Source: Nymphaea colorata
Lineage: Eukaryota; Streptophyta; Magnoliopsida; Nymphaeales; Nymphaeaceae
Direction: 5' to 3'
Assembly: GCF_008831285.2 (NCBI RefSeq)
Contig: NC_045141.1
Location: forward strand, 6,901,224 to 6,965,223
DNA: 64,000 nt
The stretch's first letter is position 1, and each line of letters opens with the position of its first letter. Below the pieces are notes generated by a model, which saw nothing but the letters and a program-made list of their open reading frames with translations, searched no databases and was not told where the DNA came from. Below, piece by piece: positions 1-64,000 of the stretch. A program made the position numbers and the translations under genes.

Positions 1-51
1 GTAAGATTATCTAGGTTATACTCATACAATGAGTACATACAAATGTTGGTT

Positions 52-59
52 GTTGATAC
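52..59. repeat. Target-site duplication, left copy
   Basis: GTTGATAC, repeated exactly at 5586-5593 on the other side of the hAT element. Confidence 0.92.
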
Positions 60-499
60 TAGGGGTGAACAACGAGTCTAGCTACTCGAGCTTGACTCAT
101 TAAAGCTCGGCTCGTGACTGAGTTTGAGCCACGTCATGTTTGAACGAGTCGAGCTCGAGTTCACGAGTTGACTCATTCAAGTAATCAAGTTGAGTTCGAG
201 TTCACTGAACTCGAGTTATTAAAGACTCGGCTCAAAAATGTGTAGCGATTTTTACCGACTCATTTTTAATTGAAAAAACTGGTTGCCCAACTCGATTTTT
301 ACCGACTAGTTTGTCTTAGGTGGGAAATTTTAGCTTTTCACTTTTCAATTTCCTTTCGTTCTCTCTCTCTCGTTTCGAAAGTTTTTGCCCCCAAATGCAA
401 CCCTAACTCCTAAGTTCGTTACTTCACAGCCAGCAGCTCCGCTTCAGCCTTCAAGGTACCTGCATGCAGCAAAGAGGGCAAGCTTCCTGCCTGCATGTA

Positions 500-501
<2 letters not shown>

Positions 502-534
<33 letters not shown>
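502..534. repeat. (TC)n microsatellite
   Basis: About 16 uninterrupted TC units inside the 5' non-coding part of the hAT element. It creates a serine/leucine-rich spurious reading frame (385-978) that I do not regard as a gene. Confidence 0.95.
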
Positions 535-536
<2 letters not shown>

Positions 537-1262
537 CTTTCTTTCTGTTTTTGCATTTTCGTTTTTTCTAACATATGTCGGTGGGGGTGTCGCTTCAGCT
601 TTCTGTTTGAGGTGTTGTGGCTATGATATTTATGCTCTTGACTGTTCTCTTACTATGTTGACCATTTCTAATGGTCGGCTTTTCTTGCTTTTTGATGCTG
701 CTTCACAGAATGTTGTTACAAGATTCTCGGTATCATTGTTTTCTATATCTGAGGTATATATTGCATCTCTTTTTTCCAGTTGTATCCTTTGTTGCATCTC
801 TAGGTTTCCTGCTTTATGGAGGGAGGTAATATTTTATTCTTCTCTCAGTCTCTGTTCTTCATTTCAAAATGAGAATTATGCAGTTCTAAAAGTGAGTACT
901 GTGCAGTTGTTAGTCATTCACTTAATGTATTCTGTTTTATATCAGGCTATTTATGATGCTGAGGTGCTTTCCTATTGAATCCAAGGGTCGAAGGAAGAAG
1001 CTTCATGAAGTCCATGTCTTTTTTTATTAGTATTTGTCATGATAATGACTCTGCCCTATTCATTGTTCATTGTTTAATCACCTGGGAATGTTACGCCTAC
1101 CAATGGTTGACCTTATCCAACTTCTTGGTGCGACACAAGCTAACTTCTGATCAGCCATGCCAATGCCTATGCGTTGAGTTGCCCTATTCCAGTGGAGTTT
1201 GTTCAGTATTAATATTTTTTCACGTTTTTCATTATATCTTGTCATGATTTTGCATCTTTTAG

Positions 1263-1407
1263 TGATTATCATGCATATTTATCTTTGGAGCCACTCAAGG
1301 ACCTTGAACTGAAGTTGTCTGGCCCTAACAAAGTAGGAAAAGTGGAGCATTACCATGTAGTGAATCTTGATGGACTCTTCATTTTTACAAGCCCTTTTTT
1401 GTTCTAG
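1263..1407 (+). pseudogene. Exon-like coding fragment of unknown origin inside the hAT element
   Basis: After an acceptor-like TTTTAG the plus strand reads open for about 48 codons up to a TAG. Its start has a protein-like composition (SDYHAYLSLEPLKDLELKLS) that differs from the low-complexity reading frames around it. It lies in the 5' part of the hAT element, well before the transposase. It may be a captured host exon or an upstream exon of the element itself. I do not recognise the family, and it could be chance. Confidence 0.3.
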
Positions 1408-2819
1408 TCTCTTTCATTTTCTCTCATCTTGTCTTGCAGTTATACTCATTATGTCATATTTAGATAACTCACTGTGGAACCATAAATAGCAACTAAAATG
1501 CCCGTGTACTCAGCCACATGCATTAGGAATATTGGAAGATAAACTGAACGTGAGGATGTTAAGGAGGAATAAACGAATTTTATCCTCCTCAAAAAATGTA
1601 ACTTTTCTCCTTCAACTAGCCTAATCTTTTTGTGTGTCTTGGTCTATGGATATTCTAGCTGTCTATCCTCCTCATATAGCCCTGTTTTGGTTGCTGAAAA
1701 ATAAATTACCTGCCCACCATTGACTGGATGTGATATAGTTTTTGCGTTGTTTCCATAGGCAGCACAAAAATTTGCCAGTCAGGAATGTACTTCATAAACT
1801 GATGCTTGAAGGCTTCCAATCTTGGCAGCTTGTTCATATTTTTATCTCTCCAAATTATGTGGTTCTTTTCCTTGTGTTGTTTAATCTCACTCCTAAAGTT
1901 CTCTTACACGCAACCTTTTGTCCTTGTGTCACATGATGTTGTAACTCTGGGATGGTAGTTAACCCAAATGGAAGTGTCATTGGTTATTCTCTTGATTTCA
2001 ATGTGCATACTGGATATACTATTATTCCTCGCCTTCATATAAGGAGCACTCCATTATTTCTTTTTCATTATTGTTAGCAACTTTTTGCACTTTTCACATG
2101 CTGATGAAATTTGTATATCTGAAGCAGGTTGGCTCTGTTACTATATGCTTCACCTGCTTTCTGATAAGATGCTTTGTGGTGACCTCCTCATCTCTTGGAC
2201 ACTCTCTATACACATCTCCTTGTCTTAATAGTTTATATTCAATCAAACACCACTCTGACATAAAAAAGAAACAATAAAACCTTAACATAATATATATGCC
2301 AAGCATATAACTTATATATTCCTTCTCTTGCAATGCTTTGTATTAAAACCTTAGCTGCCTTGCTATCTGCAGCTCAATTGCAATAACCCCACCATTCCAC
2401 AGGCCTAGACTGGTTCTTTGCAGCTACGATTTGCATACCTACTTCCCACAGAGCAGCTGCTTTATTATTTCAAGGTTGGACTACTCTTGCTTCTTTGTGC
2501 TCTTTTAAATGTATCCTTATTACCTATGTGATTATTACTTTCAGATTATGTAAAGTTCTTTAACACAAATTTCATGTTCAAATAGGAGAATAGTTTGAGC
2601 ATAAGGAAAAATTACTTATTTGAAGAATGATAAATTTAAAAAGAAATATCATTGAGAAGGGCAAGCAAGTATGTGATTTGAGACAAAGCTCAGCAGATGT
2701 TCCAATTGGAGTACATTCCTCTAATGAAACTCCTATGCATTCGCAAGATACTGAAAATGAAGGAGTTTCAATAATGCTCATGAAGCATGTGTAAGTGGTG
2801 CAAAACGATCAAGAGTAGG

Positions 2820-4792
2820 GAATTCTGTAATATGGAATGATTTTGACTAGGTAATTATAAATGGTGTGAAAAAAGAGAAATGTAAGTACTGCAGTACACT
2901 ATTTATGATAAGTACATGTGGATCTACATCATTAATGAGAAGACACAAATGTTTGATATGTTTTGCTAACAAAAAGCAAGTGGTTTTAAGTTTTACATAA
3001 GGAGAGACTTCAGATGTCACGAAGAAGCTTATAGAAGTGGGTTCCAACATCAATGCTCAATCAATAAGAGAGATAATTGCAAAATTAGTGGCAACCGAAA
3101 AGCGTACTTTTTCTATAGTGGATAATTGTTGGTTTAGGTTCCTTCGTAGGCTTGGTTTTCCTAAGTGGGTGTCAGTTTTAAGAATGACAGTTAGGAGAGA
3201 TGTAATAAATTTGTATGAAGATGAAAAAAAGAAATTGAAAGAAGCAACAACGTAGATATATAGCATTAACGACGTATTTCATTGATAAAGGGTGCAATAT
3301 GCAACAACATATCGTCAACTTTATTGAAGTGGAGCCACCTCATACTGGGTTAGTCTTAAAAAACTTAATTGCTAAGCATCTTCTAGATTGGGAAATTAAA
3401 AAGAAAATAATATCTATTATAGTTGACAATGCTTCATCAAATGATGTTCTTGTTAGAAAATTAAAAAAGAACAAAGAAAAAAGCGGCATCAACTTATATT
3501 ATGGAGGTAAATTTTTTCATGTGCGATATTGTGCACATATTTTGAATCTGATGGTACAAGATGGGTTGAGTGCCATTAAAAATGAAAACCTTAATTTTAG
3601 AGATACAATAAAATAAATCAAAGTTTTACCCTCAAGACTCCATGGTTTTTGTAGCTACAGCTAGAGAGTTGAAAATTTCAATGACAAAGAAGTTAGTGCT
3701 AAATGTATCCACTTGATGGAATTCAACATATTTTATGTTAGAAACAACTCTTGCATATAAAGATGTTTTTGCAAGATATAGCATCGAAGACTCAAGCTTG
3801 ATTTGGTTGCTTGGACCTGAGGATTGAAAAAAAATAGCAGTGAAATGTGATTTTCTTCAAGTTTTTCATGATGTCTCAGCCTTATTTTCTAGATCATCTT
3901 ATGCAACAACAAAATTGTATTTTCTTGAAATTTGGAGAGCTCAAGAAATATTACAAGAAAAGGTTGAAATTTAAGGTGGATTTATGAAGGAAATGACAAT
4001 GAAAATGAAGGAAAATTTTGATAAATATTGGAAATCATGTAACTTGTTAATGATTATTGCATCCATATTTGATCTACACGTAAGACTCTCATTACCAGAA
4101 TTTATCTTTTCAAAAATTTACCAATCTAGAGAAGAAAAGGTAGAAGAAATAGAAATGATAAAACAATCATTGCAAGATGTTTATGAAACTTATGTTCAGA
4201 GAAACGAAGTGGATGCCAATATTTCTACCATATCATATAATTCCTCCAGTATTCAAGGTCGAGAGACTCGAGACACACTACGCGGTAGAAGAAAGCCATT
4301 TTTTAAGTTCTTAGGTAAAGCTGAGAATGTTGCTCTTCATGTCACCAAATCCAAGATAAATACATATTTGGAGGATGGATTGATTAAGCATGATGATAAG
4401 GATGATGAAGATTGTTTTAATGTTTTGCAATGGTGGAAGGATAAGGAATCCAAGTATCAAATTCTTGCACAAATAGCACATGCCGTTGTTAATTCCAATA
4501 ACTCTTTTTGCTTCAGCAAAAGCTTTTAGTCCAGGAGATCGGATTCCTAATGATAGTCGTAGTTCATTGATACCAAACACAGTTGAAGCTTTGACTTATT
4601 TAGATAATTGGGTAAAGAATGATGGTAATCCAATGCATGAACTGTTAACAAAAGTAAGTATGTTTTAAAGAAATTGTATTCATTAAATATTTTATGAATT
4701 GTTTGTTAATTGACTATATGTATTTCTTTCAGGTTGAGGATGAATCAAGTGAATATATATCATCGGACCTATTATGTTGTTTACATTCTTGA
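2820..4792 (+). pseudogene. hAT transposase, decayed
   Basis: The hAT domain order can be followed on the plus strand across several frames. A BED-type zinc finger lies near 2865-2975 (CKYC, then H-x4-C). A block at 3037-3255 has the hAT pattern ending RMTVRRDV...LYEDEKKKLK. The RNase-H-like core is at 3299-3616 (IVDNASSNDV, then FHVRYCAHILNLMVQDGL). The DUF4413-like stretch is at 3984-4200 (KENFDKYWKSCNLLMIIASI). The C-terminal dimerisation region runs from 4380 (DCFNVLQWWKDKESKYQIL) into a shifted frame around 4500. A plausible last intron has donor GTAAGT at 4654 and acceptor CAG ending at 4732, followed by a short terminal exon ending in TGA at 4790-4792. Several stops and at least one frame change make it non-functional. 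A typical hAT transposase is 600-700 residues. Confidence 0.9.
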
Positions 4793-5585
4793 GAAATTGT
4801 AGCCGACAAAGTTAGGTTATTCATCTTTGTGATTATGATTTGTTACATTGTTTTGTAGGTCCGATGAAGACATACTGTGTAAGAGCAATGGACATCAAAA
4901 TTTTTGGAACTGCATTGTTTTGTAGGTCTCATACTTGGCAACCACAATGTTATATCATATTTTCACAAGCTAGACATATCTAAGTGGGTTCATTTTGTTA
5001 ATGGAAACCATAGTTTTTTTTAAATGCTTGCGAACTCAGCACAGAGATGCGGGCTTGATAGCATCAACCGTTGTTCTTGTTCGTGATTGTTTGAATGATG
5101 CACATATTGCTGATCTCATCTTGTTATGATGTTATCTACCGTGACAAAAATAGTATTGGTCGATGTTGCACATAATGCATTATTTTGAAGTTTGGTTTTC
5201 TGAATGAAAACAAAGACTAGCTAATCGATGGAAGTCTTTGATTTTACTTGTCTTTGATCTTAGTTGTCTGAATTACTAATGAAAATGGTGGTAATTGCAA
5301 ATTCATATTCAATAACTATATCATATGCACATAAAATATTGATTTGCTGTATTAAGGGCTATTTATTGATTAGTTCTTATGTTATATATTATTAGAATAA
5401 TAACTACAGTAATATTTGGTTTTTAATTTGATGTAGATTATGCCACTGCTAGTACCTTAATCGAGTTTGTCCAGCCTTAATCAAGTCGATATATTCAAAC
5501 GAGTTTGTGAATCCTTAATCGAGTCGAGCTTGAGCTTAACACGTAACGATGAACTCCGGCTCGACTCGGCTCGTGTTCACCTCTA

Positions 5586-5593
5586 GTTGATAC
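5586..5593. repeat. Target-site duplication, right copy
   Basis: GTTGATAC, identical to 52-59. It directly follows the right terminal inverted repeat (5575-5585). Confidence 0.92.
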
Positions 5594-5912
5594 AAATAAA
5601 TCTCAATTCACCAACTAAGGAATGACAATATATTTATATACATTAGTTTGCACCGTTAGGAAACATTTTCATAATGCAAAAGAAAGAGATAAACCAAATT
5701 CTCAATACAAAGAAGGAAATGAGATAAATCACCAGATCCAATAAAGAATGCATGTGTTTAACAAGAACGTCAATGCACCAAAAGTGTCCCTTGACAAACA
5801 CATTGTTGCCAATACAAGGAACACCATGTGAGGGCTCTGCCTTTTTATTTTTTGCTTCCAATGGATTATCAATTAATTGCTAACAATGCCCTCTCTCCCA
5901 TATATCTTTCAC

Positions 5913-6343
5913 TAGGAATGTACAACGAGAGAGTGAGCTGAGCTCAAGCTTGGGTCAAATCATATATTGCTCAGCTGGAGCTCGAGTTGAGCTTTATGAT
6001 CAACGCAAGCTCAAACTCGAGTTGGTATGATAAGTTTGAGCTCACACTCCACTCATTTAAGCTCGTGTCACTTAATTTATATGTTTTTTCTTTAAATAAA
6101 AACAGAAACAACAAAAAGGTTATTAACATTCATCAAAACTTACCAACATGCCCCTGAAGATTAACAAACGTGGAAGATAACAAACGTGGAAGACATGAGT
6201 TAAGATGAGTTTAAACTCAAACTTGACTCATTTATAACTTACATTTTAAGTCAAGAACAAGTTTAACTTGTTTAGCTGAAGTTGAGCTTATATTGGTGAG
6301 TTTGACTCAAGCCCAAGTTGGGTCGACTCACTGTACATCCCTA
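5913..6343. mobile_element. Non-autonomous hAT-type element (MITE)
   Basis: The left end reads TAGGAATGTACA and the right end, reverse-complemented, TAGGGATGTACA. The interior repeats CTCGAG- and GAGCTCAAG-like words, as in the larger hAT element 330 bp away. Flanks TCTTTCAC (5905-5912) and ACTCTCAC (6344-6351) agree at 6 of 8 positions, a plausible eroded 8-bp duplication. There is no coding capacity. The shared style of ends suggests it was moved by a related hAT transposase, but it is not a simple deletion of the larger copy. Confidence 0.72.
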
Positions 6344-6351
6344 ACTCTCAC

Positions 6352-7086
<735 letters not shown>

Positions 7087-8940
7087 TAGACACACACAGA
7101 CACCTACTTTTTATGCTGATTTAACTCTCTAGTTTTCTGCTCGATTCGATTCAGATAAACACATCCTTGGCCCTGCCAAGGGATGCAACCTGATTCTGGA
7201 CCTCCTTCAATTTGAAGGCATGAAGTCCACTTTGAGACCCTTTCATAAAGATCTGTTTAATCAAATTAAGCGACACATCTTAATGATATTTTTGGAATTA
7301 TAATATTGCAAATGTAAAGGAAGAAACACAAATATTGGAGGTGAAAACTCATGAAATAATGGCAGTAAATTTGCAAAATCTTTTAGAGACATCCAATTAA
7401 TACCATTACTGTCATGAACATTTCATTTAGTTATTTAACAGGTAAATTTGTTCTTCTTCTTCTTTTTGAATTACAAAAAGGCGCCTAACTTTTGAGCTAA
7501 TAAGAAATTCTTATTCTACTTGCAGAAGAAATTTCAAGGAGCCAATGACAAAAAGTATTCATCTTTAAAATGACATGACAAAAGTAGTCTTGCTTAAAAT
7601 AAAAATATATTTTGCCACCAAAGGAGAAATATTGGTCCCTTTACATGAAATATTGAAATTTGTCGTTTTGTATTAAAAGTTAATGTTTTAACTTAACAGG
7701 TGGATGTTTGAAAATTTCTCTAAAAAATTGATATCTATTTGTTTAGAAGAAGTTGATATCTACTTGTTAACTTTCGAGAATGGTAATTTCTTATTTGCTT
7801 GAATATTAAGCCTTTCCTTGTTTGGTTTCTTTAGTTTTTTCACATGCATATGAAAAGTTGGTGATATTGTTAGGAGAGATTTATCATGGCTTTTTGTGTT
7901 GCCAATACTTGACCTTTGTGACTTTTGATTCAACTCATTTTGGATTGTTGTGGTGGCTCGAAGTCCTTATTTGAAAGGCATCTAAAATGTTGTCTGTAGG
8001 ATGTAGTGGTACTTCAACAAATTAAGGTATACTTTATCATGAATAGGATAATATCACATGCCTTTTATAAGGAGAAATTTTGGGTGAGATAGAAGAAATC
8101 CTCCGACTCGAGTAGGGGTCGAAGCTTGCCACCTTCCTCCCATTCTCCCAAGGTTCAGGGCTGCTTTTAATGTTTCATGGTGACACCCTCGTTATGCTTC
8201 AACTTACATATCTGTGTTTTCCTTTTGTAACACCGACAGTTGACCCTATAAGAGTTGCATTTATAGAACACATTCTTAAAGCATAGGTTCGTATTTTTAA
8301 ACTTCAGGTATGACTCACATTAATGTGGGCAGAAAACCACCAAAGAGACCGAGCCTGACATGAAAATTTGCTTCCCAGAAAATGTGAAATAATCTTATAT
8401 CATTCCACAACTCTATTAAAAGAATAGTGCCCCATGTGAATTGAATAAGAGTCGTGCTCAAATGTGTCTCTCATCCAACCTGCTATACTGCATCCAAAGA
8501 GAGAGAGTGAGTTGGAGACCTTCTCCAATCCTCATAATCTGATCACATCTCAAAAGAAGTATAGAGCATGTTTCTGTCAGATCATACTCATTATGCCCCA
8601 TACCTCTCTCTTTCTCTAGAATGGCATAATAGTTTACTAGCAGCGGCTTCTTTCTGGTATTCTTGTTAAGGGGTTTTTTGCAGAAGAGTCTGCTCTTATG
8701 GACTCTATTGCAAAACAGGCTCTTTCTTACGGAGTTTGACAAATTAGTCCTTGGTCCCTATCCTTGTAACAGGATTCTGATTTAGGCTTGAAATTGGACA
8801 ATATTTTTTTAAAATTCAGATTCAAATCCAACTATCATATGGTATGAATTATGTCTTGGATCCTTATTAGATTTCGGTGGATTCTAGACTTGGTTTTTTT
8901 ATTCAATTATGAGAAAGTAATGGTTTATCATGATCACATG
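7087..8940. other. AT-rich intergenic DNA
   Basis: I found no conserved coding motif, repeat boundary or RNA gene. Scattered open frames are short and full of low-complexity residues. Confidence 0.45.
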
Positions 8941-8944
8941 AAGG

Positions 8945-9036
8945 CAGGGCGGAGGTAGGTGTGGGCACCATTGATGTCCCTTAAAAATTAAAAATTTTAT
9001 AACTACTGCCTCTTATCTAGAATTTTCTGGCTCCTG
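8945..9036. repeat. Short hAT-type MITE remnant (GGCGGAG...GGCTCC ends), copy A
   Basis: Starts CAGGGCGGAGGTAGG and ends TCTGGCTCCTG, so the ends are partly inverted. It shares the GGCGGAGGTAGGTGTGGGCA-like start and the AATTTCTGGCTCC-like end with copies near 18.05, 22.92 and 23.33 kb. The CAG-GGCGGAG type of end is common in hAT-related elements, which is my inference for the family. No target-site duplication is visible here. Confidence 0.45.
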
Positions 9037-9555
9037 ATTAAAGGAAGAAATATTATATCTTGGAAAAGTCAATGCCGCCAAATGTGGATAGTTACTGGAT
9101 GATGAAAAAAGTAATAAATTTATTGTTAAAAAACCAGAAATCTTCATCAAAAGCACCATAAATCATGGTCACTAACTTACTACCAGAGTAGTGATAAAAA
9201 TTTAAACTTAATCATTTGGCATCTGAAAAGGTTGAATTGTTTGTTACGACTTAAAGAAAATATTTCCTACTTTTGTTTTTCAGCTTCCCTTAGTTGAGAC
9301 TTATATTTGTAGTTGTTTGATCAAACAAACTAAGCGAATCTGGAACCATGTTTAAAAAACATAGGAATCAACTTAAAATACATGTATACTGCATACAAAA
9401 CAAAGTATATAATGGTTTTAAACTGGATCATCTTGTCTCAGCAAATAAAAATATAATATGAAGGAAAACAGGAAGTTACCATACCCTTATATATCACATA
9501 TGGGAATTATGCGAGTCATCAATTTTATGTTGGTCATATGATAGAGGTGAACAGT

Positions 9556-9648
9556 AAACTATTTTTTTAAGAGACTGAAATACCATTTTCTTTAAGGAGA
9601 ATACCTGCCTCCATTGGGTGACATTTTGGTCTCTTAAAAAAATAGTTT
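9556..9648. repeat. Perfect 20-bp inverted repeat with 53-bp spacer
   Basis: Bases 9556-9575 are the exact reverse complement of 9629-9648. The arms contain a run of seven T/A and the word AAGAGAC. On a transcript this would fold into a 20-bp stem. It may be a very short MITE. No duplication of flanking bases was found. Confidence 0.8.
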
Positions 9649-10800
9649 GGCTTCCATATTTTCAACTGAATTTCGACAATTTGATCTGTTTAGAATGATC
9701 AAAACAGTTGATTCTCATTAAGTCTGGTATATCAAGGTCTATTAGCTACTTGTTTTCTTAACATAGATAACAAAAAAAAAGCATGGTTTGTATATGTTTT
9801 ACTGTATAATTAGTTTGAAAAAATTCTCAACAAAGACAAACTAAGTTGTAAAAGTTTCCTTGTTCTTTTAGCATCAAGAATTGTTTTGCAAGAGCTGACA
9901 AAAAAACAAAAGACAAAAGATTGTAAAACATAAAGGGATTATATTACATCAAAATGTACATGGTGGGGTAGTACATTGCAATATAACGTCTCTAAAACGG
10001 TCAAAGAAAAATATTAGAAATCCGTAGGTTGAACCACAAGGACTTCAACCTTTCCTACATTTAAATATTTAAGGAGGGTGACTTAGATATTCCCCGCAAC
10101 TTCTGAAAAAGAAAAAGAGAAAAGAAAGAAAACCCACGAAAAATCGTAATACGGCGAACTTGCTTTCTGTGAATATCGCTTTGGTTGGTAGCCAAAAAAG
10201 AAGTTTGGGGCAGCCTTCTGTCAACAAGGCAGTCCACACCAACATATTCTGTCTTTTGATGCAAGTGGAGGCACATCCACCAAGAAAGGGCGAAATATTC
10301 TCCGCCTTTTCTTCTTTTTCCTTTGTTCTTGAGGTGCACATCTCCCTACAACTTAAAAATACTTTTATGTTATGATGCCTAAGAGCAACATTTATGCATA
10401 GGATGCCTACTTCTTTCTGCCGGCTGTCATCTGGAATTTCTCCTTCCCCAAAAGCTGGATTCTGTGGTGCACCCCTTCTTTATAGGTTCGATAGAAAGGA
10501 ACCCAGAACACGGAGACGCCAGAAGTCTGCCGTTTTATACCTTACGTGATTTTGCTCTGGAACTCTTGTTTTACTGTTCAATTTTGGGGACCCTTGTGTT
10601 TGGGGACACAGCGCCCATGTACTGTTCTCATCGTTTTGAGAACTCCAATCAAACAAGCTCTAGAAGTACAACTTCAAGCCCCTTAATGTTGCAAATGGGT
10701 ACCACCAACGACCATTCAAACTTGTAGGCGGTAGCAATTTATGTGTGAAATAACACACTAGTATAAATTTCAGTGTTCAGTTCAATGCAATCTCTGTTTG
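9649..10800. other. Intergenic DNA downstream of the receptor-kinase gene
   Basis: Short overlapping open frames around 10.06-10.34 kb and 10.46-10.73 kb show no conserved motifs. I see no gene that can be supported. Confidence 0.4.
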
Positions 10801-10810
10801 CGTGTGGGTG

Positions 10811-10885
10811 TTGTGTTGTGTGTGTGTGTGTGTCCGAGAGAGAGAGAGAGAGAGAGAAGGAGAGAGAGAGCGAGAGAAAGAGAGT
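10811..10885. repeat. Compound (GT)n-(GA)n microsatellite
   Basis: A TGTGTG run to about 10833 passes directly into a GAGAGA run to about 10885, with small interruptions. Confidence 0.93.
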
Positions 10886-11294
10886 TGGAGAAGAACAACA
10901 ATGAAAAAATTCAGGCAACAGAATGGCAGAACTTAACATCATTTACGTTGCTCGTGGTGTAACCCCATTTTACCGCAATAGGTGCAACCTGACAACAGTA
11001 TCCTTAGTATTGAGAGAGATAGAGAGCAACTTTTTTTTTTTTAATTTCTTTGTACTGTACAAAGACGAACATTTAAATGCATTTGCAAACCATAAGGAGA
11101 AAAGGAAATTATAATGGTAATCATTCCATCAGGAGTGCTAGAACTAGAAGGCGGCCAAAGGCAAGCAACCTTTCTTTCTTTTCTTTTTTTTTTTTGGCAG
11201 TCGGCGAAGTCCTCCAGAACCACGGTCAGTCTGGAACATATGCATTGTAATTTAATATCCCGCAGGAAAAGAAAGAATTTTAAGATTATATGCT

Positions 11295-14200
11295 TCACCG
11301 GGGACCAGAGAGCTCCATGGATTGAGTATCAAGACAGTCACCATCACCACCATAATCATCATCATCTTCATCGTGATCATCAGCCATCATCATCATTCTG
11401 TCATCATCAGAATGAGTGCCTGTGCTGATTAGTTTCTTGTTGCTGCCCTTCTTCTTTTTGTTGGTATTAGAATCCATAACGTTGTTATTACTGTTGCTGC
11501 TGTTGTTGTGAGAGGTCTCCCATTTGTGAGCCAGCCCATCTCCTTCCAACATCTTAACAACCTCTGACATCTTAGGCCTATGGGCAGGCAAGTATTGGGT
11601 GCAGAGCAAGGCCACCTGAACCATCTCACCAACCTCAATTCTGTCATAGTTTTCCTTCAAATCTTTATCTACTACCAATTCAACCTTATTCTCTTGGTGC
11701 ATTTTCCTAACCTGCAACAGGCTTCAAAACAAACCGATCAGCTTGACCAAGTCCAAGTTAATGACAAAATCGGGTTATACACTGTATATGATAAATCTAC
11801 AATTATAGTCAATCCCCACAATGCATTCTGCTCATCTTCTGAAAGTTATTAAATGATGAAGCAATTTCCAAGCGGATTGATTATGATTTCCCATTAATTA
11901 TATATAATATGACTTGATCTGCTCTTTTCCAACCCACCTCCCACTATGGATCCTACCCTAGCATTGATCTTTGAGCCCCATATGGGCTTATTATGCCCTT
12001 TTATCAATGTTCCCTGCAAGTACGGAACAAGAGGTCTGGAAGGGACAGAGAATTTTGAATGCAGCATTTGTAATTGAACAACTAAAATCAAGGATCAAAC
12101 CGTTCATTATGCCTGTCGTAGTATTCTCATGTTACTCAATGCAAAGTTCGAAAACAAGAGAGCCACTGGAGTCTACGGCAAAACGACAGAACTGTTCACA
12201 AGCAAACGATGTTTCTTTGCACACCAAACTTTTAGAAAAGTTCATAAAATAAAATAACTTGCAATTTTTCTTTTTTTTAACATGCACAGATCTGCTAGAC
12301 AGCATGGAATAGCATAGTTAGCAACACCAAGAAGGCTACTGAAAGTTACAAGTGCATACCCAGTCCAGCATTGCTCCTTTCTGATTTGCTGCTTTATTAC
12401 CAAAATCAAGCGCTGTGTGTCCAGAGATGAGCTCCAATAGGAGAATTCCAAATCCAAAAACATCTGTCTTCTCTGATGACTGCCCGGTAGAGAGGTACTC
12501 GGGAGCAATGTGGCCCACAGTTCCCCTAACAGCAGTTGTCACATGAGAATCAGTATGATCCATGAGCTTTGCTAAGCCAAAATCACCCACGATTGCTTCA
12601 CAGTAATCATCCAAAAGAATGTTTGCTGCCTTGACATCACGGTGGATGATCTTTGGGTCACACTGTTCATGCAGATAAACAAGCCCTCTAGCTGCTCCTA
12701 AAGCAATCCGCTTTCTCATGTTCCAATCAAGACTGGGTTTTGCTGTCCAACAAATAAATTTATTGTCAGAACCATCTATGCAAAGACTAAATGCTCTTTT
12801 AGTCTACTGGAGCTTGTCCCTGGGCTTAGAAAAAATTTGCATTTTGCACAATTTTCTGATCTATTAAGCACAGTATCACATCTTAACCAACTTACATCTC
12901 TACGGATGACATAAGCTTTTAAAACAGTTCTCAGAAAGAAAGTATAACACTGGAGTGGCCAGCCACACTCAGAATTATGTTTTTGTTTCTGTACACTTAC
13001 ATTGAGCATCAAATTATTAATATAGTCCAACTACAGTTATGTGCACTTAAGCACGAGAGTGTGAGGGAGAGAATTTACCCCTTAGCCTAGAAGCAACACT
13101 GCCATTGGACATAAAAGGGTAGATAAGGAGCCTTTCGGAAGGCGTAATGCAGAAACCAAGCAACCTCAAGAGATTTCTGTGAACAGCCAAACTGATCATC
13201 TCAATCTCAGTTTGGAACTGACTCTCACCATTATGACTACAATCCTTCAGTCTCTTGATAGCCACCACCGTTCCATCTTGCAAATAGCCCTTGTACACAT
13301 TCCCGAAACCACCTTTGCCAAGTATCCTCTTACTGTTGAAGTTATCAGTAGCTATTTGAAGTTCCCTAAAGCCAAATCTCTTCAGATTGCCCAAGCACAT
13401 CATTTCCTCAGCGTGGTTATGATCTGTATTTAAAGCTCAAAGATAATATAAGTTCATTATTGCTGCTTAACTTCTTCTTCTTTTTTTTCTGAATGGTCTG
13501 AAGTTAAAGAGTTAGAAAGTGAGAAAAGGACCAACCATAGTCATCCTGGATCATTTGCTTGCTCTGCTTCTTTTTCCACCATGCAACAAGAGCTAAAACA
13601 AATAGGGTTCCCAAAGTGCAACCAAGAGCAACTCCAAATGCAACAGCTGCTCTGTGACTCTTCTGCTTTCCTAGAACAAAAAAGAAAAGGAAAAAAGGAA
13701 AGAACTTAGAATTCAATATACCAAATTGTAGAAAGTCACATAAAACACAACAGTAGCCAAAGAAGAAGATGACCATAATGAGGGATGGAATTAGAGAAAA
13801 GGTACCTGGAGATGCGTTAGGAGGGGAATCAAGAGAAGAAGGCTGAATTGCAGCACAATATCCCTTAGAGCTGTTTCGGCATATTAGAACGTTGCCCTCA
13901 ACACTATCAGAAAACAAACGTATAAGAGAACCAGTAACTGAAAAAGGAACAAAACAAAGAAAACATTGTCGTACCTGAATGTTTTGGCTTGAACTGTTGG
14001 CACTGGTCCACTTAAATTGTTGAAAGATAGGTCCCTGAAACATCAATACATCCAAAATTCATTGGATCACCCAAAAACTATTAAGCTTTTGTATTTCAAC
14101 CTTTCATATCCAAGGCAAGGGATCGCAGAACTTTACAGAAGAGAAAGTTTTGGGACTTTAGCAAGAGAAACAGGGATCTCTCCACTCAAACTGTTATTGT

Positions 14201-15155
14201 TTATCCTCCTGCAAGCATCAAAGACAACCACATCGTTTACTTTTCAAACGCAACAAGATTGCTTGCTTTAAGCACATAAAGTCCTAGATTAATGGAAGGA
14301 GAGCAACCCCCAAACAAAGTGGACAAACTAAATAAAAGTTAAAAACTCACAGATAGTTAATGCTGGTGAGGTGAAAAAGGCTATCAGGTAGAGGCCCAGA
14401 AAGGTTGTTATTAGAAAGATCAAGCCTGCCCAGGGATGGAAGGTTTCCGAGCTCTGCAGGTATCTTCCCGGAGATACTGTTTTTTTGAAGGTACCTGCAT
14501 ACAGTCGATAAGAAAGGCCCCGGATTAAATGAATTGAAGCATGACTACCTAAAACTGAAGCTCTGACTCTGGCAGTTTCGTTTCATGGAGTCTAAAAACA
14601 AAGAAGAGAAGCTCGAAGAGAAAAATGGTTACACTTCCGTGAGACTGGTGAGATTTCCTATTGCTGGAGATAATGTACCGGATAGACCCTTGTTTGCCGC
14701 GTTTCTGAAACACCAACATTTGAAACAAGTAGGTAATTCCATTTACAGCAATAAAAAACTATAATAGAAACAGTCAAAGTGGAAGAACTTACAAGATCTT
14801 AACCCGATTTTCAGAGTTGCAGGAGATCAGAGCAAAACCACATGGGTCAACAGAGTACAAATCCCAATTATGCAATTCTCCATGTGGGTCGATCAGCGCC
14901 TCACGTATCTCGTTCAAAGCCTCCACTACAATAAAAAAAAAAAAAAACAAAACAAAACAAAAAAACAAAACAAAACATGCAAACAGAAGGAGAAACCAAC
15001 TTCAGTTTTTGCATTTGGAAAGCAGTGGAAAAAGCGTTCAAGTTCAAATCCAGAGAGTGAGAAAAACCTTCGGGATTGGTCGGCAAGGAGGAAAGAGAAG
15101 GAACTCCGGAAGAGAAGAGGATGAGGATAATGAAGGATAGGAACTTGACGGGCAT
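11295..15155 (-). CDS. NIK: NIK-type leucine-rich-repeat receptor-like kinase (LRR subfamily II)
   Basis: This is a plasma-membrane receptor kinase. NIK proteins act in plant antiviral and immune signalling and are close relatives of the SERK co-receptors. I read eleven exons with GT-AG introns: 15155-15068, 14925-14793, 14704-14633, 14494-14351, 14208-14137, 14034-13975, 13903-13806, 13670-13536, 13423-13079, 12742-12360 and 11711-11295. They join in frame to 648 codons plus TGA. Repeat-coding exons of 72, 144, 72 and 60 bp keep the one-repeat-per-72-bp pattern of this subfamily. Order: signal peptide (1-24), LRR N-cap ending [11 protein letters not shown], about five LRRs (75-190), membrane span (230-254), kinase from about 300. 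Catalytic motifs are complete: GKGGFG (303-308), lysine in VAIK (324), HRD (416-418), DFG (436-438), activation-loop VTT (450-452). RFGFRELQ and [11 protein letters not shown] favour NIK over SERK, and the ending MELSGPR is shared by both. An in-frame ATG at 15215 is an alternative start. I chose 15155 because the hydrophobic signal core follows at once. The C-terminal tail has an unusual low-complexity insertion. Confidence 0.93.
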
Positions 15156-15300
15156 TGGAGAAGCAAAGGTACAGGAATGAGGCAGTGTGGAATGTAGAGA
15201 GCAAGAAGAGAACAAAAAATTAAACTAAGGCGACCAGGGATGAGTAAGCATGAAGCGCGAGCATCGCCTGTGCGCGAACCTCAACTTTGCTTTTCTCCGA

Positions 15301-15307
15301 TATATAT
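15301..15307 (-). promoter_or_regulatory. Candidate TATA box of the NIK-type gene
   Basis: TATATAT on the minus strand, about 145 bases upstream of the chosen start codon. This would place transcription start near 15270 and give a leader of about 115 bases. Position and sequence fit a plant TATA box. No transcript evidence is available. Confidence 0.45.
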
Positions 15308-15386
15308 GCAGAGTGGGACACGATTGATGCTCATATTAGGGAAAGAGTATTCCACGAGGAATTTTAAAAAGCGGGATGCTTCTTCG

Positions 15387-15412
15387 GTTCTGTTCTGTTC
15401 TGTTCTGTTCTG
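15387..15412. repeat. (TTCTG)n pentanucleotide repeat
   Basis: About five consecutive TTCTG units in the upstream region of the receptor-kinase gene. Confidence 0.9.
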
Positions 15413-16170
15413 CTAACTAAAACGTAAGCTCTCTTCTGCGCCGTCTTTGCTCCGAAAACAAGTCATTTGGAACAAGGATTAGGGTCAGAGAGGTCTTCAA
15501 TCTCATACCGACAAAAGCAATTTAAATATGGAGACGGCTTTTCCAAGGACCAACTTACTTTTGAAGTGTGTACAACAATGTTCAATGTAAAGAAAACGAA
15601 AGTAATATATAAATATTAAAGCAAAGATATACTCTGCAAGTTTGTACGTGACTGACAGGAAAGAGAAACATTGAAGATCAGATAAGTGAGAATTTAATGT
15701 TACAGACACACTTAAGCTAAAATTAAGTATGAGCAGTCAGTTGGTCCATTTACTCACATGTACTGCAGACATACTCGTCGGGCTTAAAACTATGGAGAAA
15801 TTCTGTGTTCTAGGTACACAATGTGAGTTTTACAAAGAAATTGTTATTATTATTTTTTTTTCATTTTTTATTTCATAGTGAGTGGCTCATGTCCACGGTC
15901 CACCGCCCCGAAAAGAGATAACTTTCTCCCCTTATGCCCATCACCTCCCGAATTCACAAAGTTTACGTCAACACTGATTACGGTCCAGAGGATAAGCGCT
16001 ACAACTCATCAAGGTAATTGTTACTACTAATTATTAAACGTTTTTAAAGTTATAATTAGGCACTTAAAAGTTATTTTCTTTATATAAATGTGTAATGTCG
16101 TGCTTTTGACATCCACACATTTGCTTTACAATGAGTAAAAGATACGTAAAAACTATTTGTGACAGGGGAT
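15413..16170. other. Upstream intergenic region of the receptor-kinase gene
   Basis: No coding block or clear element boundary seen. Confidence 0.4.
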
Positions 16171-16174
16171 CCAT

Positions 16175-16440
16175 GTAGTCAGGTATGGACCTGAAACTGG
16201 CTGGGCTCGGGCCGTAAGCTGGCTTAAAATGGTCAGGCTTTGTACCAACTGCCCGACTTGACCCAATAACTGCATATAATTTTTTATTATATTTATATAA
16301 TATTTTAACTTCATTCTAATAAGGTCATATATGTAATATTATTACAATATGGCTTGGGCCGGGCTTGGGTCTTGATAGTTAGTGGGGCTTGAACCCGACT
16401 TCTTATTGGGTTGGGCCAGCTCAATGCCCAACTCTAAGTC
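16175..16440. repeat. Probable hAT-like MITE remnant rich in GGGCTCGGGCC-type words
   Basis: The left part (GGCTGGGCTCGGGCCG, GCCCGACTTGACCC) and right part (GGCTTGGGCCGGGCTTGGG, GGGTTGGGCCAGC) are GC-rich, with partly inverted words around an AT-rich centre. This layout is common in plant hAT-derived MITEs. The exact ends are not resolved (possible right end TTGGGCATTGAGC on the minus strand), and no duplication was found. Confidence 0.4.
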
Positions 16441-16811
16441 AAGGGTTCTAAATGCTTCTAATTTTCAGAAGAATCACCCCTTGCCATTTTACCAAAAGCT
16501 AGATCGATTAATGGAAGCTAAAATTTTCGGTCAAAAAATTCACTAGATGTCAACATTTTTTAAAAAATTTTAAAGAATAAAGAACCACCTCTCCAGTTTA
16601 AAAGTAATTCAATGTATTCTGTTTTTTGAATTTATTTTAAAAGAAATTAATTTTAATACTTTAACGATGTTTCCCAGGCACAAATGCTAATACTATATAA
16701 TTGAAAGTACTACTACTTTAGGGCATGTGTGAGTGGCTGGAGAAAGTGTCTCAAAATGCTCTTGGGAGAATATATCTAAAAAAATATGGGGTGCCACACT
16801 CAACTCCTACC

Positions 16812-17022
16812 TAGGGGCATTTGATATACTCAAAATCATGGAATTTTATAATCAAAATGCTCATTTTTTTAAGAAATTAGAATTATTATATAAACAATGT
16901 ATTTTGTTTTAGAATTAAAAAACTAAAACCTAGAGTTTTGATTCCATACCAATTGAGAAAAAATTTTGGTTCTGGAATCTTAATTACTGAATCAAAATTC
17001 CAAACCATCAAACACTTCCTTA
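16812..17022. mobile_element. Short MITE with GTTTGAT-type ends
   Basis: The left end reads TAGGGGCATTTGATATAC and the right end, reverse-complemented, TAAGGAAGTGTTTGATGG, with AT-rich filler containing matching AAAATTCC/GGAATTTT words. About 210 bp and no coding capacity. A target-site duplication is not clear, so the superfamily is open (hAT or Harbinger-like). Confidence 0.5.
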
Positions 17023-18040
17023 ATAGTTGATACTGCCTTTTTTTTAAAGGCTACTAAAACGACCAGTGGTGAAAGAAAATGACCACGGCGTCCTTTTCTT
17101 TTTTCTTTCGTAAAAGTGCGAGAACTATTTTTAAGGGGACATGTGGAAAAGAGCTTTCGCTTCTTACAACAGCGCAATGGGATGCTCTTATTTAGGATTA
17201 TGACCAAAAGATCGGACCTCAAGCAAAAATAGCTCGTGTTTGCTGATATGTGTCTATCCAGCAGTGCCACCAATGGGCCTTAGGTCAAGTTCAGGTTATA
17301 GCTTACTATGACTGAAAAAAAGTGGGCCACAGTCGATTAATTTGGAATGTGATTCAGAACCAATCAGTCGACTTCTACTCTCCGGATAATGGCAGTGAGG
17401 AGAGAGAGAGAGAGAGAAAAAAACTGTGGATAGAAGATGAGATGGAGATCATGAGGTTACCACTTGAGTGGGAGTGTGAAGAAGATGCGATGGAGATGAG
17501 GTTACCACTTGAATGTGTCGCGCAATTTGAACTTCTTTGATTCTCGAAAACAACAGGTACCTTGAACAGACTGAAGTCTCTCTCTTTGTCTTAATGTTTT
17601 AATTATAGGTTTGCTTCAGAACATATGTAAACTTATGTTACTCCCTTTTAACTCAGAGCAGCACCTGCGGCAGTTTGAAATCTAGAGAAGTACACTAACA
17701 ATCTATATAATTATATAGATCTTAATATATGGTCATGGGGATTCCAAATATAAATCTTGAGCTGGGATTGTTCTTTTGGTGTTTTTCTTTCTTTTATTTT
17801 TTTCTAGTGGGAACCCTCAACCGTCTTCAAGTGACTTAGTCATACCCCCGTTAGATAAAAACCCTCAAGGCCACTCCCTTCACTTTAGGTCCTAGCAAAT
17901 GTTGGCTTTCACAAAGGATAAAAATTATTATGGTATGAACCAATTACTGGCTACCTACCATGCTCTATGTATCATCTCCCACACTTATATACTTATGGGG
18001 GAGTAAAAAATAATAAAGAATTTGACCAAGAAATGGGAGG
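17023..18040. other. Intergenic DNA
   Basis: Contains a GA run at about 17401-17419. It also has a small imperfect tandem copy of a roughly 30-bp unit near 17440-17515 (GAGGTTACCACTTGA twice). No gene supported. Confidence 0.45.
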
Positions 18041-18048
18041 GCTTTCGA

Positions 18049-18243
18049 CAAGGGCACAGCCAAGGGGGGTTTTGCATGGGCCTGGACCCACCTCAAATTT
18101 TTTTTTTTAAATTTACATGTAAATTTTAAAAAAAAATTACTTGTTTTATATACAAATTTTGAAAATGATACTTTGGTCCATGTCAAAATTTTGAAACTTT
18201 AATTCAGCCTCCCCCTCATAAAAAGTTTTTGGCTTCGCCCCTG
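18049..18243. mobile_element. hAT-type MITE with 8-bp duplication, copy C
   Basis: The left end is CAAGGGCACAGCCAAGG. The right end, reverse-complemented, is CAGGGGCGAAGCCAAAA. Flanks GCTTTCGA (18041-18048) and GCTTTCAA (18244-18251) match at 7 of 8 positions, the 8-bp signature of hAT. The last about 32 bases of the element plus the duplication are themselves repeated once in tandem (unit 40 bp, second copy ending at 18291). No coding capacity. Confidence 0.75.
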
Positions 18244-18251
18244 GCTTTCAA

Positions 18252-18291
18252 CCCCTCATAAAAAGTTTCTGGCTCCGCCCCTAGCTTTCAA
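18252..18291. repeat. Tandem extra copy of the MITE 3' end plus its target duplication
   Basis: CCCCTCATAAAAAGTTTCTG and the following GGCTCCGCCCCTA and GCTTTCAA repeat the preceding 40 bases with few changes. Confidence 0.8.
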
Positions 18292-19177
18292 CCCTCTTTT
18301 CTAGGCAGTGGGTGGCTAACAACTTCTTTACCAATAATTAACGAAAGAAAGACATTAAAACAAAGACATTAAAACAAGTATAAGAAAACCTGAATTAAAA
18401 ATACCCTTAAATAAAGAGTTGTTCACAATTCCCATTTTGTTTGTCAGTCTCCTTACAATTTTACTTTTCTTTGTAAATACAAAAGATGAGAGAAAGTGCA
18501 TGGGAGGAGAACAGGTCATGCAAGGAGAAAAAATCAGCAAAGAGAGAGAAAAAAAGGATTTCTTAAAGTAAACTGAAATATAATTTTCCTTTTCTAAAAT
18601 AACAAAACTAACCCAACATAAAAGCAGATAAGGATAAGTTGCCCAACACACCGCACCTTTTAACATTAGAGATGTAAAATTGTTGAGAAATTAATTTAAA
18701 AAACATGAGTTGGGAAAGTTTTTCGAAGAATTAATATTTTTTTTAAAAAGCAAAACAGTTTTTTAGGTTTATTTAATATTTTTCTCATTCACGAAGCTGT
18801 GTACATATACGAATTCCTTTGTCAGCGCGCACAACTGTTTGAAATGATTATTTAAGGGAAGAGACAAAAGGTTAAAATGAGGTGAACAAAGGGAGGGAGA
18901 AATTCAGGAAAGCAAATTAAAGGCGTCACTTTCCGTAGCCCAACGGTCATCTATCAAAGCAAAAGAAATATATTCCTTGTGTGGCATAAAGAGGTCCCTG
19001 CACTTTTTCTTTTAGCTGCTTTTTGGTTCTTCCTTTCCTTCTTTCACTGGACGAAAAATGTTAGAAAAAGCGTTCAAACTTGTCCGGCCGAAAAGAATAT
19101 CTGTTGAATTTAAAATACTTATTTCGCAGCTGAACCGATTTGACAACTCTACATGACCATGGTTTCATCAAAATGTG

Positions 19178-19223
<46 letters not shown>

Positions 19224-20110
19224 TTTCAATGTCCTGCAAACATATTAACAAAGTAACGCGATACATTCCAAGCGCTAGCTTCTTGAAATTAAACATGTTC
19301 TTAATTTCGTTCTCATCACTTAAGCGTGCTAAAAGAGGCTTGTTATCCCTCGACCTTTTTGTGTTTCTTTATGGTTACAAATATTGTTCAATTGGGAAAC
19401 GATCGACAAGGTAATATCCCAAAAGAAAGTCCTACAACATGGTTTTCCTAATTAAAATTTAAACTCATAAAAACATCTAAACAAGGTGCATGAATTATAC
19501 GGAGCGCTAGCTGAACATTGGAAAGTATACAAGAAGTTGAAGTTGAAGTTGAAGCCAGTTTCGTAGAGTTTCGAAACGCCAAAATGATTTATATATTTAT
19601 ATATTTTGGATTGATTTAAAATGTTTTAAATACACTATTAATTGAATCCAGAAAATAAGAACAGGGGGCAATAAGAGCTGATAAATAATGATACGTATCG
19701 GCCAATATTCCGTGTTGGTGACTAAACTGATAGCACACAGATGCCATTATTTAAAACAACTGTTGGAAGTCATGAACACTTTTTCTCATTAAATTTAATT
19801 TTTAACGCATCAAATTTATGTGTACCGAAATCAGCAAAACTTTTTTTAGCTCTAAAAATATTACTTGATATTTCATTTATCTTTTTATGAAATATAATTA
19901 AATTTTAGCTATCCTAGCACTGCAGCTGGGTAGGCCGCTCACTTCTGGCCGGTAATGTTCAAACTTCAAAACAGTTCTCTAATTAAGTGACAAATTGTCG
20001 GGGACTCCAAATCAAGTCCAAGTTCGTCCTTGCTGTCTGACTTAATTTTATCGTAGCAGATGTTGTCCTAGTCATGAGTCTTGCTTGGGCCAGGGTCTAA
20101 CCCTCTTTAT
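18292..20110. other. AT-rich intergenic DNA
   Basis: A (TA)n microsatellite followed by a T run lies at about 19180-19226. Otherwise I see no supported gene or element. Confidence 0.45.
19180..19214. repeat. (TA)n microsatellite
   Basis: About 17 TA units followed directly by a run of T. Confidence 0.95.
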
Positions 20111-20701
20111 AAATAAGGCTCCGTTTGATTGTCAGGTGAAATTTAATCTGATAAATTTACCATGAAAAATTTACAGAATGAAATTTCTCTCTCTTTCAAT
20201 TTGAGGTCCTGTTTGATGCACATGAAGAATTTAACGTGGTAAATTTAATCATGTTTGATGCACAGGAAAAATTTAACATGGTAAATGTTGTTTTTTTGTA
20301 TCTTCTCCTCTCCAAATTTTACATGGAAAGAAATTGGAAGATGATCTTCTAAAACAACAAAATGTTGAGGGTGTATTTCCTACCATCCAGAAAACAACAA
20401 GATGCACAGGATACCGACAATAGTTTTCCACCAGGACTCAATATCTGCGATGGAGGCCGGCGGTTCCTTTTACAACGGCCATATACATGGAGAAACGACA
20501 ATAGTTGGCAGTTGCCTTTCACCACCTATATGTGTAGATCACACGGCCATTAGCATATATAGAAAAGAGCCTGTAATGGTTTTATTTCCTCAAGTTATAA
20601 GGTACACCACAACCAAATGCTAAAAATTAAATTAAAGCCATTTTCAGATGCAAGAAGCCATGGAAGAATGCATCGACATATCATCTTTCACCCTTGCACC
20701 T

Positions 20702-21154
20702 TCAATGGCCATGACTAAACCAACAACACTTCCACCCTGAGTCATCCCCATCCCTCCTACTGTAAGCCCACCATAACAAGTTGGTCAAGGAATTTCTATC
20801 ATCATGCCGATTCAAGGTTCTTATTTTCTGCAGTGCGCTCTCCTTGTCATAGATAGCCTCCATGGCATATGCAAATCCCTTCCACCCTTCACCAACACCA
20901 TCGCTGCCCAAAACAGGCACGACCCAGTTCACCAATTGCTTCACAAAATCAGCATTACTGAACAACACCTCTGTAATTGGCAAGATTGGCAACATTTGGA
21001 TGCCGAGCCGGCATTCCCTCCACTCTGCCGGTGCAAACCACAGGCCACTGTCTCTCTTGTTTGACCATAGAACACCAACCACTCTATTGCCCTTGCTGAA
21101 TTATTCTTTGTACATGTCCCCTCCTTCCGGAACGTGCCACCATGTTTGTGCTGC
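20702..21154 (-). pseudogene. Glycoside hydrolase family 81 (endo-1,3-beta-glucanase), C-terminal fragment
   Basis: About 150 codons on the minus strand match the C-terminal end of plant GH81 proteins, which cut 1,3-beta-glucan (callose or fungal wall glucan). Recognisable blocks are AAQTWWHVPEGGDMY at the start, NKRDSGLWFAPAEWRECRLG in the middle, then NWVVPVLG, VGEGWKGFAYAMEAIYDKES and SLTNLLWWAYSR before a TGA that is probably the natural stop. A premature TAA at 21101-21103 interrupts the frame shortly after the start. The sequence before the fragment ends in an acceptor-like CAACAG, so the piece may begin at an exon edge. The usual protein is 650-700 residues, so three quarters is missing. 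It lies inside a TIR-bounded element and is presumably captured and non-functional. Confidence 0.82.
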
Positions 21155-22258
21155 CTGTTGCAGAAACATGCTAAAGTGAGTGACATGAAGCAATCTATAA
21201 TAATAAGTGGAAGCTTTATATGAGCAATTGTGCAGATGAATTTTAAATCTCCATGTTCTCAGATGTTTGAACGTAAAATTGACCAGAGAAACGAGTTCTA
21301 TGTAGTGGGTATGATAGGTGTCAATCTTTCAATTGCTGGAACCTTTCACATGAACAAGAATTTCATAACATTTCATAACTAATCTATACCCCACACAGTC
21401 TGCAAACCATAACAAAGGAACTACAATTCATGAAGAAAGTAGTGATCTGAACAATCCCACTTTGACTCAGATCATACAATGGCCTCCCGTAATCACCAAC
21501 GCTCCCTCTCTCTCACCGATGCCTCCAAAAACCAAGCAAGAGAGAGACAAAAACAGTTCAAATATAGAAAAAGAAGCAGGTCAATACCAGCTACACTAAC
21601 TAGAACAACGTAAATGCAACAGAAAAAGAGCTCCCATTGAAGAGCTGAACTGACAGCTTCCCACCAAATTCATACTAAAGAGCGGCTGAGAGAGATCGAG
21701 TTGCTGCTGAGAGGGTGGCCAAGCTTTCCGGGATTGCAGATAGCTGAGAGGCTGAGAGAGATCGATTTGGGCGTTTTGTCTTACGATGCTAAAGTGAGTG
21801 ACACAGCAATAGCAAGAGACTTATTTTGTCTTACGATGATCTTACAGTGATAGAAGCAATAGCAAGAGAGAAAGGGAGACAACGAGAGCAATGTTTAAAA
21901 ACAGAGAAAAAATCGATTTGGGCGTTTCTGAAAGGGATGCAGCGATGGAGAAACCCTTACTTGAGAGCGGCGACTGTGGCGTTGGCGAACCAGCGGAGGA
22001 GCGGCGACCGTGGCCGTGGAGGATGCTGCTTTTTCTTCCCGCCGGTGAGATGCCAAAGAAGAACAAGTTAGGGCAACAGTGAAAGGGAGAAAGGGAAGGC
22101 ATCAGAGAGCAAAAGAGAAAGGGAGAAAGAGAACCGGCAGAGGAGCGGCGATGGTGAGAGCGGCCTCTGGTGCGACCGTGAGAAGTTTTTGCGAGGGAGG
22201 AGGAGCTGCGGAGGGAGGAATTTGTTTTGATATGCGACGGTCACAAAGCATTTCGAGC

Positions 22259-22367
22259 GGGTGAAATTTCACCCACCCGAAAGTCCGAGCTGCAAGCTCG
22301 GACTTTTGAGCGGGTGAAATTTCACCCGCTTACTTATACGTTAAATGGGGTGAATTTCACCCCATTT
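22259..22367. repeat. Cluster of palindromes and a hairpin near the transposon right end
   Basis: There are four symmetric segments in 110 bases. The first is the 16-bp palindrome GGGTGAAATTTCACCC (22259-22274). The second is a hairpin with a perfect 12-bp stem and GCA loop (22280-22291 with 22295-22306). The third is a perfect 22-bp palindrome with the same core (22309-22330). The fourth is an 11-bp stem around ATT (22343-22367). A broken fourth version of the core, GAGTGAAATTTCAC, follows at about 22387. Related GTGAAATTT words occur just inside the left end. These look like repeated transposase-binding or fold-back subterminal motifs. Confidence 0.88.
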
Positions 22368-22458
22368 GATGCATTTTAGGTCAGGCGAGTGAAATTTCAC
22401 ATGCCCGTACCGTTTTTCCCCTCCCCTCTCATTTTATCTCAGCTATCAAACGGGGCCT

Positions 22459-22910
22459 TAAGAGAACAGAGGGGTCCGCACCATTTGAAATAAGTATGTA
22501 TCAGACATGAGCCATTTAGTGATGACACGGGTGGCAAAAAGTTGTGGGATTCCGAAGCTGGTTATATGCAGAGGGGTGTGTGCACTAAAAATTGGTGCAT
22601 GTGAGTAAAAATGACGAAAATACTCCCATTAAACTAGTAATTTTTTTTATTATGGGTAAAAAGAGTGAAAAAAATGAACATGTTTGAAATGTTTTTTATA
22701 AAAAAACAAAAAATGTCCTACCTCCCTTTGGTGTATACTTGTTGCGCAATCTGCGGCATTCTGTTTATGTTTAAGTTTTCCCAAAAAAAATCATGAGAGT
22801 TTAGTTTAACTCAGCACTATCTAGAACAAAAAATTTATCCCGTCAAGCCAGAGACAGTTTCCGAGTCCCTCTAAGAAGCTGGCTGTAGAGGAGTACATCC
22901 ACTTAACTAG
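22459..22910. other. Intergenic DNA
   Basis: No coding block or element boundary recognised. Confidence 0.4.
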
Positions 22911-22917
22911 TTAGAAG

Positions 22918-23090
22918 TAGGGTGGAGATAGGTATGGGCAATTGCCCGGACAGAGCGTCAAAAAATACATATTTTTATATTGACTTTTTAAGGACATTTT
23001 TCCCATTAACATATTGATGCTGTTTAAAAAAATTAAAATTTATTACTAATGCCCCTTAGCCAGAAATTTCTGACTCCACTACTGCTAACA
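22918..23090. repeat. Short hAT-type MITE remnant, copy B
   Basis: Starts AGTAGGGTGGAGATAGG and ends TTTCTGACTCCACTACTG, so the ends are inverted and eroded. The interior GGGCAATTGCCCGGAC and GCCCCTTAGCCAGAAATTTC are shared in style with copies A and D. No clear 8-bp duplication. Confidence 0.5.
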
Positions 23091-23332
23091 AGCTGAGATC
23101 ACCTTCTTTAACAGAATTAAGCAAATAAATCATTCAGCCAACTAAGAACGACCATGCACTGCCACCCATAGATTCAAGAAACAGTTATCAGTCTATCAAG
23201 TTTGTTGGCTTGGTCATCATTTTCTCTAGTACTCCGATATTCTATGTTATTGTGACATTAAGGCGATGTAAGTTGGTGATCATGAAAGTGCTTTGTGAAT
23301 TTGTATTATGTTTTAGATTTTCATGCATCCGG

Positions 23333-23485
23333 TGGCGGAGGTACATGGGAGCGGGTGTTGGCAATTGTCACACGAGGCCCACAAAGTATTTTATTTTCAT
23401 AATAGTATCTTGAAATATTTAATTGTTTATATACACTGAAGTTTTTTAATGTATGCCCCTCTAACTAAAATTTCGATAATGGGAT
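23333..23485. repeat. Short hAT-type MITE remnant, copy D
   Basis: Starts GGTGGCGGAGGTACATGG, contains GTTGGCAATTGTCACACGAG and ends in ATGCCCCTCTAACTAAAATT. The order is the same as in copy B, but the final inverted end has been lost. The poly-C tract follows 25 bases later. Confidence 0.45.
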
Positions 23486-23509
23486 CGAGAGCAGACAGAT
23501 GTCGCGCCG

Positions 23510-23530
23510 CCCCCCCCCCCCCCCCCCCCC
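23510..23530. repeat. Poly-C tract of 21 bases
   Basis: A pure run of C in otherwise AT-rich DNA. Such tracts are rare in plant genomes and prone to length error in sequencing. Confidence 0.95.
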
Positions 23531-23904
23531 GCGAGATAATTTATAACAATTGTGCATTAGATGCATATTGTAAGAAACAAGGTCCTAAAATATTTGGCAT
23601 CCACAAGTAGGTAGGTTTATAAGGTCCCACAGCACATGACATGTTTCACTTATTCATTTTCACCTATGCAACTTACTTGAGGGTAAGTAGGAGGTTATAT
23701 AACCCCTGACCCTTGAGGCATGTCCAACCTACTTTACAAAATAATATTTAAAATAAGTGTGTGGTTATGATAATATGTCTATTTTTTTATGGTCATGTCA
23801 AAGCACTGCATGCATGCACATTTATCTTGTGTACTCTCTTATGTTGACATGCAGTGTGCCTGAACTGGCTGATCGAATTCATTTGTTTGAAAAGGTTCAG
23901 CTTT

Positions 23905-23982
23905 GTGGCGAATTTGAGACCGAGTTATGTGCACCACCCTGCTTCGTGGCGAATTTGAGACCGAGTTATGTGCACCACCCTG
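23905..23982. repeat. 41-bp tandem duplication
   Basis: The unit starting GTGGCGAATTTGAGACCGAG is repeated almost exactly at an offset of 41 bases. Confidence 0.93.
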
Positions 23983-24990
23983 GCATTCGCAACAAGCGTA
24001 CGCCGGGGGTGGACCCTACTATATGTTAGTAAAGTTTCAATGTTGACCTTAGTGAATGAAAAGGTATATATCCATATTTAATTGAATGTCCTTACTACAT
24101 ATATGTAAAGTTTCATAAATGACTTTTGTGTCAGAAAAGGTACATGTGCATATTTACTTGAATGCCTTTGCATTGCACGGTCGCAGCATATACGTACTTA
24201 ACCTTCACGTTGCATGCATTCTTATGCACGAAGGAAGGAAGACGGTCAGGAAGAAGAAAACAGGAGAGAGAGGTTCCTGGTGAAGGAAGGAATGAGAGAG
24301 GAGGTTGCCAGCAAAAAGCCTTGGCCTTGAAGCAGAAATGACAGGAATAACAACAAAAGAAAAGGACGGTGAGTTCACAATGATTTCACTATGGTTTTTT
24401 GTTCTCAGACATTAAATGAGAAAGGCAATGTAATGGCTTCTACAGGGTTTTTTTCGACCATTGGACATTCGAAGAAATCGAAAAAGCAATTTATGACGAA
24501 CTAAAGGCGAAGGTGATGGCATAGCTTAAAAAGGAAGAAAATGTCGACACAACAAGTAACAAGTGCATCTTTGTTTAGGTCGTAAATAATGTTACCGACG
24601 AAATAATGAGTGCATCCCAGTTCATGTGGTAGATAATGTTACGATGTAACAGGCTTGAGATAGTTTGCTTGAGATAAAAAAATCAAAATCATGGCATAAT
24701 AAATGCGTGAGATAATGACTTCTATGGATAACTTGATGCAATCCAATTTATTTCATTATACTTTGTAACCATTCCTCTAGTTGTTGATCAATGGAATAGG
24801 AGAAGACACATGGGTAAACAGAAACGAGATAATGCAAGCACGTAACGAAAGGTGCTTACGAAGTAATGAGATAACAGTGAGTCTACCACGAAGGCTAGGA
24901 ATGGTAACATATACAGAGATAACAATGAGCCTACCACTAAATGGTTTAAGATAAGGTCCGATCGATGGACTTTATGGGGAGATAATGTTG
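23983..24990. other. Left flank of the Mutator-like district
   Basis: Purine-rich stretch at 24230-24360, then many GAGATAATG-type words from about 24590 to 25040. The same word style dominates the tandem arrays after 28 kb. No terminal inverted repeat could be fixed. Confidence 0.4.
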
Positions 24991-24991
24991 A

Positions 24992-27860
24992 ATGTTATTT
25001 GATGGAAGGTATTTATGCATGAAACAAATAATTCATGAGATAATGTTAAAACGTTATCTATCGAGTGTATATATTATAGATGGCGTAGTGTATGAAATAT
25101 CTACATCATCAGATGATGAAATGATGTATCCTGAAGAACGTGCTCTTTCTGTAGGAATGGAGTTCAAGACGGAGGAAACTGAAGAATGTGGTCTTGTTGT
25201 AGGATTGGATCTTCCTACTATAGGAATGGAGTTTGAGATGGAGGATCTTGAAGAGCGTGCTCCTGCTGTACAGACGCAACATACAGTTTCTACAATTCTT
25301 ATGCTTTTAGCTATGGGTTCAATGTAAGGAAGGGTAGGATGGAGAGAAACACATAGTGCATGGTTGTGTGAAGGTTATATGCTCCAGTCCATTTGAAGTG
25401 CAGCAGGTAATACTGTTTCACGAAGCCCTGCTCTGGAAAAGTCATCTACATGTAGCATCAAGGTCATTCAAAAGAACCAACTAAAGTAACAAGAGAAAGA
25501 GCTTAATGGACATAAAAAGAACCTGTACCCTTAGAATTCACAAGCTTATCATGTGGATTTTCTGAAAATATTTCAATCTCATTCTTTTACGTTGGCAAAA
25601 GATGGTCCATCAGGGAACCTAACTCTTGCATGCTAGAAGAGAAGCGGCTCTTTTTGCATCCTCTTTTGAAGCACTTGATGGCCCCTCAACACAATGAATG
25701 GGGGCATTGGAAGGGAGAACCACGTGACAAGTGACACCATCCAAATCATCAAAATAAATGAACTCTGGGGCAGGATTAACAAAGATGGAAGAGATAAGTA
25801 ACATATTTAACCAAGCACAAAATTGATACATGGTGCGGTTGTTCTGTCAATTTGGAGCTAGGAAGGTGTCCAAATGAAAAATATTGTATTCGTGTAGTGG
25901 CGATCAACACAAACATCCATTGATACTTTATCGCATGAGCCACATGTTGTCGCATCACAAATTGTCATTGTCGCATGTTGAAATAAGCAAGCTGGCTGAT
26001 GGTGTAGGTATACTGCCAAGGAAGGCATATTACTGGTTTGTTAAGTAGAAAGTGGTCATGAGAATGTCCTATTCACAGACATGGATCATAAAAATCACTT
26101 GAGTATAAAAAGGATAGAATCAATGAAAGGAGGAGAAATTATGACATTGATCGAATCCATTCAGAAAAGATTAAGCAAAGACACAAGTTTCTACAACGCC
26201 ATTCAGATGGACAAGGATGGTTATGCTATAAATATCTTCTCGACAAATTTGAGGTCTAGCTTAGGCGATGTGCTTATTTTTGACACAACCATGGAGGTCA
26301 ATACCCATAGGTGGCCCTTTGCTCACTTTGTGGGGGTGAACCATCATTCCAAAAGTTGCATTTTGGCGGCCCATTATACTTTGATCAGACTACTGAGACA
26401 TTTGAGTGGTTGTTCAAGGTTCCGAGGCCATAAACGGGAAGCACCCCAAAGTTGTACTGACTAATGGTGACAATGCAATAGCAGCTGCAATGTTCTTTGT
26501 ATGGCCAGAAGCGCATTATCGTTTGTGTTTGTGACATATATCCAAAATGCAGCGAAGAACATAGGGCATGTAATGAATCAGAAAACTGGCTTTAAGGAGA
26601 GTTTTGCAAATTGTGCCATTAAGTGCGAAGATGGTGAGACGGTTGAATGTATGTGGACATAAATGATTGAAACATATAACCTATACAAAGAAAAGTGGGC
26701 ATTGGCATATAGAAGACAAAACTTTTGTGCTGACATGATAAGCACACAAAGAGGAGAAAGCATGCATGCTGCGCTGAAAAGGGGATTATACTTTTACTTA
26801 TAAATATGTCATTTCATGGAACATGACAGATTTTTGGATGATCTTAGTGACTATGAGCTTGAAAACAATGTCAAAGCATTTGTTTGTCACCCTCAAAGTC
26901 TCGGTATGAATATCTTTGAGCGAACTGAAGTTGTGTACACACCAATTGCATTTGAATGATTTAAGGAGGAGGCAATTCAAGCGACTAACTGTGACATAGA
27001 ATTACATTAACAACAAAGAAGCTGCTGTGTATATCATGTAATAAAAAGGGAGATGGATTCGACTAAGATCAATGATGGTTCATGAGCTACATCATCGAAA
27101 CAGGTGATGTCAAATATTCTTGTAAGGAATTTGAATTTAAAGGTATTTTGTGTTGTCATGCCCTACTCTCGATTGAGATTCGGGAACTGCCAGAGAGATA
27201 CATCCTAGGTAGATGGACCAAAAATGTAAAAATGGACTTAATGAAGATTTCTCTTGAAATTCCTTCCTATGATGTCAACTATCCCACAGCTTTTCTTGCT
27301 ATTAGCATCTGTGCAGGACACTGATGTATGTTACAAACCTAGCAGCAAAAAACGACCAAGCTTATGAACACATGATGTAGTTGGTGAATGTAGTTGTAGA
27401 GAACGTTTCAAATCTATACTGTGACAACAACGTGGCAATGAAAAGCCAACCAGAAGTAACAGGTCCTATCACCCAAAACTCCTTGAAGAGGAAGAAAAGC
27501 ATGGCTCTACTAATATGGTGTTCGATAATGTCATGGTGAAGATTGAAAAACACAATGACACCAGTCTATCGGTCACTGCTTTCAAAAGGAAGCCAGATAG
27601 GAGTTTGCATAGGACAAAAAGTGCCCTGGAGAAAAGAGGCAAGTCTAGGAAAATCAAGCAAGAAAATCGTCCTCAACAAGTTGATTATGTTTCATACACA
27701 AACAGTGCAGTTGAGACCTGCATGCCATCCACATGTATGCAAGATGTATATGATCACGGTGATTTTATGAAATTCTTGATAAGTTTCTTGTATTATACAT
27801 ATTATGTATGTTTAAACTTTAAGCACATTCTGATAATCGATTTTGTGTAATTGTTACCGT
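24992..27860 (+). pseudogene. FAR1/FRS-type Mutator-like (MULE) transposase, decayed
   Basis: The plus strand preserves the domain order of FAR1-like MULE proteins across broken frames. An acidic N-terminal piece lies at 25080-25327 (two VGMEF/IGMEF starts). The FAR1 DNA-binding region runs from about 25831 (RCGCSVNLELG, then KYCIRVVAINTNIHPL). The MULE core is at 26140-26345 (FYNAIQMDKDGYAINIFSTN, FDTTMEVNTHRWPFAHFVGV, NHHSKS), with the first catalytic aspartate in FDTT, and continues in other frames past 26400. The SWIM zinc finger is at 27107-27190 (YSCKEFEFKGILCCHALL). It is followed by PERYILGRWTKNVK and a basic C-terminal tail. More than five stops or frame shifts are present, so it is dead. 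Host FAR1/FRS transcription factors share this architecture, but those are intact. The decay and repeat context favour a transposon. Confidence 0.85.
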
Positions 27861-27999
27861 GCTGCAGGGATTTAGTTTATCAATCCCAATAGTACCCAAT
27901 TCTCTCAATGTATGATACAATAAATAATTTTGTAACAACCTTTAAGATGGAGACGCAATAATGTGATAACTACACACAAACCTGGTGCAAGAATGGATA

Positions 28000-28660
28000 T
28001 GAGAGTATCCGATAATGACAAGAAGGGCCTAAATAGATACATGAGAGTGAGATAACAATACATCTGCCAAGAAGACAAAAATAGAGCAGAGATGAATTAA
28101 TGCGATCACGACATAAAGGGCCATGCAAATAAATTAATGTGACAAAACAATGAGCTAACAACGAGTCTACATTAAAGAGAGATCATGATAATAGCAGGAA
28201 GGGCCTGAACGGATACGAGAAAATAAGATAACAACGCGTCTGCCAAGAAGATGATAAGAGAACGGAGACGAAATAATGTGATCACAACATAAAGGAATAT
28301 GCGTATAAATTAACATAATGAAACAATGAGATAACAACAAGTTTACATTAACGTGAGAACGTGATAACGACAGAAAGGGCCTGAACAGACACGAGAGAAT
28401 GAGACAACGACGCATTTGCCAAGACTATGATAAAAGAATGGAGACAGACTAATACAATCACAACATAAAGGGTTGTGCAAATAAATTAATGGAACGAAAC
28501 AATGAGATAATGACGAGTCTACATTAACGAGAGAACACAATAACGACAAGAAGGGCCTGAATGGATATGAGAGAATGAGATAACAACATATATGCCAAGA
28601 AGACAATAAGTAAATAGAGACAATGAGATAACAACGAGTCTGCCATACCAGTTTATTATA
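28000..28660. repeat. Tandem array, period about 176 bp
   Basis: The word AAGGGCCTGAA (with variants) recurs at about 28024, 28199, 28375 and 28551, giving steps of 176-178 bp. Each unit also carries GAGATAACAACG, TCTGCCAAGAAGA and a CACAACATAAAGG block. About 3.7 copies, with a decayed further copy near 29220. Many units contain GATAA words. Confidence 0.85.
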
Positions 28661-28990
28661 TGAGGGAACCACATGCGATATGTACTATCGGCCGCTCTTT
28701 ATGACACACATTTGGCTGCATTTAGTGAAGCCATCAATTATTGTAGCTACATTAAATGAATGTAGTTTATAACGCACACCACACAACGTCTGAGCAACAT
28801 TCCTCCCTCTACTCTATTGCGACAGCACAAAAAATGGAAACGTAACACCATGAAATGTATTGTGATATGTGGGTGCATTAAATGTGGCATGGTGGGAACA
28901 ATTTGGATTATACTCGTAAAATACTTTGACACTGTATGGATTGCAACAATACATATCAATACACAACACAAATAAGATAACAATGGAAGA
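28640..28990. repeat. Dispersed repeat, first copy
   Basis: Begins near TACCAGTTTATTAT, contains CATGCGATATGTACTATCG, CATTTGGCTGCATTTA, ACACACAACGTC and a later GGTGCATTAAATGTGGCATG block. The same ordered words recur at 31855-32100 and 32210-32460. Confidence 0.8.
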
Positions 28991-29479
28991 TGATAAGTTA
29001 TCGATGAGACGATTTAATGCGATGGCAACAAAATAATGTGATAATGCAACTACAGGATTTATTATACGATTGCTTATCTCACACACATACTATAGGAAGG
29101 GCTGTGTGAATTAGATAACAATGGAATTCATGATAAATATGGACACTAAATATGCAATAAATTAACGTAACGATACAATGACACAACGAGTGTATAATAA
29201 TGATAGAATGTGATAATGACAGGAAGCCTGGAACAATTGCGAGAGAATGAGATAACAATGCATCTGCCTAAAGATGATAAGCAAACGAAGACAAATGCGA
29301 TAAGCACACTTATATGATTGTTGCGTTTACAATTGCATTAATTAAAAGAAAAGGTTACAATGATGCAAGAATTAATAGAAATGGTTACAAAGATGATATT
29401 ATTCAAATTTCAGAACATTTACTTACTTGAAGCCAATTTCCAATAGATATTCTATTACTATTGGTAACATTAGCTTGGG

Positions 29480-30530
29480 TAAGGTAGATTTCTTTCCTAA
29501 CGTTATCTCCTACATAAATTTCATCATGAACACACCGTAGTCATAGTTGTTTCTTTGCTGTAGACATTTTTCCTGGTAAAAGTTTGTATTCATCCAACGT
29601 TTTGGATGCCGAAGACATGTTGGAGACAATATTTCTGCAAAATAACCAAAACTTATTAAGGAAATAAAAAGGAGTTATCCTAATAGTCTAAAGAGGTTAA
29701 ACTGCACACCAGTCTAGAGGCCTTCTGCAATTTGGTAGTCATCATAGCTTATGCATGAGTCATATATCTGTACTTGTTTTTTAGCATTGTGACATACAAC
29801 ACCCAATGTGCCTTCTCCACCCACACAAAAGGAAATTAAACCTAAAATAGATGGACGTTAGACAACAGCTAGATTAGAGTAACTAAGAGCAATAGATTTA
29901 GGAATCTATAGAAAGAGGAACAACCATTTCAACATCAGTGATGGATTGGTTCTTAATTTTCGAAACATTTTCTATGACATCTGTAATCATAGCCGCAATA
30001 TCATCCATTAGTGAAAACAACACTTGTTGTTAAACATTCGTCAGTTTGATCAATACTAATCACAATGTGAATGTTACTTAATGGAATAAGATGAAGGATA
30101 TGTACCATGAGATCCTATCTTATAGGATACCTACCAAGTCCTAGACTCTGATGTGTACGCTCTACAAAGTCAACAAAATAATTGAGACTAATATTCATTA
30201 CTTGCTTGCAAGGGAGGAAGACTTCAATGTAAATAGAGAGTAGATCATCCCTAAGTTCTCTCAAACGTGTCTTGGACTCACCAGCTGGTTGCTGGACTTG
30301 TGGGCTGCTTTGCTAGACTCACTGGCTCTTTTCTGGTCGAACATCTTTTGGATTCGCCCACAGGTTTGGTGGCATCATCGGCAGGCTTGCTAGCATCGCC
30401 GGCTGCTTTTCTGGTTGAACACGTCCTTGTTGTTGCAATGCTAGGCAAACTTATGGTGTTGATGGTTTGTTTATCTCTCTGCATGGAGTCTCTCTTCATT
30501 TCTACCTCAATTTGCACTAATCTATTCTAA
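29480..30530 (-). pseudogene. Ulp1-like (C48) protease fragment of MULE type, decayed
   Basis: On the minus strand, frame-broken blocks keep the order of a Ulp1/SENP-type cysteine protease. A lysine/threonine-rich lead is at 30278-30517 (RTCSTRKAAGDASK). A helical block follows near 30130-30270 (ELRDDLLSIYIEV...YFVDFVERTHQSL). The histidine motif WVEKAHWVLYV is at about 29790-29820, then YDSC, and the cysteine box is NNYDYGVFMMKFM at about 29515-29553. In active enzymes the cysteine box is D-C-G; here it is D-Y-G, so the catalytic cysteine is gone. Such protease genes are carried by several plant MULE families, placed tail to tail with the transposase, which fits its convergent orientation to the FAR1-type remnant about 1.6 kb away. 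Confidence 0.72.
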
Positions 30531-30779
30531 ACCACCTCTTTTGTTATGGGAAAACACATGAAAATATCACTCCCGCCGATGAGCCAACATCTGTTTTGGG
30601 TTAATGATGTTGATTTATTTTCAAAAGTTATGTAAATTGTCATGTTCTCCTATAACAACAGTACTAACACTTATGTTCAATGCTTGAGCAGCGCTAATAC
30701 TGCACAAAACGGATTATCTCATTTATGATATATGCATATGATTGTCATATATATATATGTGTGTAACAACAATATTATC

Positions 30780-31800
30780 TCATCCATGAAGTAAACATAT
30801 AATTGTCATATACATATATGTAAGAATGATATCTAATTGACATGTATGTCCATACCAAGCTTATGGTCATGTTTGAGCATCAGAGTACTGCTTGAAAGAT
30901 ATATATACACGTATGGTTTTCATATGTGCACAATCGATCAATAATAGTGATGTTTATGTCACATTTTGATCATTACAAATCATATATTCAAATTAGATAT
31001 AGATAAATGACAACTAATTGATGTGTATGACCATACCAAGCTTATGTTCACGTTTGAACATCGGTAGTACTGCTCAAATATACATATATAAACATATGGT
31101 TTCTATATATGCACAATCGATCAATGACAATGGTGCCCATATCAAATTTTGATCATTGCAAATCATATGTTCAAATTAGATATAGATACTTGAAAACTAA
31201 TTAATGTGTATATCCATACCAAGCTTATCTCCACGTGTGAGCATCAATAATACTGCACAAACATATATACACACATATGGTTTTCATATGTGCACAATCG
31301 ATCAATGATAACAGTGCTTATGAGAAATTGCGATCATTGCAAATCATATGTTCAAATTAGATATAGCTAAATGACAACCTAATTGACATGTATATCCATA
31401 CTAAGCTTATGTTTACATTAGAGCATTGTATGGATATGTGCACAATATATACACATATGGTTTTCATATGTGCACAATTGATCAATGATAACAATGCTTA
31501 TGTCACATTTGGATCATTGTGAATCATATGTTCAAATTAGATCTTTGTTAAATGACAACCCAATTGATATTAAGCTTATGTTCACGTTTGAGCATCGATA
31601 GTAATTCTCAAAGATATATATACATATATGGTTTCCATATGTGCACTACTAATCAATGATAATGGTGCTTATGTCACATTTTGATCATTGAAAATCATTT
31701 GTTCACATTAGATCTTAGATAAATGACAACTTAACTGACGTGTATATCGATATGTACACAATTGTTTGATAGTACTGCTCATCCATATGATAGTCACACT
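30780..31800. repeat. Tandem array, period about 180 bp
   Basis: The word GCACAATCGATCAAT (with variants) recurs at about 30928, 31111, 31292, 31472 and 31641. Each unit also contains ACCAAGCTTATGTTCACG, a TACATATATA run, CATATGGTTTTCATATG and CATTTTGATCATT...AAATCATATGTTCAAATTAG. At least five copies. Not related in sequence to the neighbouring arrays. Confidence 0.9.
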
Positions 31801-31854
31801 ACAACTTCAAAAATGAAAATCTATTTTTGTAGAAGCATAAAATAACGCATTCGG

Positions 31855-32100
31855 CTATACCAGTTTATTATCTGAGAGGGAACAACATGCGATATGTACT
31901 ATCGCCTATTGTTTTTGACACCCATTTGGCTGCATTAAATGAATGCAATCGATAAAACATAACACACAACGTCCAAGCAACATTCTTGTGCACTATCATG
32001 TGTTCATTAGCAACAAAAAACATGTAAATGTAGCATTGTGATTTTTACTATTGCATGCGGGTGCATTAAATGTGGCATGGCGGGAACAATTGGGACTATA
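31855..32100. repeat. Dispersed repeat, second copy
   Basis: TACCAGTTTATTATCTGAG, CATGCGATATGTACTATCG and GGTGCATTAAATGTGGCATG in the same order as at 28640-28990. Confidence 0.82.
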
Positions 32101-32199
32101 TGCATAAATGCCTAAACGGATATGAAAAAATGAGATAACAACTCGTCCGCCGAAAGGCAATAAGTAAACAAAGGATTCGTTATATGATTGCTTATCTCA

Positions 32200-32470
32200 C
32201 ATGCAATCAGCTGAGTAAGAACAACACATGATATGTACCATCAGATGTTGTTTCTGATACCAATTTGGCTGAATTTAATGAAGTCATCAATTGTTGCAGC
32301 TGCACTAAATGAACGTGGTCAATGACACACAACACACAACATCCAAGCAATATTTTTATGCACTATCGTGTGTTCATTCAGCAGTACAAAACATGCAAAT
32401 GTATTGTCACATGCAGGTGCACTAAATGTGGCGACTTGAACAATTTGGACTACATTCATAAATACAAGAG
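32200..32470. repeat. Dispersed repeat, third copy
   Basis: ACACATGATATGTACCATC, CCAATTTGGCTGAATTTAAT, ACACACAACATCCAAGCAAT and GGTGCACTAAATGTGGCGAC in the same order as the other copies. Confidence 0.78.
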
Positions 32471-32499
32471 AGGCAGCATGTAATATCTCATTTCAAAAG

Positions 32500-33165
32500 G
32501 TGATGATAATGAAGAAGGGGAAACGTAATTTGTTCAATGATGATATAGATAGGATTGTTCATGAACTCAGCCCAAAGAAATGGATTAGCAATATCGTAGG
32601 TATTATCTCATTAACGCAACTGTTAGGGAATATGGTAGGTGGATCATTTATATAGTTTGTCTTTTCCTCACAATTTTTGCAAGATGCAATGGAGTTAATG
32701 CAACAAAGACTTGTGAATGAAAAGCGCTGCATTCTCAATCTTGTTGTCATAATAGTTTACTTTTTTAAATAGATTTATAGCTTCTTTGACCTATGACATT
32801 CTTTATGTTCTTCTATCTTGATGTAAAGAGTGCAATCCATCGACAGCCCTTCGGTTGTGGTTTCATGCATGCTTATGCTTTCTGACCTATTGCTGAACTC
32901 GTTTGAAGTGGTTCTACTTCCAACCTTGTGGGAAAAGTGCCATAATTGGGTATTATACGTTTTCAACATGCAGAACAAAGCTTATTTATACTACAATTCA
33001 ATGCAAATGTATGATCCAATACTGCATGATTTGTGGTTCATGAAAGAATCCTTAAAGAGTTAGTGCAGAATCAACACGATTCGGTGGCATTTTTTTCATA
33101 GGAAGGAAGCTCCCCACCAAAACAATGGCTACAATTGTGGTGTTTTCATCATCAAATACACATAA
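32500..33165 (+). pseudogene. Second Ulp1-like (C48) protease fragment
   Basis: On the plus strand, 32830-33063 is open and contains VVLLPTLWEKCHNWVLYVFN, the usual strand-loop carrying the catalytic histidine (here HNW rather than HW). It is followed by NKAYLYYNSM in the aspartate position, where the expected D is replaced by N. After a frame break, NNGYNCGVFIIKYT (33121-33162) gives an intact cysteine box (N-C-G), then a TAA. Upstream, 32509-32590 has KKGKRNLFNDDIDRIVHELS. Orientation is opposite to the 29.5-30.5 kb copy. It is probably from a second MULE insertion or a rearranged copy. Not functional. Confidence 0.75.
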
Positions 33166-33329
33166 GAAATTTACAATAACAACGAACCTATTTGTATGAG
33201 ACAAATTCGTGCAATAACACAACTGCATGATTAGTTTTACGATACACTCAAATAAAATCATGTCCAAAAAAACAAGATAGCTACTCAGACAAATTAAATG
33301 AAACAACAACACTGTATGAAATTCTTTTA

Positions 33330-35720
33330 CAATAGGAAGGCACCTACTAAAAGGCGATAAGCACTCGGATGAAACAAATTGTGATAATGCATTTGCAGGA
33401 TTCGTTATACGAGTCACTCAAATAAAATCGTGTTTATAAGGATGTGATACCCACTTAAAAAAATTAAACGCAACAACGACAAAATGCGACAATAACATTG
33501 TATCAAGTAGTTGTTTGCGGCAACGACACTATATCAAGTAGTTTTATGACAACAAGGCACTAAGGGAATAACATATCCACTCGAAAAAATGCAATGCAAC
33601 AACGACAATTGTAGGCACTTCTTTTACGATAAAAAGGCACCTACTAAAAGGCGATAAGCATTCAGAAAAAACAAATTGCGATAATGCCAATTGCAATATT
33701 CGTTATACCATACACTCAACTAAAATCACGCTTATAACGATGCGATATCTACTCGAAAAAATTAAGTACGACAACGAAACTGTATCTAATGGTTTTATGA
33801 TAATAAGACGATTACTAAGAGAATATGAAACCCACTCGAAAAAATGTAATGCGACAACGAGTATGGTAGGCACTTCTTTTACGTTAAAAAAGCATCTACG
33901 AAAAGGCGATATGCACTATGACAAAACAAATTGCAATAATGTTAATTGTAATATTTGTTACACGATACACTCAACTAAAATCGTGCGTATAACGATGCAA
34001 TACCCACTAAAAAAAATTAAATGCGACAATGAAACTGTATCTAGTGATTTTATAATAACAAGGCACTTACTAAGAGAATGTGATACCCACTCGAAAAAAT
34101 GTAATGTGACAATGACAATGGTAGGCACTTCTTTTACGATAAAATGGGGCTTATTGAAAGGCGATAAGCACTCCGACGAAAAAAATTGTGATATCACCAA
34201 CTGCATTATTCATTATACAATACACTTAACTAAAATCATGTAATGAAGCAATAACCACTCAAAAAAATTAAATGCGGCAACAAAAAAATGGAACAATGAA
34301 ACTATATCTAGTGGTTTTACGATAATAAGGCGCTTACAAAGAGGATGTGATACCCACTCGAAAATATGTAATGCGATAATGACAATGGTAAGCCCTTCTT
34401 TTACGATAAAAAGGTGTCTACTAAATGGCGATAAGCACATCGACTAAACAAATTGCGATAACGCCAACTGCAATATTCATTATAAACTTGAATCATACTT
34501 ATAATGACATGACACCCACTCGAAAAAATTAAATGTGATGATGATAAAATGCAGCAACGAAAACTGTATCCAGTGATTTTATGATCCAAAATGCTTACTA
34601 AGAGAATGCGGTATCCACTCGGAAAAATGTAATGTGACAATGATAATGGTAAGCACTTCTTTTACGATAAAATGGCAACAACTAAAAGACGATAAACACT
34701 CCGACGAAACAAATTGTGATAACGCCAACGGCAATATTTGTTATATGAGACACTCAACTAGAATTGTGCTTATAACAATACAATACTCACTTGAAAAAAT
34801 TGAATGCAACAACAACAAAATGGGACAATGAAACTGTATCCGGTGGTTTTACAATAACAAGGCATTTACTAAGGTAATGTGATACCCACTCGAAAAAATG
34901 TAATATAACAGCGACAATGGTAGGCACTTCTTTTACGATAAAAAAGGTACCTACTAAAAGCCAATAAGTACTCTTACGAAACAAATTGTGACAACATCAA
35001 CTGCAATATTCAGACGGGATACCCATTCAAAAAAATGAAATGCGACAATGACAAAATGCAACAACGAAACTGTATCTGATGGTTTTACGATAACAAGGAG
35101 CTTACTAATAGTATGCGATACCTACTCATTAAAATTTAATGTGACAATGACAATGGTAGGCACTTCTTTCATGATAAAAAGGCGCCTACTAAAAGGTGAA
35201 AAGCATTTCGACGAAACAAGTTGCGATAATGCCAACTGCAATATAGTTATACGATACGTTCAACTAAAATCATGCTTATAACGATGCGATATCTATTCAA
35301 AAAAATTAAATGCGACAACGACAAAATGTGACAATGAAACTGTATCTAGTGGTGTTACGATAACAAGGCACTTACTAAGAGAATGCGAAACCCGCTCAAA
35401 ATAATGTAATGTGACAACAACAATGGTGGACACTTCTTTTACTATAAAAAGACACCTACTAAAAGGTGATAAGCACTCCGAAGAAACAAATTGTGATAAC
35501 GCCAACTGCAGTATTCGTTATACGATACACTCAACTATAATCGTGCTTATAAGGACGCGATACACATTCTAAAAAGTTAAATGCGACAACGACAAAATGA
35601 GACAATGACAAAATGCGCCAACAAAACTGTATCCAGTGGTTTTACAATAACAAGGCACTTACTAAAGGAATGCGATACCCACTTGGAAAAATGTAATGCG
35701 ACAATGAAACAACAATGCGT
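33330..35720. repeat. Tandem array, period about 260 bp, two-part unit
   Basis: The word GTAGGCACTTCTTTTACGAT (with variants) recurs near 33611, 33866, 34121, 34387, 34649, 34920, 35157 and 35426, giving steps of 237-271 bp, two of them exactly 255. Each unit is built of two related halves that both start GATACCCACTCGAAAAAAT, so this is a higher-order repeat. One half contains GAAACTGTATCTAGTGG, the other GGCGATAAGCACTC and ACTGCAATATTCGTTATACG. About nine copies. The 255-bp copies keep one frame open across units (33740-34243), producing a repetitive peptide that I do not accept as a gene. Confidence 0.92.
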
Positions 35721-35729
35721 TGAAGAAAG

Positions 35730-36660
35730 AATGAAATAATATTAGCTTGTTATAGATCATTCTTATGAACAAAAGAATAATGTTTGTAATCAATAAAAAA
35801 AATAGGATTAAAAAAAAAAGATTGTTCTCTATCCTGTCGTGACAAGATCTTCTTCAACTCAGAAATTCTTGAGTCAAATTGGCAACATGATCAATCATTG
35901 ACTTTGTTATTGTGACTAAGCTCTCTTCCACGGGGTGGCTAGGACTCTCGGCTACAGTCTCCACAGGCCCTAACATCTTTTGCTTCATATCTCCCTGCCC
36001 ATATGATCCTGGCTCTGTTTACTGTGAATCTCCCTCTGACCAGCATCCTGCGCTTGAGATGATAATGATGTTGTTGTTGCTGATGGCGATCCAAGTTGGG
36101 GGCACATCTAAACAAGTTTCAGTTACCCGAGAATGAAGTACATCCCAATCCTGGTCACAGTACCTTGGTGCAAACCCATTGCTATCATAAACAATGGCAA
36201 CTTCACCACCACAATCCCAATTACGGAGCTCTGTCTAAGACAAAAGTTGTGAGTCAACTCCGACCCTAAAAGCACTCTTGTTCCTTAATCTCTTCTAGGG
36301 ATGGGGTGGCTGTGGAATTGACTGGCGAAGACCACACTGCAAGAAGACTTGGCTTTTGTGTTGTATTTCTGCTTCATTCATGCAGAACAACCACAAGTCT
36401 TTACACGACAACTGAAAAGCTTTCTTGATAATCCGATAATTTGTTTCGCCACCAATGTATGGTCTAAACAATACCTACACATAAAAATGAAATAATCATT
36501 ATTACACAAGTATTCCAGCGTTAATATAAAACACAATTTACTATACATATCTAAGCCATATGTAGATTCGATATGATCAACCTAGATGACTCTGCATCAT
36601 TGTAAACTCTTGGACTGATACCTCTCCACTGTGCATGTAATGGATGAACAATTGGAAATG
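35730..36660 (-). other. Possible decayed coding sequence, unidentified
   Basis: On the minus strand, short protein-like runs occur with stops between them. Examples are RPYIGGETNYRIIKKAFQLS near 36420-36470, LRNWDCGGEVAIVYDSNGFA near 36170-36235 and PTWIAIS near 36090. They could be part of the MULE neighbourhood or of another transposon. I do not recognise the family. Confidence 0.25.
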
Positions 36661-36886
36661 GACACTCGACAATGGGTTTAATAGAAGGTATGTATTCCCA
36701 CATCCTGAACTATCGATAAAACATAGATACAAGCATTATAATATGATAGATGATCATCTGACACAAATAAATTTGCATCATGAAGATACTATCCATACCT
36801 GCAGGAACAACCAACATCCAATGGATGCAACCCCAGTCTTTCTCTCACACACACACAGATTATATATATATATATATGTACTATAT

Positions 36887-37440
36887 GTTCCCAAATAGTT
36901 AAACTCAAAATCTGCCACTAAAAATGAGCAATTGGAGAGGGAGGCAGGCAGTGAGGGGGATGCGCGACCTTCCCCTTCTCCCTGATGTGACAAGAGGCAT
37001 GACCCCACCAGCCCAACGCTTGTTGCATGTCCTTCGTTTTTTCTAAATTTTTATTAAAAATATGTTGGCCATTTGAATGGAAGGCCCACACTGCAAATGT
37101 AGGTTTGACCGCGTCTTAACTTCAACAAAGACGTGTGTGAGTATATATATATATATATACTGTCTGTCAGATGTTCCCAAATAGTTAAGAACTCAAAATC
37201 TGCCACTAAAAATGAGCAATTGGAGAGGGAGGCAGGCAGTGAGGGGGATGCGCCGACCTTCCCCTTATCCCTGATGTGACAAGAGGCATCACCCCACCAA
37301 CCCAACGGTTGTTGCATGTCCTTCGTTTTTTCTAAATGTTTATTAAAAATATGTTGGCCATTTGAATGGAAGACCCACACATCAAATGTAGTTTTGGCCG
37401 CATCTTAACTTCATATATATATATATATATATATGTTGTA
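36887..37440. repeat. Direct duplication of about 286 bp
   Basis: GTTCCCAAATAGTTAA starts at 36887 and again at 37173. The following about 250 bases are nearly identical, including GGAGAGGGAGGCAGGCAG, CCCTGATGTGACAAGAGGCA and AATATGTTGGCCATTTGAAT. Both copies are bordered by (TA)n runs. No TG...CA ends or primer site, so this is not an LTR pair. Confidence 0.93.
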
Positions 37441-37841
37441 GGAATTATTTGAGCTGTGATTACAAGGTGTTTGGATGGTGAGATTAAGTTACAAAAGCCA
37501 AACTAATTTTTTTTAAGAGTGACATATTTTTCAAAGGAGGAGAGAGAAAAAAAGGAAGAAAAAAAATAAGTTTCCTTAAATTCTCTTATCTCATTTGGGG
37601 GTAAGGACTTTTGATAAAAAAAAACAGCTTGAGTTCTATATTTACAATGTAATTTTGACTGTCTAATCTCCTTGTATTCAATAGCTTAAACTATTTCAAT
37701 TATAGGCTGGTATATGATGATCTAGTAAATAAATGTTTGCGCACACACACACACACAGATATATATATATAAACTGAATTTCTCTTGCCATCCCTCCTCC
37801 TTCCAGTCTCTCATGCATGCAGCTTGACTCAATGCATGACG

Positions 37842-37890
<49 letters not shown>

Positions 37891-38680
37891 ATCTAGGGAT
37901 TTCATCTCTCATAACTTACCCAATGAACCACCGGGCAGTAGCACAAGGGCCCCAACGCAAATGCACGAGGGTGTGAGCACTAAGGAGCCATATGAATTTT
38001 GTGGTCTTTTGGATGCTCTGGACTCCCACACATGCAGCATGAAATATAGCAGGTAAATTTTAGCTTATATACATACTGCCATCTTCAGCTCCATCCAATC
38101 AGGCCAAGCGATGTCTGCTATGGAAGGCTGGTAGATTTTTCCGGCCAAGTGCAAATCATATTTATACGATATGTGGATTTCTCCATGCAGGTCTGAATAG
38201 AGAAATCCTTCGGTCTATCACAACACATCATCTCTGTGTTTAATTCTGCTGCCCAATGTAATGAGGCAACTTTGATTGGTCGAAGCTATATATATATATA
38301 TATATAATATTACCTTTTGAGATGGTCATGTCAATTAGTACAGCTGTTGGGGCTGGTATTTTTCCTTTTTCTGGCAGGGTTCGGGGACATAACTGGCCTC
38401 GTCCTCTAAACGTGCTGTTACTTGAGGTGAAAAGAAGGAGACAGAATCTCAGCCTTTAATTTTTCATTTCCCCCTTTTCGTTTTCCCTTTGGGGTGCTTC
38501 ATGGTGCTTCGATCGTTTCCCCCAAAAGTTGCTTTCTTCGCATCACGCATCTCAAACCAACTTGCAGTTACATCTCCAATCAAAAGTTCACTCTCTTATC
38601 GCCTGAATGTGTCGAATATTCCCATTAACCGTCGAAAATAGTGCTCCACATGAACCTGACTCAAGCCTTAATTAAGCCTG
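37441..38680. other. Microsatellite-rich intergenic DNA
   Basis: (CA)n then (TA)n at 37741-37770, (TA)n at 37843-37887 and (TA)n near 38287-38307. No gene supported. Confidence 0.55.
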
Positions 38681-38688
38681 AGCTACCG

Positions 38689-38780
38689 GAGATTAGCTTT
38701 TTTCCACCTCAATGGAGATTAGCTTTTTTCCACCTCAATGGACACAGTATAGTTGGTCGAGCTATAGTTGGTCGAGCTTT
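38689..38780. repeat. Two adjacent short tandem duplications
   Basis: A 26-bp unit (GAGATTAGCTTTTTTCCACC...) is present twice from 38689. A 15-bp unit (ATAGTTGGTCGAGCT) follows twice near 38749-38779. Confidence 0.9.
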
Positions 38781-39189
38781 AACAATTGAAAGCAGAACTG
38801 CACATGAATCCAGTTCCAGCCTTAAGCACGAGTTATTGGAGCTCATCTTGTTTCAAGGGGCATAACACCAAACTGATGGGACACACACGGAACACATGTC
38901 AGTTCGATTACCATGTATAAAGGACTCTCTGAGGCATGAGTCGTAAACATTGCATTCGCCCAGAAAAAAAGAACTTGATCCGAGATCCGGCTAGGAGCCC
39001 CTAGTTGGAAGCTATGGTCCCTCGCGCATGGAACGGCCAATAATTACCAAAGCGCAAGTTCTGCGGAAGAAATAGCGGTGGAACTTATTCCCTTGGTCCG
39101 TCGCAACCCCACCAGATGAGAGAATTTATTCCTTCTCTTGCTCCAGCGGCCTAGTGGCTTCACCACTACACAGCCAGATTCTAATGGCG

Positions 39190-39412
39190 CCTGCTGTTCA
39201 TTGTGAATTGATTAAAAATTAATGGGCGGCCCTGTTTGCGTCGCTTGCAACGTTTTCCTACCATGCATTTGGTGCTCAAAGCGAACTTCAACCGCACATT
39301 AATAGATAATTTTCACACACTTCTCCGTTCACTGTGAATGGATTAAAAATTAATGGGCGATACTGTCTGTCCCTTCAATTATGTAACGTTTTCCTAACAT
39401 TTGGTGCCCAAC
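39190..39412. repeat. Imperfect tandem duplication, offset about 134 bp
   Basis: GATTAAAAATTAATGGGCG, AACGTTTTCCTA and CATTTGGTGC occur in the same order in both halves. Confidence 0.85.
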
Positions 39413-41450
39413 TTTAGTTGAACATTCTATATTTTTCAAGTCACTTTTTGGTGTTGAAGGCTGAAAATAAGCTGCCTTCCTGAAACCTCCTCCCTCGTGT
39501 CTCCTTTTCCGGAACGGATGTAACCAGTAAACAAAGGAGACCAAATTAAGAGACTGAATGAGAGAGAAAAGCTAATGAGGGAGGAAAGGCATGGAAGGAA
39601 GATGCTTAATTTGTATACATGGTTGAAACTAACACCACAGTTCTCAGTTCCTTTTCATTTCATTCAACCACTTGGTATCTGTTTGTACAATCTAAACACT
39701 CTATCAATAGTGAAAGCCTGCCTACAACAGAAAAGGATTTCAAGGCTGAGGTTGAGATCTATACATCCATTGATCGAATCTCAGTTTTTTATTTCTTTTC
39801 TTTTTTCTTTTACTTTTTTCCGACTAGTCGGCTAGGGTTGAACCCTACTGATTTATTTTTTTCATGATATGTATGCAATGAAGATATACACATGTAAGGA
39901 GGTTTCTGCTCAAGTAGTCATGTTCCACTTTGAATCGAGCTATAAAAGTCAACTAGCGTTCTTATCTGACACATACATGAACCACCTAACACAGAGAGTG
40001 TCTCAACAATTCATTCCTCTCCCTTACGGTAAAAGCCTGCGGGAAAGAGGGCTTCTTAACTCTATTATTACAAAAAAATCAGGAAAACAGTCGTTACAAA
40101 GCAAGAAAGGATGAGATACAGTCAAAAGGACAAACCATCAGAGTCTCCTGCCCAAGATGATTCCATTCCGAGATGGAATTTACAAGAACATGCACAAAAA
40201 GAAGGTTAATCACATCCTCAACCGCCTCGCATTTCTTATCGGGAACTAATTATATGTGGATAGGCGGTTCATACCCATCCCCTAAGTGGGGAATTCATTG
40301 TAAAGTTGCTGTTGGAGTAGACAAGGCTTTCTGCATCAAGGAAATCGAGAAACAGTATTCTCCATGACATTGAGGAGAAAGGGGTAGCTGTAATAATATA
40401 CTATGAATATACACCAATAGTTAAGACAGATTCATAAAACAAAACACACTGTTAGCATTCTTATTGCCAAACACCACCTAAAGTCCTAAAGTTTCTGTTT
40501 GTACATCTTCATTGGGGAACGAATTGCACATAGTTCAGACCATAAAAATCAGTAGATCAATGGAGTTCAGAAACTTGTGATCATGATAAAGAATCAGAAT
40601 CAGTTTGCAGTCTAGGCTGGGATCAGATTCTTCGATCAATAAGATGGAAATTATTCTAATAGGGAAGATGGAGGAGTGAGACTGAGACAAGACATGAGGG
40701 TGTCCTCTCCGTCATAATTGCTCACTTACTCTTTAAACTAGAGGCATCCAAGATGTTTAGATCTAGTTGCAGATATATACGAAAGAAAAAAGATGGGGTA
40801 TTTTAGAAATTTTGTATAAAATTTGTACTTTTTGAACTTTTAATTTTTTTAACCCCTTTTTTATCCTTGTGAAAGGCCCCCTTTTTACCTTAAATCAAGG
40901 GCAATTTAATCATTGTATACCTCAGGCATAATTTTTTATTTTTTATTTTTGGTGCACATAGCTGTGCTCATAACCAGCTCAACAAAATTATTCTATCATT
41001 ATAGAGATAAAGAAGCTTAATTTTTGAAAAATTTTGGCCCTCCATACCATTCTCCTGAATGTGTCTGTTTCCTTCGCAGAAACGCCAGCCCATGCACAAA
41101 TAAAAACTTGCAATTTCGTTTGAACCATCTACAGGTCAAGGAGAAACAATATTTCACCATCAATATAAAAAAATAAAGTAAAAGACACATGTAATATAGG
41201 AGGCCTTCACACCCAAATTGGGGAAACTCTAGGAGGAACATCAACAAAAGAGGGCAACCGAGATAAAAGCCAAGAAGAAGACAAATCTCTCTCTCCCCAC
41301 AAAAAAGAGAAGACAACAAAAACCAGTGACACATTGATAGATGATACCCCAATTTCAAAGAAAGAGTACTCACCACAAATGGAAGTGAAAACCTTCGCTT
41401 TTGTTCTTTCTTTCTGGAAAAGGAGACAAATGCATCTCGAAGGAATGTCA
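39413..41450. other. Intergenic DNA, nothing firm
   Basis: Several open frames of 60-90 codons at 39.58-40.37 kb show no conserved motif or splice-consistent neighbours. The minus frames at 41.02-41.45 kb are continuations of the CACTA remnant region without recognisable domains. Confidence 0.4.
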
Positions 41451-41459
41451 CTATTATAA

Positions 41460-42930
41460 GTAGTTATGAGAACACCTCTTAGTTCCACTGTTCCATTAAA
41501 AGCATGCTTGTCTAGGCGAAACGCGTCAATTGGTAAAAATGTATGTCGATCCATATAACAAAATTTTGACTGTTCTTCAACCAAATAGAGTTGGTTTCAG
41601 ATTGACATTAACGACACCAATATACCTTCAGTACTTTATCTTGATAAATTAGCATATGCCAAAAAAAAAATCATTTATTATCCATAATAGTGCAGAACGT
41701 ATTTTGAATGTTTCTTTTTTTAAGCATCATAAGTGTTTACTCCAACCCATAGACCTTGCAATTCATCAATAAGTGGCTATAAATAGATATCTACTTCATT
41801 TATAGGGCTTAATGGGCCATAAATCAATAAACTCAATATTATGTGCCTTTTTTCATGATCAACTATGAAGGCAAATTATATGGTATAAGAACCACTGGTT
41901 ATGTGCTATGAATGATACTGATTGTTCTGAGTGAATTAAACCCATCAGATGCTAAACCAAGATTTATGTTACGATGATCAAAAGAAAAAGAAATGTTTTT
42001 TCTTATCAAATGATTTTCAAACAACAGAATCTACTGAATGTAGTAAAATGTCATTTTTGATGTGTTCCTCATCATGACGTGACACATAAGAAGTTTTTTT
42101 TGGATGACATAAACAGCTTTTGAAGTCTTAGAATTAAAAGAAAATGCTACATCACTTTCATAGAAATTTTACTTCTTTCTCCTTGTACCATATCTATGTC
42201 ATCATTCTAACTCTCATCTTCAAAAACTTTCCATCTTGAAGCACCACAAATGTAAGAAACTTCTTTTTTTTTTCAATGACTTTCTAATATAACATGCACA
42301 TTTGAACAAGCAATAACATTATTGTATTTGAAACCTAAATCGCCAATAATATTTTTCACCTTATAACAAGATGGTAGCAACAAATTTCCATATGGCAGGA
42401 TTTCTTTTAAAAATTTTAACAACATAGTAAAACTTTTATTACTCCACCTATCTACACACATTATTTGGTAAAGCCAAACAACATATGACAATTTTGAGAA
42501 TTTGCATCCTAGATATAAGTCATGAATCATGATCAATATCATTTAAAATTTCATAAAATGTATTTGTCTCTTCATTGGTTCTATTGAAACACTCACCACT
42601 GTTTCCATCATTGTCAACCTCAATGGTAGCATTGAAAAATGTATTTGCCAACATTTCTTGAATCTCAGAATTATTTTGATGTTGTGATGATCTTGTTCTT
42701 ACTACATAGTCTGTTGACATAGGCTCCTCATGATAAATTCAATTTGTGGAATTTTCACAAAAACCATGACAAATGATGTCATCTAAAACATCTTCTAGAG
42801 TCTTCAAATAACAATTTTTACACTTCACACATGGGGATTTGATAATCCGGTTTACCATTGACTTGTTTTAGATAGCAAAGCGCAAAAAATCTTTAACCCC
42901 AGCCACATGTTTTGTACTTAACTTATTCAT
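41460..42930 (-). pseudogene. CACTA (En/Spm) TNP2 transposase, N-terminal and central part, decayed
   Basis: Reading down the minus strand, the CACTA transposase order is clear. The zinc-binding lead has KSPCVKCKN and ICHGFCENS (42.85-42.74 kb). Next is KLSYVVWLYQIMCVDRWSNK with SFTMLLKFLKEILPYGN (42.5-42.36 kb) and NIIGDLGFKYNNVIAC. Then NINLGLASDGFN and PVVLIPYNLP follow near 41.95-41.88 kb. Finally KFCYMDRHTFLPIDAFRLDK with AFNGTVELRG is at 41.57-41.47 kb. Stops and frame shifts separate these blocks. The C-terminal half (DUF4218/DUF4216-like) is absent here, but a matching C-terminal piece lies at 53.7 kb in the opposite orientation. CACTA ends were not located. Confidence 0.88.
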
Positions 42931-43249
42931 AACATAAAAAAATTAATGTGAATATATTTATTGTACCAAAATAAAGTCATAAACCTTAGATAATTAATAA
43001 TTGATTAGCGCATGTCCTTGCCAATCCAGCTTTTACCAACTATAGTGACTACTTTAACAATTGGAAGGACGTTTTCACAATAAAAAATGATACCACATGC
43101 AATCCCTTAGGATTGAAAAGATTAAGTTCACAGAGTCCTCAAACATCTGCAAATTAAGATCAATTGCATAAATGATCAACTGCTTTGAACAACAATAATA
43201 AATAAGGCAAAAATAACAATTTCACGTTTAACAATAATCTCTCTCTCTC

Positions 43250-43295
<46 letters not shown>

Positions 43296-45430
43296 GAGTA
43301 TGAGACCCTTTTAAAAAACAAGTTATTAAGCCACTTAAAATTGCTATAGAGCATCCATGGGTTGTATTTTGGCTACTCTATATTGGATTTGGTGGTTTAA
43401 CTCCATGAAAAACTATGATGAGCTTGATTCACATTTGATGAACTAATGCTACATTTAAAAGTCTACCAGACTTTTGTGAACTACTTTAGCATAGAACATG
43501 GTGACATATGGACTACAAAACCTTCTCAAGAACGTAGAGCCTTCTAACTTCTTTTTGTTGAAAAAATAGGTAATCAAACTAAAAACAAAAAACCAAGCCA
43601 AGCCTTTCTAAAAGTATAAAAAAGCAGCCATACATTACCTTCCCTTAAGGAGAATTGGAGAGAAAAATGGAAATGTGAAGAATGAAAAGTAATGCATGCC
43701 TTACTGGTGAAAACATAACGTCCATTTTCATCACATTTCACAACAAAATCAAGATAAAACAACAACTTGTCTTTGGATCAAAACAAGATTTTGGAACTAG
43801 TTTTGACAGTAAAACACATCCAAACATACCAATCATAATTTAAATGCTAAATATGCCATCATACAATCATATTGTCTGGATAACTAGCTTAGTATGATAG
43901 TTCTAAACCTTGTTCATGCAGTTAGATTTCTTTAAGGTAGTTGGAGGAACCGACTTTTGGGATTTGACATAAACACACGAAGAATTGTGTATGAATCCTT
44001 TTTTATTACTAGAAATATGTTGAGACCAAGATCCAAGTTAATCTAATGGTCATACAACGAAAAATAGGCCACTTTGAGCAAAGTTACTTCTAATCAAATC
44101 ACACTAAGCTAAAATTCTATCACGAAACCAAGAGGTTGGCAGTTGCTCTTTTAATCAGGATCCCCATTATTAGAAAAGACCCATTCCCACAATTCAAGCG
44201 AAGGTCATCTCTCTTAGCAACCATCTCTAATGCCAAGAAACTATTGCAGGAACCTGAACAGTTAGATGCAGTTTGTGTCCAAATATTAAATTATTGAATG
44301 TCTTAGTACATTGAACTGGAAATATGCCCTACATTGGAGATGATTCTCTACAAGTGCTTTGATTCAGATTGACACATGGGTAATAAAATGATAGTATACT
44401 CAAGCAGGTAATCAGCTCCCTTTTTGTTATGTTCCCTGGCAATGAAAAAGAAACAAAAGCCCTGCTGGCTTCCTACTCTTTCCAACGAACAACTGATTCC
44501 TCTTTCTCCTAGTCTGCTGCTTTCTTGGGTGTTGTTGGAGAATGTGAGTGGCCCACTATAACCATTTTTATTTCGAACTCTCCATCTATTAGTAGCAGTA
44601 ATAGTAATTGTAGCATGGTGGAAGTAGTAGTGGCTGCACCAACGGTAGGAACAAGGGAACGAGCAACACCACCATATTCTTGAAAAAGAATGAAACAAAG
44701 GCAATTTATTTCGTCACACTAACAGTTCAGGCTGATCATTGAGTGATTAGACAAGTGTGAGCATTGAAACTGCATACAAGATGGAAGAAACGAACATGAA
44801 TTCCCTTGTGGCGCTTATAATGGTTATTGTGCACTCAGCGCTGATCACTTGGGATTTGGATGTGTACATCAACATCTAAGTGAAATTTATGCTAATAATT
44901 TCTGTAAAAAGACAAATTAAATGAGCCACTTACCGTTACGGTCCAGCCATACAAGTTCTATGTTTTGTTAGATTGATTCACTAATACATTATTCAAACAT
45001 GAACCACAGTGGCAAAAGCAGCAGGTTAGAAAATAAAGCCCAGAGCATTTTCCATCTACTAATTGGGGTAGGAATTAGATGAAAAGAGAGACCATATTGT
45101 AGTTATTCCTCACTAGGGATGCTAGAGGAGACCCATATAAACAAATTCAGTAATATTGGCACAAACTAGTGGCCCAAAAAACCATTCTCTCGCAGTTTAT
45201 TACAGGCAATTTTAAAGGATTGCACTGCAAATTGCAAAAGCCATCACAAGATTACAAATAATAGGCTGCAATGTTACCATGGCACAAATGCCTCTTGTGC
45301 ATTAGTAGGTCAATTATGCCATCTAGATTGTAAGAACTCTTAATCACAAAGAAACCATCATACAAAATCAGCCCATTAATAGATTTTATAAACCATCCAG
45401 AATCTCAACAAAACCAGGTAGATGAATATC
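42931..45430. other. Intergenic or intronic DNA
   Basis: Contains a (CT)n-(GT)n microsatellite at 43238-43292. No recognisable coding block. The 118-codon minus frame at 44348-44704 has no conserved motif. Confidence 0.4.
43238..43292. repeat. Compound (CT)n-(GT)n microsatellite
   Basis: About 7 CT units, then about 19 GT units. Confidence 0.95.
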
Positions 45431-45443
45431 AGACTTAATATAC

Positions 45444-45514
45444 CTACAAATGGTTCCAAATTGGGTTTCCTAGCATCTGTCGTTACTGGAACGAGAATTC
45501 CAAAAATCATGTTT
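45444..45514 (-). other. Candidate exon of an unidentified gene
   Basis: A 71-base block between an acceptor (TTACAG) and a donor (GTATAT) reads open and protein-like on the minus strand (NMIFGILVPVTTDARKPNLE). No family recognised. It may belong with the other minus-strand exon-like blocks at 51.9-56.2 kb, or be chance. Confidence 0.25.
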
Positions 45515-45902
45515 CTGTAAGCAGGACTCAGTCAATATGCATAAATAATCATCTAACCATTCAATGTGTCATATTGAGAATCTGAGATATCAAAACGTCA
45601 AATAAGCTGCACTTTTCTATCCTCATTTAGTATCTCATTGGGTACTCATTGCCTTCGTCACATTGACTATCTAACTCGTTATAGTTACAGCTAAGCAACC
45701 ATGTGATACAAGACTTGTCGAATTCACCACCTCTTGACCTCCTTAACAAGCCATAACCATCCAATGGCCTTTAACTTTCTTACTGACTGAACATTAGCCA
45801 CCAGTGGAGCAAGCCATCTAGTGATCTTACTTGGGTATGGTTGGTTCGTCAAGGTCACGTCTCCTTGTTTGAATCATTGAGCTAACCACCATGCTATGTG
45901 AC

Positions 45903-46864
45903 ACTGGTATGTGGGATTGCCCCACGTACCTGCTCCGGTACGCTGGTACATGGAACCGGGTATGGCGATAGTGTTGGGTATGGGTTCGATCAGGTTTGGG
46001 TCAGACCTGATCCAAACGATAAAAAACCACAGTTTATATGTTACGAAAAGGTCGAGCTCTTCAGCTCAGCCAGATCGGCATTGTTCTATAGTAGAGCGAT
46101 GACTGGTGGTGGCGATGATGTCCGGCCACATCTGGCGATGCATGGCGGCAACTGGCAGCAGTAAGGTAAGTTTTTTTTTTTTTCGTTCCACTATGGGTTC
46201 CATTTTTTTTCATTTGTCGTTTTTCGTTTTTTTGATTTGGGGTTGTTTTTGTTTGAACATTGAAATGTAAATCTTTAGATTTATATACGTTTTGATGTTT
46301 TGTTTGATTTTATGTATTTATCTGTTGCTGCCACTTTTGTTTGGATGCATTTTATTTCTATCGGCTATTTCGGCTGCCAGTTTTGTTTGGTTGCATTTTA
46401 TTGCCAGTTTTGTTTGGTTGCTGCCACTTTTGATTAAAAGTTTGATGAATCTATCAGCTATTTCTTTTGATTAAAAGTTTGATGAATCTATCAGCTATTT
46501 TTTTCAAATCTCTTCATCAACAAAAAAAAAATGATGCTGCTGATCAGCCAAGCTTATGCACAAGCCTAATCCTAATGAAGAGTGATCGCCTGACCGTGAT
46601 CAGTTTTCTCACTTTTCTGTAATAGCTGATTGCTTATTGTTTTATTCTTTGAATTTTTTGTTCATTATGTATTTTTTGTTTTGCATATTTTTATTATTTT
46701 GTTTGAGACTTTTTTAAGAGATTACACTTATGGACTATTAATGTTTTTTTTTTTCATTTTACCATTTTTTTGAAAATTCAAAAATTTGTCGTACCGGCAT
46801 ACCTACAATTTTCAAAACCGTTGTACCCAAACCCGTATCACCGTACCCATACAGTACCAGCACC
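45903..46864. mobile_element. Probable non-autonomous hAT-type element
   Basis: Flanks TATGTGAC (45895-45902) and CATGTGAC (46865-46872) match at 7 of 8. The outer 120 bases on each side are full of GGTAC/GTACC words in inverted orientation: CTGGTATGTGGG and GGTACGCTGGTACATGG on the left, and GTGCTGGTACTGTATGGGTA on the right after reverse complement. The terminal repeat is imperfect. The interior is T-rich with no transposase. Confidence 0.58.
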
Positions 46865-46872
46865 CATGTGAC

Positions 46873-47251
46873 TAGCCACCATGTTTTCCTATTTAAACTA
46901 CCATTCCTTTATCTATACTACATGAATTGATCAAGTCAATAGAAAAACAAGCAGCGGCAACTAGGTGTAAAAAGGGAGACAGAGTTCAAGGCCTTCAGTC
47001 TACCATCACCAAGACCATGTGAGAAATGGCAGCCTCTCCCACCTTTTATCCTTCCTCCTTCTACTGCCCCATTTTCTACTGCCGTAGTTAAATAACCTGG
47101 CTAACATTTGCAACGAGAGAAGTAAAAAGGCCCGGAGATACTTTTGTCTTTTTCTTCACTAACCTAAGTTATACTAGGGTTAATGTAGTGATGATAAGGG
47201 GCCACGAGCTTGACTGTAGGGTGCATCGTATTAATTATCTTGCCCCTTATT
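46873..47251. other. Spacer before the LTR element
   Basis: No gene. The 22-base word GAGCTTGACTGTAGGGTGCA.. near 47209 recurs with two changes near 49338 on the other side of the LTR element. Confidence 0.5.
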
Positions 47252-47956
47252 TGTTGCCGGCCGACTCTGGCCCGGCCAAGCCACTAAAAGGTGATGCTGC
47301 TTGGCCAACTTAGGCATAGTTGGAAGGTATATGGGATTCGATCGCACGCCGAGTCTAGCAGAAAGTAATGCACGTGGAATGTGCAGCGCGGTGGTGCGAC
47401 GACAAGGCGTTTCAATGCATCAAGATCAGCGGTCCCTTTGAAAGTGCAAGTCCGCCGTTGGGGAATCTAGTGGGTTCCTCACGCGTAGTGTTTGGATACA
47501 CAAGGGGGTGCGTGTGGGTTAGGGGCAATTCCCCCAGTGAGCGCATACGCTGCGTTCCACAACCGCGTAGAGTCACGCGGGGTTGAGCAAGTGAATGCTC
47601 ATCGTCGAGTAGGGCGATGGTCGGTCACCTTACTTAATGACATATAGTCGTCAACTGGCTTCGGCTGGGGACTTCCTCCCAAGGGAAGTCTACCCCCACC
47701 CAGATTTCGTTTGGATGTAGATAGGCACTTAGAGGAATGACGAAGTTCTGACAGGGCCTCATAACCACGGCTTGCCGATGGCCGACAATAGGATAAACCT
47801 GGGTGATGGTGTGCCGAGTGCTTAGCACTCATCGTCTAGTCCACAGTCCCATTTAAAAGATGAATGCTTCCGCTAGCTTAAGAGAGAGACGGCTGGCCGA
47901 AGGCTTTGGGGAACGCCTTCGGCGCCGCGCGGGCTGGAGAAACTCGGCCCGTGACA
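47252..47956 (+). repeat. 5' LTR
   Basis: TG...CA-bounded repeat, closely similar to 48561-49268. It contains the marker words GCACGTGGAATGTGCAGCGC and CCAAGGGAAGTCTACCCCCA. Confidence 0.88.
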
Positions 47957-47958
47957 AG

Positions 47959-47970
47959 TGGTCTCAGAGC
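47959..47970 (+). promoter_or_regulatory. Primer binding site (initiator tRNA-Met type)
   Basis: TGGTCTCAGAGC against the usual TGGTATCAGAGC, 2 bases after the 5' LTR. Confidence 0.85.
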
Positions 47971-48548
47971 AGACGATTTCTCGAAGGGAACTTGAAAGAT
48001 GAGAACGCTGTGATGATAACAAACAAGTAGTTCAAAGAAAAATGTTGGCTTGTTTGGTGCCCTAAGGGTTCGGGCATGTTCGTCGGACACTGGTTCAAGT
48101 GACCGCATTGGTGTTGGCCAGATGGAGATCACACGTTCCGAAGATGGTGTCTGGGCGTCAGGAGCAGAAGGGCCAAGAGAGCCGCTCACTGAGACAGATA
48201 GGATAAGACCCGACGTGGAAAAGGATTGAGGGCAAGTGCCCTTAGTGTTGACATGTCTCGAGAAATGAGCATGTGCACGGATTGGCAACACGGCTTGGAA
48301 GTTTGAAACTTAGTGGTCGCCGGAGATGTTCCGAACTTTACTAAGGAAAAAGTGCAAACAGTGATAGAAAAGTGGGATGATGCTAAGGAATGGACTAGAG
48401 GCAAAACACCCGATAAGGCAGCTAGCCACGACGTGACGGGTGTGTCAACCAGACGAACAGATGAAGGCTGAGTTGAAAAGAAATCAAGGGAACGGTAGCT
48501 GAACTTCTATCACTCGGGATAGAGTCACTAAGGACAGTGATGATTTTG

Positions 48549-48560
48549 GCGGTGGGAGAA
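48549..48560 (+). promoter_or_regulatory. Polypurine tract
   Basis: GCGGTGGGAGAA immediately before the 3' LTR. It primes plus-strand synthesis in LTR retrotransposons. Confidence 0.75.
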
Positions 48561-49268
48561 TGTTGCCAGCCGACTGTGTCTGGCCCGACCAAGCCAGTAA
48601 AAGGTGATGCTGTTTGGCCAACTTAGGCATAGTTGGAAAGTATGTGGGATTCGATCGCACGCCGAGTCTAGCAGAAAGCAATGCACGTGGAATGTGCAGC
48701 GCGGTGGTGAGACGACAAAGCATTTCAATGCATCAAGATCAGCGGTCTCTTTGGAAGTGCAAGTCCGTTGTTGGGGAATACAGTGGGTTACCCACGCGTA
48801 GTGTTTGGATACACAAGGAAGTGCGCGTGGGTTAGGGGCAATTCCCCCAGTGGGCACATACGCTGCGTTCCACAACCGCGTAGAGTCACACGGGGTGAGC
48901 AAGTGAATGCTCATTGTCGAGTAGGGCAATGGTCGGTCGCCTTACTTAATGACATATAATCGTCAACTGGCTTCGGCTGGGGACTTCCTCCCAAGGAAAG
49001 TCTACCCCCACCCAGATTTCGTTTGGATGTAGATAAGCACTTGGAGGAATGGCGAAGTTCTGACAGGGCCTCATGGCCACGGCTTGCCGATGGCCGACAA
49101 TGGGATAAACCTGGATGATGGTGTGCCGAGTGCTTAGCACTCCTCATCTAGTCCACAGTCCCGAAGAAAAGATGAATGTTTCCGCTAGCTTAAGAGAGAG
49201 ACGGCTGGCCGAAGGCTTTGGGGAAAGCCTTCGGCGCCGCGCGGGCTGGAGAAACTCAGCCCATGACA
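48561..49268 (+). repeat. 3' LTR
   Basis: Copy of 47252-47956 with scattered single-base differences. Ends CCCATGACA. Confidence 0.88.
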
Positions 49269-49607
49269 CTATAAATAATGTGCTTTACTATCCAAAAACA
49301 AAATCTGCCTTAGGAACTTCAAGCTGAAAGAGGTCTGGAGCTTGATTGCAGGGTGCATCACTTGGCATAAGCTCGATGACTCTGCCTAAGCCCCTGCTAG
49401 CCAGGAAAGAATGGTAATCTAGTGATCTATAACCTTAAACATGGATGCAGCTTGAAAAGGGTCAAACAGTGTTCTGCCCTTTTTAGCATGACTTGTACAT
49501 GCTCCACTTGATTAATAGGAAACTCAAGTTAACTGTGATAGATCATGAAACTGACCTCACTCTGAATCCCAGCTGAAATGTTCCAGACATGCCCTGAATT
49601 TTTGAAG

Positions 49608-49800
49608 CACAATAGGAATGTAAGTCTTTAGCGATGGCTAAAACGGTCGCTAAAAATTCTAAAAACCATGCCTAAAAAGTTTTAGGCATGGTTCGAACCG
49701 CACCTAAAATTATTGCCAACCATGCCTATTAGCGCTGGGCTAAAAATCAGTAGGCACGGTTTTATATTTTTAGCAATGGTTTTCCTTGTAATTATGAAAA
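49608..49800. repeat. CACTA-type terminal/subterminal remnant
   Basis: Begins CACAATAGGAATG, a possible eroded form of a CACTACAAGAAAT-type end. It continues with alternating GCGATGGCTAAAACGGTCGC and inverted GGCATGGTT/AACCATGCC words up to about 49800. Repeated TTTAGCGACGG-like words are the usual subterminal motifs of plant CACTA elements. Nothing coding follows, so it is a fragment or a solo end. Confidence 0.55.
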
Positions 49801-49805
49801 AAAAG

Positions 49806-49866
49806 TGTGTGTGTATATATGTGTGTATATATGTATATGTATATATATATTGAGAGAGAGAGAGAT
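49806..49866. repeat. Mixed GT/TA/GA microsatellite
   Basis: GTGTGTGTATATATGTGTG, then GAGAGAGAGAGA. Confidence 0.9.
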
Positions 49867-50074
49867 CACAAAATTGTAATTTTCATGATCACAGCACTAT
49901 CGTTTGCCACAATGTTTCAATGTAAAACTCAAAAATTAAATTAGAAAAATAACTAACAAAAATTAAATTGAAAACAGACTACTATAATATAAAGTTGCTG
50001 ATCAGGCGGGCAAGATTCATGGAATAGTGGACGACCGTGACCACCCTTGTTATCATCCCACCGGTACTGCTTCA

Positions 50075-50389
50075 TCAACAACACCGCTTGAATAGACTCT
50101 CTCCAAGAAAACAAAAACAAAATAGATTCCTTGTAAGAGTCGGTGATGAATTAAAGAGAAATTGAACACCAGCAACAGCTTGCCTTATGTATGGATTCTT
50201 TATATACTCTGTTAACATGTGTGGAGCATAGACTGAAAGCCTGCATTCAGCTGCTCTTTGAGCCTTTCTTGCTGATCTTTCCTTCTTGTGTGAATTTTGG
50301 TGACAACCCAACGCCTGAGAACTGCCAAACCTTTTTTTAGAACAAAAGAGGTAGGGGAAGAACCCAGCCTTTTTCCTCCAGTAGAGCAT
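50075..50389 (-). pseudogene. C2H2 (QALGGH-type) zinc-finger protein fragment
   Basis: The minus-strand frame contains FCSKKRFGSSQALGCHQNSH followed by KKERSARKAQRA. This is the plant-specific EPF/QALGGH zinc finger of single-finger C2H2 transcription factors (usual form QALGGHQNAH..ER). Two changes matter. The first zinc cysteine of the C-x2-C pair is missing (PYLFC where C-x-x-C is expected), and the QALGGH core reads QALGCH. Upstream there is no acidic or EAR region, and downstream the frame runs into unrelated sequence. It is most likely a captured or degenerate fragment. A diverged functional gene is the less likely alternative. Confidence 0.62.
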
Positions 50390-52530
50390 GAAAAAAAAAG
50401 TGCATTTTACTTAGAAACAATAATGATATGTACCTCTCCCTTGCCATTTGAAAATCTTCTCTGGTTAGAAAAACGATGGTGTAACAATTTACTATGACCA
50501 AAGAGCATGTCAAAGCAATCTTTGTAAAGCAATAGCCAATGAACCAAAAGAATAAAATGAGAAAAAATCACACCTCTGTTAAAGATTAAGAATTCAGAGC
50601 AAAAGACGCTATGCTTTGCGCATGATAGTGTCATTGGTAGCATAGATATAAAGCAGCAGACTGATGTCATATGTACGGCAAACACAGAAGCTATGTAACG
50701 TCCCCTCCCACTACACCCACATGTGTATACACGAGCTACAACCAAACTTCAAAATCCTACCGGCATTTATCAAAACAAGAGACTTAGAAATGCACAACCA
50801 CAAATAGCGTTGGGTAACTACCAATCATTGATGATTCTCTATCAGGCCATATTTAAGCATAAATAAAGAGGTTTTACTGAACGTATATAAAATAAGGTTG
50901 GTAAAACCTGAAAAGCAGCAAGAATTCAACTTTATGCATGAGTACTAACGCAAAATGATCCCATGACTTGATATACAATGCAAGAGTGTAGTCAGTTTAT
51001 GTAATGACCTAGTTCTTGTCAACAAGCAAATTCAGTGATTTGAGCTCATGATTGTAGGCACATTTCTGAAATTTTGCGTAACAATAAACTAAATAAATTG
51101 AAAATAGGTCATATAATAAAGAGGAAGGTGAAAAATGCCAATCTCATTCTATGTTCTTCATCTTTTGATATTTAGAGCAATGACGAATCTTGTACGAGCT
51201 CCCTCTGAAAAAGAAAAGTACATGCTAATAAAACATGAGTTAGAAAAAAAAAAGTCTTGAAATTATGGGCTCTTAATAAATTTTGGAAAATCTTAGTATA
51301 TAAATTTCAAAAAAATTAGAAAGTAGTAAAAAGTTAAAAAACTAAGAAAACAACATATTTGCATGAAGAAAAACACATAAATTAGTTTGAGAAGAACAAG
51401 ACGTCTTCCATCTAGATGTAAAACCACTATATCTTTGAAAGACCACCAGCGTCTGCAACTATAGCATGACCCCTAGCATCCTATTGGCACAGGCTGTTGC
51501 CTTCTTAGATATGAAGGTAAAATGGGTAAGCAAGCCAAGTAAACACTAGTATCAAATTTAATATGTTTGCAATTTTTCATAAACAAAATCAACCATGTCA
51601 TTTTTTTCATGTAATGAACAATAAACAGCTCATAGCAATGATAGAAAGGAACATGGTAAAAGTCTTACCTCGGAATTAAAAAACAAGAAAGAAAATAACC
51701 ATGGCAGGTTATGTATAATGGAAAATTTCATCTATCAATCTCATATTATGACATATCACTAGGGATATCCTATTGACTAGGGAAAGTGAACGAGATTATA
51801 GAGGGGCATTTACCCAAATTCTACATAAAAATGTACATTTGAGGTGTACCAAAGAACATTCCCAACAGGAACACTAAGAGCCCATACTTTGAATAATAAA
51901 AAGGTTGTACAAGGGCCAATAGAAACAAAATACTTACTGTGCCATTCCAATCAGCATGTAAACTTCTGCACATGAACCTACAAACAGAAATTATGCATCA
52001 TATATTTTGAATATCTAAAATCAAAACAACCGTAAGCAAGAAGGTTCAAACCCATGGAAATTCACCGCAAATAACAGTTTATCCTTGGACCACAGGCACT
52101 TCAAGTGGTTAATCATACAAGATGAGTACTGTGCACAACATGCAACAATTGATCACACATAAATCCACTAGACAGATTAACTTGGAGAGTTTATCTGAAT
52201 ACATGGCTACATGCTTCAATAATGTTTTTGCATGTCTCCTTGAGAAATTACATATTCATTGATCTAAAAGAAGGCATTCTATTGCACAGGCAGCTGACAA
52301 TTTCTCCTCTGAAAATCAAAATAACAGCAATTTGTTTCTCCTCAAATATCCATATCTGTCTACCCTCAAGCATCACAATTCAAAGGCCATGTTAAAAGAC
52401 GATGATTCATCCCCCTCCCAAGTTCCCAAACAAGACAATGTGCAATTTAGTAAGCCCACAAAGCAAAAGCCTTACATTTAGAGGATATATATGCATAGAG
52501 GAAGCTTTTTTATCTTTTCTAAAAGAATAC
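50390..52530. other. Intergenic or intronic DNA with weak exon-like blocks
   Basis: A 40-base block (51977-51938, minus) between TTTGTAG and GTAAGTA reads SCAEVYMLIGMAQ. A second, near 51230-51180, starts after TTTTTCAG and reads EGARTRFVIALNIKR. Neither is recognisable. Confidence 0.25.
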
Positions 52531-52658
52531 CATTGATCCCACTATTCCACAGACACCAAACGCTTTCACCACTTGTCCATCTTTTGCACAAATATCAATT
52601 ACTGCACCATACGTTGGACAGTTCAACCTCAATTTGAGAAAAACAATGCAGCAGAAAG
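52531..52658 (-). pseudogene. PPR fragment resembling MRL1
   Basis: A minus-strand block after TTTTTACAG reads CPTYGAVIDICAKDGQVVKA and then FGVCGIVGSM. This follows the pentatricopeptide pattern (T-Y-G-A-x-I-D-x-C-A-x-x-G-Q-V-x-K-A-F-G). It closely recalls the repeat of the plastid rbcL-mRNA stabilising protein MRL1 (TYGALIDGCARAGQVAKAFG, from memory). Only about one repeat is present, and the residues before it do not fit a PPR. I infer a stray exon copy, not a working gene. Confidence 0.42.
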
Positions 52659-52721
52659 CTGTAAAAAGAGAAATTGCAAAAAGAGAAATATCCCAAAAGA
52701 CCACAACAAACAGAAGCTTAC

Positions 52722-52781
52722 AGCTGCTACAACAAACGAATAAGGTTTCATGAATAAGCTTATTCTAATGGCAAGGTCTAC
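52722..52781 (-). other. Candidate exon, unidentified
   Basis: A 60-base block with phase-0 edges between TTTTTCAG and GTAAGC, reading VDLAIRISLFMKPYSFVVAA. No family recognised. Confidence 0.28.
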
Positions 52782-53689
52782 CTGAAAAACATAGAAAATA
52801 AAGTGTGTGTAATTGATCAAGCATGACATAAAAAGGTAACTTTTATGTCCTGCAGATGTATCTATGAATTGTCAATGCCAGCATGGCACCATCTCCCATA
52901 CAAGCAATAAAACTTCATCAATTCATGCCCAAGAATGAAACTTTCTGTCTTGCACTAAGAAATTGGTAAATTTATGTTTCATCTTTTAAAATATGGTCTA
53001 CTTTACTGTTGTAACACATTTATTATCTACTTCTTATATTATCGTTTGGAAAAATATCTTAAATTATTTAATTTCTTCTACCAAATATTTTAATTGATGG
53101 AACTACTTTTAGGTCCTGTGAAGGCATGCTCATCCATATGAAGTTCAAGAGCAGCACAACAAAGGAAATCAAAAAACAAACGAAAATTTATATCAGGGGC
53201 CTGCTGCTTCCCCCCTGCAGGGGAACGTCTCCTAAGTCATGCTTCCGGCTACCTATGCTCGCCAGTGTTATAAACAATCGGACTTATTCCAACTTATGTC
53301 CCACATGGCAATCACATGTTTGACTAATTGAGATGTGAATGCTAGTCGCACAAAGCTAGCAAGAAAGAATATTCCAAGGTACAAAAAAAATTTGAAATAA
53401 CACACCTTAAATAGTGTGCTTTTCTTTTTCTTTCCTTGAAACTGAACGGTCGAAAAAAAGAAAATGCCGTCAATCTCTCCTCTACAACTCAGTGTACTGT
53501 TTTCTGCATCAGGTGGTTTCTTCCATTAGCATGTGGACCCTAACAATGGCGTCTTCATGGAAACAGTATAGGAAGGTCGAAGCATGATATATTATACAAA
53601 TGTGTTTGCTAAGAAACTAATCGAGTTCAACTATCAAGCTTGCCATTGAATTGAAAGGAAAAAGTATATTTTATATTTTGCCATATTGG

Positions 53690-54379
53690 TAGTATAATGT
53701 ATTGTGACACAATTTAGATGCAATGTACATTGAGAAAAATGTTTGTGATAATATTCTTCATATATTGTTGAATATACATGGAAAATCTAATGATTCTTAC
53801 AAGGCTAAATTATATCTAGAGGATATGAATATCAAAACTCACTCCATCTAAAAAGGATGTCAGGTTCTAATAAAGCTTATTTACCTGCTGCTTCATTTTC
53901 AATGACCAAGGATAAGAGAAAAACATTATGCAAAGTACTAAAGAGCCTAAAGACCCTTGATGAATTTGAGTCAAATATTTCACGAAGTGTGCAGTTAAAA
54001 GAACTGAAAATATTGGGTCATAGAAGCCATGATTTTCATATTTTGGTGCACCATATTCTTCCACTAGCTATTAGAAGATTATTAGCAAAGAATGTCAGCT
54101 TGGTACTGAAAGAGTAAAAACTAAAGATAGCTTCAATCATTTAGATCGGGACATTGGTATGATATTATACAAACTCGATAAGATTTTTCCTCATGCTTAT
54201 TTTGATATCATGATGCCTTTGCCAATACATGTGGCCAAAGAAGTGATTTATGAGGACCTATAAATTATCGATGAATGTATCCAATTGAGAGGTAAGTATC
54301 AATTGTATTCATTAGTGTGTGTGTGTGTATAATTATCGATGAATGTATCCAATTGAGAGGTAAGTATCAATTGTATTCA

Positions 54380-54421
<42 letters not shown>

Positions 54422-54690
54422 CACACACACACACACACACACACAGTGTGTATACACACACACACACACACAAAATTATTTTAATAATGTGTCCTTTTTA
54501 CACATGTACAAGTATCTTATGAAGTTGAAGTCACATGTAAGAAATAAAAGTCATCGGAAGGTTTAATTGTAGAATGCTATTTGGCAGAAAAATATTTAAT
54601 ATTTTGTTCCAGGTATCTACATGATGTTGAGAGCAAATTAAACCAATATTAATGAAATGAAGATGGTAACTATGTCAATGATGAAGCGAC
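53690..54690 (+). pseudogene. CACTA (En/Spm) transposase, C-terminal part, decayed
   Basis: The plus strand shows the C-terminal half of a CACTA transposase protein. KNVCDNILHILLNIHGKSND is followed by KARLYLEDMNIKTHS (53740-53850), then YLPAASFSMTKDKRKTLCKV (53880-53940). Next come FESNISRSVQLKELKILGHR with SHDFHILVHHILPLAIRRLL (53965-54080), LDKIFPHAYFDIMMPLPIHV (54170-54230) and, after a repeat insertion, SEGLIVECYLAEKYLIFCSR with YLHDVES (54550-54640). These fit the DUF4218 and DUF4216 regions. The N-terminal half is not present upstream. Stops and frame shifts occur throughout, so it is non-functional. Confidence 0.85.
54263..54475. repeat. 68-bp tandem duplication followed by a GT/AC inverted microsatellite
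   Basis: AATTATCGATGAATGTATCC and the next about 48 bases are repeated at an offset of 68. A (GT)n run then passes through TATATA into (AC)n, forming a long potential hairpin (about 54385-54470). It interrupts the CACTA remnant. Confidence 0.9.
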
Positions 54691-54699
54691 TCCTGTCAG

Positions 54700-55990
54700 C
54701 CCATCCACCTATTTGAAATGCATTTCTAGTTTCCAACAATGATGATTAAGCATCTGAAATATAAGCATGCAATTAAGTCAATTAGAGGAGACTTAGTTGT
54801 TCCTAATCAACTCATGTATTTCTTGCTACATGGAAAATATGGTTAACCAATCTCTTTTTCTATAACTAAGCCTAAAGAATCAAAATGTCGTATACATTCA
54901 CTGGTGAGCAAGTAATGTTAGAAGAAAAAATTGACCAGAAGTTGCTCTAGAGGCATTTCACATAAATGCTTGTGTTATTGGTAAGAAGAATGCTAACGGT
55001 TACTTTTTGTAAAACTATTTTGCTTCTTCACTTTGTTTTAATCTAAAAGAATAAGCTGGAAAATGTCTCTATACATCTATATGGGGAGAGGGAGAGAGGG
55101 CAAGAGAGAGAGCCTTGGACTTGAGTGAAGATAGCGGTGAAGCGGCACCCTCTTCACCTTCTTCTCCCTCTTTTTCTTCTTCACTACATCAGAGATGAAA
55201 TCCAAAAATCGATAATGTTTAAGATGATGGACGGTGATACAGGACCTACAAAGTGAGAAGGAAAGAGAACAAAATGAGGAAAAGGCCCATGGATAACTTA
55301 GCAGCACTGAAAGAGCTCAAAAGTTTCCGTTCAGTGCTAAAGTAGAAATCAGTGTCAGTCAGTGAAGAGCACCATCACCATTGGGCAAATTTTTTTGTTA
55401 TGGATATCAACAAACAGTGAGAGGAGAAGAGATGCCAAAGAGAGGTGAAATAGAAGACTTAGAAACAGCCAAACGGTTCACAGGCCTTTGATGGTCAATA
55501 TCATAACATTTTATGTAGAAGTTAATTTTATTTATTTGAGAATGAGACCCGCAGAAACGAAAATATTTGTATTAAGCAATAGAAACAACACATGGTACTC
55601 CAAGTATCAGCAACTATGTGTCATTAAAAAAATATTTAATGTAGTGAGAAAAAGAGTATGGATATGTTAAAACACATCCAATTTTCCTTCATTCAAAATG
55701 GTGCTTCAAGCTACTGGAAGTCCTATAGTTGGTACGTATGATCGATTGTTTTTCTAAATGATTCTCAAAATATTTTGATTCTGATGTAGTGAAGAACATG
55801 AATAGAAGTTGCACGTTTCTGATTCTAAATGATTCCCAAAATATTCTAAACGATTCAGAAAATATTTTGGTTCTAATTCCCATTAGACTAGGTTTTGTTA
55901 CTCGAGCAGCCAAGCGTTTAATAACATAAATTGCAACCCAAGCTGCTTCAAAAAAAAAAAAAGAAAAGAAAGAAAACCATGGAAATTAGC
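54700..55990. other. Intergenic DNA
   Basis: Imperfect direct repeats of an ATGATTCTCAAAATATTTTG-like unit lie at 55757-55880. No gene supported. Confidence 0.4.
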
Positions 55991-56002
55991 AACATAACTT
56001 AC

Positions 56003-56190
56003 AGTCAAGCTTGCTTCTATTGCTGGTGGAGTCATTGATGCTGGTGACCAGTCATAAGATATTATGTCCATAGAATGAAAGAGAAGCCTGCTGAAAGCAG
56101 TCAGGTAGTCAAGGAGAGGGGCCACCAGAATTCCCAATAGCGGTCTTAGTATTTTTCCATTCATTCCATACGGTGTTAGTTTTAATGAAG
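56003..56190 (-). other. Candidate exon of an unidentified gene
   Basis: A 188-base minus-strand block between ACCTCAG and GTAAGTTA stays open for 62 codons with normal protein composition (for example KLTPYGMNGKILRPLLGILV and ISYDWSPASMTPPAIEASL). It looks more like real coding sequence than the neighbouring frames. The phase is 0 at its 3' edge, as required by the 52722-52781 block. I do not recognise the family. It may be one exon of a host gene with long introns, or another captured fragment. Confidence 0.4.
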
Positions 56191-57119
56191 CTGAGGTTCA
56201 TTTGCACAGTTAGTTGAGTGCAGTTGGAAGAAATGCAACAGGCAAGACTCAAGGGTGAATCTATCTTATCTACCCTTAATTTCCTTTGCTTTTGCCTCAA
56301 TGTCCTTTCATTTCCTTCGTTTTTCTTTCAATTTCTTTTAGTTTCTAACTGTCACTTGCTTTTCTTGGACAAGTTAGTTTCTACACCGTTAGATTATGTT
56401 TGCAAATCATGTATTCATTTCTATCACATAAGCTCTTCCTTTTTAATAAAAGCAACATGAAGTTGGAGGTTTAGGTGATCATTCTTTTGGTCATGAAACT
56501 TATCATGGTATTATTGCTTAGTCGAAATAAAGACAGTTTTCCTTTTCATGCAAGCGGCAACTAGGCAGACCGATACCAGTGCATGCCAAGAGAGTTGTTA
56601 CACCTACTGAACTGATCTTGACTTCCATCATACATATATACCCACACTGTCTAGCCAGGTGAAGTGAAACCTTCACTCTATAAGAAGAAGTACCGAAGCA
56701 TGGCCATAATAAAAGATTATAGTCTAGATCAACCTCAAACTGCCCCGTGAGGATTATGGTTGTTTACTAGTTCTCTCAAGTCTCAAGTCATCACATATAA
56801 TTCGAGTTTTTGAATGAAAATTCAACTTCTGCGTTTTCTATCTGTTTATCTGTGGAATAAATTAATCACACATGATAGTTGCATGTAGAAGATACTTCAT
56901 TTTTGGATACATAGGCACCAATACCTTGAAGGTCCTTACGCCCTACTCTATCGATGTGGATGAATTCATGGATATTATACAATTGAGTGTTACCTTCACC
57001 ACTTACATTTGGTAGAGTGGTCACTAAATCAGATCAAATGCTAGACGGAGGCAGCTTGAATTCTCAAATTTCATAATCAAAGAAAAAATCAAATTTTGAA
57101 ATTGACTACTTTGGTTTTG

Positions 57120-57480
57120 AAAATGACTTCTTCTTTGTCTTCTTCTTTTGTTTTTTCTCTTCCTATTGCTTACTTGCTTCCTTCTTTTTTTCGTCTTCTT
57201 CGTTTTTCATTATCTTCTTCCTTTCTCTTTCTTTTTTTTTTTTTTATTTCTATTCTCCTTCTTCTTCTTCGTTTATTGTTATTATTACTATGCTTCTTCT
57301 TCTTCTTGTTCTATTCTCCTTGCATCTTCTTCTTCTTCCATTTGGCTTTCTTCTTCTTCTTTTGTTTTCCTTTTCTTCCGTTCTTCTTCTTACTCTTCCT
57401 TTTTTTTTTTGTTTGTTCTTCTCCTTCTTCTCTCCCATTTTTCTTTTTTCGTTTGTTTTTCTTCTTCTTTGCGTGTTTGG
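57120..57480. repeat. Pyrimidine-rich (CTT)n-like low-complexity tract
   Basis: Almost all T and C on the plus strand, with many TTCTTCTTC runs. Open frames here encode only F/L/S or, on the other strand, K/E/R, and are artefacts of composition. Confidence 0.92.
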
Positions 57481-58255
57481 CTTTTATTATTCATTTTCGT
57501 AATTTCTTAATTTTGTTTTATTTATCACAATCTCCATCGTAAATTATTTTCTCTAATTATATTGTTTACATGTAAAATTTTTCAATCTTACATGCAAAAT
57601 GCAATAAATGGGATGTCGTTGCCTGCTCTACTCCCTGTGTGGGATTTCGAGAAATAGGACGCAACCTATCAATATGAGGTTTGACTGGTCCCAGTGCTTT
57701 TGCCAAGGTTAATTAGACCAAGAACTAGAATAAAATGCTCAAATTCCTAAGTATAAATGTTGTCCAAAAACACAAGAAAGCAAACGTGCCCTAATTTTGA
57801 AATCATGTATGTTTTGAAATCTAAATAAATTGTAGACTTATGAACAAGAAGAATTAGATCTTAATGTCTATTCATGTCTAGATCATCATAGATCAAGGCA
57901 AATCAAGGTCCTAAATCTAATATGATGCATCCAAAACTAAGTCTTCAGGAGTCCAATCTCTATTAGGATTGGGGTGTAGAACATGGACCTATTAGGAGAA
58001 AACTGGATCTGAATCCAAAACTTATAATCATTATTTAAGAGATTTTGTATGATTCTTGTTCTAAATTGAAATGAGATGTGTTATAGAAGTCCAAGATATC
58101 ATATCATGTTATTGGGAATGAGGATCCCAAATCCAACCTCAAAGATCTAATAAATTTAATCCAAATGAGGAAACATATCCAAATATGATAATTGCATGGT
58201 TTAAAGTTTTATATTTGAGCTAGATTCTATGGGAAGTCATCTAAGGTTCATGATC
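57481..58255. other. Non-coding AT-rich DNA
   Basis: No gene or boundary recognised. Confidence 0.4.
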
Positions 58256-58257
58256 AA

Positions 58258-58640
58258 ATACTCGTTGCTTTGAAATTCGATCCAAGATCAAAGATCTAAA
58301 ATCAAAATCCATGATCTGAAATCTAAGATCCATAATCTATGGTCTGAAATCCATAATTGATATGTATGATTCGAGACTCATATGGGAACTCAGATTCAAA
58401 ATGCAAGGTCTAAAATCCAAGATTCAAATGTAAGATTTGAGATCCAAAATATGAGATCCAAGATCCATAATATAAGATCCAAAATCTCATATTTGGGATC
58501 CAAAATCCAATACATGAGATCCAAATCCAAGTAGGTAGACTTGGGTTATTGTCATGGTTTATGTCAACGTAAGGTTTATGATTTGAATCCAATACTTGGA
58601 ATTGAGATTCAAGATCCAAATGAGCTAAGCGTAAGCTGGT
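58258..58640. repeat. Irregular minisatellite of GATCCAAAATC-like units
   Basis: Variants of AGATCCAAAATC, AAATCCAAGATC and ATCCATAATCTAAGATC follow each other at 10-20 base steps. The complementary-style words GATCTGGAT and GGATCTA appear at 60250-60400. Confidence 0.8.
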
Positions 58641-58816
58641 CAAAATGATTGAGCTTGGTATTGGCTAATGCTAGATTTGAACCTTTTTGAGATGGGTTTG
58701 ACTGTAATAAATGTGTTTGGTTTTTGTCAAACCATATGATATAGGATATCTACTTCATTCATTTCATATGAATGAACATTTAAAGAAGCTTGATTAGACC
58801 TAGGTTATGGTACTAG

Positions 58817-58858
58817 GTTCACACGTAGTAGACTCTAGTTCACACGTAGTAGACTCTA
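58817..58858. repeat. 21-bp tandem duplication
   Basis: GTTCACACGTAGTAGACTCT occurs at 58817 and again at 58838. Confidence 0.95.
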
Positions 58859-58859
58859 A

Positions 58860-61200
58860 GTTCGGTCGGAGCGACGCTTTAGAGAGTTGAACTAGGATTA
58901 GACACCATGCCTGCATGGCCTAGGGGTTTTGAAATCATTTTTAAAACATTGATTTTTAAAACATTTTAGAGAACTATGATTTGAAATTGTGTGAGAACCA
59001 AGCAGGATTTAGGTTTTCACATACTCGGGCTGATGCACACAAGGTATGCTACTAGGCTGACCTAGTCTGGTTTTAGACATGGGGTGCAAGGTGGTTCAGT
59101 GCATATTAAAATAGATGTACAACACATGATTAAAAAAAAAATGAAAGAAAACTGCATTCTAATGTGCATGCTTTAAGTAAAACTAAGTAAACAAAAGCAA
59201 AAAATTTAAAGAGACAAGAAAGACATAAACATATTTGACCCTTATGCCCAACCTAAAGATATTAAAATAAATCTAATCTAGAAAATAAACATGCTAAACT
59301 ACAACATTTTCAAACCAACTTACAAAAATAAACTAAGATAGACATGCTAAAAGCAAAAAGAAAGCTAAACTGAACATGCTAAAAGCAAAAAGAAAATTTT
59401 AATAAACATGCATAGAGAAAAGCCTTAAATTGCAAATGAAAAAAAGAAAGAAGATGAAAAAGAAATTACCTGAAGCTGTTGCCCTGTCTAAGCCTTCTCC
59501 CACAACCTCTAAACTTGAGTTTGCTTGGCCTTAGATTGAGTACTAATGCAACTTGAACCAAGACTTAGACCGAATCTCTAAAAGTTTTACATGTTTTTAG
59601 CTAAACCTTTTTTGAGTACCTAGTTGAAATTTTACCATCTTGTTGCTTCTATAAGAATAACTCAAGTGTGTAGAGCTAAATGGAGGAAGCAAACCTATTT
59701 ATAGGACAAAGAACGGGCAAACCCCTTTCTCCTCATTGATAATAGAACTAAACTTTCTCCCTCTTCTCTCTCATGTTCAAGCCTCGAAAGCATATGTTAA
59801 AATCATGATTTTAATGGAATTTTGTTTGTTGCGATCTTGTTCAGACTCTACATTCAATTCTATAAAAAGCAACATGTACACGAAGAACTGCTGATCAATT
59901 CTTGATGAAGTATTTGGATTGATCTCGAGTCTGGAGAATGAATAATGCGAACATATGAAGGGGATGAAACACACTTTTAAATTTTATTCTAAAACTTGAT
60001 GTAAATCAGAAAAATGTTAGTTTCAACCACATACGGATAATGATTTTGATTATATCAGCACAATAGAGCCCAACAATGAATTTCACACGTTTCAAGTGCT
60101 TTCATATGCATGGACTGAGAAAATCATGATCCATTTTTAAAATATAATGTGCATTAAGATCACATGTGGACCCTAGTTCTGGATTTGATGTTGAAACCCA
60201 AATTAGGTCTAAGTCCAAGGAAAATCCTAGAAGATGGATATAAATGTGGTATTGAAATTTGGATTATGATTTGATATATGGGATGTGGACTAGGGATAAT
60301 GGATCTAGGTCTATAAAAATAGAACAGATTCGAGACCTGGATATGAGATCCAGATATCGAAATAGGACATGGATCTATGATCTGGATCATAAATATGAAA
60401 TAGAAATTTGAAAATAGCATAGACCTAGACATGGCTCGTGTTGGACTCGATGGGTTCAAGCTACATGAAATGGGCTAGACCTGGGCTAGGTTCAATATTG
60501 AAAAATTGGGTTCAAACCTAGATTAGGTGTAGGTTCATTGGGCTCAACCTAGGTGTTGTTTTTGAAAAATAAAGTTTTAATGAGAAATTGAGGTAGGTTG
60601 AGTCTATGCTCAAGCGTCCTTGATCTATGGAATGTATATGAAAAGCTGACTAAGATTCATGAGGCTTCTAATTTATGTTTAAAAAACATATGTGCATGAC
60701 AACCAATGAACAAAATACCCTTGCGTGTGATTAGAGCTAAAATGGGTTCAAATAAAGGGATTGGATTGAACTAAGGTGCTAGAATAAAAGAATATCATAA
60801 ACTAAGGTACATGTGTCCCAAATTCTATGTTTATGCAGATGAATACACCTCAAAAAGAAATGACCATTTTAACCATATTTGTATTTCTAGAGTTCCAAAT
60901 GAATTTTATCGATCTAACTAAACCAACCTATGGTCAAGATCTTAAATAGGCTCTAGTTAAAATCTTGCTAAAAATTCACCTAGATTGCTTTAAAAACAAA
61001 AAACAAATTTTTATCAAGCTATTTGCAGCACGTTTACAAAGAGAAATTGAGGAAGGTCATAAAAATCTTACTTTTATTGGAATATTCACTGTGGAACTCG
61101 GGGTGCTTGAAAAAAACTACTTACCTATAAGGACATGCCAAAAGATCAGAAAAATTCGTTTTAATTTTGTAAACTTGTTCTCAACAGTAGTTTATAGAGT
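58860..61200. other. Non-coding repeat-rich DNA
   Basis: Includes a short duplication (ACATGCTAAAAGCAAAAAGA at about 59342 and 59374) and a GGATCTAGG/GATCTGGATC-rich segment at 60160-60460. No coding motif found. Confidence 0.45.
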
Positions 61201-61511
61201 ATAGCAAGTACTAGGAATGAGACTGAACTAAGAGAGTAATAAGCCACACAACCATACACTTGGCGACAACACAACCAGCTCCAATATTGACACTGGATGA
61301 CATCACGCCCATGCCAACAAGATTATCGCTGGAGGAGATCACGTCCATTCCAACAACATCAGATTCAAAATTGTACTTAAAAGAGATCATGCCCATGCTA
61401 AAGATAACGTCCATCTCAGTATGGCAACTATCTCAGAAAAAGGGGAAATTCAAGATTTTGTAAATCAATTAAATCCCAAGAAATGTGAGACTGATATGTG
61501 CGCAGATTGAG

Positions 61512-61518
61512 TATAAAT
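61512..61518 (+). promoter_or_regulatory. Candidate TATA box of the Copia LTR
   Basis: TATAAAT about 140 bases before the primer binding site, a usual place in a Copia 5' LTR. Confidence 0.4.
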
Positions 61519-61650
61519 AAAATCTCTTGTCTTGTGAAAATTAACAAAGAAGGGATATTTCCTATCTAGACATAAATTAAAAGTCGAACCACGTTAAACG
61601 GTGTCTTCTCCTCTTTTACTGTCTTCTCTTCTTTGGTGTGTGGTTTTCTA

Positions 61651-61662
61651 TGGTATCAGAGA
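61651..61662 (+). promoter_or_regulatory. Primer binding site of the Copia element (tRNA-Met)
   Basis: TGGTATCAGAGA, matching the initiator tRNA-Met 3' end at 11 of 12. It lies 17 bases before the first gag ATG (61679). The 5' LTR must end just before it, but its start cannot be fixed because the 3' LTR is outside the window. Confidence 0.85.
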
Positions 61663-61678
61663 TCGGTTATTCATAAAT

Positions 61679-64000
61679 GGCATCTCAACCACTAACACCA
61701 GAAGGAAACTCCTACAGTATGGCTGCGGCATCACCAAAACTGGATCCGACACCATGAATCTGCCGCTTTCAGGCCTGATCTCCTCCATCATACCTGCTCC
61801 CACTAGTCTTCAGCATTTCCTATCCATAAAATTGTCTTTCGACAACTACTTCCTTTGAAAATCTCAGTTCATTCATATGCTTAAGAGTTATAATATGATG
61901 GGATATATTTATGGGTCATTCAAGTGTCGAGACGAGTTCTTGTCCAGTGAAAATGACAATGGAACAAATTTAAATCCAGCCTTTCTGGAATGGAATCGAG
62001 GTGATCAACTTCTACTAAGTTGGATCATCTCATCGTTAAGTGAAGTACATAGTCAAGTCATTGGTCTTGATTCATCGTACAAATCTTGGACCACTATAAA
62101 GCGTATCTACGCTGCTCAGTTTAGAGCAAAGGTGCAAAAACTAAAATATGCCCTGCAAAACCTGAAAAAGGGAACTGAATCTATAACAACATATTTTCAC
62201 AAGGCCAAAGGCATAGTTCATCAATTTGCTACGGCCTCCAAACGAATCGACGAAGAGGATCTTGTTATGAACATTCTCTCTGGACTTCCCACCGAGGAAT
62301 ATGGTACTCTGAAAATTTCCTTGTGCACTCGCGTCAATGATATAAATTTCAAGGAGTTATATTCTTTATTTCTTATTCAAGAAAATCTGAAATTTCGAAA
62401 TCTAGAAATTTTGAAGACCCTTCAGCCTATATAGTGCATCGACAAAATTTCAAGAATCATAACTATCGTGGAAAAATTGAACAGCAAAGAGGGCATCCAA
62501 GAAACCATCATCAGGATAAATCTCTTAGTTGTCATGCTTGTGGGAATCGTGGACATTTTGCTTCTCATGCCAAACTGTATGTCAAGTTTACAGGAAACCA
62601 GGACATGGTGTATTAAATTGCAAATTATATAAATTTCAAAAGGAATCATCTTTCCCAAAAGCTTATCATATGGAAACTATACCTCATACTGATGACAGAT
62701 CTTGGTATCCAGACATCGGCACTACCCATCACGTGACTGCCGACCTAAATAACCTATTTGTTCATTCAAAATATCGTGGGCAGGATCAGTTGAGAGTTGG
62801 AAATGGTGCTAGTCTTCAAATAAAAAATGTTGGTCATGTTTCTCTACAGCTCGGACTCAAAATTTTTTAATAAATAATGTGCTGCATGTTCCTACTATTT
62901 CCAAGAATCTACTATCTTTGCATAAATTTGACTATGACAATGATGTTATTTTTGAATTTGACACAAATCATTGATATGTTAAGAATCGGACAACGGGGGG
63001 GGGGGGGGGGGGACTTTTGGAGGGAGCAAATAAAGGAGGCTTATATCAGCTAAAGTTATAACAATATGCAGCTTGCTAGAAAATAGCACTTGTGGGAGAA
63101 CGGGCCTTAGTTGATAATTGGCACTGTCGAATGGGACATCCTAATTGTAGAACTGTGATGCATGTTTTGAATAAATTTAATTTACCTATTGACAGCAAGT
63201 TTTATAATAAGATATGTGATGCATGTCAAAAAGGGAAAAGTCATGCTCTTCCTTTTGCATTGAAACAACATAAGATTGATGCTCCACTTGATTTGATTTT
63301 CACTGATGTTTGAGGGCCATCAGCTACTTCATCTTTACATGGTTATAGCTACTATGTTAACTTTATGGATGCATTCTCTCGCTTTTCTTGGATATACATT
63401 ATCAACAATAGATCAGATGTTCTCTCTGTTTTTAAAACTTTTTAAGTTATGGTAGAATGACAATTTGATCAAAAAATCAAGCCACAAAGCGAGTACAGAG
63501 GAGAATATCAAATTGTTTCCACCTACCTCAAACAAATTGGTATTGTTCATAAAGTAGCTTGTCTACATGCTTACCAGCAAAATGGCAGCATAGAAAGCAA
63601 ACATAGACATATAGTTGACATCGGGTTGACGCTTCTCGCACATGCAAACTTGCCTTATAAATATTGGGATTTTGCCTTTAGAACTGCTGTCTTCTTGATC
63701 AATAAAGTGCCAACTCAGGTTCTTAAAATTAAGTCACCTTATCAAATTTTGTTCAAAAACTCTCCAGATTATAAATTTTCAAAGTTTTTTGGATGTGCTT
63801 GCTATTCATGTCTACGTGATTTCAACTCTCACAAATTGCAGTTTCGCAGCAAACAATATGTCTTTTTTGGTTCCAGCAGCATGCACAAAGGATACATTGC
63901 TTCGATCAAGATACGAGCAAACTTCTTATCAATAGACATGTGGTATTTGATGAAGGTGTATACCCCTTCAAAATCTCGGCGTCATCAACCAAACCCAATG
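61679..64000 (+). pseudogene. Ty1/Copia gag-pol, 5' part, decayed and cut by the window end
   Basis: Domains run in Copia order on the plus strand. A gag N-terminal block starts at 61679. The main gag (UBN2-type) frame is 61877-62434 (FLEWNRGDQLLLSWI, YFHKAKGIVHQFATASKR, GLPTEEYGTL). Zinc knuckles are near 62529-62625 (CHACGNRGHFASH, then KPGHGVLNC). The protease motif WYPDIGTTHHVT (62704-62739) has I in place of the S/T of the active D-S/T-G. The GAG-pre-integrase block is at 63092-63240 (WHCRMGHPN, CDACQKGKSHALPF). The integrase core follows from about 63280 (TDV-stop-GP, YVNFMDAFSRFSWIY, EYRGEY, NGSIESKHRHIVD). Stops at 61757, 62432, 63311 and elsewhere, with several frame shifts, show it is dead. 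Reverse transcriptase and RNase H would lie beyond 64000. Joined sequence is not reconstructed here. Confidence 0.9.
62995..63012. repeat. Poly-G tract of 18 bases inside the Copia frame
   Basis: A pure G run inserted between the pol blocks. It disrupts the expected coding sequence. Confidence 0.95.

Follow-up and report, generated by a model that had tools for sequence, protein, structure and literature searches.

Coding relics, tandem arrays and direct repeats at the locus

The analysed window is a 64,000-nt stretch of Nymphaea colorata DNA (GCF_008831285.2, NC_045141.1:6,901,224-6,965,223, forward strand). The block at roughly 24.6-36.7 kb contains coding relics, tandem arrays and a common short word, GATAA, whose enrichment is restricted to the non-coding parts. 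The features are as follows (positions in the window):

24591..25100, plus strand: GATAA cluster ahead of the transposase (GAGATAATG form), seen in word counts; non-tandem
25878..27321, plus strand: broken MULE transposase, probably Jittery/FAR1 type (Pfam MULE and SWIM; stops, frame changes)
28011..28640, plus strand: 176-bp tandem array with GATAA words (TRF 28011-28610, 3.4 copies, 77% matches)
28630..28920, plus strand: direct repeat A, copy 1 (BLAST)
28940..29310, plus strand: GATAA-rich stretch (9 GATAA) with another 176-like unit at about 29149-29303
29489..30526, minus strand: broken Ulp1-like (C48) relic, tail to tail with the transposase (Pfam C48)
30825..31752, plus strand: 181-bp tandem array (TRF 5.2 copies, 78% matches), weak in GATAA
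31841..32462, plus strand: direct repeat A, copies 2 (31841-32108) and 3 (32110-32462) (BLAST)
32827..33190, plus strand: second broken Ulp1-like (C48) relic, same strand as the transposase (Pfam C48)
33191..35720, plus strand: tandem array of 255-270-bp units (the last array; nine units), with the most GATAA and GACAA words
36307..36471, minus strand: possible plant mobile domain (PMD) relic, sub-threshold in Pfam

The block is tentatively, and quite possibly, read as the decayed remnant of one large (~12 kb) plant MULE. The present copy is broken.

Transposase and protease relics

The MULE transposase that a preliminary description had placed on the plus strand was confirmed by Pfam MULE and SWIM matches, although it is broken. 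The C-terminal half of the Pfam MULE domain (PF10551) lies at 26424-26546 and scores 26.6-29.9 bits depending on the piece submitted, the lower value being just under the cut-off of 27.6 bits and the higher above it. The N-terminal half matches weakly in another frame (26270-26368, 17.9-18.7 bits). The SWIM zinc finger (PF04434) at 27118-27165 passes its cut-off of 19.6 with 21.1 bits and is C-terminal to the MULE domain; the MULE/DDE domain and C-terminal SWIM finger expected of the Mutator superfamily are both present. The FAR1 DNA-binding domain, expected N-terminal to the transposase core, was not found in three frames of 25340-26050, which is a heavily decayed part. The motif wording of the relic suggests the FAR1 type, and the transposase is probably of the Jittery/FAR1 type.

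The tail-to-tail arrangement of transposase and Ulp1-like protease proposed earlier holds for the minus-strand protease; whereas a second protease further on shares the transposase strand. In the minus-strand relic the Pfam C48 motif at 29489-29584 reaches 23.2 bits in a 173-aa piece and 20.4 in a 73-aa piece (cut-off 20.7), and the alignment shows Tyr at the position of the catalytic Cys. The translations upstream of this motif are charged and repetitive, and no Pfam family was above cut-off in this upstream part. The plus-strand relic (32899-33171) scores 28.7 bits for Pfam C48; its Cys motif is intact, Asn stands at the catalytic Asp position, and there is one additional residue past the His. 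Its best relative of solved structure is SENP2 (E 8.2e-06). A C48 domain downstream of the transposase, as in ULP-carrying MULEs, is present. Near the proteases, the decayed pieces searched gave neither DUF1985 nor DUF287. The two PMD matches at 36307-36471 (15.5 and 15.6 bits, E 0.0098 and 0.0091) are below the cut-off of 34.9. The second C48 relic, and the direct repeats that link the blocks, were absent from the preliminary description.

The two C48 relics lie on opposite strands and have diverged widely (33% over 52 aa, E 2e-05), which would fit a nest in which several old elements lie together: a Jittery-type MULE that held the minus-strand protease, and a second element, MULE or CACTA, with a protease of its own. 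Such a nest is considered somewhat unlikely, and the same holds for its corollary that the second element brought in the plus-strand protease and the last array. A CACTA tnp2-like relic to the right (15.2 bits, sub-threshold) also points in this direction, and ULP1 is carried by grapevine CACTA families according to the excerpted text of PMC2528002. A CACTA element around the second protease was considered and is unsupported: CACTACAA occurs at 14924 and 31797; whereas TTGTAGTG, the expected right CACTA end, is found nowhere in the window, which counts against the nest.

Tandem arrays and direct repeats

Three tandem arrays had been described from the letters alone, and TRF recovered all of them; their units are of 176, 181 and about 255-270 bp. 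The 176-like unit at about 29149-29303 is 73-76% identical to the 176-bp units (BLAST). The unit of the 181-bp array has dyad symmetry, and its profile matches on both strands. For the last array, TRF reports 33516-35589 with a period of 255 bp and 8.0 copies, and the profile gives nine units (33313-35672). Whether the arrays share a basic period near 88 bp was also considered; the only sign is a weak lag of 88 bp in the 176-bp array (z 2.7).

Direct repeat A joins different parts of the block. By BLAST, 28630-28920 matches 31841-32108 at 68% and 28555-28920 matches 32110-32462 at 67%. Copy 3 begins 176-like, and the alignment of the 176-bp array with repeat A (z 8.6) was reached by 0/40 shuffles. 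In the BLAST comparisons, 176-bp-like and repeat-A sequences flank the minus-strand C48 relic on both sides in the same orientation; these direct repeats tie the blocks of the region together, which argues against a nest of separate elements.

In 33191-35720, one plus-strand frame contains 26 stops, compared with a shuffled mean of 61.5 and a 1% point of 44 for the best of three frames, and the listed TRF periods are multiples of 3; both were weighed for a coding last array. As a present coding array it was rejected: differences from the consensus are even across the codon positions (0.099, 0.126, 0.112), only 2 of the 21 gaps are multiples of 3, and no Pfam family was above cut-off in the four pieces searched.

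Distribution of the GATAA word

The words noticed in the preliminary description have GATAA as their common core. They were said to run from before the transposase into the last array; this is true of the core, whereas none of the five last-array units counted contains the longer forms AGATAA or GAGATA, and thus only the core extends so far. In the non-coding compartments (the stretch before the transposase, the 176-bp array with its neighbour, and the last array; 6351 bp), GATAA occurs 63 times on the plus strand and TTATC 8 times; whereas the coding relics (4730 bp; 6 and 7) and the window outside the block compartments (50580 bp; 74 and 58) are at background level. The upstream cluster (24591-25100) has 10 GATAA against 1.9 expected and 1 TTATC against 0.5, and the word shows no strong tandem structure there (top autocorrelation z 2.6). 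GATAA and TTATC counts are 12 and 0 in 27900-28640, and 25 and 0 in the last array. The 181-bp array is little enriched (5 GATAA, 2.8 expected). The best-scoring interval for the word, 24632-36719, holds 73 of 147 occurrences. Each of the two proteases has compartments on either side that carry GATAA on one and the same strand, which also counts against a nest.

Among the 1024 5-mers common to four compartments, GATAA ranks first, and its score was reached, with any 5-mer, by 2/1000 (capped sum) and 5/1000 (minimum) control quadruples. An uncapped statistic, tried first, was reached by 37/300 control quadruples with microsatellite words leading; the capped version was adopted later.

It is rather unlikely, as we judge it, that the arrays arose from a single seed or a few seeds in or beside a dead MULE, with GATAA a functionless word that was inherited from the seed or followed from an A-rich strand. 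Weak likenesses suggest such a common origin: the whole last array with the 176-bp array (score 81), the neighbour of the 176-bp array with the whole last array, and the upstream cluster with the 176-bp array were each matched by 1/200 shuffles. Against part of the last array (33191-34400), the score of the 176-bp array was reached by 8/40 shuffles. Conservation of the GATAA columns between array units was also not significantly higher (P 0.12 and 0.16; 0.88 for the 181-bp array), and the word may be common by descent rather than by selection. On the other hand, with GAYAA words masked the likeness fell to chance (57, 38 and 134 of 200 shuffles; 57 for the 176-bp array and the last array), although masking also lowers the power of the test. 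The word exceeds the dinucleotide-based expectation even in the array-free stretch upstream of the transposase, and BLAST at E 0.001 gave the array sequences no match in other parts of the window; both also weigh against seeding.

GATAA is the core of the plant I-box and of GATA-factor sites. The clusters, which occur ahead of the transposase and in the two outer parts of the block, might be sites for the transposase itself, subterminal as in En/Spm, or for host factors driving transcription of the element. This is judged unlikely, because the sites here are internal as well as near the ends and lie on one strand; whereas En/Spm sites lie near the ends in both orientations. No 10.5-bp helical phasing of GATAA was found in the four compartments; work by Sasaki et al. 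in 2022 is said to indicate that helical periodicity matters for VANC sites.

Extent and ends of the proposed element

The suggestion that the arrays belong to one very large element is partly supported. The extent of the GATAA domain and the same-orientation repeats around the minus-strand protease argue for it, and so do the lengths of two multi-copy Jittery-like grapevine families, Jitvine-1 (11.9 kb) and Jitvine-2 (14.4 kb), for which the excerpted text of PMC2528002 does not list a TIR. The ends do not add to this. Self-comparison recognised no terminal inverted repeats at the block edges, as a TIR-MULE would have; the best inverted pair (22969-23052 / 41094-41174, 69% over 86 columns) falls beyond the block edges and is borderline (1/100 shuffles). 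Matches of 9, 10 and 11 bp, within the 8-11 bp of Mutator target site duplications, numbered 12, 4 and 1 compared with means of 15.0, 5.5 and 1.4 in 200 control pairs, and the duplications proposed for the outer ends are thus at chance level. The one-element reading is based on a single copy whose ends are undefined in the 64-kb window, and all parts of the block would have moved together.

Proposed history and function

In the one-element reading, one large MULE would have carried a transposase, probably of the Jittery/FAR1 type, with Ulp1-like protease genes of either orientation behind it. Its non-coding parts would then have expanded by tandem duplication into several arrays, which retained GATAA and its variants on one strand. 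By analogy with Arabidopsis VANDAL elements, the word-rich arrays would most likely be the places where a DNA-binding protein encoded by the element docked. This protein may be the product of the gene carrying the protease domain; once bound, it would remove silencing marks so that the element is expressed. The wider proposal is more doubtful still, and we hold it improbable: that Jittery/FAR1-type MULEs have VANC-like anti-silencing, independently evolved or shared, in which a protease-domain protein reads GATAA in the little-alike arrays of a 12-kb element.

The locus offers a testable case of motif-loaded, satellite-like arrays as working parts of large MULEs beyond the Arabidopsis VANDAL group. 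If so, it might help to explain the kilobases of tandem repeats in some giant DNA transposons, and it would also bear on the seeding of some satellites in plant genomes.

Comparison with known systems

Some grapevine Jittery-like MULE families carry ULP downstream of the transposase, as described in the excerpts of PMC2528002. The present block resembles Jitvine in the Jittery-type transposase (as judged here), the absence of a listed TIR and the similar total length; whereas it has two protease relics on opposite strands, and the excerpts make no mention of motif-bearing arrays for Jitvine. Like the KAONASHI (KI) MULEs of Arabidopsis, as excerpted in PMC2528002 and PMC13317346, it is non-TIR and has a ULP domain reverse to the transposase. 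However, the KI-MULE transposase is mudrA-type in those excerpts; whereas the one here is Jittery/FAR1-like, and a second ULP lies on its strand. Among the matches listed, the titles and abstract openings described no Jittery-type element with motif-sharing arrays.

The differences from VANDAL/VANC, as far as the excerpts of PMC5735166 and PMC10398659 describe it, are the motif (GATAA rather than YAGTATTAY or AGTTGTMC), the transposase type, and DUF1985/DUF287, which were not detected in the decayed pieces. The known VANC21 and VANC6 motifs are not enriched in 24590-35720 (YAGTATTAY 0, reverse complement 2; AGTTGTMC 1, reverse complement 0). VANC targets are short motifs in non-coding tandem repeats, upstream of the transposase and in introns (excerpts of PMC5735166), and the VANC21 probes from coding regions are without the motif (excerpts of PMC5735166 and PMC10398659). 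The block has the same layout, with one short motif amassed both ahead of the transposase and in non-coding tandem repeats, weakly so in the 181-bp array; since its word-bearing repeats are arranged like VANC target sites, the arrays may have served as docking platforms for an anti-silencing protein.

Composition of the probable MULE block

The genes and transposons of the window suggest that it is plant DNA. The block at about 24.6-36.7 kb contains transposon gene relics, tandem arrays (named by period) and a direct repeat, which are arranged as follows.

26270-26368 and 26424-26546, plus strand: broken MULE transposase (Pfam MULE domain split across two frames)
27118-27165, plus strand: SWIM zinc finger of the transposase (Pfam)
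28011-28610: 176-bp tandem array
28630-28920, 31841-32108 and 32110-32462: direct repeat A, partly with 176-like sequence
29489-29584, minus strand: Ulp1-type (C48) relic, catalytic-cysteine motif (23.2 bits)
30825-31752: 181-bp tandem array
32899-33171, plus strand: Ulp1-type (C48) relic (28.7 bits)
33516-35589: last tandem array (nine units over 33313-35672)
36307-36471, minus strand: plant mobile domain (PMD) match, sub-threshold (15.5 and 15.6 bits; cut-off 34.9)

The preliminary description placed a MULE transposase on the plus strand before a convergent Ulp1-like protease; both the broken transposase and the downstream minus-strand relic are indeed matched by Pfam domains. The latter reached 23.2 bits, and 20.4 bits in a shorter piece (cut-off 20.7). 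The second C48 relic, on the plus strand at 32899-33171, is new here. A different catalytic position is lost in each relic: the alignments showed Tyr in place of the catalytic Cys on the minus strand, and Asn in place of the catalytic Asp on the plus strand (alignment to SENP1/SENP2). The transposase is probably Jittery/FAR1-like, judging by two motif regions, FDTT...NHH and a SWIM finger with an RWTKN stretch behind it. No FAR1 domain was found by Pfam in three frames of 25340-26050, a heavily decayed part. The PMD, often in antisense, is given for plant MULE groups in a MULE survey (PMC6446971).

The 181-bp unit has an internal dyad symmetry, and its profile matches both strands. The last array contains a 223-aa open frame (33572-34243, plus strand); one plus frame is poor in stops, and the codon-position test of this frame revealed no constraint.

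Long terminal inverted repeats and target duplications at the outer ends, which would mark a single element, were both sought. With simple repeats left out and E values up to 0.001, BLAST gave only direct matches inside the block. Short inverted pairs, 25-36 bp long, are present, and none of them connects the block edges. Target-duplication candidates at these edges were no commoner than in control pairs of windows. The best inverted pair of the wider flanks (22969-23052 with 41094-41174; 69% over 86 columns) lies outside the block, 18 kb apart, and is borderline, its score being reached by 1 of 100 shuffles. The pair may be due to chance, or may mark the former termini of a larger unit.

Distribution and origin of the GATAA word

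GATAA-rich words had been described from before the transposase to the last array, and the word is now sharpened to GATAA. In the six non-coding compartments (6351 bp), whose borders were set after the sequence had been seen, GATAA occurs 63 times and its reverse complement TTATC 8 times. The three coding relics (4730 bp) hold 6 GATAA and 7 TTATC, and the window outside 24001-37420 (50580 bp) holds 74 and 58. Judged against a first-order Markov expectation, the following parts are clearly enriched: the stretch ahead of the transposase (10 vs 1.9 expected), the 176-bp array (12 vs 3.9), 28641-29300 (8 vs 2.0) and the last array (25 vs 6.7). The 181-bp array is only weakly enriched (5 vs 2.8).

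All 1024 5-mers were also scored across four compartments, with the arrays counted per unit, as a guard against repeated-unit counting and post hoc word choice. GATAA ranked first by plain sum, minimum and capped sum. Its plain-sum score was reached by 37 of 300 control quadruples, with microsatellite words leading; the minimum and capped-sum scores were reached by 5 and 2 of 1000, respectively. A scan statistic located the densest GATAA interval at 24632-36719 (73 of the 147 occurrences), with an LLR of 35.3 vs at most 10.4 among 40 uniform controls. Fifteen of the 739 scanned 5-mers, mostly microsatellite words, outscore GATAA.

The 176-bp array aligned with part of the last array (33191-34400) at chance level (8 of 40 shuffles), and with the whole last array at a score of 81 (1 of 200). 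The same shuffle frequency was obtained for the neighbour 29040-29310 vs the whole last array (score 70) and for the upstream cluster vs the 176-bp array (score 60). The 181-bp array showed no likeness to the 176-bp array (134 of 200) or the last array (168 of 200). When GAYAA words were masked, the three likenesses dropped to chance (57, 38 and 134 of 200 shuffles), and therefore the words carry the likeness; masking also lowers the power. Remote common descent of the 176-bp array, its neighbour, the upstream cluster and the last array is compatible with this outcome. Such descent would favour one element, yet weaken the case for a function of the word.

Taken together, the parts match a single MULE, large and old, in which no inverted ends are recognised; one element had already been proposed. 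Two nested elements are a real rival for this one copy. Repeat A, whose linking copies are also a new observation, and the shared word connect the parts. One element is favoured, though not proven.

Neighbouring features

A GC-rich small LTR-type element lies at 47252-49268, with repeats at 47252-47956 and 48561-49268 (92.8% identical) and an interior of 604 bp. Just inside lies TGGTCTCAGAGCA, which resembles a primer-binding site (PBS). The element is probably a non-autonomous LTR retrotransposon. A CACTA (En/Spm) tnp2-like relic occupies 41210-42738 (minus strand), where a Transposase_21 match at about 41.5 kb is sub-threshold (15.2 bits; cut-off 28.6); the ORFs beside it, which may resemble tnp2, gave no Pfam hits. 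Other pieces include a hAT transposase (3975-4529, plus strand) with RNase-H-like and C-terminal dimerisation domains, an open frame with a copia-type gag domain (61859-62434, plus strand; 46.8 bits), and a protein kinase piece (12336-12803, minus strand; Pkinase 84 bits), which probably belongs to a gene for a receptor-like kinase. Right beside the block, a 289-bp sequence occurs twice in tandem at 36861-37413 (92%), with a TA run heading each copy. A short palindrome at 22256-22416 has 36-bp arms (92% complementary), a 3-bp spacer and a further partial inverted copy.

Comparison with VANDAL elements

In the Arabidopsis VANDAL elements, the short motifs bound by the anti-silencing VANC proteins lie in tandem repeats, both within introns and ahead of the transposase; these repeats vary among related elements, and binding causes DNA methylation to be lost (PMC5735166 and PMC10398659). 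The Ulp1 domain is present in some VANC genes (PMC13317346). Several results count against such docking in the block. Among the array columns, those with GATAA show no significantly higher conservation (P 0.12 and 0.16), and GATAA shows no helical phasing. The block has few or none of the known VANC motifs, and no VANC domain was detected by Pfam in the decayed protease pieces. By analogy, the arrays are best read as putative platforms on which an element-encoded protein once docked, because their layout is of the same kind as in VANDALs: a single word recurs in repeats that are little alike, both ahead of the transposase and in the stretches separating the genes, and stays at background level in the coding relics. 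The region belongs, as a variant, to a type of plant transposon already described, and its possible link to anti-silencing systems is testable.
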